From NCBI RefSeq assembly GCF_029227915.1, contig NC_079880.1, positions 20,338,501 through 20,402,500 of the forward strand: a stretch of 64,000 bases of DNA. The letters run 5' to 3'. Numbering within the stretch: the first letter of the stretch is position 1; each line of letters starts with the position of its first letter. The notes beneath the pieces were generated by a model that was not told where the DNA came from, made no database searches, and saw only the letters and a list, made by a program, of their open reading frames with translations. The translations under genes and the position numbers were made by a program. Positions 1 to 64,000 of this stretch are shown in pieces. The DNA is from Hydractinia symbiolongicarpus. Lineage: Eukaryota; Cnidaria; Hydrozoa; Anthoathecata; Hydractiniidae.

Positions 1-112
1 GTCGCTTTGAATCATTTTTTGTTCTCTTAGTTATCTTGTATTTTTGCTATATTTTATTTTCTCTAACTAAAATCTATATTCTGGCACAAAATAATTTTTT
101 GTTCACCTCTTC

Positions 113-558
113 CTTAATTACGTGAGTCGGTGTACGGTCCCAATGTAGTTGGAATTTTATAAATAAAATAAATTTATTATGAATAAAATTGAAATACGAT
201 ATAATGCTGAATTATTCTTTTCCGGTAGCGTCAGCGGAAGTGTGGACCATAGGAACACAAGGTGTGAAGTTTCAGTGTGAAACACTTTCTTTTATTACAA
301 AAACAATATACAATTCATTTATCTAATTATACGCAGTTCGTATCGATTTTCGATAGCCGCCACGAAACAATCCTATGCCACAAACTGAAGTTATAGCAAA
401 TAAATTATTTAATAATTCATCACGGATAGGGTGGGACAGCATTATATCGTAAATTTAATTCATAAATTTATTTTTTTTATAAAATTCCAACTACATTGGG
501 ACAACTACACCGACTCACATAATTAAGTTGCCAATTACATTGCGGCCTTAATTAAGGA
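113..558. mobile_element. Foldback / MITE-like element with long inverted arms
   Basis: The left arm (about 113-215) reappears as its reverse complement at about 431-525. The shared core reads GTGAGTCGGTGTA then CCCAATGTAGTTGGAATTT on the left, and the mirror image lies at 485-520. An inner pair (ACGATATAATGCT at 197-209, AGCATTATATCGT at 439-451) extends the arms. The right arm carries about 30 extra bases before the outer TTCCTTAATTA match near 550-558. No protein is encoded between the arms. This fits a non-autonomous DNA transposon; the superfamily cannot be named because no clear target duplication was found. Confidence 0.6.
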
Positions 559-1766
559 ATTCTATAATATACGAGGCTAATTTGATTTTAACCTATCAAA
601 TTTGGCAAGACTTGATAAGAGGGTTGTATTTGGTAACGATCGTAAAGTCGAATGAATAAGGCGGGAAACTTGACTTTGGCATCCTTAAACAAGCACAAGT
701 ATTGATGAGAAATGTTCCAAAATAGCCACAAAGAAAGCAGTTTGCTACAATTTTACAACTTCGTATATTTATTTAGAAATCGGTCCTTTAGGCGAGTAAA
801 GTCAACAGAAATCAGATAAATTTTTTCTGACAAATTTTTACAATTTTTCTGTCTTAAAATATGAAAACAAAATAAGAACAATTTCATGCTAAATATGGAG
901 AAAAAGTAAAACACCACAACTGAACCCAGATCCCTCTTTTTTTTTATAAAAGTTTAGTCATCCTTATTTTCCTCACCAAATTTAGCTTTTAGAACGAAAT
1001 GGCCAGTAAAAGCTAAGAAACACAAAACAGTGATCGAAAGTGATGACAAAAGAATGAAGACATGCACATACTGAAGAAAAAATAGTCCTCCTACAAGGTG
1101 TTGGGTCTTTGGTCATCCTTTAGGTCCCAGGTCCTTATTTAGGGTCCTTTTTTACAGTTCTGGGTCTCGGGTCTTTCCAAAGTGTTTTGAGTCTTCCTAT
1201 AGCATACTGGATCCAGGATCCTTATTCGAGGTCCTGGGTTCTCCCGTAGGATCTTGGGTCTAAACTCTGTGTAATAAAAAATTCTAAAGTAGCATTACTT
1301 GCTGGAAACACTGTAATTTTATTATAAAAAATTTTGATCGAGAAATGCTTTTTAGGTTCCACCTGCGAAAATTTGTTCCTCAAATTTTTTGTCCTTTAAG
1401 GTATACTTGCTTATCACACTTCTAAAGTTCGTTATATCAATTACTTTTTACGCCGTATGTATATTTATGGAGAATTCACATGGAAGCAGAGTAAATCATT
1501 TTTTAAATATAATTACAATAACACAATGTTTTTCAAACGCCTGAACATAAAATTCAGCATTTTCCAAGTTATTTGAAGTGATTTTGTTGTTGTTATTTGA
1601 GTTCTTACTCAAAGTCGACAGTATCTATCAACTTTTTTAATAATGGGTATTCAAAAGATTACAGAAAAAGCAATTACATCAATGCGGTGATAATAATTAA
1701 CGTTTTGTGTGTTGTAGCACCTTGAGTATGAATATTTTTGGCATGAGGGATTTTTTCAGAAAACGT
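559..1766. other. Non-coding stretch with a GGGTCC-rich low-complexity patch
   Basis: No convincing coding region is visible. Between about 1085 and 1262 the sequence repeats short words built on GGGTC and GGTCC in an irregular way, unlike the AT-rich surroundings. The rest is AT-rich unique sequence. Confidence 0.4.
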
Positions 1767-2957
1767 CTGTCCCTTGCAACTAAGAATCGTCTAAACAAAT
1801 AATTGACTCCATTCCAATTCCTTGATACATTCGTTTTTAAAATCTTCGTCATGATGGTAATATAGATGGTTATTATTGGTTCTAAAATAAAAAAATAAAA
1901 TAAAAAAACCGAAAAAATAGGACAAATATAACCATCATGGAATCCCCGATACAAAAGTCCGTTTTAGATGAGTTGCTATTTTATTATAAGTGTTGCGGAT
2001 AAATAATGAACCTGTAAAATTATTTTTATAGTAACAGCGATTTGTTATTCTTTTAAGGTCCTAAGATGACAGTGTACAGATGACAGGTGAACTGGGATTC
2101 GTAGTCTGACATATATACCTCATAACATGTGCATTATTTAGTATTGCGTAAATACAAACTTCTGTTATAATGGTTAAAATATATTAATATTATCTTCTGT
2201 GTCTCAATTGTATTATTTATTTAAAAAAAACACATTTCCGTTCAAGCAATCAAGGACGAAGGTTTTTATAAAGGTTTAAAATCAAGATTTTCGGAAGCTT
2301 TTTATCAAGTTTAAACAAAGGTTTTCGTTGCAGTGCTTAAGAAGTTTTAATAAGTTACCGTCAAATCAAACTAAGTTTAAAAAAATCCAAAGATGCAAGA
2401 ATGGTTAGTACAACTTTATTTTTCATTTTAATTATTGTACATTTTTGAATTATGGCGTGGTTATTTCTGATATTTCTTTTGTATATATTTTGTTTAAACT
2501 TGTTCAATGTCAATGTCAAAAGTTAGAAACGTAATCGGATAGGGGTTTTTAATTGTTATTCCGTAAAGCGGGCAGGTAGGGTCGGAACTATGTACCTCTT
2601 AAAAAACTGTGTTTCCAATTGCACATCCGTTGCATATCTGTTGATCTGTGTTTATGAATAATTTAATTCTACTTACTTTTTTTTGCAAGATAAGATTTTG
2701 TACTTCTTTTTCATTTAATGAATTAGATCTGCCAGCAACATCCAAAGCCGTTTCACCGTCATCATTCTGGATGTTAACATCGACGCCATATGAAAGCAAT
2801 AGTTTAACGCATTCCACATTGCCATTCGAAGAAGCTAAATGCAATGGTGTCTGTCCTTCATCAGTCATGTTGTTTATTTCAGAATTGTCGCGCTGAAGCA
2901 GTAAACTTAGACATTCTTTGCAATCATCATTAGCAGCTCTGTGGTACGCATTCCATT
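1767..2957 (-). repeat. Inverted duplication, copy 1 (partner at 19031-20225)
   Basis: This segment and 19031-20225 are reverse complements of each other with only scattered differences. It includes the second half of the ankyrin exon, its splice donor, the presumed terminal exon and about 600 bases beyond. The match stops sharply near 2957 (partner 19031) inside the ankyrin exon and fades near 1767 (partner 20225). Copy 1 is attached to the rest of the gene, so it is probably the original. Confidence 0.85.
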
Positions 2958-3152
2958 TGCTGATATGGTCAGCTGTCCAGAGGTTACAGCCAAGACTTAT
3001 AAGAAGTTTAACCATTTCAGTTCTTTGATGCTTTACAGCTAGGTGAAGTGGCGTTGCTCCTCTATCACTTGTCATGTCCACCATCTCCGGATGTGTTAAC
3101 AAAAATATTCGTAAGCCTTCGACATCTCCTTGTTGTATGCAATGGTACACAC
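2677..3152 (-). CDS. Ankyrin-repeat exon of the HEPN-like/ankyrin gene
   Basis: An exon of 158 codons in the minus direction, encoding about four ankyrin repeats. Clear landmarks are two copies of TPLHLA (DRGATPLHLAVKHQ and GQTPLHLASSNG) plus helix ends such as VKLLISLG and VKLLLSYGVDV. The exon starts after an AG acceptor at 3154-3153 with phase 1, which matches the donor of the exon at 3402-3507. It ends at the strong donor AAA|GTAAGT (2677/2676). A short terminal exon starting at 2370 after an AG, ending in TAA at 2347, would close the frame after seven codons, but this last step is weak. Ankyrin repeats mediate protein binding; fused to HEPN-like regions they occur in expanded animal families linked to innate immunity. 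Confidence 0.75.
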
Positions 3153-3401
3153 CTAATGGGAATTATTATCATGATTTTTAGTGAATCTTTTTAAAAGGGT
3201 CTGTGATAAGTGGATTATTTGGGGAAATAAAGTGCAGCGTCTCTTTCTTTTTTTAAAAAAAGAAGTATTAATTTATTAATTTTGACAAATGTGTACGACA
3301 GGCTCAAAAACTATATCAGAAACCTTTGTTAGGTAAAAACATAAAGCTTTGGAGAGCAATTGTTAATATACTTTTTTCAGGAAATTAATTAATTTTCCTA
3401 C

Positions 3402-3507
3402 TTGAGAATGATTTTTGGCGTTCCCTCCTGGAAGGGACTTTTCGTTCCTGTGCACCTTCAGTTAAAAACTCCATGTCCTCTGTGTCATCACAGTGTGCCT
3501 CCATTTC
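3402..3507 (-). CDS. Small middle exon linking the HEPN-like and ankyrin exons
   Basis: Read on the minus strand, an AG acceptor at 3509-3508 is followed by 35 codons plus one base, and a GT donor at 3401-3400. Its entry phase (0) matches a CAG|GTACCA donor at 3877/3876 in the large upstream exon. Its exit phase (1) matches the ankyrin exon. The peptide is charged (EMEAHCDDTEDME then a basic stretch PSRRERQKS) and looks like a linker. The phase agreement at both ends is the main support. Confidence 0.6.
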
Positions 3508-3876
3508 CTAACATATATGATATATCATAAGTCAATATTATAAATTACAAATTATTTCATACTTATGTCATACAATAACTGGCGGGCAAAGATGATAAAA
3601 AAAAATATTAAATATAAAATCTTCAATTAGTAATTAGTTTTCATAAATGACTTTTATCTACATATCCATTTAATCCAGATAGCGGTTGAGAAAATTAAAA
3701 TCTTATTTTCCTTGTTGCGATGTTAAAAATAATTTATTCAAATAGTTGAAAATGCTGAAGCATTTTAGAATGTATAATGGAGTCAACAGTTTAGGGGAAA
3801 AAGGTATCGGAAATTTTTCACAAAGTTGTTTATTATAACATGACAAACGGATATGAAAATAGAAACTTAGTGGTAC

Positions 3877-5382
3877 CTGTAATAAGTTTTTCTTAAGATG
3901 CTTTGTAATATCGACTAGCATTTCTGTGAGCCTCTCCGTAGCTTCTTTAGTAAAAGTTGAAATGCCAAAAGTTGCTGTTACAATATCTTTGTCTTCTTCA
4001 TCTTCATTGCAATCAATGCTGACAGTACAATGATCCAGTGAATGACTGTAAAGGATTTGAGAGAATTCTTGAGTAATTATTACGGATCTTACATTTTTTG
4101 CAATCACGTCTTGTTTTTTTTTAGTTACATCTTCATGCAAAGACATGTCAAAATAAAGATGGAGTGACTTATATTTGTAACCCACGCAGGTAAGTGAAAG
4201 TTTCTTTTGCATTGTTTTATTGACAAGTTCGTCAAACAAATTTGTTAAGTCCTTTATTAGGCAAGATAATTGATCCTTATTAATCCGTTCAAAGCAGCTT
4301 GGTATGTTATCCTCGTCCGATTTGATGTTTAACTTGACTTTTATTTTCAAGGCGCTCGTGTTGTTCTGTGTCTTAACGTTGAACTCATCCAAGTTGATGA
4401 TCAAAGAATCCTTATTTATTTGCAAAAACTCGGATACAATGCTGATGGCACACAATCCAAAATTGATTTGAATTATCTTAGAGGGTTGCGAAATAACATT
4501 TTTTATGTCACCCAGCAGTTTACGATATTTAGACGAACACTCAAATCTAATTTCCAGCTTAGTTCTTTGGAAGCAGATGTTATATTCTGTCGTAAAATGC
4601 TGTCGAAACACATCTCGTCTTGTATTTAACACAAGATCAAACTCAAATATCTTCTTATCACGTGTTTCTATGCTTATATACGTCGGTACCATCATACTTA
4701 AAAGATCTCTAATACCACGCTTGCAGTTATTCAGATCAGCGTTCCATTCTGTTATTTCAGGACCACTAACATTGGACATTTTTTGTTGTTTGATTATTTC
4801 AAAGTCACCATATTCCATGTGAGCTTTTCTGTTCCGCACCTTTACAATGTGATCAAAGCATCTTGATATGTTCCTGAACCTGCATGAGTTGTTGTTGATA
4901 TTGAAACATCTAACGCAATACAGACACGTCGAACAGCATACTCTTCGCTCCAAACATTGTGCACCGCTATGCAGCACTTCTGATTGTGCTAATGCTTGAT
5001 AGGGATTCCTACAGGTTGGGAAAACAGACAGGTTATTTTGAAACTGTTTCAGCAATGACATATCGAGTTGATCAATAATAATTGATTCCTTTAATGACAT
5101 TCTGTGATCGTATATTTTTACTTTATTGTTTCTGTGAACAAGCAAGCTTATTCTTTCCATGTCAGTTGCTGAGTATGTACTTAAAATTGCTGAAAATGCA
5201 ATGTTGGGGTCAGTGATATGTGCGGCTCTTGCTATGTCACTACAAAGGCACATATATTCAAAAGCTCTTTTGTAGGCATATTTGCAAGTACATAACAAGC
5301 ATTCGAGTTGTTCTTCGTATTCGTGTATCTGATCTCCCGATGTACCTTCACTGGAAGAAGATGTCTCCATAGCTTGCGCCAT
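3877..5382 (-). CDS. Large N-terminal exon with HEPN-like motif and cysteine-rich segment
   Basis: An open frame of 502 codons to a plausible donor CAG|GTACCA; read without splicing it continues to a stop at 3703 (559 residues). The ATG at 5382 follows an acceptor (TTTTTGCAG, ending 5403), so at least one 5' UTR exon lies upstream. Residues about 120-170 are cysteine-rich (CLERRVCCSTCLYCVRC). They are followed by VKVRNRKAHMEYGDFE, which contains R-x4-H as in the active site of HEPN ribonuclease-like domains, here closest to the DZIP3-like type by eye. The remaining ~300 residues form no domain I recognise. Splicing gives a protein of about 700 residues ending in ankyrin repeats. The HEPN call rests on one motif and helical context, so it is tentative; that this is a real host gene is more secure. 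Confidence 0.65.
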
Positions 5383-5567
5383 TTTGATTCCCGAATCGCT
5401 CTCTGCAAAAAGTAAACATTATATTATAAAGATAAAAAAAAGAACCTAAGATAAGAACATGTGACACAAGAGCTTATTCAATTTGAAACAGAACACATAT
5501 GGGTGTTTACGCCTATATACAGCATGCTTATTGTTTATACCACTCTTTATTCTTGCTTCTTTCTTAA

Positions 5568-6118
5568 AAAAGAATGTGCAACGAAGAAGTTATTGTAGTT
5601 CTCTTTTCTTGGAATTTTTCTTTTGTTTTGAGAGGGTGTCTCTTTGTATTTTCGCAATAAATAGTTTTTTTAGTGTTTGTTGTTTTTTATATTTGCTTTA
5701 ACTAAAGCATGTTAACAAAAATTAAAAGAGTTTTAGCAAAGTAATATGAAGCACTTAAAGAAATATACAGTGATTTCCCGCATAATCTGACAAAAAGATA
5801 TATTTCTATGAAATACGTTTTGTTAAAATTGATTGGTTAATTAAAGAAATCCAAGAATACAAAATGTTTTTTCCCGAAGAAATAATTAAAAGAATTTTCT
5901 TTAAATGACTTTCATTTCTGAAGATAAAGTTTTAAAATAAGTTGTGTAAGAAAGGAAAAGAACGAAGATAATCACTTTTTCCGAAAAAAACGAGTGCAAC
6001 AAAGAAGTTATTGTAGTTTTATTTTCTCAGAGTTTTCTTTTTTTTTAAAAAAAAAAAAGCGTGCCTCTTTCTATTTTCTTAACAAATAATATTTTTGTGT
6101 TGCTTTTGCATATACTTG
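5568..6118 (+). repeat. Pair of diverged ~130-bp direct repeats
   Basis: The segment 5568-5700 (starting AAAAAAGAATGTGCAACGAA) is repeated at 5986-6118 in the same orientation with many substitutions. Both share a run GAAGTTATTGTAGTT and a later CTATTTTC/GTATTTTC ... AATA block. No coding capacity is evident. The 290 bases between the copies are AT-rich. Confidence 0.55.
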
Positions 6119-8174
6119 TACAGAACTGAAGATGCTTAATGATTTTTCAAATCCAGTTTAGTTGGTTTTAAAATAGTAGTTTATAAAAAAATCGTTTACT
6201 ATTAACGATGCCGAGATATAAAGTTGAGAGCGGGTGTACATGTAAATAGACAAATTAAAACAGGAGAAAACTTAAGTATGGCAATGTCTATATGCGTTTT
6301 TTATAGAATATACAAAATATATATATTCAATATACAATATACAAACATAGGATGCACTCTAGCCTACTTTTACGCTGTAAAAGTATTGCTAGACTTTTTT
6401 TAGCTTGTGTTGGATGCAATACAGTTTCTGAAAAAAGTAAAAAACACCCTCTGTCCTGGCCTGAATAGTCTAAATTATGTGCTGTCGTAACGCATGACGT
6501 GATACGATAATAAAAATAAATAAATACCTTGGAACCATGGAATACGCACTTTATTAACATAATTTATACAGAATAATAAAACATTTAATTAACATAATAT
6601 ATGCAAAATTATTAAGCATCATTTTTTAAAACGTAAACACACTAACAGTAAGAAAAACATAAAAAAATCAAACCTGGCAACGTTTCAAGCTCTACAACAT
6701 GTCTTTTGTCACAAGAGATTGTATGGCGTTTGTGCACTAAAATGAAATAACGTGAATTTTTTTATTACGAATAAAATTGAAACAAAGGTGAGTAATACTC
6801 AATGGGTATTTCTCATCGCAGTACAGGGAAAAATACTTCCATGAAAATAAATTCCATGAAAACTGATAAGTCAGGTAATTCTGGGAATATATTCTTACAG
6901 TTAAACAAACAAAGATATGAATATTCACATGGATAGTTGATAATAAGATTAAATCCAAGGCACTAAAAAAAAATCTTGTTTTTCTGTTTACTTTTGTTTT
7001 ATTTTTGAATTGGTAGCAAAACATGGCTACACCGTCGCGTGAAATCCAATTTAACGCGACAGTGTGGCAATATAATCATAAAAAGGGGGTAACTAATGTT
7101 ATTTTCAAAATAAAGAGCTGAATTATGTTTTAAAAACTATAGATTATTTAGTACATCGTATTTTACGAAAAACTGAAAGTTGCTTTTTGTTGTTAAAAAA
7201 CACACCGTAAATTTCTTAAGAGAAACCGTTGGGCAATAATGCAACTGCAAGCAAGCCGCAACAAAAGCAATAAAAATAAATATAGCTGGGAACACCTCAT
7301 AAATAAGGATTGAAAAAAAATTCAAAAATTTGCAAGTGTAAAATTTGAGAAGATGAGCTGGCTGGCAAAGAATTTCCTTGTTCGCAAGCTAGTGCTTGAA
7401 TTTCGGGTAAATGCTACTCGTCTTTATTCTTTGATGTCATAATTAATACAAAATCTTCTTCATTTTACCCTCAAGCAATGATTTATAACCTTTTATGTTC
7501 GACCCACGTACTTTGAACTCGTAAAAGTTCACTTGTCAATGCTTAGAACAGACTTAGGAGTAAGGTTATTTGGTTTTGAGTGACACTGCGATACAGCATT
7601 GCTTATTTCCTTGACGATTGACAGTTAACGTTAATTGTTCCAGAATGCAAATATCTCAGAAACTTCAACAAGGGCATTTTCTACGCTCCTGACCGACACT
7701 ACGCATCTTCCTAAATGGAGCTTTCGCAGGCATATGGTAGCGAAGCATTCGTGAGGAGATGTTATTTTTCCATTTCGAGATGTGGCTAAAAAACTGCCAT
7801 TTCTTGAAAAAATATAAATAATGGATTGTCTTATTGTATTTTTTTAAAAAATTTTTAGTTCTATAGATATTTAAGATTTAAAAAATTCAAACTGGAAACT
7901 TGCAATGTGATATGATGGCTCTGACAAATATTGGAATTTTTACCCTTATTTAAAAATATTATTGTTAAAAGTTCAAACTTTGGTTATGTAAAAATATTAT
8001 TGAGAGTACAGTCCATACTACAAAATATTTTTGTTTTCTGTAACTTTGCAAGATATTAAAAGTATTAATTTCTACTTACTACCTTCAATAATGATGTCAG
8101 AAGGTCATTGAAACATCTTTGAAGCTAATATCTTCAGAATGAAAAAAAAGGTTTTAAAAAAAATCTGAAAGGTT
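6119..8174. other. AT-rich non-coding stretch
   Basis: No convincing gene on either strand. There is a short TA-rich patch near 6310-6345 (repeated ATATACAA words). Short open frames here have the composition of random AT-rich DNA. Confidence 0.4.
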
Positions 8175-8760
8175 TATCAGCGTAACTACCTCTGGATATA
8201 CATTAGATCCAACATTAGCAAATATATTCATGTGTTTTTTGAAAAGATCTGGTTATAAGCTAGTCCTACAGAATTCAAGTTTATCATTTAAAGACCTTAT
8301 GTAAACGGATAATATTTTTCACCTAAAGTCTAGTCATCAGAATATCACTTTTACATATGAAAAAAGGGTGGACAGTCCATTGCATTTCTTAAAACGTTTG
8401 TATCAAACTTGAAAGTTTAACATTTATCACCAGTTTATAAGAAACCCTATTTTAGTGCCGTTTGTACTAACTTCACTTGTTTCATACCTATTAAACTTAA
8501 GCATTGGTTGATTGTTATCATTCATGTTTTGTCTTTAGGACTTTTCATGATAGAGTTTCCCAGCCTGAGTAAATTCTTGGTAAAATTGGATACACTTCTA
8601 ATGTTTTTGATATTTTTCTTAGAATCTTTTTAAATAAAAACTGCACATCCAGAGTGGTTTTCTTTTTTACTGCTAAGAAAAAAGTTGTACTTATATTATC
8701 ATATTTAGAAATGATTTTTTGCAACACATAAATCGTTTATTGCTTGAAGAGAAATTGCCT
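8175..8760 (+). pseudogene. Decayed Penelope-like reverse transcriptase remnant
   Basis: Read in shifting plus-strand frames, the DNA keeps pieces of a reverse transcriptase of the Penelope-like type: LDPTLANIFMCF at about 8202-8237, FTYEKRVDSPLHFL near 8350-8391, and YKKPYFSAVCTNF followed by FIPIKLKH at about 8437-8500. In intact elements these correspond to the conserved G-P-x-L-A-N stretch before the catalytic aspartates, and to the Y-R-K-P-T-F-S block after them. The catalytic YxDD block itself is lost and the frame is broken many times. No GIY-YIG endonuclease was recognised downstream. The copy is old and inactive. Confidence 0.5.
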
Positions 8761-9567
8761 TTTTGTCATCTTAAGCTGATTCTTTTCTTTCCTTAGGGCC
8801 GTTAATTAACGCCTTTTCCTTTAAAAATAAAATACCTAAACTATTAGGTATTTTATTTTTAGTTTTTTTCGCGTTTAGTGATACAAGTGTAAGTGTAGTG
8901 ACTGCAATGTCACTTATTATGATAAAACTAAACGCCGCTATAATGGTTCATCTCACAGGAAAAGAAATTAAAGTTGTTCCCCAAACCACCGCTGATTTTG
9001 ATCATTACTTATATTCCCTCTCCGTTGTTTGAAATTGTTTTCATACTTACAAAGAAGTTTATTGACTTCAAACTTTCACGTATGCAGAGTTTACACATAG
9101 AGGATGGATTATTTTGGATTATTTGTTGTTATGAAATTATGGTTTTCCTATAAAAACTATTATAACAACTTGTGATCGTTTTTATTTTCTTCTACTTCAC
9201 AAAAAATGGTCATTCTTCTCATTAGGATCCCGGAAGAAGCGAGAGAGAGTGAGCACAGAAAGTCGCCAATTAGTGGCATATTTATCATTCATTTGCTAGT
9301 GTGAAGTTGGGATACATCCTAAGAACGGATATCACTGTTTAAGCCTTATCTAAGAGTGATCCATGTTATACATTCCTTGAAAACAGTCTAGATAAACTGA
9401 GGATAATTAAGTTGTGCATGTATATAATTAACTTTGCATTACATTACACTTCTCCAGATAACAGGGTCGCACAGCAATGCATTTTTAAAGAACTCCTGCA
9501 AATTCTAAATTTTTTGATTTTAAAAATATCGAGGTTTTATAACAATTAAAGTTTATATTGCTATTTA
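8761..9567. other. Non-coding stretch
   Basis: No gene is recognised. A small inverted repeat surrounds 8821-8865 (AATAAAATACCTAAACTA / TAGGTATTTTATTTTTAG), enough for a hairpin, but nothing else is notable. Confidence 0.35.
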
Positions 9568-10001
9568 CAGATACACACACTTTTGTTTCTATTGTTATTT
9601 GCAGATACACACGCTTTTTGTTTGTGTTGTTATGTACAGATACATACGCTTTTCTTTCTGTTGTTATTTACAGATGCACACGCTTTTGCTTCTGTTGTTA
9701 TTTACAGATGCACACGCTTTTGCTTCTGTTGTTATTTACAGATACACACGCTTTTGTTTCTGTTGTTATTTACAGATACACACGCTTTTGTTTCTGTTGT
9801 TATTTACAGATACACACGCTTGTGTTTCTGTTGTTATTTACAGATACACACGCTTTTGTTTCTATTGTTATTCACAGATACACACGCTTTTTTTCTGTTG
9901 ATATTTACAGATACACACGCTTTTGTTTCGATTGTTACTTACAGATACATACGCTTTTGTTTCTATTGTTATTTACAGATTTACACGCTTTTGTTGTGTA
10001 A
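9568..10001 (+). repeat. 34-bp minisatellite, about 13 copies
   Basis: Unit: CAGATACACACGCTTTTG followed by TTTCTGTTGTTATTTA. About thirteen tandem copies run from 9568 to 10001, with a few substitutions per copy and more divergence at both ends. Because 34 is not a multiple of three and the unit lacks stops in every frame, overlapping open frames appear in all three plus-strand frames; they are by-products of the repeat and not genes. Confidence 0.9.
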
Positions 10002-10218
10002 TCTTGTGCAAAAGCACTTTCAAAAATACTTATATGGCATTTGCTATTGCAAATTTTACTGCGTGTAACAAACAGGCCGTTGAAAAGGAAAGCTTGTTGC
10101 AAATATTCGTTGATTTGTAAATGTAAGCATATTTTTAATTTTTTAATAGAACAAGAGACAGTTAATAGGCAGATGAGGCAAGAGATGGTGTTAAAAATGA
10201 AATTTTTGCGCAGTTATT

Positions 10219-10248
10219 ATGCCAATAATTTTAAAATTATTGGCATAT
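10219..10248. repeat. 30-bp perfect palindrome
   Basis: The half-site TATGCCAATAATTTT is followed immediately by its exact reverse complement, with no spacer. It could extrude as a cruciform or act as a dimeric protein site. There is no gene nearby to give it a role. Confidence 0.7.
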
Positions 10249-12000
10249 AAAATTGTCGCTTGTATAACTTTTTCGATTTTGGCTTCAAAGCTTGTTTTGT
10301 CTTACTTTCATTTTGTTTGAATTTTCACCAAAATTACAATCTGTTTCATTACAGACGAGTGCAGACGAGTGACTAAGTAGCTGTTGACGAGTGTGGAGGT
10401 CATTTAAATTAGTTTCACCTAGTAGGTGTAAATTGTTTCGGCTTTAAAAAGGACAATGAAAAGATAATATTTTTATAGGTTTAAAGTACACACGCTTTTT
10501 CGAAGTCAGTAAACATAGCATTGATTTAGAAATTACAAGAAAAAAAAAGCTTACCGAACTTTGTTTAGAGCTCACATCGTCCCCACAAAACAATACTAAT
10601 TACAAAAAAGGATTCGTTTGTTTTTAAAGTAGCCACGTTATATACAAACTCATGATTTAAACGTGTTTACAATTCGGGCAAAAACCTTTAAAACCAAAAC
10701 GATGGATTAAAAACTCTCCATACCGCCGCTTTTACTCCCTGTTTAGCAGTTATGTTTACACTATTGTTTAACAGTAACGGTGGAGAGTTCTCTTCGTATT
10801 TACAAATTATGATTCAACTTAAACAGCGTTTTAAAAAGTAAACAAGAAGCCAATGGTCTTGACTATTCCCGCTATTAGCATTGCACTTGCTGTTTTATGA
10901 GACATAATAAAATCTGACACGAGGCCGGCTGTTTCTATTTTTCGATACTTTTTTTTTGTAGAAAATTGTCCTTAACTAGGAAGCGTATGGATAACCCAGG
11001 GATTCAAGTAAGCTAACCTAAGAAACTATTAAGAGGAAAAATAACGCAAAATATATACTGGAATTCAAATCTCAATTCTGGTAAAAATTGGTTAATTCAG
11101 GAAAATAGTTTTCCCCGAAAAAAACCACAAGAACAGCATAACAACCAAAAAACGCAAGAAGGGAACTAAAAATGTTTTCTAAGAACACGCAGCTGTATGA
11201 ACATGTTCCAAGAAGCGATTTTTATAAACATGTTTTGTCTTCCCAAACCAAAATTAATAGCTATATAATGCACAACAACTTTCGTTATTCATTATAGAAA
11301 AGATGGCTGTGTTTTAAACAACAACCTTGCACGCTTCTCTCTTTATCAGCTAATAAGCAACATAAAAATGAAATCTTATAAAACACGAAACAACTTGTAA
11401 GCAATATCCAGTTTAAATTAAGGAACTATAAAAAAGGAGAAACAACACGAATTTAGTTTCCAGGACCCTTCTTTTAAAAAGTCATGTAAATTCATATAAC
11501 TACAACTGCAATTAAAAGTTTAATTTCAATTGTCTTTCCGGGTTTCCAACAGACGTAGCTGTACAATATATAGAAACGTAAGTAGCACTGAACCTCGAGC
11601 AGTCTACCAATATTTGGTTTCTCCTAATTATTAAAATGTGCTACGCATGTATTTGCATCAACTCTTTATGGTTCACACCACAAAATGATGAAGCAAATAG
11701 GAAGAAAAAAATAAAGCAGCACATTGTAGTAAATCTACTTTAAAAGAGCTGCCAAACGAGCTGTTTATTTTTTACTTTAATGACTTACACGAAAGTCAAA
11801 CGTATGGTGGGAGAAAAGTTCATGAGCAACGAGGACAGAAACGTCTTAATTCATCAAGGATATTATATATGACATACAAATATAACTAAAATCGACAGAA
11901 AAGTACTCTAGCAGCCTGTGAAAATATCCACCTTGGTAGAGGAAAAATGAAAGAGATCAGTCTTTTAAGTTTTAAGGTGGAAGTAGTTTTTTTGAATTTG
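10249..12000. other. Non-coding stretch
   Basis: No gene or element recognised. One more CACACGCTTTTTCG fragment of the minisatellite word occurs near 10489, outside the array. Confidence 0.35.
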
Positions 12001-12660
12001 TATTTGTATACCTGTTTTCTTCATATAGAAGACGAAAGATCTTAAAACGCTGATCAAGAAATGTGTAAGATAGTGTACTTTTGACAATCGGTTAAAGAAA
12101 CATTGGTGTTAAAATGTTTTTAATGACGACATAAACCCGTCTGTTTTGAGAGGGATTTGGAGACGCAGGTTTCGAAAAGTTACCCAACTTGGTCCCAGGT
12201 TAAGTTAAGCTATTGAAGTTAAATTAATGTTATTGACATCGTGAAGTTTAATTTTTTTTCGATCAAAATTTAACCATTTAACATTTTTTAGCGACTTAAA
12301 AGAAATATAAAGCGTCCACCTTGCCTGTTCCAGACAAAAAAACAGCCTATTGATATAAACGCTTAGCTTGCTTCAAAAGTTTAGTTTTCTAGCAAAACAA
12401 ACTTTAAAAATTTCTGACTTAGCTAGCTAGCTTTTTTTGCATATTAGTAAATAAACCCGTTTAATCCATTGAAGGAGAAGAACAATGAAAGAAATCCAAC
12501 ATTTAAATTGCTGTGACGTCAGCAAATTTTTTTTTTACTAATATGTTTCACAGTTACTTCAATTGTACTAAGCAAAAAATTCTGATCAAAATAATGTATA
12601 GGATCCTGTGGTGTTAATCAGCGGTTAAGGAGATAAAAAGAGTTTAAGTTGACCACAGCA
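12001..12660 (+). repeat. Two diverged copies of the 'GATCAAGAAAATGTA' dispersed repeat family
   Basis: Around 12049-12340 and 12500-12640 occur words shared with the clearer copies at 43905-44345 and 45680-46590. Examples are CTGATCAAGAAATGT with a later CTTTTGACAATCGGTTAA, GTGACGTCAGCAAA, and CCACCTTGCCTGTTCCAGAC at the end of the first copy. Both are old, non-coding copies of a short interspersed element. Confidence 0.5.
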
Positions 12661-12734
12661 CAATTGCTTCTCAGTGGAGGGTAATGCCATTCTTCTGAAA
12701 CATTTCGTGTGGATAAAACTATGAAGGCAGTTTC

Positions 12735-14130
12735 GAAAACCGCCTATAAGTTTAAATTCAACTATGTATCAAAAGTTTTCATAGAAAAAGAATTAAAAAA
12801 TTCGAAACTAAACAAATCGACTGGCGTGAACAACCTTACAACAAGATTACTGTGCATCGCAAATTTCCACCTTGTCTTATAGTTAACTGTTTTATCAAAA
12901 TATCTGATGTGCCAGAAGAATAAAAACATGCACTCATAACACCAATATTTAAAAAAGGATTGACAGATGATTACAATAACTACAGACCAATTTCAATAAT
13001 ACCTGTCATCTCAAATATTTTTGAAAAAGCAGTATATAATCAAATAATCAATTATTTGGTCCATAAAAACTGCTCCAACTAGTCTTCCGTTGTCAACTTC
13101 TTTTATTATGTTATCAAGTAACAAACTAGCCGGAAGATCGGTTGATCTGAGACGACGGTAACTAAATTGATGTCGCGATAGTAAGTTGTTTCCTTCTAGA
13201 TAATCGATTATTTGATTATATGCTGCTTTTACTCGAGAAACCCACACCATGTGGTATTCTTGGAAACGAAATTAACTGGTTTACTGATTATTTGTTTAAC
13301 CGGAAACAACAGGTAGTTATTGATAACGTTACATCTCAACAACAACCAGTGGTATGTGGTGTTTCCTATGGATCGATGCTTGGTACGTTGTAGTTCATTT
13401 TGCCAGTGACAATTATGTTATCTCAGAGTATGTGCAGAAATGAGAACTCGAATTTATCGAAAAATATTTGTGTGATAATGACCTGGCGATTAACCTAAAA
13501 AAGGGAAAAACAAAATGAATGCTATTCGGTACGAGTAAGAAACTGAAATCTACACAGGATAATGTTACTCTGTCCTACAATTGTGCTATAATCAACAGAA
13601 CAAAGAAGTACAAATAGCTTGGTTCAACTGTGGTTCTTAAATCCAACTTTGATACCGCTTACAAGAAAACATTAGGCAGACTTCGTTTATTATCTAACCT
13701 TGGATCACACTTCGACGACAAATCTGCAGAAAAGATATATAATACACAAGTTATTCCGATCATCACGTTTAACAGCATAATCAACTTAATTTTTTTTCAA
13801 CACGCAGCTGAACATACTATCGTCATTAGACAGTCATGCGAGAATTATAATCAACGACGAAAATCTACAACCCATACATAATACGATATTTCGACATGTG
13901 TGCAACGTTGTATGTAAATGTTTTGACGGTTGATCCTGTGTCAATTTTGTGAAGTACTTCGAGTTAACACATCGCAACCAAACAACTAGAAACAATCAAT
14001 TAATGTATGGTGAGAATGCCCAAAGTAAGATTGCTGGTGGCAAAAGATGGCTTTTATTATATGGGTGCTGGTATTTATAATAAATTGCCATTATATTTGA
14101 GAAAAGAGCCTTGTTATTTAAATTTTTTTT
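12735..14130 (+). pseudogene. Broken Jockey/CR1-like LINE reverse transcriptase with internal inversion
   Basis: Plus-strand pieces in order: a stretch reading KNSKLNKSTGVNNLTTRLL (12795-12852); TPIFKKG and NYRPISIIPVISNIFEKAVY (12938-13039); after an inverted block, GNEINWFTDYLFNRKQQVVI (from about 13262) and VVCGVSYGSMLG (13348-13383); IEKYLCDNDLAINLKK (13458-13505); KTLGRLRLLSNLG (about 13666-13704); and the tail block YYMGAGIYNKLPLYLRK (from about 14058). The missing middle (RHQFSYRRLRSTDL ... LVGAVFMD) is present but inverted on the minus strand at about 13062-13240. The catalytic YADD motif is deleted. This is the usual order of a non-LTR reverse transcriptase, so the copy was once complete over this part. 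No endonuclease is present (5' truncated). Confidence 0.8.
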
Positions 14131-15065
14131 TAATTTTTTTATTTAAAAGGTCAAATTGCATTTTTTTGATGATAACTATCATAGTGCTTTATATGTTCAC
14201 CACCAGATTTTTTTTTCTTTTTTGTTTTGGTTTTTAATGCCCTTTTGTGTGCTACCTATGTGTAGTTTCATTTTTTCATTTTTTATCTTTTAGTCCACTT
14301 TTAATAATTCTTTTATCTACTATTAATAATTTTTAACAGAATATATATTTTAACGTTTTAACAGGACACATTTGTAAAGAAGAATTATTCTGGAATGAAT
14401 GGTTAAAGAGATATAGAGATTTTGAGAGTTTTGAATGACGTCATTAACCTGAAACGGGTTTGTTGACCTAACTTTAGGAATTTGCTCCAGGTGTTCCCTA
14501 GTCACTGCTTGCGCAGAAGATGACTTCAGTCATTTCTACCCTTTGCCAAGTGTTTTAACTTAAAAGTGAAATGAAATGGTTTTACTAATATTAATACACT
14601 TTCCTTTAATGTCAATATTGTTTTTACGTAAAAATTGGTAAATCACGGAACAATTTCATAGGTGATGTTTTAAAGTTTTTGCCAAAATAAATATGAAAAA
14701 TAGCATCCACTATGCAAAAGTCACAGATAGACACACGGATGTTTCCTACTATTATATAGACAGAGCCAGTTGTGGCGAAAAACGATGACCGTAAAATCTT
14801 TTTAGACATATTACCTACCTTCTTGAGACTATTAAGTATAGCATTTTTAACAAATACAGTCCTGCGTATTGTCTTGCTTTCTATAATAACAAAATCCCGA
14901 TTTCATTGTTATGTAACATATTTTGCAGATCGTAGCTTAAAAAAAACACTGAAAAAATATGCATAATATGAATATATTTGCTTATCATTACGAAGGAACT
15001 TTTACCCAGTATTATTTATTACAAAGCTGTCAATATTATTGCAATAGGTATAATTTCTCGTTTTT
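14131..15065. other. Non-coding stretch
   Basis: T-rich sequence follows the LINE tail. Short open frames around 14624-14966 on both strands show no family resemblance. A GTCATTAACCTGAAACGGG segment near 14441 resembles dispersed repeats elsewhere in the window. Confidence 0.3.
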
Positions 15066-15215
15066 AACTTTTTGGTCTGAATGATTTCATGTGAATCCAT
15101 CTGCTTAAGAATTATGACCCGTATTTAATGACGCTTCTTCAGCATTACCAAGAACTTTAGAATTATTTTCTGCATTAAACAGATATTCTTTACAGTCACC
15201 AAGTAAAAATTACAA
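15066..15215 (+). repeat. ~150-bp dispersed repeat, copy 1 (partner at 33892-34046)
   Basis: Both copies share GGTCTGAATGATTTCATGTG, CATCTGCTTAAGAATTATGA and ACAGTCACCAAGTAAAAATT with only a few differences over about 150 bases, in the same orientation, 18.8 kb apart. They do not encode a protein. The high identity in otherwise unlike flanks marks a short, fairly recent mobile repeat. Confidence 0.8.
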
Positions 15216-15381
15216 GTTGGCGTTATTACTAATCTCTTGAATTTTCGTACCTTTAATTTTTATTTTGTATTTTTAATAAAACATTAATTCATTTCAGCAA
15301 TATATTGTCGGAACATGAAACTGCTAAAAATTTGTGATTTGAAACAAAAGAAATTCATCTGAAATATTTTTAATTCAAACT

Positions 15382-16012
15382 CAGTATACAGGGCCCGCGG
15401 CGACGGGCGGGCCACCCGGGCCGTGGCCCGACCACTTTTTTGCAGAGTAATAATTTTTTTTAGCTAGAACATTCTGATTTGAGAGTTCTTGTTCCAAATA
15501 AAATAGCATTACATTAACGGTCTACATCCGCTACTCCTAAACGATCATTTTCTACGATGAGACGGTTGAAAACCTGGATACGTTCTAGCATGAATCAGAA
15601 AAGGTTCAACGATTTGTCATTGTTGAACGTACACAAGGAAATCTTAGATACGATTTCTTTAATAGATATTGCCAATGAGTTTGTAAGGGCTCATCCATCT
15701 AGGCAAAATGTTTTTGGTATTTTTACAGAAAGCGATTTGTAACGTTTTTATTACTTTTTATGAAAAATGTAAAATAGATTTTTATTGATATTCTGTGAGA
15801 AAAAATAATTATTCCTCTGCAAAGAGTTTATTTTGACATACATTTCTGCTGTAGCTTATAGCTAAAGATGCTTGTTTTAGCCAATCTGAAGGGTCTTTAT
15901 AGTAAAAATTTTCTCGGCCCGTCGGCGCCAACCAAGGTGCCGCCTCCTTAGTCACTATATTATGTGGCCCGACCACTTTACAAATCGCGCCGCGGGCGCT
16001 GGTATAACACTG
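15382..16012 (+). mobile_element. hAT transposon deletion derivative with GC-rich ends
   Basis: The left end reads CAGTATACAGGGCCCGCGGC. The reverse complement of the right end reads CAGTGTTATACCAGCGCCCG, followed by CGGCGCG. Both start with CAG and carry the same GC-rich CCGCGGCG block, as hAT ends often do. GTGGCCCGACCACTTT occurs near both ends in the same orientation (GGCCCGACCACTTTT at about 15425 and GGCCCGACCACTTTA at about 15966). The interior keeps only the C-terminus of a transposase. No 8-bp target duplication is visible (flanks TTCAAACT and CGGAGTTG). Confidence 0.65.
15557..15742 (+). pseudogene. hAT transposase C-terminal dimerisation fragment
   Basis: About 61 codons open from the ATG, with in-frame upstream codons adding ATPKRSFST. 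The sequence RSFSTMRRLKTWIRSSM followed by RFNDLSLLNVHKEI is the signature of the hAT-family dimerisation region in animal hAT transposases (S-x-L-R-R-L-K-T-W-L-R then L-x-L-N-I-H). The BED finger and the catalytic domain are absent, so this is a fragment left inside a deleted element. The frame ends at TAA-like context after FGIFTESDL. Confidence 0.75.
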
Positions 16013-16589
16013 CGGAGTTGTCGTAAAGGCATTTTAGACGAAAAATTATTCTCCTTTATTTACTAAATATGGTAACAGAGAAACATTGTATTATTTTAAT
16101 TTACGTTCAAATACACTATGAGTTATTCAATAATTATTCCTATTCATTGAGTTTGTACATCAAAGCTTCATTTATTCTCACTTATTCATTCGAGAGTGAA
16201 ATTTTACAGCATGATATTATTCTGTACAAGTTTGTAAATTTGGAGCAACGTGTGCTATCGGATCGGTATTCCTGCTATCTTCAAAACTTTTGCTGAATAA
16301 AATCAAAACTTTTTGATTTTATTCGCAGTTAAACTAAACTGAAAATCTAAACAAAAACTAACACTAATTGAAATCGGCAGAGCAACAATATTTTTGTTAT
16401 TTTTTGTTTCTTTCGATTAAATGTTATTTCGAATGCGATAGTTTCATTTAAAATATCAACCTTGATAGGAAGAAACTTAAAGACAACTGTCTCGCCATCA
16501 TTTTATATCAATATAATATCGTTGTCAAGCAAATTTAAAGAATAGTATAGAGTATAGGCGAATATCATTTATTCAAAAACAATGAAATT
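16013..16589. other. Non-coding stretch
   Basis: No recognised coding sequence. A small open frame at 16069-16296 has no family resemblance and AT-driven composition. Confidence 0.3.
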
Positions 16590-16905
16590 CGTCTTGTGTT
16601 GCTTCACATAATACCTAGCCATTTTAAACTAAATCTCTTTACGAAATCGAGAGAACGTTTTTCGCCCTATCATTGTTACTGATTTTTTGTTATTTTTGTT
16701 GTAATTCCTGTTATTATCATTAGCGCACGCCATCAATAATGATACAACAAGAAATAATGTTGATGACTTCAACGCATATGTGACAACGAATGCTTGGAGA
16801 GCACGTGAAGTTCCGTTCGAATTAAATTCAAATAGCTTGCGTAAGACTATATTTTAAATAATTCTTGGTGCAAATAAGTCGTTTAATTTGATTCATTTCT
16901 ATATG
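16590..16905. repeat. ~320-bp dispersed repeat, copy 1 (partner at 38190-38510)
   Basis: This segment matches 38190-38510 in the same orientation over its whole length: GTCTTGTGTTGCTTCA at the start, AAATCGAGAGAAC in the middle, and GTGAAGTTCCGTTCGAATTA then AATAATTCTTGGTGCAAATA at the end. In both copies the sequence runs into GACA microsatellite DNA shortly after. On the minus strand each copy keeps an open stretch of over 50 codons starting NGTSR-x-LQAFVV, so the parent element may have been coding. Confidence 0.8.
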
Positions 16906-16937
16906 AAAGCGGAGATTTAATTGAAGTATACTTAAAT

Positions 16938-16985
16938 AAACAATCAAATAGACAGACAGACAGATGGACAGACGGACGGACGTCT
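16938..16985 (+). repeat. GACA/GACG microsatellite
   Basis: Short run of GACA units passing into GGAC units (AGACAGACAGACAGATGGAC). The same kind of GACA run follows related repeats at about 38510-38525, 39383 and 42300. Confidence 0.8.
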
Positions 16986-18837
16986 TTGGTTGTTGTTTTC
17001 CTATAATAAAGGCGGCGAAAATGACAAACACGATCCTCAAAACCGTTTATCGATTTCGGTAATGGCGCAACTTTTAATTCCTCTTGATTTTTTAATTCTT
17101 CATGATCCGCTTGATTCTGCTGAGATGGTAAATAACACCAATATCATTCCATGTGTGTCTAATTACCTGAATTCTATTTGCGACAATAATTTTTATTTGT
17201 CTGTCATCATTGTTAATATTTTTAATTTGTTTGTCATCGCTGTTGATATCAACGGCGGCGGTAAGTCTAAACCAGGTAATACGCGTTTCCCAAGTTACAT
17301 GTTTGCCATAATTTTATAATTTTATAATTTTATAGTTTTGATGTTTCTGACTGTAAGATCATATTCAGTATCATTGAATTGGTGTGTGTATAGATTATAA
17401 CTTAATCCGACATGTGAAAATATTATTTTACTGGAATTAATGTTCTTAATTTTCCGCTTGTACTAAAAAGCCTTAATTTCCAACATAGGTCAATTCTCAC
17501 AAAGTTAAAAACCTGCTGCAGTATAGATCTGAAGATTTTACATTTATTTAAAGCATCAAGAATTTCAAAAATCACATTCATTTTGTTAAAAAAAAGTTCA
17601 GAAATTGCAGCGGCACATCAGAGAAAACTAATTCGCGAAAGGTGTATTGACAATTTGAGTGAGGCTATTTTCCGATAATGAAGCTACAATGGATGTGTCT
17701 ATTTTCCTCAGCCTGTCATAAATATGATGCTTATATCCATAACTCGCAAGCGTCAAAACTAATGCATGCTACAATTCACAATAATTCTGAAAGAACTAGA
17801 TTTGGAATATCGTTGCACTCCAATAAGTTTGTGGTTGTCAAGTTAATTTGAGAAAATGTCCAACTTTTTCTTATTTTATGTGTAAAGCATCGCCCCAATC
17901 CAAATTGTGTTGGCAATTAATTTGGATGATAGGCCTTTCTTTCAAAATAAATGATGCTGCGAAACCTAAAACATCATATATAGAGCATAAATCAGATAAC
18001 GTTTTCTATGACGACAAAGTTTTACAGTTAAATAAAATCCGAGTTTAAATTGCCCTATTCGCCTGCTTTGTACACCGCGACACTCTCAACAACAACCCTA
18101 TGGTTGACTTACGGTTTGTTTTGGTATGTTTACCAAATGCATCAGAGCTGTCCATGCATCTCTTTTTAACGCGTATTATTGCGCTCGCGAAGCTGCATTA
18201 AATATGTCCCCACTTATTTTATGATTAGTATCCTTGTTTAAGTCGCTGTCATAACGCCCTAGGTACGTAGGTACCGTTACGAATTAGCCGCACGAACTTG
18301 GCGGAACATCTTTATATCATCTCTTTATATACGGTATGGTTATGGGTTTATCCCGGAACCTCAGCAACACAACCTGTGTATGAATAATTAATGTTTTATG
18401 ATGAATTTTACTTTTTATATTTCCATTTTAGAAAAGGAAAATTTTAAGCTACGGTCTGTTGAATATTAAATATCAGTAAATCGAAAGTTTGTTTTGACGA
18501 GGGACAGAAACACCACGAGGAGCTGTATTTGTTGAAAAATGCTATTTTACCATTTTTATTCAAAGTCAGTATTGTTGCTTCGACTGGCTTTATGTACGAT
18601 AAGTTTGTATTTTCTATGCAAAATGTCGAAAGATATAGCTAGCTCGTTCAAAAATTTCGAAGTTTTTTTTAATAAAAAACTTGAGTTAAAAGCAAGGTAT
18701 ATCGAATAAATTATGGATATCCAATATATGTAGAAAAATTTTCTGTCATTTTCTGTTATAGTTAGATTACGCTTAAGATGACTTCAGATGTTAGTATGGC
18801 CTGACAAAGTTGAGCTATTGCGAGATACGGTGGAACT
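16986..18837. other. Non-coding stretch
   Basis: No gene recognised. An open frame at 16990-17319 (109 codons) is hydrophobic and has no identifiable motif or splice support. Short open frames near 17848 and 18788 are also unremarkable. Confidence 0.3.
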
Positions 18838-19024
18838 ATTAAACGTTTTTACCGCCATTAGCTCGACTTTTGTGAAAGTCACTAAAGTCGAAAACCAACA
18901 GCCGTTTCGTAACCCCTTCAAATATTTAGCTGTCAATTATTTATTTTTAAACACCCTGGTATTTTACTCGGTGCAGTGATTTAAAATGGAACAGGACTAT
19001 TTACTAAATCATAATATGTTTTAT
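18838..19024 (+). repeat. ~190-bp dispersed repeat, copy 1 (partner at 42551-42740)
   Basis: The two copies share TTATTTATTTTTAAACACCC, then TGGTATTTTACTCGGTGCA / TGGCATTTTACATGGTGCA, and AAATCATAATATGTTT. Copy 1 ends exactly where the inverted ankyrin duplication begins; copy 2 ends at the splice acceptor of an unidentified gene's exon at 42749. A small internal dyad (CGACTTT / AAAGTCG) is present in both. Confidence 0.75.
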
Positions 19025-19030
19025 TTGGAA

Positions 19031-19310
19031 AATGGAATGCGTACCACAGAGCTGCCAATAATGATTGCAAAGAATGTCTAAGTTTACTGCTTCAGCGCGA
19101 CAATTCTGAAATAAACAAAACGAATGATGAAGGACAGACACCATTGCATCTAGCTTCTTCAAATGGCAATGTGGAATGCGTTAAACTATTGCTTTCATAT
19201 GGCGTCGAAGTTAACATCCAGAATGATGACGGTGAAACGGCTTTGGATGTTGCTGGCAGATCTAATTCCTTAAATGAAAAAGAAGTACAAAATCTTATCT
19301 TGCAAAAAAA
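19031..19310 (+). pseudogene. Truncated ankyrin-repeat exon copy
   Basis: Carries the last two ankyrin repeats (GQTPLHLASSNG, VKLLLSYGVEV) in an intact frame up to a GTGAGT donor near 19311. The part coding for the first two repeats is missing, and no upstream exon or start codon is attached. Read through the donor, the frame stays open to a stop at 19494. It is most simply a gene fragment from the duplication. The unbroken frame shows the duplication is recent or that the fragment has been captured by a transcript. Confidence 0.7.
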
Positions 19311-20225
19311 AGTGAGTAGAATTAAATTATTTATAAACACATATAAACAGATATGCAACGGATGTGCAATTGGAAACACAGTTTTTCAAAAGTTACATAG
19401 TACCGACCCTACCTGCCCGCTTTACGGAATAACAATTAAAAACCCATATCCAACTACGTTTCTATCGTTTGACATTGACATTGAACAAGTTTAAACAAAA
19501 TATATACAAAAGAAATATCAGAAATAACCACGCCATAATTCGAAAATATACAATAATTAAAACGAGAATTAAATTTGTACTAACCATTCTTGCATCTTTG
19601 GATTTTTTGAGACTTAGTTTGATTTGACGGTAAGTTATTAAAACTTCTTACACACTGCAATGAAAACCTTTGTTTAAACTTGATAAAAAGCTTCCAAAAA
19701 GCTTGATTTTAAACCTTTATAAAAACCTTCGTCCTTGATTACTTGAACGGAAATGCGTTTTTTCTAATAAATAATAAATAACACTTAAGACACAGAAGAT
19801 AATATTAATATATTATAACCATTAAAATAGAAGTTTGTATTTACGCAATACTAAAAAATGCACATGTTATGAAGTATATATGTCAGATCATGAAGCCCAG
19901 TTAACCTGTCATCTGTACACTGTCATCTTAAGAGCTTAAAAGAATAAAAAATCGTTGTTACTATAAAAAAAATTGTACAGCTTCATTATTTATCCGCAAC
20001 ACTTATATTAGCATAGCAACTCATCTAAAACGAACTTTTGTATCGGGGATTCCATGATGGTTGTATTTGTCCCTTTTTTTCGTTTTTTTTTTATTTTATT
20101 TTTTTTATTTTAGAACCAATAAAAACCATCTATATTACCATCATGACGAAGATTTTAAAAACGAAAATATCAAGGAATTGGAATGGAGTCAATTATTTGT
20201 TCAGCCCGTTCTTGGTTGCAAGGGA
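19031..20225 (+). repeat. Inverted duplication, copy 2 (partner at 1767-2957)
   Basis: Reverse-complement copy of the 3' half of the HEPN-like/ankyrin gene and its downstream flank, about 16 kb from the original. Small differences are scattered through it (for example GTGAGTAG at the splice donor where the original has GTAAGTAG). It begins within the ankyrin exon without its first half, directly beside the repeat at 18838-19024. Confidence 0.85.
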
Positions 20226-20346
20226 GAATAGGATTTATATCTTTGGCAGTTGTTAAATTGACCGGCTGTTGTGCTTGCACGTCTCACGCCTTTTGTGGAT
20301 GAAATGGGAGATTTAAATGCAGAACCTTCATTGATAACAGTTCTAC

Positions 20347-20586
<240 letters not shown>

Positions 20587-23149
20587 TATATTTATTGAGT
20601 AGTACTATTCTATCATAAAATTTAAATTGCCATAATTTTTTTTCTATTTGATTAAAGGAGGTAACCTTTCATATATGGTGTACTTATAAGTTGTTTATTT
20701 CATATACCAAAGGATTTTATCCAAAAATTATTTAAACGCTAAAAAAGTAATACCATGTTAGAATAATACTACTACATTAAATTGGCAATAAATTCTTACC
20801 CATAATCCCTTTCACACCCAGATTATATTTTTTGGGGTAAGTTTTAAATGCCCTTTAACACTACAATAAAGATTTGGAGTCTCTTTTGTTTTATTGTTAT
20901 TATTTTTCAATTTGCCGAAAATTCAAGTAAAACATATCTCAGCTTACTCGATGCTCTAAATCACGGAAGCAAGTTTCAACATTTCAGCGAAAATTCTTCC
21001 TACGTTAAAATATAGTGAAATAATTAAAAAATAATGTTGGAAATAGAAGTAACATGACTGCAGCTGTATAATGATAAACTTTTTTTTATATTATTTTTCC
21101 TAACAGGTACCTGCTGCGACGCATTTATCTCTAATGTTAGAATAATACTACTCGAAAAATCGAAAGTTTGTACAGTAATATTTCTCTGTTGAGCTATGCA
21201 ATGGAGGTGTAGCTTATTTTGCAGATGAGTTCAAAGACAGGAGAATAATCGACAATCGAAGTTACAATGCCACGTGACCAGCTAGCGCTATTTTGCGGCT
21301 ACGTTTTCTATCTCAGTTATATAAATTTTTACCCTTTTTTGTTACAGAACCCTGTTTGAAGACAACGTGATTTTGTTATTTAGAACTAACTATAAATGAA
21401 TATTTCTTAAGAAAAAAAACTTCATTCAGTCAAGTAAGCATTTAGAATAGTTCTTAAGTATTCGCATGGCTGTTTGTGTCATTTCAGTCAGGTTTGGGAT
21501 TAACACTATTCGGTTCGCTCCCTGACTAACACCTCCCGCCCCCTTTCCCCCTCTTCTTTTTGCTATGTAGCATAGCTATGATACTATTTGAGTTTTCGTA
21601 TTTATCTATTAGACACCTGCCTACCAAATATTTAGGTTACATACCTCCCAGAGCCTTAGATATTGGCCATTTTTGGACACTAGCCCCCAAATTTCTTTGA
21701 GATCCTTAAGATCCGTAAAATAAAATAACTTTCGCTAGGATGATACTTGAAACTTGTGACTAACAACATAACTTCATTTTATTAACAAAAATCATTCTAG
21801 AAAGTTTTCACACGTGGTTAACAGGATTTTTGCGGATTTTACCCAAAAATCAGGAAAAATTGCATTTTCGGGCAATAGGAAATACGAAAAAACGGAAGAT
21901 ATGTTGTTAAGCAACTTTTATTTGGCTGTCAGAAACTTCAAACAGAATGTTAAAATTTCGATCTAGTAATTTATTTCTAATCAAAAATGATATTACTTCA
22001 AAGAAAGAAACTTTAGCGAAAGAAATTTCGCGATTTGTGGCCCCAATCGCGAAAGTTTATTTCCGCAAAATATGTTGACACAGCCTACTCGCGAAAGTTA
22101 ATTCTCACGAATTTTATTTTCTGTGTAGCTAATTTCTTTTGTAGAAACATGTACTTCACTGAAAGACAAGAAACAAAAATAGGACAAATGCTGTCAATAC
22201 CACCGCCCATTGCGAAAGGTAATTCTCGCAAAAAGATTATAGAAATGACAGATTGCGAAAGTTTTTCCCGTGAAAATAATTGAAGGGTGTCATTCGCTAA
22301 AGTTTTTTCCCTTGATTTCGCGTTTTTTGACTCGCGCACTTGGTATAAATTATGTCTGTCATATGAAAATTAAAATCCATGCCTCAAATGATTGCTGTCA
22401 GCATTACTTCTTGCTAACGTCAGCATTTTTTTAAAAAGAAGATCTATTGTTCGACAGATATTTTTATCAATATTTGTTTAAAATTATTCAAATAAAGTAT
22501 TATTGTGATACTTTAATGACATTCAACTATGTAACCACTATTTATCGATTTACTCAGGTGCCAATTAGACAAAAAGTCCGCAGAGGTTGATTCACCTTTT
22601 TAATGAGATGTTGCTTATTTAGTTTATTTTTGGTTGTAAAGAATCCTTTTTTACTACTTTGAATCAAAATAAATAATTTCACTGGGCGCTAGAATAAAAA
22701 AAACCCTGATAAAAGACTAGGGCGTAAATGGGCGTGACTGCAGAAAAACATTAACGCCACAGGGCATTTTTTTTCCTTTAATTCCAAAATAAAAAAAAAT
22801 GAGCTACTAAAAATTTCTGGGTCGTTGGTTTAGCTAATCCTTAAGTATGCTAGGTAGAGCTTGCATTGACGTAAGATAAATGGAAAAGTGATACGATATG
22901 TATGTTTCGTATGTTCAACGATTGTGTTTAATATGCATTGAAAAATACAAAGTGATCTTCTTTACTAAAGTTGTGAAGTTCTTAGCAATCGGTTCCTTTC
23001 TCCTAAAATGCATGGCAAAATCAAATGTGTGTAAAAAAGTGTATCCAAAAAGACGTCGAAACATCGTATGAAGAATTTATTGTAAATTGTCTGTGTAGGA
23101 AAGGTGTCATTTCCTCTGTTTAAACACATTATATATTTCAGACATACTT
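20587..23149. other. Non-coding stretch with GCGAAAG dyad cluster
   Basis: No gene recognised. The motif GTTAGAATAATACTACT occurs at 20758 and 21136. Between about 22012 and 22325 the word GCGAAAG recurs, mostly as a half-dyad with a TTCTCGC- or TTCCCG-like partner 10-14 bases on (for example GCGAAAGTTTATTTCCGC at 22047). These overlap short open frames on both strands that I do not regard as genes. Confidence 0.4.
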
Positions 23150-23491
23150 TGATCTAAACACTGAAGCCGACGATAACGCCAACGATGTAAGTGATGTCGA
23201 TTTTCACCATACCAAACATTCTGGTAGAGAAGTAATAGAAGTAGATCCCGAACATCACGATAACTTCGACGACACCTTATCTGACAGCGAGGTTGAGGCG
23301 AAAAAATCCAATACATGAAGAAAGATGTTTTCAAGTAGTGACATCAAAGAGTTGCAAGCAAATGTGCTAAAATAATAAGATTTGGGCCAATTACAGAGTA
23401 TAGAGTTTCAGAAAGCTTGAAAGGTTCCGAATTGCTGGGAAAATACTCATTTGCTCAACTGCGTACAAGACTTACTTACGAAAGGAAACAA
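23150..23491 (+). pseudogene. Unidentified decayed coding region
   Basis: After an acceptor-like TATATTTCAG ending near 23143, the frame reads an acidic peptide beginning YFDLNTEADDNANDVSDVD and ending SDSEVEAKKSNT before TGA near 23317. It stays in frame for MFSSSDIKELQANVLK. A shift then opens another frame, FGPITEYRVSESLKGSELL onward to YERKQ and a stop near 23491. Composition and the sequential frames look like real protein that has taken a stop and a frameshift. I do not recognise the family. Confidence 0.4.
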
Positions 23492-23939
23492 TAAGTTTTT
23501 TCCACATTTAGGTCCAGTTCAGTTTGCGTCACATACTATTCAAATAGTAACGATCAAAGGACTAATACTTTTTATATTTACCCCTGTTTGAAATATTTTG
23601 TTTTAGTGGCTTTGTGGTACAAATAAATTTTTGTTGCAGCAACGCTTATTTATTTCATTAACCGTTATGATTGAATCTCTAACAAGAAGCCTTGGGGGCT
23701 CTAAGAATTTTCGCTTGCTTCCAAAATATTTGATGACAACCTGCTAATTCGTTGTGTTATTGTGCCAAACATTCGAAGAGGTTTGGTGCATGAAGCTCTG
23801 AGGAAAAAGCACACAAGTGACATTATATCTTACAACAAATGCAAACAAAAAGAAACGTGTCATAATAAACTCACATTTTAAAATAAATTGCTAACAAAAA
23901 ATACAGCCTATCATTCATGGTTGAAAGTCTTGCGATTAA

Positions 23940-24480
23940 AACGCCCATGGCATTAAACGGCATTTAGTTCACAAAAAATTTTGATGCCACCATCATGTTC
24001 AGCATACTTTTTTTATCAACTGTGCCATTTTTTGTCGAAAATAAAGTATTTTTAAATTTTAGCCTAAAATAACATTTAGGTGACAAAAAATCAAACATTT
24101 GTAACGTCATCATTTTTAGCATACTTTATTTGTTAACTGTGCCAAATTTGGCCGAAAATGAAGTGGTTTTAATTTTTGGACCAATTTTGGCCTAAAATGG
24201 CATTTAGGTGACAAAAATCAATATTTTGATGTCACCATTATGTTCAGCATACTTCTTTGTGATCTGTGCCAAATTTTGTCGAAAATAAAGTAGTTTTAAT
24301 TTTTAGACAAATTTTGGCCTAAAATGACATTTGAGGTGGCAAAAAACCAAAATTTTGATGTCAGCATCATGTTCAGCATACTTTTTTGTTAAGTGTGCCA
24401 AATTTTGTCGATAATAAAGTAGTTCTAATTTTTGGACCAATTTTGGCCTAAAATGACATTTAGGTAACAAAAATCAGAGG
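23940..24480 (+). repeat. ~116-129-bp tandem repeat, about four copies
   Basis: The unit includes TTCAGCATACTTTTTTGTT, TGTGCCAAATTTTGTCGAAA, AATTTTGGCCTAAAATGACA and TTTAGGTGACAAAAA. Copies start near 23996, 24112, 24241 and 24369. A diverged outlying copy lies at about 25105-25310. No coding potential. Confidence 0.85.
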
Positions 24481-25375
24481 AACGTGAAATCCCAGGGTCG
24501 ATTTTTTCTCAAAAAATGCTCCAAAAGAAAAAAACGACGGTTTTAAAGAATTTTCTACGCCTTCGGGCGCGGAAATTCAATTATCTTTTCAATTGTAAAC
24601 GAACTCCAACACTTTTCGTATGCTCTTAACGTACTTTATTAATATTATAGGGCTGGCATTAATTACGTGGTGTAGATATTATTTTTATTTGTAAATAGAC
24701 AAATCAATTATCTCTTTCTAAAAAAAAATTTTTTTAGAAAAACAAGTTGGTTTATCAGACTAAAAGAAAGAGAAGATTGCACCGCTAGACCTTACTTCTA
24801 TGCAAATCATTTGTCTGTCGCATTGTTTTTCCCCATTTTCCCACCAGATAACGAAAGTTTATTCTTCATGAAAAAGTCCATAAATCCTGAAAAAATTGCA
24901 AACTATTCATCCAATAAATAGCCTACTACAACTGCTATATTTAAAAACAAAATTTTCTTTTGAAACAGTGTTCCTGTGACCTCCTGAAAACTAATACCCG
25001 AATAAGTACATTGGTCTATTCGAACCACACATCACAATTCAAGATAGGTGGCATTTATATAGGTCTGTTGTGTTTATGTTTCCTGCGTAGTTTGTGAAAA
25101 AAAAGAAAAATGATTTTTAAACTTGCTGAAAGCAGTACTTAGGTCACAAAAAATGAGTTTTTAATGCCATCATTATGTTCGGCATACTTTTTTTTGGCTG
25201 TGCTAATTTTTGTCTAAAAAATCGTTTTCAAATATTTCGACCAAATAGTGCCTAAAGTGATACTTAGGTGAAAAAACACATTTTTTGGTTTACTATTCCA
25301 AATTATGTCGAAAGCACAATCTGTCAAAGTTACCCTTTGGAAATGGATTACAGAGAGGTCTTATTATCACAACAG
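24481..25375. other. Non-coding stretch with one outlying repeat unit
   Basis: AT-rich, with a small hairpin-like run (CTAAAAAAAAATTTTTTTAG) near 24719. The diverged copy of the 125-bp unit is at 25105-25310. No gene recognised. Confidence 0.35.
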
Positions 25376-25511
25376 GTTAGAATAATACTACTTTATGTTA
25401 GAATAGTCCTGCTGATAGAATAATACTACTCTGTTAGAATAGTACTACTAAAAGGTAGAATAGTACTACTATGTTAGAATAGTACTACTAATGTTAGAAT
25501 AGTACTACTAA
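25376..25511 (+). repeat. Array of the motif GTTAGAATAGTACTACT
   Basis: Seven copies spaced about 16-22 bases apart, drifting from AATAATACTACT to AATAGTACTACT towards the right, where they merge into the AAT microsatellite. Single copies occur at 20758 and 21136 (same orientation) and 20598 (inverted). Confidence 0.85.
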
Positions 25512-25877
<366 letters not shown>

Positions 25878-26780
25878 CATAACCATAGGAGATTATTTTT
25901 GTTCCGCTGCAGCATTCGTTTGTATTACTTAGCAGAACATGGCTAACAGGCAACTGCGAGGTGAAATTTTGAAATGCGCCCTGAAGGCATGCATCTTCCA
26001 ACCGGTAATAAGAAAATATCAGGTAGTAGCCGTCCGTGCGATGTGGGGAAGTGATGTTGATGCCCGCGAGGTCATTTGGGGCAAGAGAATGAAGATGGAG
26101 AACAAATTGCTTAGCAACGAACAAGTATCCTGTTTTTTTTCTTGTATTACCTATATGGCCAGACCTCGTAAGAGAAAGTCGATGAGGAATGAAGGGGAGG
26201 AAGAAGAAGGAGCCGACTCTAGCAGTGAAGGTGATAACAGAAACGGCGCAAATGCGCCTGAAACATTTCCCGGCATTTCTTTCTGGATCGCGTGCGACTT
26301 GCCAAACTGTACCTTAAGTCAATTTGAAACAAATTTGTCGAAGTCTTTTATGCAAGCCGGATTGAATTTAACAACGTGCAATGCTATACAGACAAGAGGT
26401 AAATACTTGAACCTTTTAGTACTTGAAATACTGTCAATGTTCTTCGAATATTTTACGCCACATTTTTATATTTGTAGGCAAAACCAGTGCATTCCAAGCA
26501 TTCTCAGGATCGTTATACCAAGTCTTGAAAGACCACAATAGGGAAGAACCAAAACGGATAGTTGAGATATCCCATCGCACAATGATTAGGAGTGCAGCTA
26601 GAGATGAAGGTGTTCAACTTGACCACGTTGCTGTTATGGAAAGCGAACAGTACTCGATGAAACCCTGTCAGCTAATTCTAACAAAAAATATTGATAAAGA
26701 GGTATATCAAGATGTAATTCGTGGTTTATCCGAAATCAGATTTACATCGCTTGATTTAAAAGTAATTGATAAATCGGAAG

Positions 26781-26840
26781 GTAAGTCGCCACGAACAAAT
26801 TTACTTACTTTCTCCAATAATAAGACTAAGTTTTTTGTAG
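26781..26840 (+). other. 60-nt optional intron inside the helicase gene
   Basis: Begins GTAAGTCG and ends TTTTTTGTAG, both good splice signals, yet its length is a multiple of three and it contains no in-frame stop. Retained, it adds 20 residues (first ones KSPRTNLL). Splicing is suggested by the signals; retention cannot be excluded from sequence. Confidence 0.5.
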
Positions 26841-27340
26841 AAGTTAAAACATGTTTTTACATTGTTACACGCATAGGCACAGAAGTAACTATTCCCGTTA
26901 AGCCAACTAACAAACTTTGTCAATCTGTGGATATAGTTCGAAGGATGATGGAGAGGAATAGCTTTGGACTGTGCAATGGAGGTGTATATAAAAAAATAGG
27001 AGAAAGCAGATACACATACGTTTACTGTTGTTCGGTGAAAAGCTATCTCTATCGCTCGTTGAAAAACAAAGCAATCGCCAACGAAATTACGCCAAATTTA
27101 CGAGAGTTGGTATTTTTGCTGTCAGACGGCGAGTGTCAAATAATTGATCAAATAACTTTGCATTACAATTACATTGAATGCTTGCCAAAAGGAGTTTGTT
27201 ATAACATCGCCAAAAAATGTTTCGATGTCAAGCCAAATTTAAAGGGATCTCCCCGAGCATTCGTACGGTACTTTCATCGTGAGGGAAAAAATCCCGAACC
27301 AAAGCCATTTATAGAAGGTAATTGTTTTTACTTTTCTTTT

Positions 27341-27722
27341 AACGCGTTGTAACATATCGAGGTGGTAGTTGTAACGTGTTGTAACGTATTGTAACTTGTT
27401 GTAACGCATTGCCAGTGAAGAAAATGTGTTTTTTGTTCCTTTAACGCGTTGTAACATATCAAGGTGGTAGTTGTAACGTGTTGTAACGTATTGTAACTTG
27501 TTGTAACGCATTGTCAGTAAAAAAAATGTTGGCTCTTTTTCTTTTAACACGTTGTAACATATCAAGGTGGTAGTTGTAACGTGTTGTAACGTATTGTAAC
27601 TTGTTGTAACGCAGTGTCAGTGAAGAAAATGTGTGTTTTTTTATCTTTTAACGCGTTGTAACATATCAAGGTGGTAGTTGTAACGTGTTGTAACGTATTG
27701 TAACTTGTTGTAACGTAGTTCT
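27341..27722 (+). repeat. Iteron-like array 1: TTGTAAC heptamers in four ~100-bp units
   Basis: Four tandem units of 99-104 bases, starting near 27341, 27441, 27544 and 27648, fill the intron just before the exon with Walker A. Each unit holds five TTGTAAC heptamers, four of them at exactly 10-bp spacing (GTTGTAACGTGTTGTAACGT, continuing ATTGTAACTT, GTTGTAACGC). About 20 heptamers in total, all in one orientation. The regular helical spacing resembles origin or repressor sites that load a multimeric protein side by side. Binding by the helicase or by the Myb domain of the neighbour is inference. Confidence 0.85.
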
Positions 27723-28476
27723 AAAAAAGGTGCACTGAACTACATTTGTAGGTGTCGAAAATAGCTTTCCAGATAGAAATGTACAGTTGCGTTTTTATTA
27801 GAAATGGTACCAAATTTTGCTCGCCGGTCAGTATCCCATGAAAGAAAAGAAATTGTTGCTGGTAGGTCCTCCTGATAGTGGAAAGACTAGTTAGTTTGCT
27901 CCATTTCAAGGTAATTAAATAAAGTTCGTGAAAACTTCTGACTTTTAGACGGCACTTACTGACATACATTTGTCCTTTTAGGCATTATTCCAGAAATGTA
28001 CATTGCTGGCGTGGTTCGGGATGGTTGATTCTCAGGCCACCTGATAAATAGAAATACACAAGTCGTATTTATGGATGAATGGACTAGCGACAGTCTATGT
28101 TGTAAAGATGCAAAAAGAATATTGCAAGGTAAGTCGATGTCGATGCAGTACATGAACATTTACTTTGAATAAAATGTGGCAATTTGCAGATGGGATACCA
28201 CTTTCTCTTATAGGCGGCTTGGTTATGATCCCGCAAAAACACAAAGAACCGGCCTGTTTTCAATACAATTCGGGTTTTTTTAAAACAACTAATATAATGC
28301 CGGACTTCGGAAATGGTGTAGATGGTGAGGCTATCCTGCGTCGTCTTGAAGTTTTCGAAACTAAGACACTTCGAGTAAAGGACAATAGCATAACAAGTAA
28401 GTATCTCATGAAAATAAATGATAACAATGGTGTAAATCAATATGCATAAAAATAAGTAGTGACTTTTGTCCCGTAG

Positions 28477-28914
28477 AGTGGATGAGAATGCACTGCATGG
28501 AAATATTTGTGTACGTTGCCAGCCAGTTGAAAGACATCTTGCTTTTCACCAGCGAAACCAATGTTGCGAAGAAAAATCAAGTAGGCGCTGTGTACAACGA
28601 CGTTGATTGCGATCCGTCGGTCTTTTTGGACGAAGAGCAAACATTGGAAGCATCTAGCAGTGGTCTAAGCACACGAGTTCAGATTGAGAATGCAGTTCCG
28701 CAAGAGGCTATCGACTATGCCATTATTGCGGCCGACGATAGGGATGGCATTTTGTACCATGCGCTTAACTTTGATCATGAACTGTTTGACAAAGAAAACA
28801 AGTTACACAGTGCTGAATATATGCGCAAAATGTACGAGATAGCCGCTGGGGCATGGGAGGAAATCTGCCCATTAATTAATAACGATGAGACCGCCGTAAA
28901 AGGATCAACTGGCA
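28477..28914 (+). CDS. Helicase gene, C-terminal exon (frame before the break)
   Basis: Joined in phase to the SF3 core exon ending at 28396 through a 80-base intron (GTAAGTAT ... CCCGTAG). Encodes KWMRMHCMEIFVYVASQL, then a region rich in acidic and polar residues up to AAGAWEEICPLINND. Near 28915 the sensible reading moves to another frame (GSDTFYDTWLLATNSC), which continues to 29364. Either a further small intron or a one-base indel explains the change; I cannot decide which. Confidence 0.55.
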
Positions 28915-29364
28915 GGGTAGTGACACGTTCTACGACACGTGGTTGCTTGCTACAAACTCCTGCCGCAATTGCTTCCCGACGAAAGAAATGAAGGAGCTCT
29001 ACCCTGATTGGGCACAACTAATTGAGCAAGACGAAGACGAAGGAGAAGGTAGTAGCCACGACCGCGAAGAGAACGAGGAAGAAGAAGAGGAAACAAGCGA
29101 AGAGGAGGAAGGTCATAGGGAAGAAGAAGAAACAGAAGAACATGAAATCAATGCTCAGTCGACAAAACTTGTTTCCACTGTTAAGCAAGAATATATGCCG
29201 TTTTGTCCAGCAAATAACAGTACTGCTTTTATAGACCTCGTGTCAGATGATGAAAGTGTTCCTGAAATTTCTTCAGTAAAATTAGAGCTATTTTCCGCAG
29301 ATAATTCAACCACTTCTCTCGATTGTGATGTTATCTGCATTAGTTCGGACGAACAAGACAATTA
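28915..29364 (+). CDS. Acidic C-terminal tail with SUMO-interaction-like motifs
   Basis: Continues the helicase protein in a new frame. FYDTWLLATNSCRNC and FPTKEMKELYPDW form a cysteine-containing block, followed by a long glutamate-rich run (29038-29148). Near the end stand two hydrophobic cores followed by acids, AFIDLVSDDES and DVICISSDEQDN, which fit the SUMO-interaction pattern of three or four V/I/L residues next to acidic or serine residues. The frame ends at the TAA at 29363-29365. The function is inferred from motif pattern only. Confidence 0.55.
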
Positions 29365-29450
29365 AAAAAAAACTTTTTTGCGTTTTCCTTCCCTCATATC
29401 CCACCACATACTCCTTTTCTAAAGTGACATGCGAAAAGCGGTTTTCTCTA

Positions 29451-29905
29451 CAGAAATAGGTTACAAAGCGTTACAACGTGTTACAAGGCGTTTCAATCAG
29501 CAAGTCCATGCGTTACCAGGCGTTACAAGAATCACTCTAGCCATTTTCAAATATTTCACAGTCATTTTTTTATGGAAATAGGTTACAAAGCGTTACAACG
29601 TGTTACAAGGCGTTACAATCAGCATGTCCATGCGTTACAAGGCGTTACAAGAATCACTCTAGCCATTTCCAAAAATTTCACAGTCATTTTTTCATGGAAA
29701 TAGGTTACAAAGCGTTACAACGTGTTACAAGGCGTTACAATCAGCATGTCCATGCGTTACAAGGCGTTACAAGAATCACTCTAGCCATTTCCAAAAATTT
29801 CACAGTCATTTTTTCATGGAAATAGGTTACAAAGCGTTACAACGTGTTACAAGGCGTTACAATCAGCATGTCCATGCGTTACAAGGCGTTACAAGAATCA
29901 CTTTA
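29451..29905 (+). repeat. Iteron-like array 2: GTTACAA heptamers in four ~121-bp units
   Basis: Units begin near 29451, 29572, 29693 and 29815. Each contains up to six GTTACAA heptamers. The first four sit at exact 10-bp steps (GTTACAAAGC, GTTACAACGT, GTTACAAGGC, GTTACAATCA), then a further pair GTTACAAGGC GTTACAAGAA. GTTACAA is the reverse complement of the heptamer in array 1, so the two arrays face each other around the ATPase exons. In the first unit two heptamers are mutated (GTTTCAA, GTTACCA). No gene overlaps it. Confidence 0.85.
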
Positions 29906-30012
29906 GTCATTTTAAGTAGGAATGGGGATGAGTGTGCGTTTAATGAATGTCGCATTTGCGCCATTATTTGCATACTTAAAGGCTTACAGCGTATAAGTTT
30001 CACCTAAATTGT

Positions 30013-30375
30013 GTGGACGCTTATGTGTACGCTAAAATGGTGAATGAAGAGGCAGTTGTGGTAAACCTTTCGGATAACGAATGCTCAGCATCTAAGGAGG
30101 TTTTACCGTTCTCACATTCCTGTTCAACGCTGGCAATTTCCGTGGAAAAAAATATTGTTTGCCTATCAGATGATGAAGTTTTCCTAACTATACCGATAGC
30201 GGCTTTGAAGGGAGAACCAAGTTTTTGCGAACCGCCTTCACACACGAGGGTACTTAATACACCAGATTATTGGCCAAATCGTAAGAGGAAAAAAAGCCTT
30301 TATGTGTACGCCGGTTTTGACTGTAACAAAGTTAAAAGACTATTTGAATATTCTGGTTTTCAAAAATCTTTGTAA
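30013..30375 (+). CDS. Small protein with two SUMO-interaction-like motifs
   Basis: A 120-codon open frame; a second in-frame ATG lies nine codons in, at 30037. It contains AVVVNLSDNE (residues about 14-23) and NIVCLSDDEV (about 47-56), each a run of aliphatic residues followed by serine and acids, as in SUMO-interaction motifs, and a basic NRKRKKS segment near residue 89. The same type of motif closes the helicase gene upstream, and the frame lies between iteron array 2 and the convergent recombinase gene. It ends 39 bases from the recombinase stop. It could be an independent small protein or a last exon. I do not recognise the family. Confidence 0.5.
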   Translation: MDAYVYAKMVNEEAVVVNLSDNECSASKEVLPFSHSCSTLAISVEKNIVCLSDDEVFLTIPIAALKGEPSFCEPPSHTRVLNTPDYWPNRKRKKSLYVYAGFDCNKVKRLFEYSGFQKSL

Positions 30376-30413
30376 ATTTACAAAGTTATTTTTATTATAA
30401 ATACATTTTAAAC

Positions 30414-32054
30414 TTATATAAATTTTTTTGTCTTCGCTCTAACCGCCAATGTACTAGCTTTACGGCTACAATGAAAGGAGTAGTTAGGATCTGCGAGAAT
30501 GGAAGTCCATTTTGCATTGCCATATTTTTGTAGCCCAGCTTGTAAAAACTTGTCCTCCATGGCACTAAAACTAACTCTTTTCTGTCTCGTTTGAACAGGT
30601 GTTTCGTGTTCCAAAGTACTTCCAGACGTTTTCACATTTTTGGTGTTACTATTGATTTCGCTTACAGTTAAAGTACACGTTGTTTGATCTCGTAATTTAT
30701 CCATACATAACCTGGCTTTTGCAGCTATATTGCGCGATTCAGTCTTCTGGTAATGAACTTTAGCTACCTGCGACGTGTGTTTTTGATCTTGAGAAAGAAT
30801 TGCTTGTTCTTTCGTTTCTAAGTGTGCAACACTTTCGGTTTCGATGATTTGCCTATATCGTGTAGGATTTATATACTTACGAATTGCTTGATAAACAATT
30901 CTACCGAATACGTCCGAAATACGCGTCAACTGCTTACCATTTCGACACACTAGTAGATAATCGTTGGTGGGGTTCAATCTTCGTCGTACATTGTCAATGT
31001 ATTCGTTTATTAGTGTGAGTACATCTATGGAAAAATAAAGAGAGTCAAATCCGTATTTCTCCGCAGTTTTAAAGACATTCTGATCTATAAAACCATCCTC
31101 TTTCACGCCTTTAATCATTGTTACTGTAAGAGTTTAATACGTCATGGGTCTTGAAGCCTTCACCATTAAAAATAATACAGCTACTATGAAGAAAGTCGAA
31201 AATGATAAATCGTGTGCTGCGACACATGCTCTTGCGTTTTTAGCATTTAACACAATTTGTTTATATTTTTCACTATGGTATGGTATCACCTTTTGTAAAT
31301 CATATAGTGTCGCCCAACAGTCTATACTGTTTAGATATTCAACACTTAAGATACACTTCCATTCAGCTTTCATTTTACGAAGGAGGAATTTCTTAACACG
31401 GTGCAAATAAATCTCTGCAGCAACAAATACCGACAAATTTTTTTCAGTCGTACCTGTGCTTCGTCTGTAATCAAGCATGTGCCCAATAGCATTCATGTAG
31501 CCAATTATTCCTAAGAAGCCAACCTTCCATTGGTCTCTCAAAAAATCTACGAAATCAGAAAGCATATTAATAGAGCCAACACAGTAGTCGATATCAGGGA
31601 ATGGTACTTCCCATACCGAAGGAGAATCCTCGCAGCAATATTTGGCATACTTAATTTTACAAGTTATTTGATCGGCCTGAGAATGATCTTTACCACCACC
31701 TGGACTTTTTAACCATGTCCTAAATGCAACTGCCAAATTACATGTTTTAGCAAAAGACGGCATTGAAAATGTGGAGGCGCGCTTTCTTTGGGGATCTTTT
31801 ATGCGATTTCTCGTACTGAAGTGGGGAAGTACTTCGTCGATATTCGGTCTTTTATCGAAATAATAAAACCATCCATGACGGTTATAGACATGTTTTCTAC
31901 ACCCTCTTTTACTTCCATACGACTCGCTGTCACAATCAGCCACAGGACAACAAAAGCGGTTATCTTTATCAGGCATTAACGTAAGCCTTTTCGATCTCAT
32001 TGAGGCTCCCAATGCCTCTTTCCACGCAGGCTTTTGCAAGACTCGTTTTGTCAT
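30414..32054 (-). pseudogene. Tyrosine recombinase with C2H2 finger and Myb/SANT domain, one nonsense codon
   Basis: Read on the minus strand from the ATG at 32054, chosen because a splice acceptor (TTTGTTTCTAG) lies just upstream; an upstream donor AAG|GTAAGTTG near 32213 suggests a 5' UTR exon. Order: a C2H2-like finger (CPVADCDSES to HVYNRHG), a helical core, an in-frame TAA at 31134-31136, then the recombinase C-terminal half with YINPTRYRQIIETES, DQKHTSQVAKVHYQK (arginine, histidine and tyrosine positions of a Crypton-like YR), then a Myb/SANT domain (FSAMEDKFLQAGLQKYG, WTSIL). Five codons after the stop the same frame resumes, so the break is a single base change. Tyrosine recombinases cut and join DNA through a tyrosine. 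The product would integrate or excise the element; this copy is inactive unless read through. Confidence 0.7.
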
Positions 32055-32084
32055 TCCGATTTCTTTAAAGTTCTCTAGAAACAA

Positions 32085-33891
32085 AATTTATAGAAAGTTT
32101 ATAACAATATTAGTTTTTAACAAAGCATAGAAAGTAGGATAAAAAAAAGAATTCATTTGAATAAAAAAAGAATCCTATTTACTATAAATTTAAAGTTTGA
32201 ACAACTTACCTTATACTTTACTTCGTATACAAAGTATTAGTTGAGAAACTTCTCATTAAAACAATTCCTTTTTATAATGAAGGACGCTCTCCATAGCAGA
32301 GTTAAGGTAGCAGCGAAAACGGAATTATTTCAAGTGGCACAATATAAATTAGACTGCAGAGTATTCATAATTAAATAACTATTCCTCAAGATAATCATTT
32401 CGCATATATTATCGTTATGATATATGAAAGAATTCAACGGAACAAATAGAGTGGAACGATATATACCGTCACATAAATTCCATCAAATTCCCTATGGGAA
32501 CGACACGTTCTTGTCTTGTGAGTAACAATAGAACAATACATTCCGCTTTTATAACAATGTTTTAATAAGTTGTTAAAGAACACCAAGTTCCTTAAAAATG
32601 GTTCTTTTTTAAAAAATTGGAACATGTAAAGTATTTAATGTGTTTAGGGTGTAAGATAATCGCACATAGAATCACGGACCATTATAATTTCATACGCTAT
32701 ATAACTGTTTCCTCGCTGTTTGTCATTTGTTACTGTGTGGGAAAAAATACGAAAAAAAGTAAAAATGACAGTTATAAATGCAGTTCTTTAATTAACTATT
32801 GTGTCACGAACAATTCCATCCAAGGTACATCGTTTAGTGTCAAAACTCCTCGTGGCTTTTTAGTTGAGGTAATTTATCTGAAGAAGCCTAAGAGGAAGAA
32901 TCAAATGTCACGCAACAATATTTGTTGTTCTGTTGTCTGTCCCAAACACAATTTTTAATTTTTAAAAGATGAGATTACATACAATAGCTCCTACACTTAC
33001 TTATTAAAGTGACTGGGTGACAACATTAAAATCCAAAAATATAACTAGCCAAAGGAAAATCTTATGATTTTTTTGTTTATTTTGCGCCCCAGTAGGTCTG
33101 GTCGGATGTCTTTCGTTTTACGAACTAGCGGTAACAAGACTATTAATTGCAGACTCTTCTTTGGCACTTGTGTGATAAATAGGAGAAAGTGTGAGAATAA
33201 TTATTTCAAATGGAGATGTAGCATCAAGTATTTATAGTATCCCATATACTGGTTATAAATGAAAACCTGCATGAGGGGCTTGCTAAGCGTTATGTAAGCG
33301 CTGGCAGCATTAACATCGGACTACAAACGTTGTAGACCAGTGTTTATAGTCAAAGTTTTTTTCAAATGTTCCTGCGTCTGTTTTGCAATAATGTGTGATG
33401 TTTATAGAGGACTACGATTGGTAAGAAAAGATGTTGACACATAACCGATTTTAATTGCGGCTATTTTTAGATTTACGCATTCTAAAACCTACTTAGTATA
33501 TCTATGTAGAGAAGTTGCATTTTCGCAGCTTCCTGACTGCGGTATGTAAGTGTGTTGATGGTTTTGGCAACTGTGAAAATTGCCCCAAAACTGCTGTTAT
33601 TGCCAACTCTTTTTACCCGTTTTTACAAAATCAGAAATTGTATTTTTTTGATAAATATCAGATTTCGTACTAAATTTGTTCTTTGGCCACAGAAAATATT
33701 TTACTTTTGTAGTTTTTTCTATTTTCTCGGAGGCTAAATTAAGAACTGTTACAGTTATTTTTAGAAAAAGGTGCGCACGCAGTAATTAAATAATAATAAA
33801 AGAATAACTGAAGTATCCGATAATGTGTGAAAATAATGTGATACGTGTTACACTTTTTTTTCGTTGCAATAAAGTAGGTATAATTTTTGTT
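32085..33891. other. Mostly non-coding; one unidentified small open frame
   Basis: Contains the likely promoter and 5' UTR region of the recombinase gene (32085-32330). An open frame at 32617-32958 (plus strand) ends with a basic segment (KKPKRKNQ) but has no recognisable domain. The rest is AT-rich without features. The right boundary of the SF3/recombinase element lies somewhere here and could not be fixed. Confidence 0.35.
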
Positions 33892-34046
33892 TTTTGACCT
33901 TCTGGTCTGAATGATTTCATGTGAATCCATCTGCTTAAGAATTATGAACCGTGTTTAATGACGCTTCTTCAGCATTACCAAGAACTTCAGCATTATTTTC
34001 TGCATTAAACAGATATTCTTTACAGTCACCAAGTAAAAATTACAAA
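33892..34046 (+). repeat. ~150-bp dispersed repeat, copy 2 (partner at 15066-15215)
   Basis: Near-identical to the copy at 15066-15215 in the same orientation, including GGTCTGAATGATTTCATGTG at the start and ACAGTCACCAAGTAAAAATT at the end. Flanks are unrelated. Confidence 0.8.
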
Positions 34047-35245
34047 AAAATTATTACAGTATCCTTTCCATTTTTTGTATAAAGAGAAAACAAAAATCAG
34101 AGAAATAACTGAACGCAAGAGGTAAGAAAAGGATGTTAAGGAGGTGAATGGGAGCTTGGTACCTTGTTGGTCGTTTAAAATTCCGCATAATAGCGTAGTG
34201 TAAACATGTACACTTTTTCTGTATAAAAAGGAAATCAACTCATTGAACCGAATATAAAATATTATGCACTTACCTCACCTCAATTTTGTCAAAGAGTTAT
34301 CAGTCAAAGAGTTATCCGACAAGAAACCGCCATGATAGGCTACATTTTGGCTTTGAATTTATTGGTGAGTTTCTCACAACAGGCAGGTTAGTATGTAAAT
34401 TATATTTAGCTTCAGATAAAATAATTAGATGAATTAATTAAATTATGACTTAGCGTTTACAAAATAATCTTTAAGGAATGTCAAATCTTCAATAGAATGT
34501 GAATTAAAATTTTGGTTAATTTGGCAAAACAATGTTCCCATATTTTTTATAACTTTCCCATTATTTCACTTATCTTCCAATATACAAATTTTTACAAAAT
34601 TTTACCTTTTTTTAAAAATTAACAAATGCATTTTTCTTTTAATCTTCTTTCTTTTATTTCTTACATTTACTAACAGTAAGATATCTGCTTACTGTTGATT
34701 AAAAAAACTGGAGGACCACTTTTTGGCCAGATAATAACTTTTAAAAAGAAGAAATATCCAGAACGTGTCAGAGCATATTAAAGTGAAAATTTTTTTTCTT
34801 GGCTTAAACATAGTGGAAGACATTATTATGTTTCCATAGCCCATCATAGGCCCCCAAACTAAATCTTGACAAAGCTTATTTTAAAGAAAAGATGAAAAAT
34901 ACGGATGTTATTATACAGTCGTCAATATTTGAAATCCACGGTAATTCGCCCAATGTATATAAAATTTCGGCATCAGTAATTCGCGCTTCCTTCCTCGTCT
35001 TTTAGCATGAAGAAATAAATTACTTAGCGGGGAATCCAAAATAGAAAAGCGGACAAAATACGTTTATGAAGACAAATTTCGCAATGTCTTCCAACATTCA
35101 TCAACATCAAATTTCCAGTTTTGTTTACAGCTTTACTTGTGCTTGAACACGTTGATAATAGAGTAGCTAGTTCACATATTTGCCAAACAATGGAATATCT
35201 TTCTTTTTATTGTCCAAAAATTCAACAAGAAATTTTTTTACATAA
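34047..35245. other. Non-coding stretch
   Basis: AT-rich, no gene recognised. A short ATG ATAGGCTACATTTTGGC frame at 34332 encodes a small hydrophobic start (MIGYILALNLLVSFSQQA) that resembles a signal peptide followed by a GTTAGTATG donor-like site, but no further exon could be attached. Confidence 0.3.
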
Positions 35246-36003
35246 AGACGTGCGCAAATGCGTCAAACTTTTCATCAAACTAGTGAGATTGATGAAAATT
35301 TTGATACATTTGAGTCGAACCATTAAACATGATTTTTTTCGAAAAAATGAGAAAAGAGAAAAAAAATTGAGTTAGATGATGTTTGATCGCGATCAAACTT
35401 TTCATAAAACAAAATAGGTTCATCAAACCGAGTTTTGCTGTTTGATGGCTGTTTGACGAATTTGAGTCAAATTTCATCAAACAGTCATTTCTAATAACCG
35501 CGATGGGAGAAAAAACATCAACAGTGGAGAGTCTTTCGAACGTTTCGAACGTCTTTCGAACATTTTCGACATTCGAATACTGCTTTTGATATTCCAAAAC
35601 AAAAAACATATGCTCATTCGGTCATTCATTAAACGTTGAATAACACAAAAATGGCAACGTCAGAAAGTGAAATAGAAATCAAAATGCCGATTTGTTTGCC
35701 AAAAAAAAGAAAGAGAAGAAAACGGTTGCTAAAAACAAAAAAGAACTAAAGCTAAAAGTTGATGAAAAGCCCAAGGCCGCCAAAGATTGGACAGATAAAG
35801 AAACTTCTGAACTCATCAAATTGCTTGAAGTCAACTCTTGTTTGTGGGTCTTCAATCATTTCGAATGTTTTAATAAAACGTGTTTGACGAGTTGACGCAA
35901 ATGGAAAATTCGATTTCATCAAACATTCGCAGTTTGATAAAATTTTCATCAAACAGTTTGATGAGCTGTTTAATGAACAGTTTGACGCATCTGCGCCCGT
36001 CTG
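35246..36003 (+). mobile_element. Harbinger-like element with inverted ends and a Myb/MADF-like fragment
   Basis: Left end AGACGTGCGCAAATGCGTCA, continuing AACTTTTCATCAAAC. The reverse complement of the right end is AGACGGGCGCAGATGCGTCA, continuing AACTGTTCATTAAAC. TAA borders both ends, as expected for a 3-bp target duplication. Many TTTGATGA/TCATCAAA words lie beneath the ends. The interior (35690-35860) encodes a lysine-rich segment and DWTDKETSELIKLLE, like the Myb/MADF-type protein of Harbinger transposons. No DDE transposase remains, so this copy is non-autonomous. Superfamily assignment is inference. Confidence 0.6.
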
Positions 36004-38189
36004 TAAAAACTTGTTATCAATTACGTTAAAATAGTCTCAAACTATCACTTAAAACTGTTGCCCGTGACTTTGCTGGGCTACTAATTTATTAAAAAATATT
36101 TATGTTCCACGATGTTAGATTTCACAGAGTGAAATATATTGAAATCAGTCTATCTATCATATAATGATTTTATGCGTGTTTTTTAGTATTTTACCAAACC
36201 GGCTTCAGGGGCCGATCTAGGATTTTTTTTGCTTAGGCAAAATTTAACAGATTTTGTTGGCAAAGTAATATCAGGGGTTGTGGTGTTGTATGAGGTGTTT
36301 TTATAATAAAAGGAGCTAAAATCTTCCCAAAAGTAAGGTATTTAGTTATTAAAATCGTTGCAAAATTAGAAACGAAAGTGTATTTATAGCCCAATAAATA
36401 AAAGTAACCTCCGTAGTTTAACACTTGTATCCTCGTAAAACATGCGGATGGAAAACGCGTCCGTTTAGTAAATTAGACTCGAAACAGGGTTAGCGTTGCC
36501 ATAGTTCCTTTGAATGACATACCACACTGGTATTCATCTAAGTTTTTTTTTACGTTTTACGCATTTAATACGATGAGTTACGAATTCGGTAAGTTAGGGA
36601 GTTACTTTATTTCAAAATGTGCAATAAGTCTAATAGCTAATAATACAACAAAAAATTACATTACAAGACAACTTTAAGTATAGATAGTCAACAGTAGTGC
36701 AACTTAGAATTATTGTTTGGAATATTACAGCCTGTGTTAACAACCTGTAAATGTAAAAAAAGCAGCATGTGAAAGTATGAAAGCTTCCCAGTAGACTTAA
36801 AGTGTAAGATAGCAACGCATAATAAACGTTTTCAAAAAGTATATAGTAATTACCCCTTTATGAAGTTAATACAGTTTAATATTAAGGTTACTGGTGTAGT
36901 TTTGCACCAATTTCTATTAAGCAGTAATTTTAATGATAAGAAATTCCCACAAAAGTAAAGCAGCTTATTAAGCCAGGGAAGAGTTAGAAATCAAAAAAAT
37001 AAAATCAAAACATTGAACATGTCTGAATATTATTTACCCTCACATATTCCTGTCAACTGTTTAAAAAATATTGTAAAATCTTTAAAAAAGTTTTAGTAAC
37101 TAGGTCAATTCTAAAGATTCTTATATAAAAAGTGACATTTATACAAATCCTACTATATGCATAAGTTAACACGATATTCCCATTGAATTGCAGTCTGTAA
37201 AAGAAGACTCTTTGACATGCAATTCATTCTTGGGATCTGTATTGTTTTACGTAAAAATCATTTCTATCAGTAAAAGTCATTTTGATATATATCCATCCAT
37301 TTAATATATAAATATATATCCTTTGTTTACACGTTTCCAATATTATAAGGATTCATAACAAATCTCATGTGTTTTTTAATTGATGGTGATTTTCATTGTC
37401 AGAAGAATATTAATCACAGGTACCAGGCTGACATTAATGTCTTATCCTAAATTAAAATTATATATGTTGTATTGCTCAACAAAAAAGAAGGAATATTATA
37501 CAACAAACTTGGACTATTCTTAGATTAGGTATTGTTCCATTCTTTTGCTTTTAGCAATTTTATCACAATTAAAAGCAGCCTGGGAAAGGATCTCCTCGTG
37601 TTCCTAAAAATTTTAAAATGAGCAGTGGGATGTCGCATATAAAATCTACTGTTTTTAAGTCCTTAGTTCTTAGGGACACTAATAATCGAAAAGTATATGC
37701 TAAACAAAAATTTGGCGTTGGGACGAGGTAGAATCATTTTACATTTAAGTATATCTCATACTGTAAACATCGATTTTTTAGAGAACACGAACTTTTTGTC
37801 GTCTACCGGCTAAGAAGCACATATCCGAGTGCTTATGATTTCAAAGTATTACTTACTTTAAAGCAATAAATTTGTCTCGGGGAGACGCTGGATGAAGGTT
37901 TGGTTTGAAACAACAACATGGCACACGTGGCAAAAATACTTTCCTCCAGCATTTCCAATCCTTTTAATATCTGAAAGGGTTTCCAAATTAAAACTTCTTT
38001 CTTTAACTTAACTAGCATACAATTGTTGTGATACTGTAGCCACTTAAGGTGCCTTCTGACCAAGCTAAAACCATGTTGAAAAAGAAACATCCACTTGTCC
38101 TCCATGTAACAATACCCGTAGTCGTATTAGGCGTTTTAACTTGCTATTATTGCAACTTTTTTGAAATTATTTCAAAAGCATTGATTTTT
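36004..38189. other. Non-coding stretch
   Basis: No gene recognised. A minus-strand open frame at 37833-38105 (90 codons) lacks motifs and splice support. Otherwise AT-rich unique sequence. Confidence 0.35.
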
Positions 38190-38510
38190 GTCTTGTGTTG
38201 CTTCATGTAGTACCTGGCCATGTTACACTAAATCTCTTTAGGAAATCGAGAGAACCTTTTTCTCCTTTTTCATTTATACCGATTTTTTTGTTATTTTTGT
38301 TGTAAATACTGTTATTATTAGTAGCGCACGATGTCAATAATGGTACAAAAAGAACTACAGCCGATAACGTAAACGCATATCTGACTACGAATGCTTGGAG
38401 AACACGTGAAGTTCCGTTCGAATTAAATGTCAATAGCTTGAGTAAGACTATATTTTAAATAATTCTTGGTGCAAATAAGTCGCTCAATTTGATTCATTTT
38501 TATATACAGA
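38190..38510. repeat. ~320-bp dispersed repeat, copy 2 (partner at 16590-16905)
   Basis: Same sequence and orientation as copy 1, running into GACA repeats at 38510-38525. The minus-strand reading NGTSRVLQAFVVRYA is open for over 60 codons. Confidence 0.8.
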
Positions 38511-38683
38511 CAGACAGACAGACAGACTTACAAGGTCACACCTACAATCACAAAACAATGAAATACGAGACACAAGACACAGCACACACAACTATGATGC
38601 AATAAATATGGCACCGACAGTAGGTACCTCCTATACTATGACACAAAAACATTTTACATTCCATATTTGTCTTCACTATTTCC

Positions 38684-38866
38684 ATGGAATACAAGAATAT
38701 AGAATTCCCGCCTTACAGTAATGAATTACCTTGTGATAGTAAAAGGAATGTGTTAGAGAGAAAGGATATTTATTTTAATTTAAAGGGGCTACAAACTGAT
38801 TCAATAAGTTTAATTCCCGCACATTTCAAAGAATGGCGTAATAAACAGACCACTAAAAAAGGATAA
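38684..38866 (+). CDS. Unidentified small open frame
   Basis: Sixty codons starting MEYKNIEFPPYSNELP and ending EWRNKQTTKKG. The composition is protein-like (balanced charged residues, prolines) and unlike the AT-driven frames nearby, so it may be a remnant of a transposon or an exon. No family recognised, and no splice partner could be assigned. Confidence 0.3.
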   Translation: MEYKNIEFPPYSNELPCDSKRNVLERKDIYFNLKGLQTDSISLIPAHFKEWRNKQTTKKG

Positions 38867-39139
38867 TGTGCAAGAAATTATACAGACTGAAGAACCACAC
38901 AGACAACCTGTTTATGAATAATTTTTTTTATGATGAATTTTATGATTTTTTATTTTTATTTTCACAAAAAGAAAATTTTCCTTCAGTAATCTTTTTGCCG
39001 GTAAAATAAGCTACTGTCTGTAAAATGGATTAAATATCAGTAAATCAAAAGTTTTTTGACTAGGGAGGAAAACAATTAATATATACCTCTTAGTCATTAT
39101 AAGAAAACTTGAGTTAAAACTGAGGTAAGTGCTTATATT

Positions 39140-39535
39140 GAATATATATTACTAATCGTTAACCCGTGGGTGCTTCTTGCTACTTGCGCAGCTAAGCTAC
39201 CATTTTGCGTGAAAGACAGGCAGACGTATACAGGTATTATAATATGGACTAGTAGTTAACCTGTCGTGACGCTCGTCCTTTAAATTTACCCATCACAACA
39301 AAGTGGATAAAAATATATCGCATTTGATATTCGTGTTTCCGTAACATTATTTTTAAACTCAGCGGGGGATCCGTGCAGAGACAGACAGACAGACGACGGC
39401 TATTATTATAGAGACTAGTCGTTAGCCCGTGGAAAAATCAACGGTTTGGCCAGTCCCTTAAATTTACCCGTTGCACCAAAGTTGATAAAAATATGTCGCA
39501 TTTGATATTCGGTGTCGAAACGTCGGGGTAAGACA
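39140..39535 (+). repeat. Two head-to-tail copies of a 'ACTAG|TCGTTAGCCCGTGG' repeat
   Basis: First unit: from CGTTAACCCGTGGGTGC (39158) through GCTACCATTTTGCGTGA to TATTATAATATGGACTAG (39235-39252). Second: from TAGTTAACCTG through CGCATTTGATATTCG to TATTATTATAGAGACTAG (39400-39417), followed by TCGTTAGCCCGTGGAAAAAT. A further copy with the same landmarks lies at 42290-42450. Non-coding. Confidence 0.65.
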
Positions 39536-40145
39536 AAGTCAAGGTGTGTCCTGACGTTGAACACTCTGTGGAGTGCTTAATAAGAGCCGTAAACTGTGCC
39601 ACACGATCAGGTGGAGCGCTTTAGTACAGGTATACAGTATGTGTCGTGAATTAAGTGAAGCGTATACACCATAATAGTCTTGCGACTGTATCATATTTTT
39701 TAAAAAAAATTCCCGCAACGATAGCTGAAATAAAACGCTGTTTACAAACAACAGTCGGTACCCCATCATAGCAAAAACAATCAGTCAATATTATTTTATT
39801 TTGCGGAATAAGTGTTTGTGAAAGTTAAATAATTTATCGTTATACTCTCACTTCTAGCCAAAGATAGGAGCTAGCTAAATGGCTACAGTCTCAACACAAA
39901 AATTAATGGTGGATAGGATAAAAAGCTCCAAAATCTTCGTTCCTAGCCAAAAATCCTAAAACTGGTGCGTTTAAGATCTGTACGTGACTAAAAACATGAC
40001 AATATGTTTATCTTAACATTTTAGAACATACAAAAAACCAATATTACGAAAAGAAAAAGCTTATAGAAGAAAAAAGGTGAAACAGACTTACAAACAGCAC
40101 TGAACTGACCTTCTTCTAAAAACTAAAATGGCCATCAGTGTAAGA
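39536..40145. other. Non-coding stretch
   Basis: No gene recognised between the repeat block and the SINE. Confidence 0.35.
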
Positions 40146-40474
40146 GGCGCCGTAGATTAGTGGTTATAGCTCTCGTACTCTGTGCGGGAGACCGAGGTTC
40201 GATTCCTCTTGACGGCGATTCAACATGGGCGAGTGAATGTTACCATAGCCCCGGGTTAACCCAAGCCATGTGAGGGAAATTGGGAAGATGGCACACTGTG
40301 TGGGTCGTTGGATGTTGCCGGGAGTTGTCTAGTAGAGCGCGGGACCTAATTGGGTCTGCGTCGCTCAAAGTGAGCATTAAATACTCTAGGACTCTCCATC
40401 TAAGCCATGGCCCCTCCTGGAAATAATAGACAGGGTATATCCCTCGATATTTGTGAGGCTAGCCATGTAATCTG

Positions 40475-40518
<44 letters not shown>

Positions 40519-41850
40519 CTATCTATCCTATCTATCCTATCTATCCTATCTATCCTATCTATCCTATCTATCCTATCTATCCTATCTATCCTATCTATCC
40601 TATCTATCCTATCTATCCTATCTATCCTATCTATCCTATCTATCCTATCTATCCTATCTATCCTATCTATCCTATCTATCCTATCTATCCTATCTATCCT
40701 ATCTATCCTATCTATCCTATCTATCCTATCTATCCTATCTATCCTATCTATCCTATCTATCCTATCTATCCTATCTATCCTATCTATCCTATCTATCCTA
40801 TCTATCCTATCTATCCTATCTATCCTATCTATCCTATCTATCCTATCTATCCTATCTATCCTATCTATCCTATCTATCCTATCTATCCTATCTATCCTAT
40901 CTATCCTATCTATCCTATCTATCCTATCTATCCTATCTATCCTATCTATCCTATCTATCCTATCTATCCTATCTATCCTATCTATCCTATCTATCCTATC
41001 TATCCTATCTATCCTATCTATCCTATCTATCCTATCTATCCTATCTATCCTATCTATCCTATCTATCCTATCTATCCTATCTATCCTATCTATCCTATCT
41101 ATCCTATCTATCCTATCTATCCTATCTATCCTATCTATCCTATCTATCCTATCTATCCTATCTATCCTATCTATCCTATCTATCCTATCTATCCTATCTA
41201 TCCTATCTATCCTATCTATCCTATCTATCCTATCTATCCTATCTATCCTATCTATCCTATCTATCCTATCTATCCTATCTATCCTATCTATCCTATCTAT
41301 CCTATCTATCCTATCTATCCTATCTATCCTATCTATCCTATCTATCCTATCTATCCTATCTATCCTATCTATCCTATCTATCCTATCTATCCTATCTATC
41401 CTATCTATCCTATCTATCCTATCTATCCTATCTATCCTATCTATCCTATCTATCCTATCTATCCTATCTATCCTATCTATCCTATCTATCCTATCTATCC
41501 TATCTATCCTATCTATCCTATCTATCCTATCTATCCTATCTATCCTATCTATCCTATCTATCCTATCTATCCTATCTATCCTATCTATCCTATCTATCCT
41601 ATCTATCCTATCTATCCTATCTATCCTATCTATCCTATCTATCCTATCTATCCTATCTATCCTATCTATCCTATCTATCCTATCTATCCTATCTATCCTA
41701 TCTATCCTATCTATCCTATCTATCCTATCTATCCTATCTATCCTATCTATCCTATCTATCCTATCTATCCTATCTATCCTATCTATCCTATCTATCCTAT
41801 CTATCCTATCTATCCTATCTATCCTATCTATCCTATCTATCCTATCTATC

Positions 41851-41886
<36 letters not shown>
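40146..41886 (+). mobile_element. tRNA-derived SINE with a giant expanded tail
   Basis: The head (40146-40218) is tRNA-like: CGCCGT pairs with ACGGCG as an acceptor stem, an A box TAGATTAGTGG lies at 40153-40163, and a B box GGTTCGATTCC at 40196-40206, giving an internal RNA polymerase III promoter. A body of about 250 bases follows (AGCCCCGGGTTAACCCAAGC, GAGCATTAAATACTCT, CTCCTGGAAATAATAGACAG). Two more copies of the same body occur at 43372-43637 and, inverted, at 45821-46169. The tail begins as TATC repeats at 40474 and becomes the 9-bp array. Mobilisation would depend on a LINE. Confidence 0.9.
40474..41886 (+). repeat. SINE tail: TATC run expanded into ~148 copies of a 9-bp unit
   Basis: Eleven or so TATC units (40474-40517) are followed by an apparently perfect array of ATCTATCCT from 40518 to about 41852, then more TATC units to 41886. 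The 9-bp unit equals TATC plus TATCC, so it arose by a one-base gain in the tetranucleotide tail. It gives an open frame of repeated Ile-Tyr-Pro, which I do not treat as a gene. Confidence 0.95.
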
Positions 41887-41887
<1 letters not shown>

Positions 41888-42550
41888 ATGTTTCGGTCCT
41901 CATGTTTCTTCGTCGGCATGCCCAGGCCGCGAAAGTCTTGGATTGGTTTTTCAAACAATCAAGCGTTTTGATTGGTGTATTATGTGCGAGCGGTCAAAAC
42001 AAAGTCAGTAAAACTATCAGTAAACTGTCCCATTTGTTTTCTGTAGCTCCTGAGCGAAAACGGCGATTAAGGTCACGGGGGTAATTATTATTAAATACGG
42101 CGTATTAAAATAATGCATTCATTTTTATCACTAAATTTATTTTTTCTACTTATGGTAATAAATTAAAGTAATTCAATTAATTAAAGAAATAAATTAATTT
42201 TTAGGATTTATTTTAATCAATAATTCGATTTGCGATTAAACAACCCCCTGGTTTCTAAAAATTCGCGGAAAGATCAAAGGAATATCGGTAACCCTTTTGA
42301 ACAGACAGACAGACGACGGCTATTATTATAGCCCGGGGAAAAATCCACGGGTTTGCCCGTCCTTTTTATACCGCATTGCGTGCTTCTCGCTATTGCGCAG
42401 CCAAGCTACCATTTTGCGTGACAGACAGACAGACAGACGTATACGGGCATTATAGTATGTAGATAATTTTTTGGTCATTTCCAGTCATATTTAGATACCT
42501 AATATTACATTTAATATGATTTAAGGTGTTGTTTTTGTCATCAGTGATCA
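41887..42550 (+). repeat. Intergenic with a third copy of the ACTAG/TCGTTAGCCCGTGG repeat
   Basis: From about 42290 to 42450: GACAGACAGACAGACGACGG, CTATTATTATAGCCCGGGG, then AAAAATCCACGGGTTTGCCC and GCCAAGCTACCATTTTGCGT, matching the two copies at 39.2-39.5 kb. The sequence before it (41887-42290) has no feature I recognise. Confidence 0.6.
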
Positions 42551-42740
42551 TAAACGTTTTCACAGCCATTAACTCGACTTTCGTGTAAATCACTAAAGTC
42601 GAACACCAACAACCAACAGCTGTTTCGTAGCCCCTTCCAATACTTAGCTGTCGATTATTTATTTTTAAACACCCTGGCATTTTACATGGTGCAATGATTT
42701 AAAATGGATCGGACTTTTTGCTAAATCATAATATGTTTCA
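42551..42740 (+). repeat. ~190-bp dispersed repeat, copy 2 (partner at 18838-19024)
   Basis: Same orientation as copy 1. It ends eight bases before the acceptor of the exon at 42749, so a mobile repeat forms the end of the preceding intron or promoter region. Confidence 0.75.
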
Positions 42741-42748
42741 TTTTGTAG

Positions 42749-42881
42749 GTATGCATGGTTATAACCCTAGTTTTATAAAAAGGTGGCTAGAGATGTTGCA
42801 AGATAACACCTGTTTGACGTTTAGAGAAAGAGATGAAAGTGATGAAACATATTTGGAAATATGGGGTTATTCCTATGACGG
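42749..42881 (+). CDS. Unidentified host gene, exon a
   Basis: An acceptor TTTTGTAG precedes GTATGCATGG; the frame from the ATG at 42751 reads MHGYNPSFIKRWLEMLQDNT and ends ETYLEIWGYSYDG at a GG|GTAAAT donor (phase 2). The peptide is protein-like and free of stops. Phase 2 fits the exon at 46609 exactly (GG + A gives Gly, then CLIRKKNDPL). The ATG may be the true start if the bases before it are 5' UTR. No domain recognised. Confidence 0.55.
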
Positions 42882-43371
42882 GTAAATTTATTTTAGTTTT
42901 TACTTAATACATGATTTTATGCTAGATAAAATAGTTAATTTTATTAGTTACATTGGTAGTTCTATCCCAGCTAAGTAGTAAATTAGATTTATGCTAGAGC
43001 TGTATATGTAAAATGTTTGCTCTATTTTATGCCAGCTAGCTAAAAATTTTAACAAAAGCTAACCAGTTATAAGTTCTATTATTACTACAGCTAATTTTAT
43101 GCTAGCTTTATGTTTATATGTTTGCTTCATTTATGCCAGGTAAAATGCTTAAAATAGCTAGCTAGCTAGCTATATGCTATCTAAGCTCTATTATTAATCC
43201 AGCTAATTTGGGTATTTTTATGCTAGATAAAAAATAGTTTTATGTTAGATAAGTTTGTGGCGTTATGCTAGATAGATTTATGGGGCAAATGAGGCTAAAC
43301 AGGGGTTCATTACATGTAAAAAATAGTGATATAAACTAGCTAAACATACCCTTTCATCCTATCATTTTCTT
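42882..43371. other. Intron sequence, AT-rich with GCTAGCTA words
   Basis: Contains scattered GCTAGC/TTATGCTAG words (for example GCTAGCTAGCTAGC near 43160) but no coding sequence or identifiable element. Confidence 0.4.
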
Positions 43372-43637
43372 TAGTGGCCCCGTAGACCGGGGTTCCATTC
43401 TTCTTGACGGCGATTCAACATGGCAAGTAAATTTTACTATAGCCCCGGGTTAACCCAAGCCATGTGAGGGAAATTAGTAAAGTGCGGGCCCTAATTTGGT
43501 TTGTGTAGTTCAAAACGAGCAATAAATACTCTCTCTCTCCATCTATGCCATGACCCCTTCTGGAAATAATAGACACGGTATATCCCTCAATATTTTTGAG
43601 GCTAGCCATACAAATATGCACACCTCTCTCTCTCTAC
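43372..43637 (+). mobile_element. SINE copy 2, with deleted head
   Basis: Same SINE as at 40146. The tRNA-like head is shortened (TAGTGGCCCCGTAGACCGGG keeps the A-box end, then GGGGTTCCATTCTTCTTGAC keeps a degenerate B box). The body is complete except for a gap after the CCATGTGAGGGAAATT word. The tail is a short CTCTCT run where the other copies have TATC. Lies in the intron of the unidentified host gene. Confidence 0.85.
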
Positions 43638-43904
43638 AATTTCCCGCTAAGCCATCTTTAAAAAAGCAACAAAAGCACTCCATTGCGTTGCTTAAAAACC
43701 ACGTTGTCTTGCTTACTAAAAATGTACTGGAGAATAAACATAACTAATTGTTGAATTGCTGTGATTTTTTGGACGAAATTTAAAATTTCCATAGTAACCA
43801 TGATAATTCGGATATATAGGGTCGAAATCGTATAGAAATTATATAACTCTCCACCGTCCTTTCTTTTTTCCCTTATATGTTCGCTGGCGTTCGCTTTGCT
43901 TTGC

Positions 43905-44345
43905 CCCGCAAAAATCCACTGAGGCAGGATAAAAATGAAAAAGAAGCGTTACTTGAATTTTGATGACGTCAGCAACCCATCCAAAAAAAAAAATCAGAAG
44001 CTTGTTTTCACGTTGCCTTTATTGCGTAGAGCTTAAAGCGCCAATCAAGAAAATGTATATGATCATGTGCTTTTGATGAGTGGTTAATTTGATATAGGGG
44101 TTTAAAAATTTTGCTGACGTCAACAATGGCCGGTCAAAACCTAAATTTTTTTTAAAGAATTTCTATGCCTGTTGCTTTCATCGCATAGGTCTTGAAACTC
44201 TGATCAAGAAAATGTACAGGATCATGTACGTTTGATAAGACATTAGACATGCATTTTTCGGCAACATTAAAGGAAAATGAACACATCCACTTTGCCTGTT
44301 ACAGACACACAGACACAATCTCTGTATTATTATATAAGACTAGTC
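43905..44345 (+). repeat. ~440-bp dispersed repeat, best copy
   Basis: Runs from about ATCCACTGAGGCAGGATAAA (43915) through TGATGACGTCAGCAACCC, ATCAAGAAAATGTATATGAT and a second ATCAAGAAAATGTACAGGAT, to CCACTTTGCCTGTTACAGAC and TATTATTATATAAGACTAG (44323-44341). The next bases, TCGATAAGGCCCGTGGAAAA, look like the start of another copy, so copies are arranged head to tail. Non-coding. Confidence 0.75.
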
Positions 44346-45208
44346 GATAAGGCCCGTGGAAAAATCCACTTAGGAAAAAGGCCGAGGAAAGATAGGTTGT
44401 TTTAGGTGTTTTGCTGACGTCAGTATTGCATATACAAAAAAATGTTCTTAAAATCTTACATCAAATGTGAAATTGCATTAAATCCTCCACACAAATCTTG
44501 CACAAAATAAAAAAGAACAGCTTGCAAGGTGAAAAAAGTTACAACAACGACACTCACAACACCAATACTCACAAAACCGAGAGTAAGAACACCGACAGTT
44601 ACATCACTGACAGTCACAACTCGTATAATAACATTCTCAGAAATAACGCATCTCAAATATGTACATCTTATAAGTGATTATGTTGAAAACCCTCATTATT
44701 TTACTCTGAAATGTCCAAAAGGAGGCCTGCAAGTGTTAGCACAAATCAACAAATATAAGTTATTTTACACATTTTAAATATTGTCATTCCCTTAAAATCC
44801 TATACAAAAATATGAAAAAGCCACAAAATTTAAATCTAGAAAAATCAGTCATTTCGGTTGGATACCATCCTCTCCCACAAAAATTTACACAAAATGTAAA
44901 AATCAACCAGTTAAGAACTCAAAAATTACCTTTTTAGTTCCTTACCGCCCTTTACCAACAATTTTAAGCCTAAATGTAAAAAAATCAATAAGCATAGAAT
45001 AAATGTGAATCAACAAACATTGTATACGGTTCATAAACAAAAGTTTACACAAAATATAAAACAGATCGGTTTTGTGAGAAACACATCTAAATCAACAAAA
45101 ATAAGTTCATTCAGTATGTCGTATATTGCCATTACCCATTAATCTTCCACAAAAAGGTTATGAAACACATCAAAATTTAAAATTCTCAAGAAAAACAAAA
45201 ACGTGAAA

Positions 45209-45247
<39 letters not shown>

Positions 45248-45680
45248 AAAAATTGTAAACAAGTATGGCTAGCTTTTTTACTTTTAACAAAACGTGGTAA
45301 AAACTTTAAGAATTTGAAGCTTTAATGGCTTTTTTTAAGAATCCGATTTTGTTTTAAGTGTACCACATAAAAAAAATGTAACACGTAGCTTCAGCGACAA
45401 GTATATCAAAGTTCTTACTTTTTCAGAATTCAAATCCTCTTGAAACTGTAGCATGCATTTTCTACTTCTAACTTTACTTTATTACTTCCTAGCTCCACTC
45501 TTCACTTCCGAAGTAACTTCTTGTGGCTTTATTTTTCTACTTTTACTTCTTTACAAAGACAAAGGAACCTTTCTTTTGTGCTTTTGTCGATGTCAAGGGA
45601 CACCATTTTTGGAAAGTTAGTCGTTGAATTTATTTCAGCAAATCAAATTGAGTTGTTTTCATCACGTAACGTAAACAAAG
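44346..45680. other. Non-coding intron sequence with a TA microsatellite
   Basis: A partial repeat start (GGCCCGTGGAAAAATCCAC at 44349-44367) is followed by AT-rich DNA. (TA)n lies at 45211-45244. A threonine-rich open frame at 44529-44777 comes from imperfect ACAAC/ACTCAC repetition and is not treated as a gene. Confidence 0.45.
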
Positions 45681-46590
45681 CAAACCCGCTAAAAAAAGAC
45701 AAATTTTTTTTGGCAACATTAAATTTTTTTTCGGCGACATCAAAGAAAAATAAGCATATCTACTTTGCCTGTTACAGAGACACAGAACTGGCGTATTATT
45801 ATATGGACTAGTCGATAAAGCAGATAGATAAATAGATGTGCACATTTTACATGGCTAGCCTCACAAATATCGAGGGATATACCCTGTATTATTTCCAGGA
45901 GGGTCCATGGCTTGGATGGAGAGTTCTAGAGTATTTAATGCTCATTTTGAGCTACGCAGACCCAATTAGGGGCCGCACTCTACTGGACAACTCCCGGCAA
46001 CATCCAATGGCCCACACAGTGTGCCATCTTCCCAATTCCCCCTAAATGGCTTGGGTTAACCCTGGGCTATTGCAACATTCACTCGCCCATGTTGAATCGC
46101 CGTCAAGAGGAATCGAACCCTGGTCTCCTGCACAGAGTACGAGAGCTATAACCACTAACCTACGGCGCCATAAAGCCCGTGGAAAAATCCACTGAAGCAA
46201 GATAAAATTGAAAAATAAGCGTCATATGAATTTTGATGAAGTCAGCTGGGTATTTGCAAAAAAAATTAGAACCTTGTTTTTACGTTGCTTTTATTATGTA
46301 GACCTTAAAGCGCTAATCAAGAAATTGTATGTAATCACGTGCTTTTGATGAATGGTTAATAAGATTTACGAGTTTAAAAATTTTGCTGACGCCAGCAAAG
46401 TCCCTAATAAAAGCACAGAAAATTTTAGGTGCACTGTACATTAAAGTTGTGTTATTTTCGTCGCGTTCTAACGCGAAAAATTTAACATATTAGACATAAC
46501 TTTTTTGGCAACATCAAAGAAAAATGAGGACATCCACTTTCCCTGTTACAAACAGACACAGTTTTTGTATTATTATAAGAGATGTTAATT
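45681..46590 (+). repeat. ~440-bp dispersed repeats interrupted by a SINE
   Basis: A tail end of one copy (CTTTGCCTGTTACAGAGACA to TATTATTATATGGACTAGTCG, 45763-45814) and the following head of another (CCCGTGGAAAAATCCACTGA at 46176) are split by the SINE at 45821-46169. The second copy ends near 46580 with TATTATTATAAGAG. The empty-site equivalent exists at 44337-44367. Confidence 0.75.
45821..46169 (-). mobile_element. SINE copy 3, full length, inverted, with target duplication
   Basis: Reverse orientation of the SINE at 40146, complete from the tRNA-like head (GGCGCCGTAGGTTAGTGG, B box GGTTCGATTCC) to a short ATCTATTTATCTATCTG tail. ATAAAG occurs directly on both sides (45815-45820 and 46170-46175). 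Comparison with the uninterrupted repeat junction at 44337 supports this as a duplicated target, although the empty site there reads ATAAGG. Confidence 0.9.
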
Positions 46591-46608
46591 TTTTAAATTT
46601 TTTTTTAG

Positions 46609-46796
46609 ATGTTTAATCAGAAAAAAAAACGATCCATTAAAAGTAAAAGACTGGCCGCTACCACCACACCATTATACACACATTTTGGTAATAATGATGG
46701 CTAAGTGTCTTGGTATTGTGCTACCAACGTCAAGAGTTGACAGGGACAAATATGTGGATATTGACTTGACAAATGTTATTCCTGAACGAAAACAAG
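46609..46796 (+). CDS. Unidentified host gene, exon b
   Basis: Acceptor TTTTTTTTAG, then one base plus 62 open codons (CLIRKKNDPLKVKDWPLPPH, then HYTHILVIMMAKCLGIVLPT) and a donor AAACAAG|GTAAAG. Entry phase matches exon a (42749-42881) and exit phase 1 matches exon c (62534-62755). The other two frames are blocked by stops early (GTT TAA in one). A hydrophobic patch (ILVIMMAKCLGIVL) is flanked by charged residues. No family recognised. The exon begins only ~20 bases after a dispersed repeat. Confidence 0.6.
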
Positions 46797-49230
46797 GTAA
46801 AGACTTGTTTGTGCAAAACATACTATTTCATACAAATATAATTTAAACAAATATATACTGATTTTAATTGCAGTTCCAGTTCTTCAGCTTTTTTTAAATA
46901 ATCACTGTAAAAGTTTCGCAAAAGTTTCCCCAATTTAATTATAGCTACATAGCTACATGCCCGGAAAACAATTTTTTAGGAAGCGGTTTTTAGCTCATTC
47001 TATATATGGGCTAACAGCATTACCTGATTAGTGCTGAGGAGTGTAAAGTCCTCAAAATAGCTGCCTGGTATATACAAAATTGCATTGTATATACAGAATT
47101 ATGGGTCGCAGTTAAGTCGGCAAAATTATTATCTGAAAATGAGCGTCACAAAAGACCTCTTGCGAAGGAATTTGTTTACATTGCGGTTAAGATAGTACCT
47201 GCTTAGCTCACAGCTGAACTCGTCGTTAAGCTCACGTTCAGCAATTTTCAAAGGAAGCCGACAAAAATCGTGCTCAAAGCGATTTATAATTTAGAAAATA
47301 GTAGTATGATTCGTTGCAAAAGGTCATTTTAAAATTAAAATGGCTAAAAAAATTAAGAAATTGATGTTTGGGGAAGAAGAAGAAGAGTTGCCGTTCAGTG
47401 TGAAAGATTTTTCCTTTTTTGTAATTTTGTTAATTCCTTTCTTTCCAGGCTACGTCGTCTACTATGAAGTAGTAACAATAACAAGACTTTCCTTCTAACT
47501 TTCTTTTTCATTCTTTCTCGCATTATATTCGGCTACAAAAGAGTGAACGATGCATCGTAGTGTGAACGTGAAACGAAGTCATCAGGTACCCGCAGCTCCA
47601 AAATTGAAATCGGCTAACACATTATGCGCACTATGGTTAGCTCATCGTTAGCCTATAGTGAGAGCCAACCTCAACGGCACAAGTCCCTCAACAAACAATC
47701 AAATTCTCAGATGCAATTTATAAGAGTGGTCTAAAAATGCGCAAAGATAACTGTCAGATGACCAAAATGTTTGCGTGGGTCACATAAAGGCATGGAAACT
47801 GATTTCAATGATTGCTGCTATACCTAACCTAACTGATAATAGACCTTCAATGCTTTTTTGAAATGATCACATACTTGGAAAGTTTCATCCCAAACTTACT
47901 TGCACAAAACGGCTACACTTTGGTTAATTCTTGAAAACATGTCACCTGGAATTTCGATAGGTCTTCAACTCAGGCCATATACCGATTGAAAAGCTTGATA
48001 AGCACTAGTTCTGTAACTGAAATGCTTCAACACAAACACACCATTTCGTATATCATCTGACATATCACAAAAAGGACTTACTTTTGCATCAGGGTTACTC
48101 AATCTAGCCGAATGCCACTAATGTTCTGTAGAAAAAGAGGCCAAAAATAAAAAATATGGACAACATTTCAAACATTTACAATGTCAGAAGCGATATCAAA
48201 AGACATTACACTACAAACAGGACAAACCAATGCTGATAACTGACGTTTTACATCAAACAGTTCTGTCAAAGTTATACCCAAAATACTTGACAAAAATCTC
48301 CGTTGTCACTAACATCTCACTTGGTAATTCAATGCTGCAGCAGTTTCAGCAAGAAACATCTAAGAAAAAACAGAGCGATAGACAGAACAATGGCTATAAC
48401 TTTCTGCTAGCCCATGCGTTCTACAGCTTCCAAGATCAAATTTCATAAAACAACTATCTAATCGTCAAAGAAGACCACATCATTTCACCATCTTCAATGC
48501 CAAAGAAAGTGTTAAAGGTGCCCTGACACCAATCACCCAGATATCAAAAAGTCAAATAAACAGTTCCTTTCTCTCTTTACTGGCCTGGAACTAACATCTA
48601 GTTTAAAGACACTGAAAAGTCATGCAGCTCCTGACAAGAATATCGTAACAAACAGCCAATTTAGCCAATAATAACTAATAAAATCCTTAAATATCTTAGT
48701 ATAAAGTTAGTATACTTTTCTAACAAATACTCTCCTATTGTTTTCAATAAAGCCACTTACTTCTTAGGCATCAGCCAACTCATTAATTCAAAGAGTTTGA
48801 TTGTTGTCCAAGCTGTCTTTTCCAAATATAGCATACTGATAGAAACCATGTTAAACAATGTTCTAGAATTTTCATAACTACATATAACCATTTCTGCAAG
48901 GCGCAGGACATTGTTTATAACACCAACAGCTCTATCCATCCACTAAGCAATCACTTTATTTATACAATGAAAAGAACTTTAAACAAGGACACCTCAACAA
49001 TGAAGGCCTAGGTCTGTATTTTGTTTTATAGATCAGTCAAACGGTTAATAAGCCATTATAACAATTTTATCTGATTGATCCCTGCTCAATTTCGTAGGGA
49101 ATTTTAAATCCAATAAATGATGAAATTACAATGACTAGAATCCAGTGTCACAAAAATGTCCTGATCAACCTCTGTCTCGACAAAACGGCATTTATTTATC
49201 TCTTCGTTTATTTTTATCAGAAACAATACA
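46797..49230. other. Long intron, unassigned part
   Basis: No confident gene. An ATG at 47340 opens MAKKIKKLMFGEEEEELPFS, continuing with a hydrophobic stretch (FFVILLIPFFPGYVVYY) for about 53 codons, but it has no support beyond composition. The sequence from 47750 to 48700 has the texture of decayed coding DNA on the minus strand with many stops; I could not identify it. Confidence 0.35.
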
Positions 49231-52109
49231 TATCATCATCATTCTCGGCTTAACGTTCGTTTTCCATGCTAGCATGGGTTGGAAGGGGTATATTGATGAA
49301 CCTCTTTCAATCTGATGTAGACTGTGTTAGATCTAAACTCAACTTCCGCTCTATCAAGTCTGTCCTTATAACCTCCTGCCAAGTCTTTCTCGGTCTGCCT
49401 CTATCAAGTCTCTACACTTTCTTACCCAATTATCCTCCTCCATTCTTTCCAAGTGCCCCAGCCAATTCAATCTTCTTATCTGGATAACATCTTTAATTCT
49501 ACAGAGACTTAGCCTGCTTCTTAGCTCATCTGAACTCTTTCTGTCTCTCAGACTGGCATTACACATCCACCCAACCATTCTCATATCATTCCTTTCTAAA
49601 CGGTCAAAATCTTCCTGCTTCACTGCCCATGTCTCACTACCGTACCAACATAACACTTCTTACACAGGCCTCATACAACCTACTTTTTACCTCAATTGAC
49701 AGGACTCTGCTAGTCAACAAAGGAAGTAACTCTCTGAACTTTTTCCAAGCAGAACATATTCTGCAAGTAACACTTCTTCCAACACCCCCTTCACTGCCCA
49801 ACATATCACCTAAGTAGCAGAAGTTCTCAACTATCTCTAACAAGCCACTGTTGTACATCATTAAAGCTGGAAATACTTCATTCTCTATAATCTCACCTTT
49901 GCAACGCTTGCATACAAACTGAATGTCCGCTCTTAACCTTCCACTAATACTACTACACTTCTTATGTACCCAATGCTTGCAAGTCTGACAAAAAATTGAG
50001 TTACTACCAACCCCTTTCCTGCAAATTCCACAAGGCCACTTTCCAACTACAAGGTCAAACTTAGCTGCAATGCTACTAATCATGACTTTAGACTTTGCTG
50101 TGTTTACCTTTAGCCCTTTCTCTTCTAGTCCTTTCTTCCACTTCTCAAACTTTTCAACTAATTCTTCCATCGACTCTGCTATGAGAACGAAATCATCTGC
50201 ATACAATAACTCCCATGGACAACCTGTTCTGAACTCCATTAACAGCGCTTCTAATACTAAAATAAACAACAAAGGACTAAGTACAGAACCCTGATGTACA
50301 CCAACATTTACACTAAATTCATCACTAAGTGAATCGTTAATCCTGACACGACTTCTAGCATTGCTGTATATACATAGACTGTACCATGGTAACTAGCCAC
50401 TCATCCACACCTAATTTTCTGATAGCCCACCAAATAACTTTACGTGGCACTCTATCAAAAGCTTTCTCTAAATCTACAAAGGCAAAATAGAGATTCTTTC
50501 TCTTTCCTAAATACTTTTTCTGAAGCTGTCTGAGTAAAAATATTGCATCTGTAGTGCCACGCCCTGGAGCCAAGCCAAGTTGCATCTTATCTATATCAAT
50601 TCTTTCTCAAGTAACTTATCAATCACTTTTTCAATAACTTTCCTTACTTGATCAACTAACTTCAAACCTCTATAGTTACCCCTTTCTAATGCATCGCCCT
50701 TGCCCTTGAAACAATTCACTATTACACTCGACTGCCACTCACTCGGAATAGCACCATCGTTTATAATCTGGTTAGCAAGACTTGTAATAAGCTCAACTCC
50801 AATATATCCAGATGCTTTTACCATCTCTGCAACAATACCTGATACTCCTGCAGCCTTGCCAATCTTCAATTTTCTTCCTGTGTTGATCTGCATAGCTGGC
50901 CCTTCTACAACAGCATCATCAGACAAATTATTCTCGTCCCAATCAAACTCAGTGTTAAGCAACCTCTGATAATGATTCTTCCAGGCTACCCTTTTCTCCT
51001 CCTCTGTGCTAGCCAAAACACCTTCATCATTACGTATACACTTCTCACCTACAACATCTTGATTAGTCTTCTTCATTTGCTTTGCTATCTTGAAAACCTA
51101 ATTGCGCTGGTCTTCCCTTCTTAGCACATCTGCAAATCTGTTTCTCTTTGCTTTTGATTTTGCCTTATACACTGCTGTACGAGCGCGACGCTTAGCTTCT
51201 AAGTAAATATTTTTACTACCACCTGACTTCCACTCTTTCCAAAGTTTCCTCTTTTCCTTTATACACTGGTCAACCTCATTATTCCACCACCAGGTCTGTC
51301 TATGTCTAGCTGGTCCTTTCGTCCACCCACAGGTATCATCAGAAGCTTCTAGAAGACAATTCTTCAAAGTAGTCCAAGTACTTTCAACATTGTCACTATC
51401 ACATTGACCATTGTGGGCTAACTGCTGAACTTTTGCACTAAATTGTGTTGCTATAATCTCTTCCTTCAGCTTCTAGACTTTTTGACGGGGCCTGTACTAT
51501 CCCTTGGCTTCTTTAACACTCTTCAAGATAATATCACAAACCAGCAACCTATGCTGGGAAACACACTCTTTTCCCTGATATAACTTTTACGTCCTTCACC
51601 ACTTTCTTGTCTGACTTTCTAACCAGGAAGTAATCTATCTGTGTCTTACAACCACCTGATTCATATGTTATTAGCCTACTCTGTCTCTTACTGAATGATG
51701 TGTTGCAAACCACCATGTCCGTTGCCATTCCAAACTCAAGCAATCTCTCCCCTTCCTTATTTCTCCTCCCAAATCCATAGCCTCCATGCACACCTCTATA
51801 ACCTTCAGATGACTTCCCAACAAGACCATTAAAGTCACTGCCCACCATGACAAGTTCGGTGTCTCCAAACTTTGATGTGACTGCTATTAACTCATCATAA
51901 AACTTATCTTTATCTTCCTCACTGAGTCCACACTGTGGAGCATAAACTGACAGAAAAGTGACAATCCTATTACCTATCAAAAACTTTATCACTATAATAC
52001 GACTATTAACACGGATAACATCTATTACTTTTATGTAACCTTTATATTGCAGTCTTGTCAATGAAAAATTACTGTTTACAGCATCAAGGCAGGCATTATC
52101 GAATGACAT
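49231..52109 (-). mobile_element. RTE-like LINE, nearly complete ORF with several breaks
   Basis: Minus strand, 5' to 3'. An AP endonuclease part (52109-51549): SVYAPQCGLSEEDKDKF, VGSDFNGLVG, CKTQIDYFLV, missing its first motif, so 5'-truncated. A linker (51367-51098). The reverse transcriptase: LAPGRGTTDAIFLLRQLQ, FVDLEKAFDRV, GVHQGSVLSPLLF, LLYADDFVLIAE. A PHD-like C4HC3 finger (CGICRKGVGSNSIFC to CKRC), then FCYLGDMLGSEGG. A C-terminal WYGSETWAVKQ and RRLNWLGHLERM block to 49366. The 3' end keeps a short ATGATG tail typical of RTE elements. Frame breaks occur near 51500, 51085, 50590, 50360 and 49645, so it is inactive. It sits in the long intron of the unidentified host gene, in opposite orientation. 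Confidence 0.85.
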
Positions 52110-54825
52110 TTTGGGAGTACATTCGTAGTCAATTAAGATTCAGAAGTTAATAGCAAAAATTTATTATTTGTACTAGAGATGAATAAATATATAGCTAGCG
52201 TTACTGAGCACCCAAAAGCCCGCTGTTTGTAATGTAAACGCTGTTTTTTGTATGTCTTCTCTTTGGACGTAGTAGTCAAACTTTCCTTTTTTTTCACAGT
52301 TTAAATTATTATAGCAAAAAACAGCATTAAATGAAATTAAGATGTTTTAATTAATAGAAACAACGAAGATATAGTCGTAATATCCCGCCATATTTCCGTT
52401 TGAAACATATTACACTTGTTCTGAAATAACCTTTCAATTAAAAGTCATAAGTTTTAGTATCATAACAAACGGCATGGACATTTAAAATAGTTAAAGATAG
52501 TTGAAGCACTATGGAGATAATGAAATTTAGAGCAGGAAAGGGGAAATTCTGAAAATTTAGGTATTCTAATTGTCTAGATCTGATACTGTTTCTATAAGGA
52601 AGCGACTAGCTGTTTGAACAAAGGAAAATAAAAAGTAAGACAGCTAGCGAGGTGAAGCTATTTTTGAAAACAAAAACAAGAAGAGGTTGCTGTTGCAAGA
52701 AAGTCTGATTTCAGTAAGTTAAAACGTTTAAATAACAAAGAATAACACAGAAACCTCGATTGATTTATCTGATTTATCATGTTCGGAACTTTGTTGATAC
52801 ACTTATAAAAGCATTATGATGGAAACACAGCTACGGATGCTCTTCCTCATTCATTTTTTTTCTGTAAGGCAAATGAATCCAGCAACCATGTGATCGATTT
52901 TGCCGTGCGTTTATTATCGTATGTTTCTTGCAATGAATTGTAATGGCGGTTCTGTAGGCGAAGCGAAATTGGGGTGAGTTTGCTATTTCTATGAATCATT
53001 TGAACATGTTCTGGTTGTCAGTTTTCTATAAAATTTTCAGGATAATGTTCTCTTATGTATATCTTTCATTTTTTACAGTAAAATAGGCACCTCAAAAAAA
53101 ATTGCCTACATGGTGATTATGCACCTTTAAGTTCCTCTAATAAAATTTTCTTTTGTTTTCACAATTCCTTTTAGAGGAGGAAAATTTGTCCATTAGTTTA
53201 TTTACTGAGTAGTATGGGTGGCAAGTGTCATTCTTCTTAATTTAATTAATAAGTCTAGTATGTTTATTATTGCAAAAAATAATAAATGAACTCTTCCCAT
53301 GGTTATTTATTTATTTTGTTTCAAAAATTCGAAATTTTAAAAATAACCCCTGCTACAATATAAAAACACTCAAGATGGATAAGATGTAAATTAAGTTTTG
53401 TAATAATGCGTTCTGCTTTGTTGTGTCTGAGGGGTAGTCGTTCTGTGAAGGTTAACGTGGAGCCAGCTGATGACTTCAGCTTCGCATGTGACGAAGCCAG
53501 GCTTTGACATTCTGTCTTAGTTATTATAGTCTACATCATCTTCACGAAAAATTTTTAACTCGTTTTTTATATAATATATAAATAATTTTATTACTTTATT
53601 ATGGTGTATTTTATAAACTTTTAAAAATGATATTGTAATTATAAATTAGTATAGTAAAATAGTATTTAGGTCAAAGAAATTCAGCATTTGACAGTAATAA
53701 TAGTGCACCACAAAAAGATTTTCTGATACTGAAAAACTCAAACACATACTAACGCTAGTAGCAACTCTAGCAACTCGTTGTGCAAAAGTAGTGATTTTTT
53801 GGCAAAAATACAATATATATATGCAGAAATTTTCTTTTCAGAAGGTACGAGAAATTTAGGTCGCGTGAAAATGAACAAAAACATAACTAAGAAATTTTGT
53901 AAAACCTCTTTTTCACAGAATTATAAAATTAAATATTGATAATAATCACTATAGTGGTGGCCAACGTCAATCCAACATTGATGAAGCTTTTAGTGTCAAA
54001 AATCCAAGCAAAGTTATACTTTTATAAAGTTAAAACCCTTATTTTGAAAGAAATGAAATACATCGAGCTGTACAATCCGTAGTATGCGAAAATGTCAGGA
54101 ATTAAAGGGATGCGCGTTGTAAGGTACTCTTTCAACCAGAAAATAATACTCGGAACGTAGATAATAATAGAGACTTTCGCGTTGACGCTTTCGGAGATGA
54201 GAAGGCGAACAAAGCAGCTTGTGGGGTTTTTTTTCACATAAAAATAACGGCACTAGTTATGTTGTAAAGAAAATTGTGAAATATTTTTATATATTTCCAC
54301 ACTTGATCTCCCAAAAACAATATTTACATTAACGGTTGCCACTTTTATCGAAGGAAAGTCCAATCGGTCATTCGTGACTTCACACCTTGTACATAGCTCA
54401 CTTAAAAATTTATTGAGAGGTTTGAGTGTTAAAGAATTTAACAACATGCGAAAGTAGGTAAATAAAGTAAAACTTCCAGGTAAAGATACCGTTTGATAAA
54501 ATAGTTCAGATTTAGAACATATATCAGTAAAAAGACTCTTCGCAACAGTACAAAAGTTTTTAACCACAAACAACCAAATGCCTTAAAGAATGAAGAGTTA
54601 TATTTTCCCCTGTTAGTTTTGGATTGGTGACTTAAATTTACTTCCACGATGCAACAAAACAAAGAAGAAACTTGAGTTTTAGGAAATAATTAAAAATTGT
54701 ATAATAAAATTTTTAAAAAAATGAGTTGAGGGGAGGGTACGAAAGACGAGGGGTAGGGGGGTACAAAGCCTATTTATTAGCATTTTTAACTAACTTTTAT
54801 TCTCGGTCCAAACTTATTTGTTCTA
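52110..54825. other. Non-coding intron sequence
   Basis: AT-rich, no gene recognised. Minus-strand frames at 54022-54662 are overlapping, hydrophobic and without motifs. Confidence 0.35.
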
Positions 54826-55164
54826 TTAGACAAAAAAATAACCTATCTTTTCGTGAAAAAGTATCAGTCAAATTTCTTACGCTGATTTTATATGATTTTT
54901 TTTTCTATTGAATTTTTAAGAATCTTAATAATTCTCTTGGTATACTTTGTGTCGCAAACGTGCTCCACAATTTCACTTCACTCGCGAAGCTCAATTGCTT
55001 CACAAAAAATAACCTACCTTTTCGTGAAAAAATATCAGTCATATTTCCTTAAACTGATTTTATATGATTTTTTTTCTATCGAAATTTTGAGAATCTCAGG
55101 AATTCTCTTGGTATGCAAGCAAACGTGCTCCACAATTTCGCTTCGCTTGCGAAGCTGTTCTGTC
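54826..55164 (+). repeat. ~170-bp tandem duplication
   Basis: AAAAAATAACCTATCTTTTC at about 54834 recurs at about 55004, and the blocks GTGAAAAAGTATCAGTCA, GATTTTATATGATTTTTTT and GTGCTCCACAATTTC follow in both. Each copy ends in a GCGAAGC-rich patch (CTTCGCTTGCGAAGC in the second). Confidence 0.75.
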
Positions 55165-55480
55165 CGGATAATAAACGCTGCCCTGATTAAGTACGGCAGC
55201 TTGCCCCGATTAAGAACAGGGCAGAAAATACATAATCAGGGCAACATAATCAGGATGGGCTGGCTTATTACTCAAAAAATATTATTTGGCACTTATAAAA
55301 GCAACATAATCAGGGCAGACCAGTTATATACGACAGTCTAATATTATTTCTCAATTATTATAGAACACACAGAATTGGGGAAGGCCAGCTTATGTATGAC
55401 AGTCAAATATTGTTTGAAACAAATATAATCAGGGCCGAAACAAATATAATCGGGGCCGACCGTCATCACTTCTGACAAGC
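55165..55480 (+). repeat. Cluster of the motif ATAATCAGGGC
   Basis: At least seven copies of TAATCAGGGC or close variants (CCTGATTA inverted at 55181, then 55232, 55242, 55300, 55310, 55427, 55447) within 300 bases. Related words (ATAATCCGG, ATAATCGGACC, ATAATCTGGC) resume at 57013-57085 beyond the truncated LINE. Non-coding. Confidence 0.6.
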
Positions 55481-55796
55481 ATTTAGCCCTGGTGGCAAAG
55501 TTGTTGTTGTTCTCAAATGAAACAAAATTTTGTGGCAAATACTAAATTTTGGGATTCGCAAGTTTAATAACTTTTCACTAAACTTAACTCAACCGCAAAA
55601 AAAATAATTTAGGTTATGTGAAATTTAGTTACTTCAAAGTATATTATGTTGAAATGTATTACTACAAGAGTACTTTATACTAAGAATTACGTCTAGACTT
55701 TTTTCTTTCGCCATGTCTAGTTTTTAAGGGTGTTCCATCTTGCAGAGAATGTTTAATTCACTAAAGTTCCAAGAAAATGACAATCACAGCCTGCCT

Positions 55797-55922
55797 GGCC
55801 AGATATTTATATCATAGCCAGGAGACCCAGCGTAATTTTTCTTACCACTGGGAAATCGAATTAGTTAAGGAGGGAAAAATTACGCTGGGTCTCAAACGAT
55901 TTTTCTGCGGCTAAGATCTGGC
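55797..55922. mobile_element. Short hairpin (MITE-like) element
   Basis: GGCCAGAT at 55797 mirrors ATCTGGCC ending 55922. Inside, GAGACCCAGCGTAATTTTTC (about 55822) is the exact inverse of GAAAAATTACGCTGGGTCTC (about 55874). About 126 bases in all with a central spacer near 55843-55872. No coding sequence. Confidence 0.7.
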
Positions 55923-56151
55923 CTCGCTTTTTAATTGGCTAATTCTATTGTTCTTTTCTCACGTGGTCCGTAGGGAAAGCCCTTTTCATCCAAGTATTCC
56001 AGCGAATGGTTTCACTTACCCTAACAAACATTAGTAAACTGGGGGTTTTCCGCTGAGTCATTCGTTTGCGTATAAGCTTTAGTGTGAGAGAAACTTATTT
56101 TATCAACTTGAAGAAGAAAGCTTAGTTAACTAGGCTATTTATATCAGCGTT

Positions 56152-57013
56152 CATGATAAGTAGCATTGCAGCCAAGTGTGACCTTGTAGTTGGTAAGTGG
56201 CCTTGTGGAGTTTGCAGGAAAGGGGTTGGTAGTAACTCAATTTTTTGTCAGACTTGCAAGCATTGGGTACATAAGAAGTGCAGTAGTATTAGTGGTAGGT
56301 TAAGAGCTGACATACAGTTTGTATGCAAGCGTTGCATAGGTGAGATTATAGAGAATGAAGTATTTCCAGCTTTAATGATGTACAACAGTGGCTCGTTAGA
56401 GATAGTTGAGAACTTCTGTTACTTAGGTGATATGTTGGGCAGTAAAGGGGGTGTTGGAAGAAGTGTTACTTGCAGGATAGGTTCTGCTTGGAAAAAGTTT
56501 AGAGAGTTACTTCCTTTATTGACTAGCAGAGTCCTGTCAATTGAGGTAAAAGGTAGGTTGTATGAGGCCTGTGTAAGAAGTGTTATGTTGGTACGGTAGT
56601 GAGACATGGGCAGTGAAGCAGGAAGATTTTGACCGTTTAGAAAGGAATGATATGAGAATGGTTGGGTGGATGTGTAATGCCAGTCTGAGAGACAGAAAGA
56701 GTTCAGATGAGCTAAGAAGCAGGCTAAGTCTCTGTAGAATTAAAGATGTTATCCAGATAAGAAGATTGAATTGGCTGGGGCACTTGGAAAGAATGGAGGA
56801 GGATAATTGGGTAAGAAAGTGTAGAGACTTGATAGAGGCAGACCGAGAAAGACTTGGCAGGAGGTTATAAGGACAGACTTGATAGAGGGGAAGTTGAGTT
56901 TAGATCTAACACAGTCTAGATCAGATTGAAAGAGGGTCATTAATATACCCCTTCCAACTCATGCTAGCATGGAAAACGGAAGTTAAGCCGAGAATGATGA
57001 TGATGATGATGAT
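56152..57013 (+). mobile_element. 5'-truncated RTE-like LINE copy
   Basis: Same family as 49231-52109 and nearly identical to its 3' third. Starts at ATGATAAGTAGCATTGCAGC, keeps the PHD-like finger (CGVCRKGVGSNSIFC ... HWVHKKC), FCYLGDMLGSKGG and the WYGSETWAVKQ to RRLNWLGHLERM block in a second frame, and ends in GAGAATGATGATGATGATGA. 5' truncation and an ATG-repeat tail are hallmarks of target-primed insertion. Lies inverted relative to the longer copy, 4 kb away. Confidence 0.9.
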
Positions 57014-57112
57014 AATCCGGTCACCACGACATAACCAGTGCAAAAAAAACATAATCGGACCATGCTTACATAATCTGGCTGACCCGGTTGTAAACAGGCC
57101 GTTTTCGCAATA

Positions 57113-58120
57113 TGGGCAGAACAAAGCTCAATCGCTTCGCGAAAATTTGGCCATCTAAACCTGTCATTATTAGTGCTATTGCCGCAGTTCCAAAAGAAGA
57201 CACTAAGGACCTCCGCATTATTCACTATTGTTCCATGCCTACGGGTCTTGGTGTCAACTCTTACATTGACATTGACAAGAAAAAATTCCAAACACTTGAT
57301 GATACTGCTCGTTTGTTGCGTCCTGGCTACTATATGGCTAAGGTTGACTTAGGACATGAGTACAGACCTGTCCCAGTACACCCTGCTAATTGGTCAGCAT
57401 TGGAGCTAAAATGGCGTTACAGAGGTCACAAGCATTTTACTTTTGGTTGAAACTAGACTCCCTTTTGGAGGGAAAAAGTGCACCAGGTATCTTCAATTGC
57501 CTCGCTCAGGCAGTCTGCCGGATGATGGCTAGTTTTCCATTACTGTTTAGGCTTGGACCAGTTTACCTTAGAATTGATGTTAGATGTTCTGTTTTTCCGT
57601 GAAACTACCTATTCTATATCCACAAAAAGTAGTTACCATACACATTATGCCACCTACAGGAACTTTGGCGATCTCATGTCGATGTCACTAGTACCTGCCT
57701 CTAATAGTTTTTTGTGTTTACATGCAGCCTATCTTGCCAGGTTCTTCTTACCACAATCTGTCCTTCAGTATATCAATTTTGTTGGGCTCTTGCATCGTAG
57801 ATGGGTTTTCCCAAGTAACTTTCCCAGAACTGGACTTCTCTACCCCTAAGCTATGCATTTTTACTTATATCATTTATGCCTTGTATGAAGCAAGTACTTT
57901 TAGAGTTGTGCATTCCTGCTTCTCAATATGGGACCCACTCATTCCGACAAGGTGGTGCTACCTTTGCATTAGAAGCAGGGGTTCCTTTAGATGTCACCTC
58001 ACTTTTGGGTGATTGGAAGTCCGATGCCATGTATCTTTACCTACATATGCCCCTGGCGCAGCATGTGTCTGCCCAACAGATTATTGCATCACATTTAGCT
58101 TGGTTTTTATTTCTCTTTTT
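57113..58120 (+). pseudogene. DIRS-like retrotransposon remnant (RT start plus tyrosine recombinase)
   Basis: First part (57145-57540): KPVIISAIAAVPKED, MPTGLGVNSYIDIDKKKF, YYMAKVDLGHEYRPVPVH, WRYRGHKHFTFG, then in another frame LPFGG and SAPGIFNCLAQAV, the start of a DIRS-type reverse transcriptase. Second part (57600-58100): YSISTKSSYHTHYATYRNF, AAYLARFFLPQSVLQYINFV (N-terminal DNA-binding part of the recombinase), then YGTHSFRQGGATFALEAG and LLGDWKSDAMYLYL, which hold the histidine, arginine and catalytic tyrosine. The rest of the reverse transcriptase, the RNase H and the middle of the recombinase are deleted, and frames shift several times. The order RT then YR identifies the class. Inactive. 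Confidence 0.8.
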
Positions 58121-58639
58121 CACACCTATTCACTTTGGATTGGCACTTCAACTATTGCCTAGACTTGTGCTATTCAATAGTTTTTAGTCTTTTTTATGCA
58201 GTTTTTGGTTTAGTCTTTGAAACAGTCCTCAGCATTGTTGCCTTTTATCATTCAGCAGATTATACTCTTACTATATAACATAGATGTTTTTACGTATTAT
58301 ATAGCCTGTACTTTGTTTTATGAGCCTTTGTTCTTGTATTTATCCAAGCTTATAAGACACCGTTTATTTTCATTTTATGTTTGTAGGTTGTATATACTAT
58401 AGTCACTTTTGTAGAAGAACTGACACTATGCACACTTAACTTCTTATTGGTTCAGTTTAAATAAACTTTAATAACTCCTGTCTCTTCAAGCGGCTTCTTC
58501 CAACTTTCTTCCGCATGGTATGTTACAAAGAATTGCAATTCAGGAATTGCAAGTCAGGCGAGTTCAGGAAAGTGCGGGTGATTTCAGAGGACAGCTGCCA
58601 ATTTAATTCAAAAATTTGCCTGAACTTGCCCTTATATAT
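58121..58639. other. Non-coding stretch between two retroelements
   Basis: AT-rich. Near 58531-58620 short words built on CAGGAATTGCAAGTCAGG / AGTTCAGG repeat a few times. No gene recognised. Confidence 0.35.
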
Positions 58640-60932
58640 GCTGGCTTTTGAGGCTTATTGGCACCTTCTTAGAAATTATTTTGGTATTGCTTGATACAGT
58701 TGTTTGACCAGTGTCTGGAACTTCTTCGAAGACAACATTTTTTTTTAAATTCTGCAGTTCTCTCTCCTTCGCATCAACTACTTCCTGTGAAAACATATCG
58801 ACATTACACATATAGACGGGGAATTCCGGATTTTCCAGCTTGACCCATTTGAATACATCATTTCAATTGATGCTTTTTAGCTTTCTATCACCATCATCAG
58901 ACACATTAACCCAATTTTTATAAGTGCCACTTCTTTTTGGTTGTGCTGAGAGAACTCTTGCACGATACCATCTTACATTTAGATTGTGTTTGATGTATGA
59001 TTTTGCTTTTGGTTTCGATTCAACTTTCTTGGATTCTGTAGATGGTCTTCTGAAAATGTCACTTTCATTGTTTCATTATTGTTATAAGTGCATCCCTGTA
59101 AAAGGGCTGGGCTGCCCATGCTAGTGCTACGTCTGGTTCACGCTTTGTATCTTCAATTGTCTTGAACATTGTCTCTGCCAGAATTTTATTATGTCTTTCC
59201 ACAATACCATTGCTAAAAGGAGATTCGCCTGCTGTTGTTTTTGTCTCAATATTGAGCTTTTTATTCATTTCTTGTAAAACCTCATTCGAAAATTCACCAC
59301 CATTGTCAGTCAAAATTGTACTTGGTGATTCGAAGTATGCAATACATCTTTATGTTTCGATTTGATAAGACATCCAGCAGAGTAACAAGTTGCAGCATCA
59401 ATGATATGTAAGATGTGTTGTTTATTATGCTCGTAAACCTTTGAATACATACATATTACTTGATGAAAAGTGAATGCCAGAGGTATACCCACAACTGGTC
59501 TACTGTATGGCCTTTTATATTTGTGACATATTTCACAATCATTGCAACATTTTTCGATGCATGACCAAAATTCCTTGTCATACAAATTACTATCCTTTAC
59601 AAGTTTAAGTAACTTATCTGGTGCGGTGCAGTTTCATAGCTTTCTTCATTTTCTCTGTCTTACTAATATTTTTCAAATTTTCTCCATGTTGAATGATTTT
59701 TGTTCCTTTTTGAGCATCAAGATCACAATGTGTTATTGGAAGACAATAGTGTCCTGTTGTGGTACATATTAATTCAATTCTTTCCTTCCCAATAAGGGCC
59801 AAGTCACTTCATACTGAGAGACTTCATGGTATTACGACTAATCAGTAGTGGTATTTCAATTTCTACTATGTCAACAGACAATTTATACTTGTTGCCACCT
59901 AGAATAACTGGTATTGTTAGAAAACTATTAGATTTCTTGTAGTTTTCAGTTCATTTCCATCACCAAATCCATATATAGAATCAGTACTATTTGAAACTAC
60001 AGCATTTTTATCTGATTGAGAGAGAGTCGCAAGATATTCATCCATCCATTTCTCCCCAGCCACTGTCTTTGTACAGCCAGAATCCAAGACACCTCCTCCA
60101 AAGGATTCTCCAACAAGACAATATTGCCTTTGGTCTTGAGAGGCTGCAAAAAGGGTGATATGGATCTCATTTACATCTTGTTTCTTTTCTGTAGGTCTAT
60201 TGTTCCATGATCTGAAACCTCTTTGTTCTTGATTTCTATGAGGACATTTGTTAGCAAAATGTCTTTTGAGTCACATTCATGGCACCTCATGAGTTTCCCA
60301 TTCTTATCAACATGATTCATTCTTGAACGTGTATTCCTTCACAAGCTGTCCTTGGTATCAGCATGAAGATTTCCATATAAGCATTTCTGTTTCACAGTAA
60401 AAGCTCCCAAATGTGCAGCGTCTTCTGCTGTGTTCAGTTCTCCAAATACCTTCATGATTTTGTCCTTCATATTCTTATACTTGAGTTGTGCACAAGTTGT
60501 ACGAGCCAGTTTTTCATTTTCTTCAGACATATTTACAGCTGTGAGAAGAAAATATGCCCTGACAGCTTCAGGCAATGCCATATCATATTTGGATATCTTA
60601 TTGTAGAGCTTCTCAAACTGCGCAATAAAATCAGGAAATTTGTCATAAAACTCTTTAAAAGCAATAAATGCTCTTGTGCTTTCATCTTTCAAATATATTG
60701 AATCTAGCTTAGATATAATCTTGTCCAAACCATCATCTGATCCCACTTCTGCAGGTGTCAGGTTGTGTACTGCCTCCCGTGCCCGACCAGTCAGTGACAG
60801 GTATACAGCTGGACCTTGTTTTTTCTTTGGTAGTTCTGTAAACATCTGCCAGATCTCCAAATCGTTCTTCCAACTTCTATAGTCATCATTCTCTTTAAAC
60901 GCTGGTGGAGCCTTCAATGTTGTTGTTGCCAT
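58640..60932 (-). pseudogene. Copia-like retrotransposon: gag, protease, integrase; RT missing
   Basis: Minus strand. Gag from MATTTLKAPPAFKENDDYRS (60932) with RAREAVHNLTPAEVG and a helical capsid-like region to 60339. A zinc-knuckle start RCHECDSK near 60290, then a frameshift. A protease motif GVLDSGCTKTVAGEKW near 60070. An integrase with zinc-binding CCNDCEICHKYKRPYSRPV (59550-59500), DAATCYSAG, TDNGGEFSNEVLQ and SPFSNGIVERHNKI (59313-59190). An integrase C-terminal RWYRARVLSAQPKRSGTYKN and a linker VVDAKERELQNLKKNVVFEE (about 58780) follow, where the element stops before the reverse transcriptase. The gag-protease-integrase order before the RT is diagnostic of copia. Frames are broken around 60250, 59800, 59610 and 59065. 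No LTR pair was found. Confidence 0.85.
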
Positions 60933-62533
60933 TGTTCACAAAACACTTCACCAATTGGTTTGCACACATACGTGTCAACAAATAGCCAACAAAAGGGAAA
61001 GTTATATCTCTTCACGGAACCCATCCGCGTGTGTGCCCTCAATTGCTTTCCTTCAACTCAAATGTCACTCACACAATGATCATTAATACCAGACCAGTTA
61101 ATCTGTACCTTTTAACTCTGCTACCATTGTTAACTGATTCTTACCTTGATGAGGTAACTTGAAGGCTTCATTAGTCTCTAATACTATTGTATTGGTTACT
61201 GAAAGATAACAACAGAATTAACACAAATCGCAATATCAATATTCTATATTAGGGATAGAAGACAGGTTACGTTAGTAAACAATTGCACATCAGAAGTCAT
61301 TACTGAGGGATTATATGGTGTCCCACTAGAATTGTGATTAACACTTAACATTAAAAGTGATGCATCAGAAAGGAGTAAAACATTGCAATTTTTTTATGTT
61401 TACAAATTTACAATTTCTTTCAGTACGTTAACACCATTTCTTTGTCATCGCCCGCAATGTACATACTCCTTCGTAGCAGGATGATCATGTTTTGCTGTGA
61501 TTGACACTTCACTAGCAACTCAAATGCTCTGAAGAGTAACTTAGGCTGTAATTCTAAGTTGTATGCAGTTCTCATTAATTTGCAATACCCTTCATTTGAT
61601 GACATCTTGACATCTCATTTAACAAATCTACACGCGATTTGACTCCGGTTTGCAATGATGAGGCTGGTGATGAATGGCCTTTTCCTTTTTCTTATTACAA
61701 TGCTAATATATGTAGTTTCCTTTCAAGAAATCTGGTAATCTAACACAATAAAAAATGAAACCCTCAAATAAATTTATACATTAAAAAAATTTCAAAAAAC
61801 TTAGAAACAACCTCAGTTCAAATTTAGTCACAACATTGATTCCATCAGTAAAAGCATATTTAAGCATTTTTTATTTCACCACGGATGTTTGGGTGAGTCT
61901 GCAACTCTTTCTTTTTAACAGCACATATCTTACTCCAAACAAAACAAACATATCTCTTATTCACTTTGTATCCAATTGTTTCAGTGAACTTTCAACCATT
62001 AAATGCTTGTGCGCTTCCTAAGTTTTCTTTAGACGCTGAAGTTGTCTTGAAATCTGACAATTTTGAAGATCTTGTATAAAAAAAAATTTGATCGAATGCC
62101 GAATATTCCCCAATGATGACATTTTTGCACGGTTTTGTTGTTTGTGTTACATTTAGAACAAAAGTGTATTTCCGAAGTTACACATGTATTTAATTTCAAT
62201 TTTGTGTTTAAGTGTTAATTATATTTTAGTAACAGTGTGTGTTTGTTATCAATTAAAAGAATGAAAAGGGTTTCTGATATATTTGACTTTACATGTGCGA
62301 TTAGGACTTAAAGGGTGAACAATTTTGACTTAAGAACATATGCAAGAAAACCTTGCATTGTGGTATGAATTACAGCAGGAAATATGGTGACATAACTTTT
62401 AGCCATTAATATTAATTCTTTTTGCCTTACACTTCGATTAATGTCAATGGTTTGTTTCAACAAAGGTATTTCTTAAAAATATTAAATTTGAGTAAGTTAT
62501 AATGCGCATAAAATATTCATATTTTTAATTTAG
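60933..62533. other. Intron sequence with one unassigned small frame
   Basis: The region just upstream of the gag start should hold the copia leader and 5' LTR, but I cannot delimit them. A minus-strand frame at 61420-61605 (MSSNEGYCKLMRTAYNLELQ, 61 codons) has protein-like composition and no identified family. The remainder is AT-rich. Confidence 0.35.
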
Positions 62534-62755
62534 ATCTGGTAATCGATGCTTCGAAAAAAATACATAAGGATATACCTTACGAGTATGACACACTGCTACA
62601 CCTTCCTGATACATTTGGCCAGAAAGAGAATTCTCTAAGGAGAACAATCAGGGCTGTTGGAGAAAAATATCGCAAACTTTCATATGTGGCATCATGGGAT
62701 ATGGATTTTGATCACACTGTGTTCCGAACTATCAATATTCTATACCATTGTGGAG
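62534..62755 (+). CDS. Unidentified host gene, exon c
   Basis: Acceptor TTTTTAATTTAG, then two bases plus 73 codons and a donor TGGAG|GTACAT (phase 1). The phase-1 donor of exon b supplies G, giving GAT as the first codon; the frame then reads DLVIDASKKIHKDIPYEYDT, ENSLRRTIRAVGEKYRKLSY, ASWDMDFDHTVFRTINILYH without a stop. The composition is strongly protein-like. The gene must continue to the right, but no further exon was found before 64000. No family recognised. The intron before it is 15.7 kb and contains at least four retroelement remnants. Confidence 0.6.
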
Positions 62756-64000
62756 GTACATGATTGTTAATATATTTGAAGTGTATTTGTAATGTTTTTA
62801 TCTTTCGATTGTGACATCATAATGCTGTTTTACATTGCATGTTATGTTCCTGCTGTCGATTAATTTCAAATGTTAACATTTTTTTTTTATATTTCTTGAT
62901 CATTCTTTAATTACCTGATAAACCTATATGGAGCTGCATTAACCTACACTAAAAGATTAAAGAAGAGAAAACAATTCTAAAACAAAACATATCAAGTCGT
63001 AATTGTAAACAAATTCCTAAAGCTTACCTTGCTCAAACACATTAGTAATATTGATTGTTTGAAAAAGTATAACCAAAGTATAACCAAAAATTAATTCTTT
63101 TCTAGCAGTAATATTTTACATTTCTTTTTAATGTTCAACTGCATAAATGATATCATGGTTTACATTAGCCCTTAAAATTAGAATTTTTTTTACTTCGGCA
63201 ATAAAACTGCCGATGTAAGATACATTTCAACTGATTTGCGTCGGCATTGTGTCGGCACTTTTTTTTGTAGTAAAAGTTTTCAGCTGGCAAAAACTTTCGT
63301 CATTCACCCTGTATTGGGGCTAGACCTCACATAAATTCGATGTAGTAAAAGACGATGACAAATGGAAACAGAGTACAAGTCCCATTGACCTACCTTCCCA
63401 ATGGTGTACTTCGTTAAGTTAATAGTTCACTGCCAACTGGCTTTCTATATGTTTCAAGACGAACTCGTTAGAAAGTACATTGTGCACGTGCTATTTACGA
63501 ACTGAAAGTCAGGGCATTCAATAAGTTCTATATCGCAGAAGTCGGCGGTGACATGTTTCGAAAATGCTTGTCACTGGCACAGTTCACCATGAAGCAAAAC
63601 TGTACAGGAGACTCAATATATAGAGTCTTCGCAACTCATCTCTCCTCACAAAACCGAGGACAGGGTTGACTTATTGCCTGCTCTGTCTTGTGGGAGAGAG
63701 AACTTCCGGACTTCTTTATAATACATTATACAATTTTCCGATTCAAACCCTAACTCAGGAAAATTCACCATGTTTACTTTTTTATTTTATTTTTGTGAAT
63801 TCAGGAAATTATTCCATCTGTCAGTTTCGAATGAAATAAACCACCCGCCGAATGCTGTGTGCATTCCCGTGTGCATTCCCATGTGGAGACCTGGTTTCTT
63901 TTAGGATAAGAAACTTGAGAAAAATGTATGCTAGTTTTCATATTATGCCAGAAAAAATGTGATAAAAATTCACCACAAAGGCTTTAATATTACAAAGAAT
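62756..64000. other. Non-coding stretch to the window end
   Basis: AT-rich to 63180, then of more mixed composition (63180-63860) with a small inverted word pair around 63196-63215 (CGGCAATAAAACTGCCG). GTGTGCATTCCC is duplicated at 63857-63880. No gene recognised. Confidence 0.35.

Follow-up and report, generated by a model that had tools for sequence, protein, structure and literature searches.

A probable decayed mobile element of Hydractinia symbiolongicarpus with an SF3-type helicase gene, a tyrosine recombinase gene and paired iteron arrays

A chromosome of Hydractinia symbiolongicarpus carries what is probably a decayed copy of a mobile element of about 6.2-6.4 kb. It lies in the 64 kb stretch of DNA analysed here (the window) as a compact block running from the end of an AAT microsatellite (25882) to about 32.3 kb. 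We consider it probable, with room for doubt, that this is a single capsid-less integrative replicon, now decayed and resident in cnidarian chromosomes. A sequence-only reading had proposed an element with a helicase, a recombinase, a small ORF and iterons at 25900..32330; these parts are all present, but the helicase and recombinase genes are broken. GC content is 0.34-0.47 across 26.0-31.9 kb, compared to 0.29-0.33 in the flanks of approximately 1 kb (AAT array excluded), and reaches up to 0.36-0.37 in more distant flanks. The features are as follows.

25498..25882, no strand: (AAT)n microsatellite adjoining the helicase gene on the left, probably host sequence bounding the element
25939..29365, plus strand: broken SF3 helicase / initiator gene, with relatives P0121-P0127; exons placed by eye
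25939..26780, plus strand: N-terminal region with a predicted Rep/NS1-like origin-binding fold, examined on the Clytia relative P0122
25939-26398, 26478-26780, 26877-27317 and 27752-27910, plus strand: helicase exons 1-4, placed by eye
27318..27751, plus strand: intron 3 with iteron array 1, four units of about 103 bp
27752..28396, plus strand: SF3 ATPase core in exons 4-6, with Walker A, Walker B, sensor and arginine-finger-like arginines
27982-28128, 28214-28396 and 28477-29365, plus strand: helicase exons 5-7, placed by eye
29231..29353, plus strand: helicase tail with SIM-like IDLVSDDE and VICISSDE
29453..29912, plus strand: iteron array 2, four units of 122 bp
30037..30375, plus strand: small ORF of 112 aa with two SIM-like motifs
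30414..32054, minus strand: tyrosine recombinase gene with a C2H2-type motif, an Xer/Cre-like core and a TRF-like Myb end
32080..32330, minus strand: probable recombinase 5' leader and likely right edge region, with a 7-bp inverted repeat at 32213-32237

A possible leader intron is visible by eye in the last of these regions, and the inverted repeat is only a lead to the element end. A second, similar AAT array is found at 20347-20590, and a neighbouring motif is common to both arrays.

By its motifs, the plus-strand gene belongs to an SF3-type helicase family. Its ORF matches LOC130621979 of H. symbiolongicarpus, and the motifs first picked out by the sequence-only reading (GPPDSGKT, VVFMDEW, FFKTTN and AILRRLEVF) are all encoded by the plus-strand exons of 27752-28396. 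The family comprises seven matches (P0121-P0127), and three named cnidarians are among its hosts. The SF3 hallmarks, namely the Walker A lysine, Walker B DE, sensor asparagine and arginine finger, are kept in 3/3 relatives, with A replacing the second glycine of Walker A in P0122. No Pfam match was obtained for the helicase relatives searched, and no PDB sequence match for P0122 or the helicase profile. D5 SF3 structures were among the top matches of a low-confidence helicase model, with low TM-scores. Searches by tblastn returned nothing for P0122 against phages or for P0126 against plasmids, and no relative emerged from scans of IMG/VR that used either the recombinase or the helicase. The gene had also been proposed to be spliced, and the exon 2-3 and 3-4 joins do occur as predicted in P0121, but the same protein reads through predicted intron 1. 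By eye, the translations of relatives enter intron sequence at the predicted ends of exon 1 (P0123), exon 2 (P0123 and P0125) and exon 3 (P0125 and P0127).

A nicking (HUH), primase or origin-binding fold had been named as something to look for in the region before Walker A. We see a likeness to Rep/NS1 origin domains, as a weak match for P0122; in the fold comparisons of both the recombinase and the helicase N-terminus, folds absent from the match lists exclude nothing. Nuclease residues are absent. Helicase residues 1-260 hold a single conserved histidine column (KDH, in 6/6 rows reaching the position), and the sole tyrosine kept in at least three rows is Y46 (3/4). An HUH nuclease was rejected, as there is neither an HUH pair nor a conserved catalytic tyrosine, and a primase (AEP) was set aside on inspection by eye.

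On the minus strand, the gene encodes a genuine tyrosine recombinase. The YINPTRYRQ motif, DQKHTSQVAKVHYQ and the Myb end are present on that strand at 30414-31133, and the ORF matches LOC130656435 of H. symbiolongicarpus. The core has an Xer/Cre-type catalytic fold, and across 44 relatives the catalytic residues are conserved in 39-44 (R in 41, K in 44, the second R in 41, H in 39 and Y in 39), while HxxR begins with H in 13 relatives and with N in 26. The N-terminus carries a C2H2-type motif. At the C-terminal end, a TRF1 profile match and a TRF1/2-like Myb fold were found, and 31/44 relatives have a Myb-like end at E <=1. The pairing of a recombinase with a Myb domain is borne out.

The window copy is dead, because the helicase gene has three in-frame stops (exons 4-5) and a frame change inside exon 7 and the recombinase gene has one in-frame stop, while the Hydractinia recombinase relative P0001 lacks that stop and the long helicase relative P0122 is present in Clytia. 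Protein identity to Hydractinia helicase relatives is 95.4, 98.0 and 97.3% for exons 1, 2 and 3, and identity to recombinase relatives is 98.0 and 98.7% for the two halves. This 95-99% identity between Hydractinia copies suggests that amplification was fairly recent.

Both heptamer arrays are confirmed, with counts far above chance. There are 20 copies of TTGTAAC and none of GTTACAA at 27318-27751, and 22 copies of GTTACAA and none of TTGTAAC at 29440-29920. Chance would give approximately 8 of each over the whole window, and outside the arrays there are 5 GTTACAA and 3 TTGTAAC. Both arrays had been placed between the helicase and the recombinase, which is correct for array 2, but array 1 is inside a helicase intron. 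Each unit of array 1 has five TTGTAAC at offsets 0, 22, 32, 42 and 52, and each unit of array 2 has GTTACAA at offsets 0, 10, 20, 30, 52 and 62, with 4/6 retained exactly in unit 1. The layout common to both is four heptamers 10 bp apart plus a 22 step, in opposite orientation, with one extra heptamer in array 2. Unit lengths (about 103 versus 122) and spacers have otherwise diverged. Common phasing despite diverged spacers argues for the assembly of a bound protein on these putative sites.

The arrays might instead be ordinary minisatellites without an origin role, a reading that is compatible with any other and that we hold to be rather unlikely. In the assembly of H. symbiolongicarpus, tandem repeats are reported to account for 15.7% under the criteria of that paper (PMC11067881). 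Array 1 is lacking in P0125, as its exon 3-4 gap is only approximately 82 bases and its tail, in a frame-shifted reading, scores 111-130 when fitted to exon 4, versus a shuffle maximum of 75 (three references in that frame, 100 shuffles per reference). The same word also forms arrays in unrelated viral contigs: an IMG/VR search for the iteron word gave 36 stretches, the clearest of which (L026) is on a contig that looks tailed-phage-like by eye and has no visible relation to the element. Against this, the two arrays have the same spacing and strictly opposite orientation even though their spacers and unit lengths differ.

The small plus-strand ORF does contain the VVVNLSDNE motif and has no match in Pfam or PHROGs. 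With two SIM-like motifs here and two in the helicase tail, there are four in total. Shuffled sequences reached two such motifs in 0.025% and 0.005% of 20,000 trials, figures that are flattering since the pattern was defined after the motifs were seen; in a control set, the pattern occurs 3 times in 45,295 residues. The motifs are improbable by composition, but they are absent from P0122 and P0124, which both extend past the helicase core. P0121 and P0123 are also without them, but end before that region. That SIM-like motifs make contact with SUMO is a guess.

The coupling of all these parts in a single element, as first proposed, is favoured by the occurrence of both families, the paired arrays and several further observations, but element ends were not found. 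The principal competing account is that a multicopy Crypton-like recombinase transposon lies beside the remnant of an SF3-helicase element, the two being unrelated chance neighbours. In keeping with this, the recombinase family has 153 matches versus 7 for the helicase, an excess due in part to the splicing of the helicase gene and to length limits of the search, and the Hydractinia recombinase cluster P0001 is on 6 contigs versus one for the helicase cluster P0121. A comparison of the left flank (24480-25497 or 25883-26000) with the right (32055-34500) found no element ends, the longest word in common being 12 bases and words of at least 11 being A/T-rich. However, the helicase relative P0123 and the recombinase relative P0004 are each attributed to a contig 24,956 bases long (source ena), and from this equal size we infer a second contig on which the two genes are paired; there is only one such coincidence among 7 helicase and 120 listed recombinase matches. 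In addition, the small ORF and the recombinase gene converge with only 38 bases between their stop codons, the two main genes show similar divergence from their Hydractinia relatives (95-98% versus 98-99% identity), and iteron arrays flank the helicase core on both sides. Chance neighbours are accordingly, in our judgement, an unlikely explanation.

No description of this gene set was found among the titles and abstract openings listed for a literature made up mostly of open-access papers, and an unpublished Repbase entry may exist. In papillomavirus E1, polyomavirus T antigen and the E1-like Reps of cressviruses, an SF3 helicase follows a Rep-derived origin-binding domain, with repeated sites. 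Unlike these, the helicase relatives searched have no Pfam or PDB sequence match, and the element has its helicase beside an integrase and no visible capsid gene. Integrated archaeal SF3 elements, which use integrases, differ in their archaeal hosts and primase-helicase fusions, and have no spliceosomal introns. They resemble the element in being integrated and in encoding an SF3 replication protein, described as an MGE-specific primase-SF3 helicase (PMC6563490). CryptonA is also similar, as Cryptons are DNA transposons encoding a tyrosine recombinase and are reported in cnidarians (PMC3212892). However, animal Cryptons are described there as encoding a recombinase only, with no C-terminal domain, whereas here the recombinase has a Myb end and is accompanied by an SF3 helicase, iterons and a small ORF. 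With a Myb end and a neighbouring helicase, the recombinase is neither a sole gene nor free of a C-terminal domain.

Neither a capsid gene nor a polymerase was found. No capsid-like ORF or packaging ATPase was seen by eye among the 46 ORFs of at least 110 aa in the window, and neither was matched in the ten ORFs scanned. Polinton-like viruses, whose hosts are mostly protists, differ in having capsid proteins and a packaging ATPase, with a helicase-polymerase fusion in several. They are also larger, at 14-40 kb (PMC12220804). The likeness is that some have an SF3 helicase and some a tyrosine recombinase, and in those with a recombinase, circularisation is thought to precede integration (PMC4642659, PMC12220804). 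E1-like Reps are likewise reported in sea anemone data, where cressvirus fragments are joined to cnidarian genomic sequence (PMC11071296). These reports lend something to the idea of an endogenised small DNA virus or polinton-like virus with an SF3 helicase and a recombinase, its capsid genes lost or never kept here, but the lack of a capsid gene among the ORFs surveyed, the lack of relatives in the IMG/VR scans and the intron positions common to relatives, which suggest long nuclear residence, make such an origin improbable.

Under the favoured reading of a single integrative replicon, the recombinase would excise the element as a circle and reinsert it by site-specific strand exchange. Since the two main genes are directed inward, their 5' ends would flank the attachment site once the circle has formed. 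The helicase would bind the 10-bp-phased GTTACAA iterons through its nuclease-less Rep-like domain and load there as a hexamer, after which the circle would be copied by host polymerases; papillomavirus E1 and polyomavirus T antigen provide the comparison for such loading and copying. Through the SIM-like motifs, element DNA may be directed to nuclear sites rich in SUMO. Episomal replication, and not cut-and-paste alone, would raise the copy number.

Overall, the element looks as if a self-inserting plasmid had become an animal transposon. We put forward tentatively, as a possibility short of an even chance, that it represents a new class of mobile elements in animals, integrative plasmids with a chromosomal phase (zinc-finger/Myb tyrosine recombinase) and an episomal phase (E1-like helicase and inverted iterons), perhaps present in cnidarians before the hydrozoan-octocoral split. 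If true, animal transposons could multiply via their own replication origin, beyond cut-and-paste or RNA copying. This would link Crypton-type integration, polinton-like viruses and the replication of small DNA tumour viruses, and would offer a eukaryotic origin system, open to testing, that has iterons and a dedicated initiator. Such elements could also account for some of the repeats in Hydractinia genomes, a large fraction of which is reported as unclassified (PMC11067881).

Five features of the window around the proposed helicase–recombinase element are set out below, by position.

2599-3162 and 19015-19494, opposite strands, ~16 kb between them: pair of ankyrin-repeat ORFs
20347-20590 and 25498-25882: long arrays of AAT, one at each position
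40478-41887: array of a 9-bp CTATCTATC unit, 157.6 copies, 99% match
49637-52139: non-LTR retrotransposon fragments
57094-58187: ORFs in which an RT-like stretch and an HSFRQGGAT...LLGDWKSDAMYLYLH stretch are recognised by eye

The two ankyrin-repeat ORFs are very alike when compared by eye, and probably represent a duplicated gene. Each AAT array has GTTAGAATAGTACTACT-like repeats close by, which suggests that the arrays belong to one repeat family. Among the non-LTR fragments, a single ORF combines a reverse transcriptase with a PHD finger (Pfam RVT_1, E 2.9e-15; PHD, E 1.9e-07), and an ORF at 56126-56599 resembles it by eye. The ORFs at 57094-58187 look, by eye, like a DIRS-type tyrosine recombinase retroelement; a Pfam scan of these ORFs gave no match.

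Outside the window, the heptamer TTGTAAC is found nine times in 10-bp steps at positions 50-136 of L026, an IMG/VR contig, close to one contig end. By eye, this contig looks like a tailed phage. Finally, in P0124, a 567-aa relative of the helicase from a JGI source (contig 2125), several exons' worth of helicase can be read in one frame, indicating that the source is intronless or RNA-derived.
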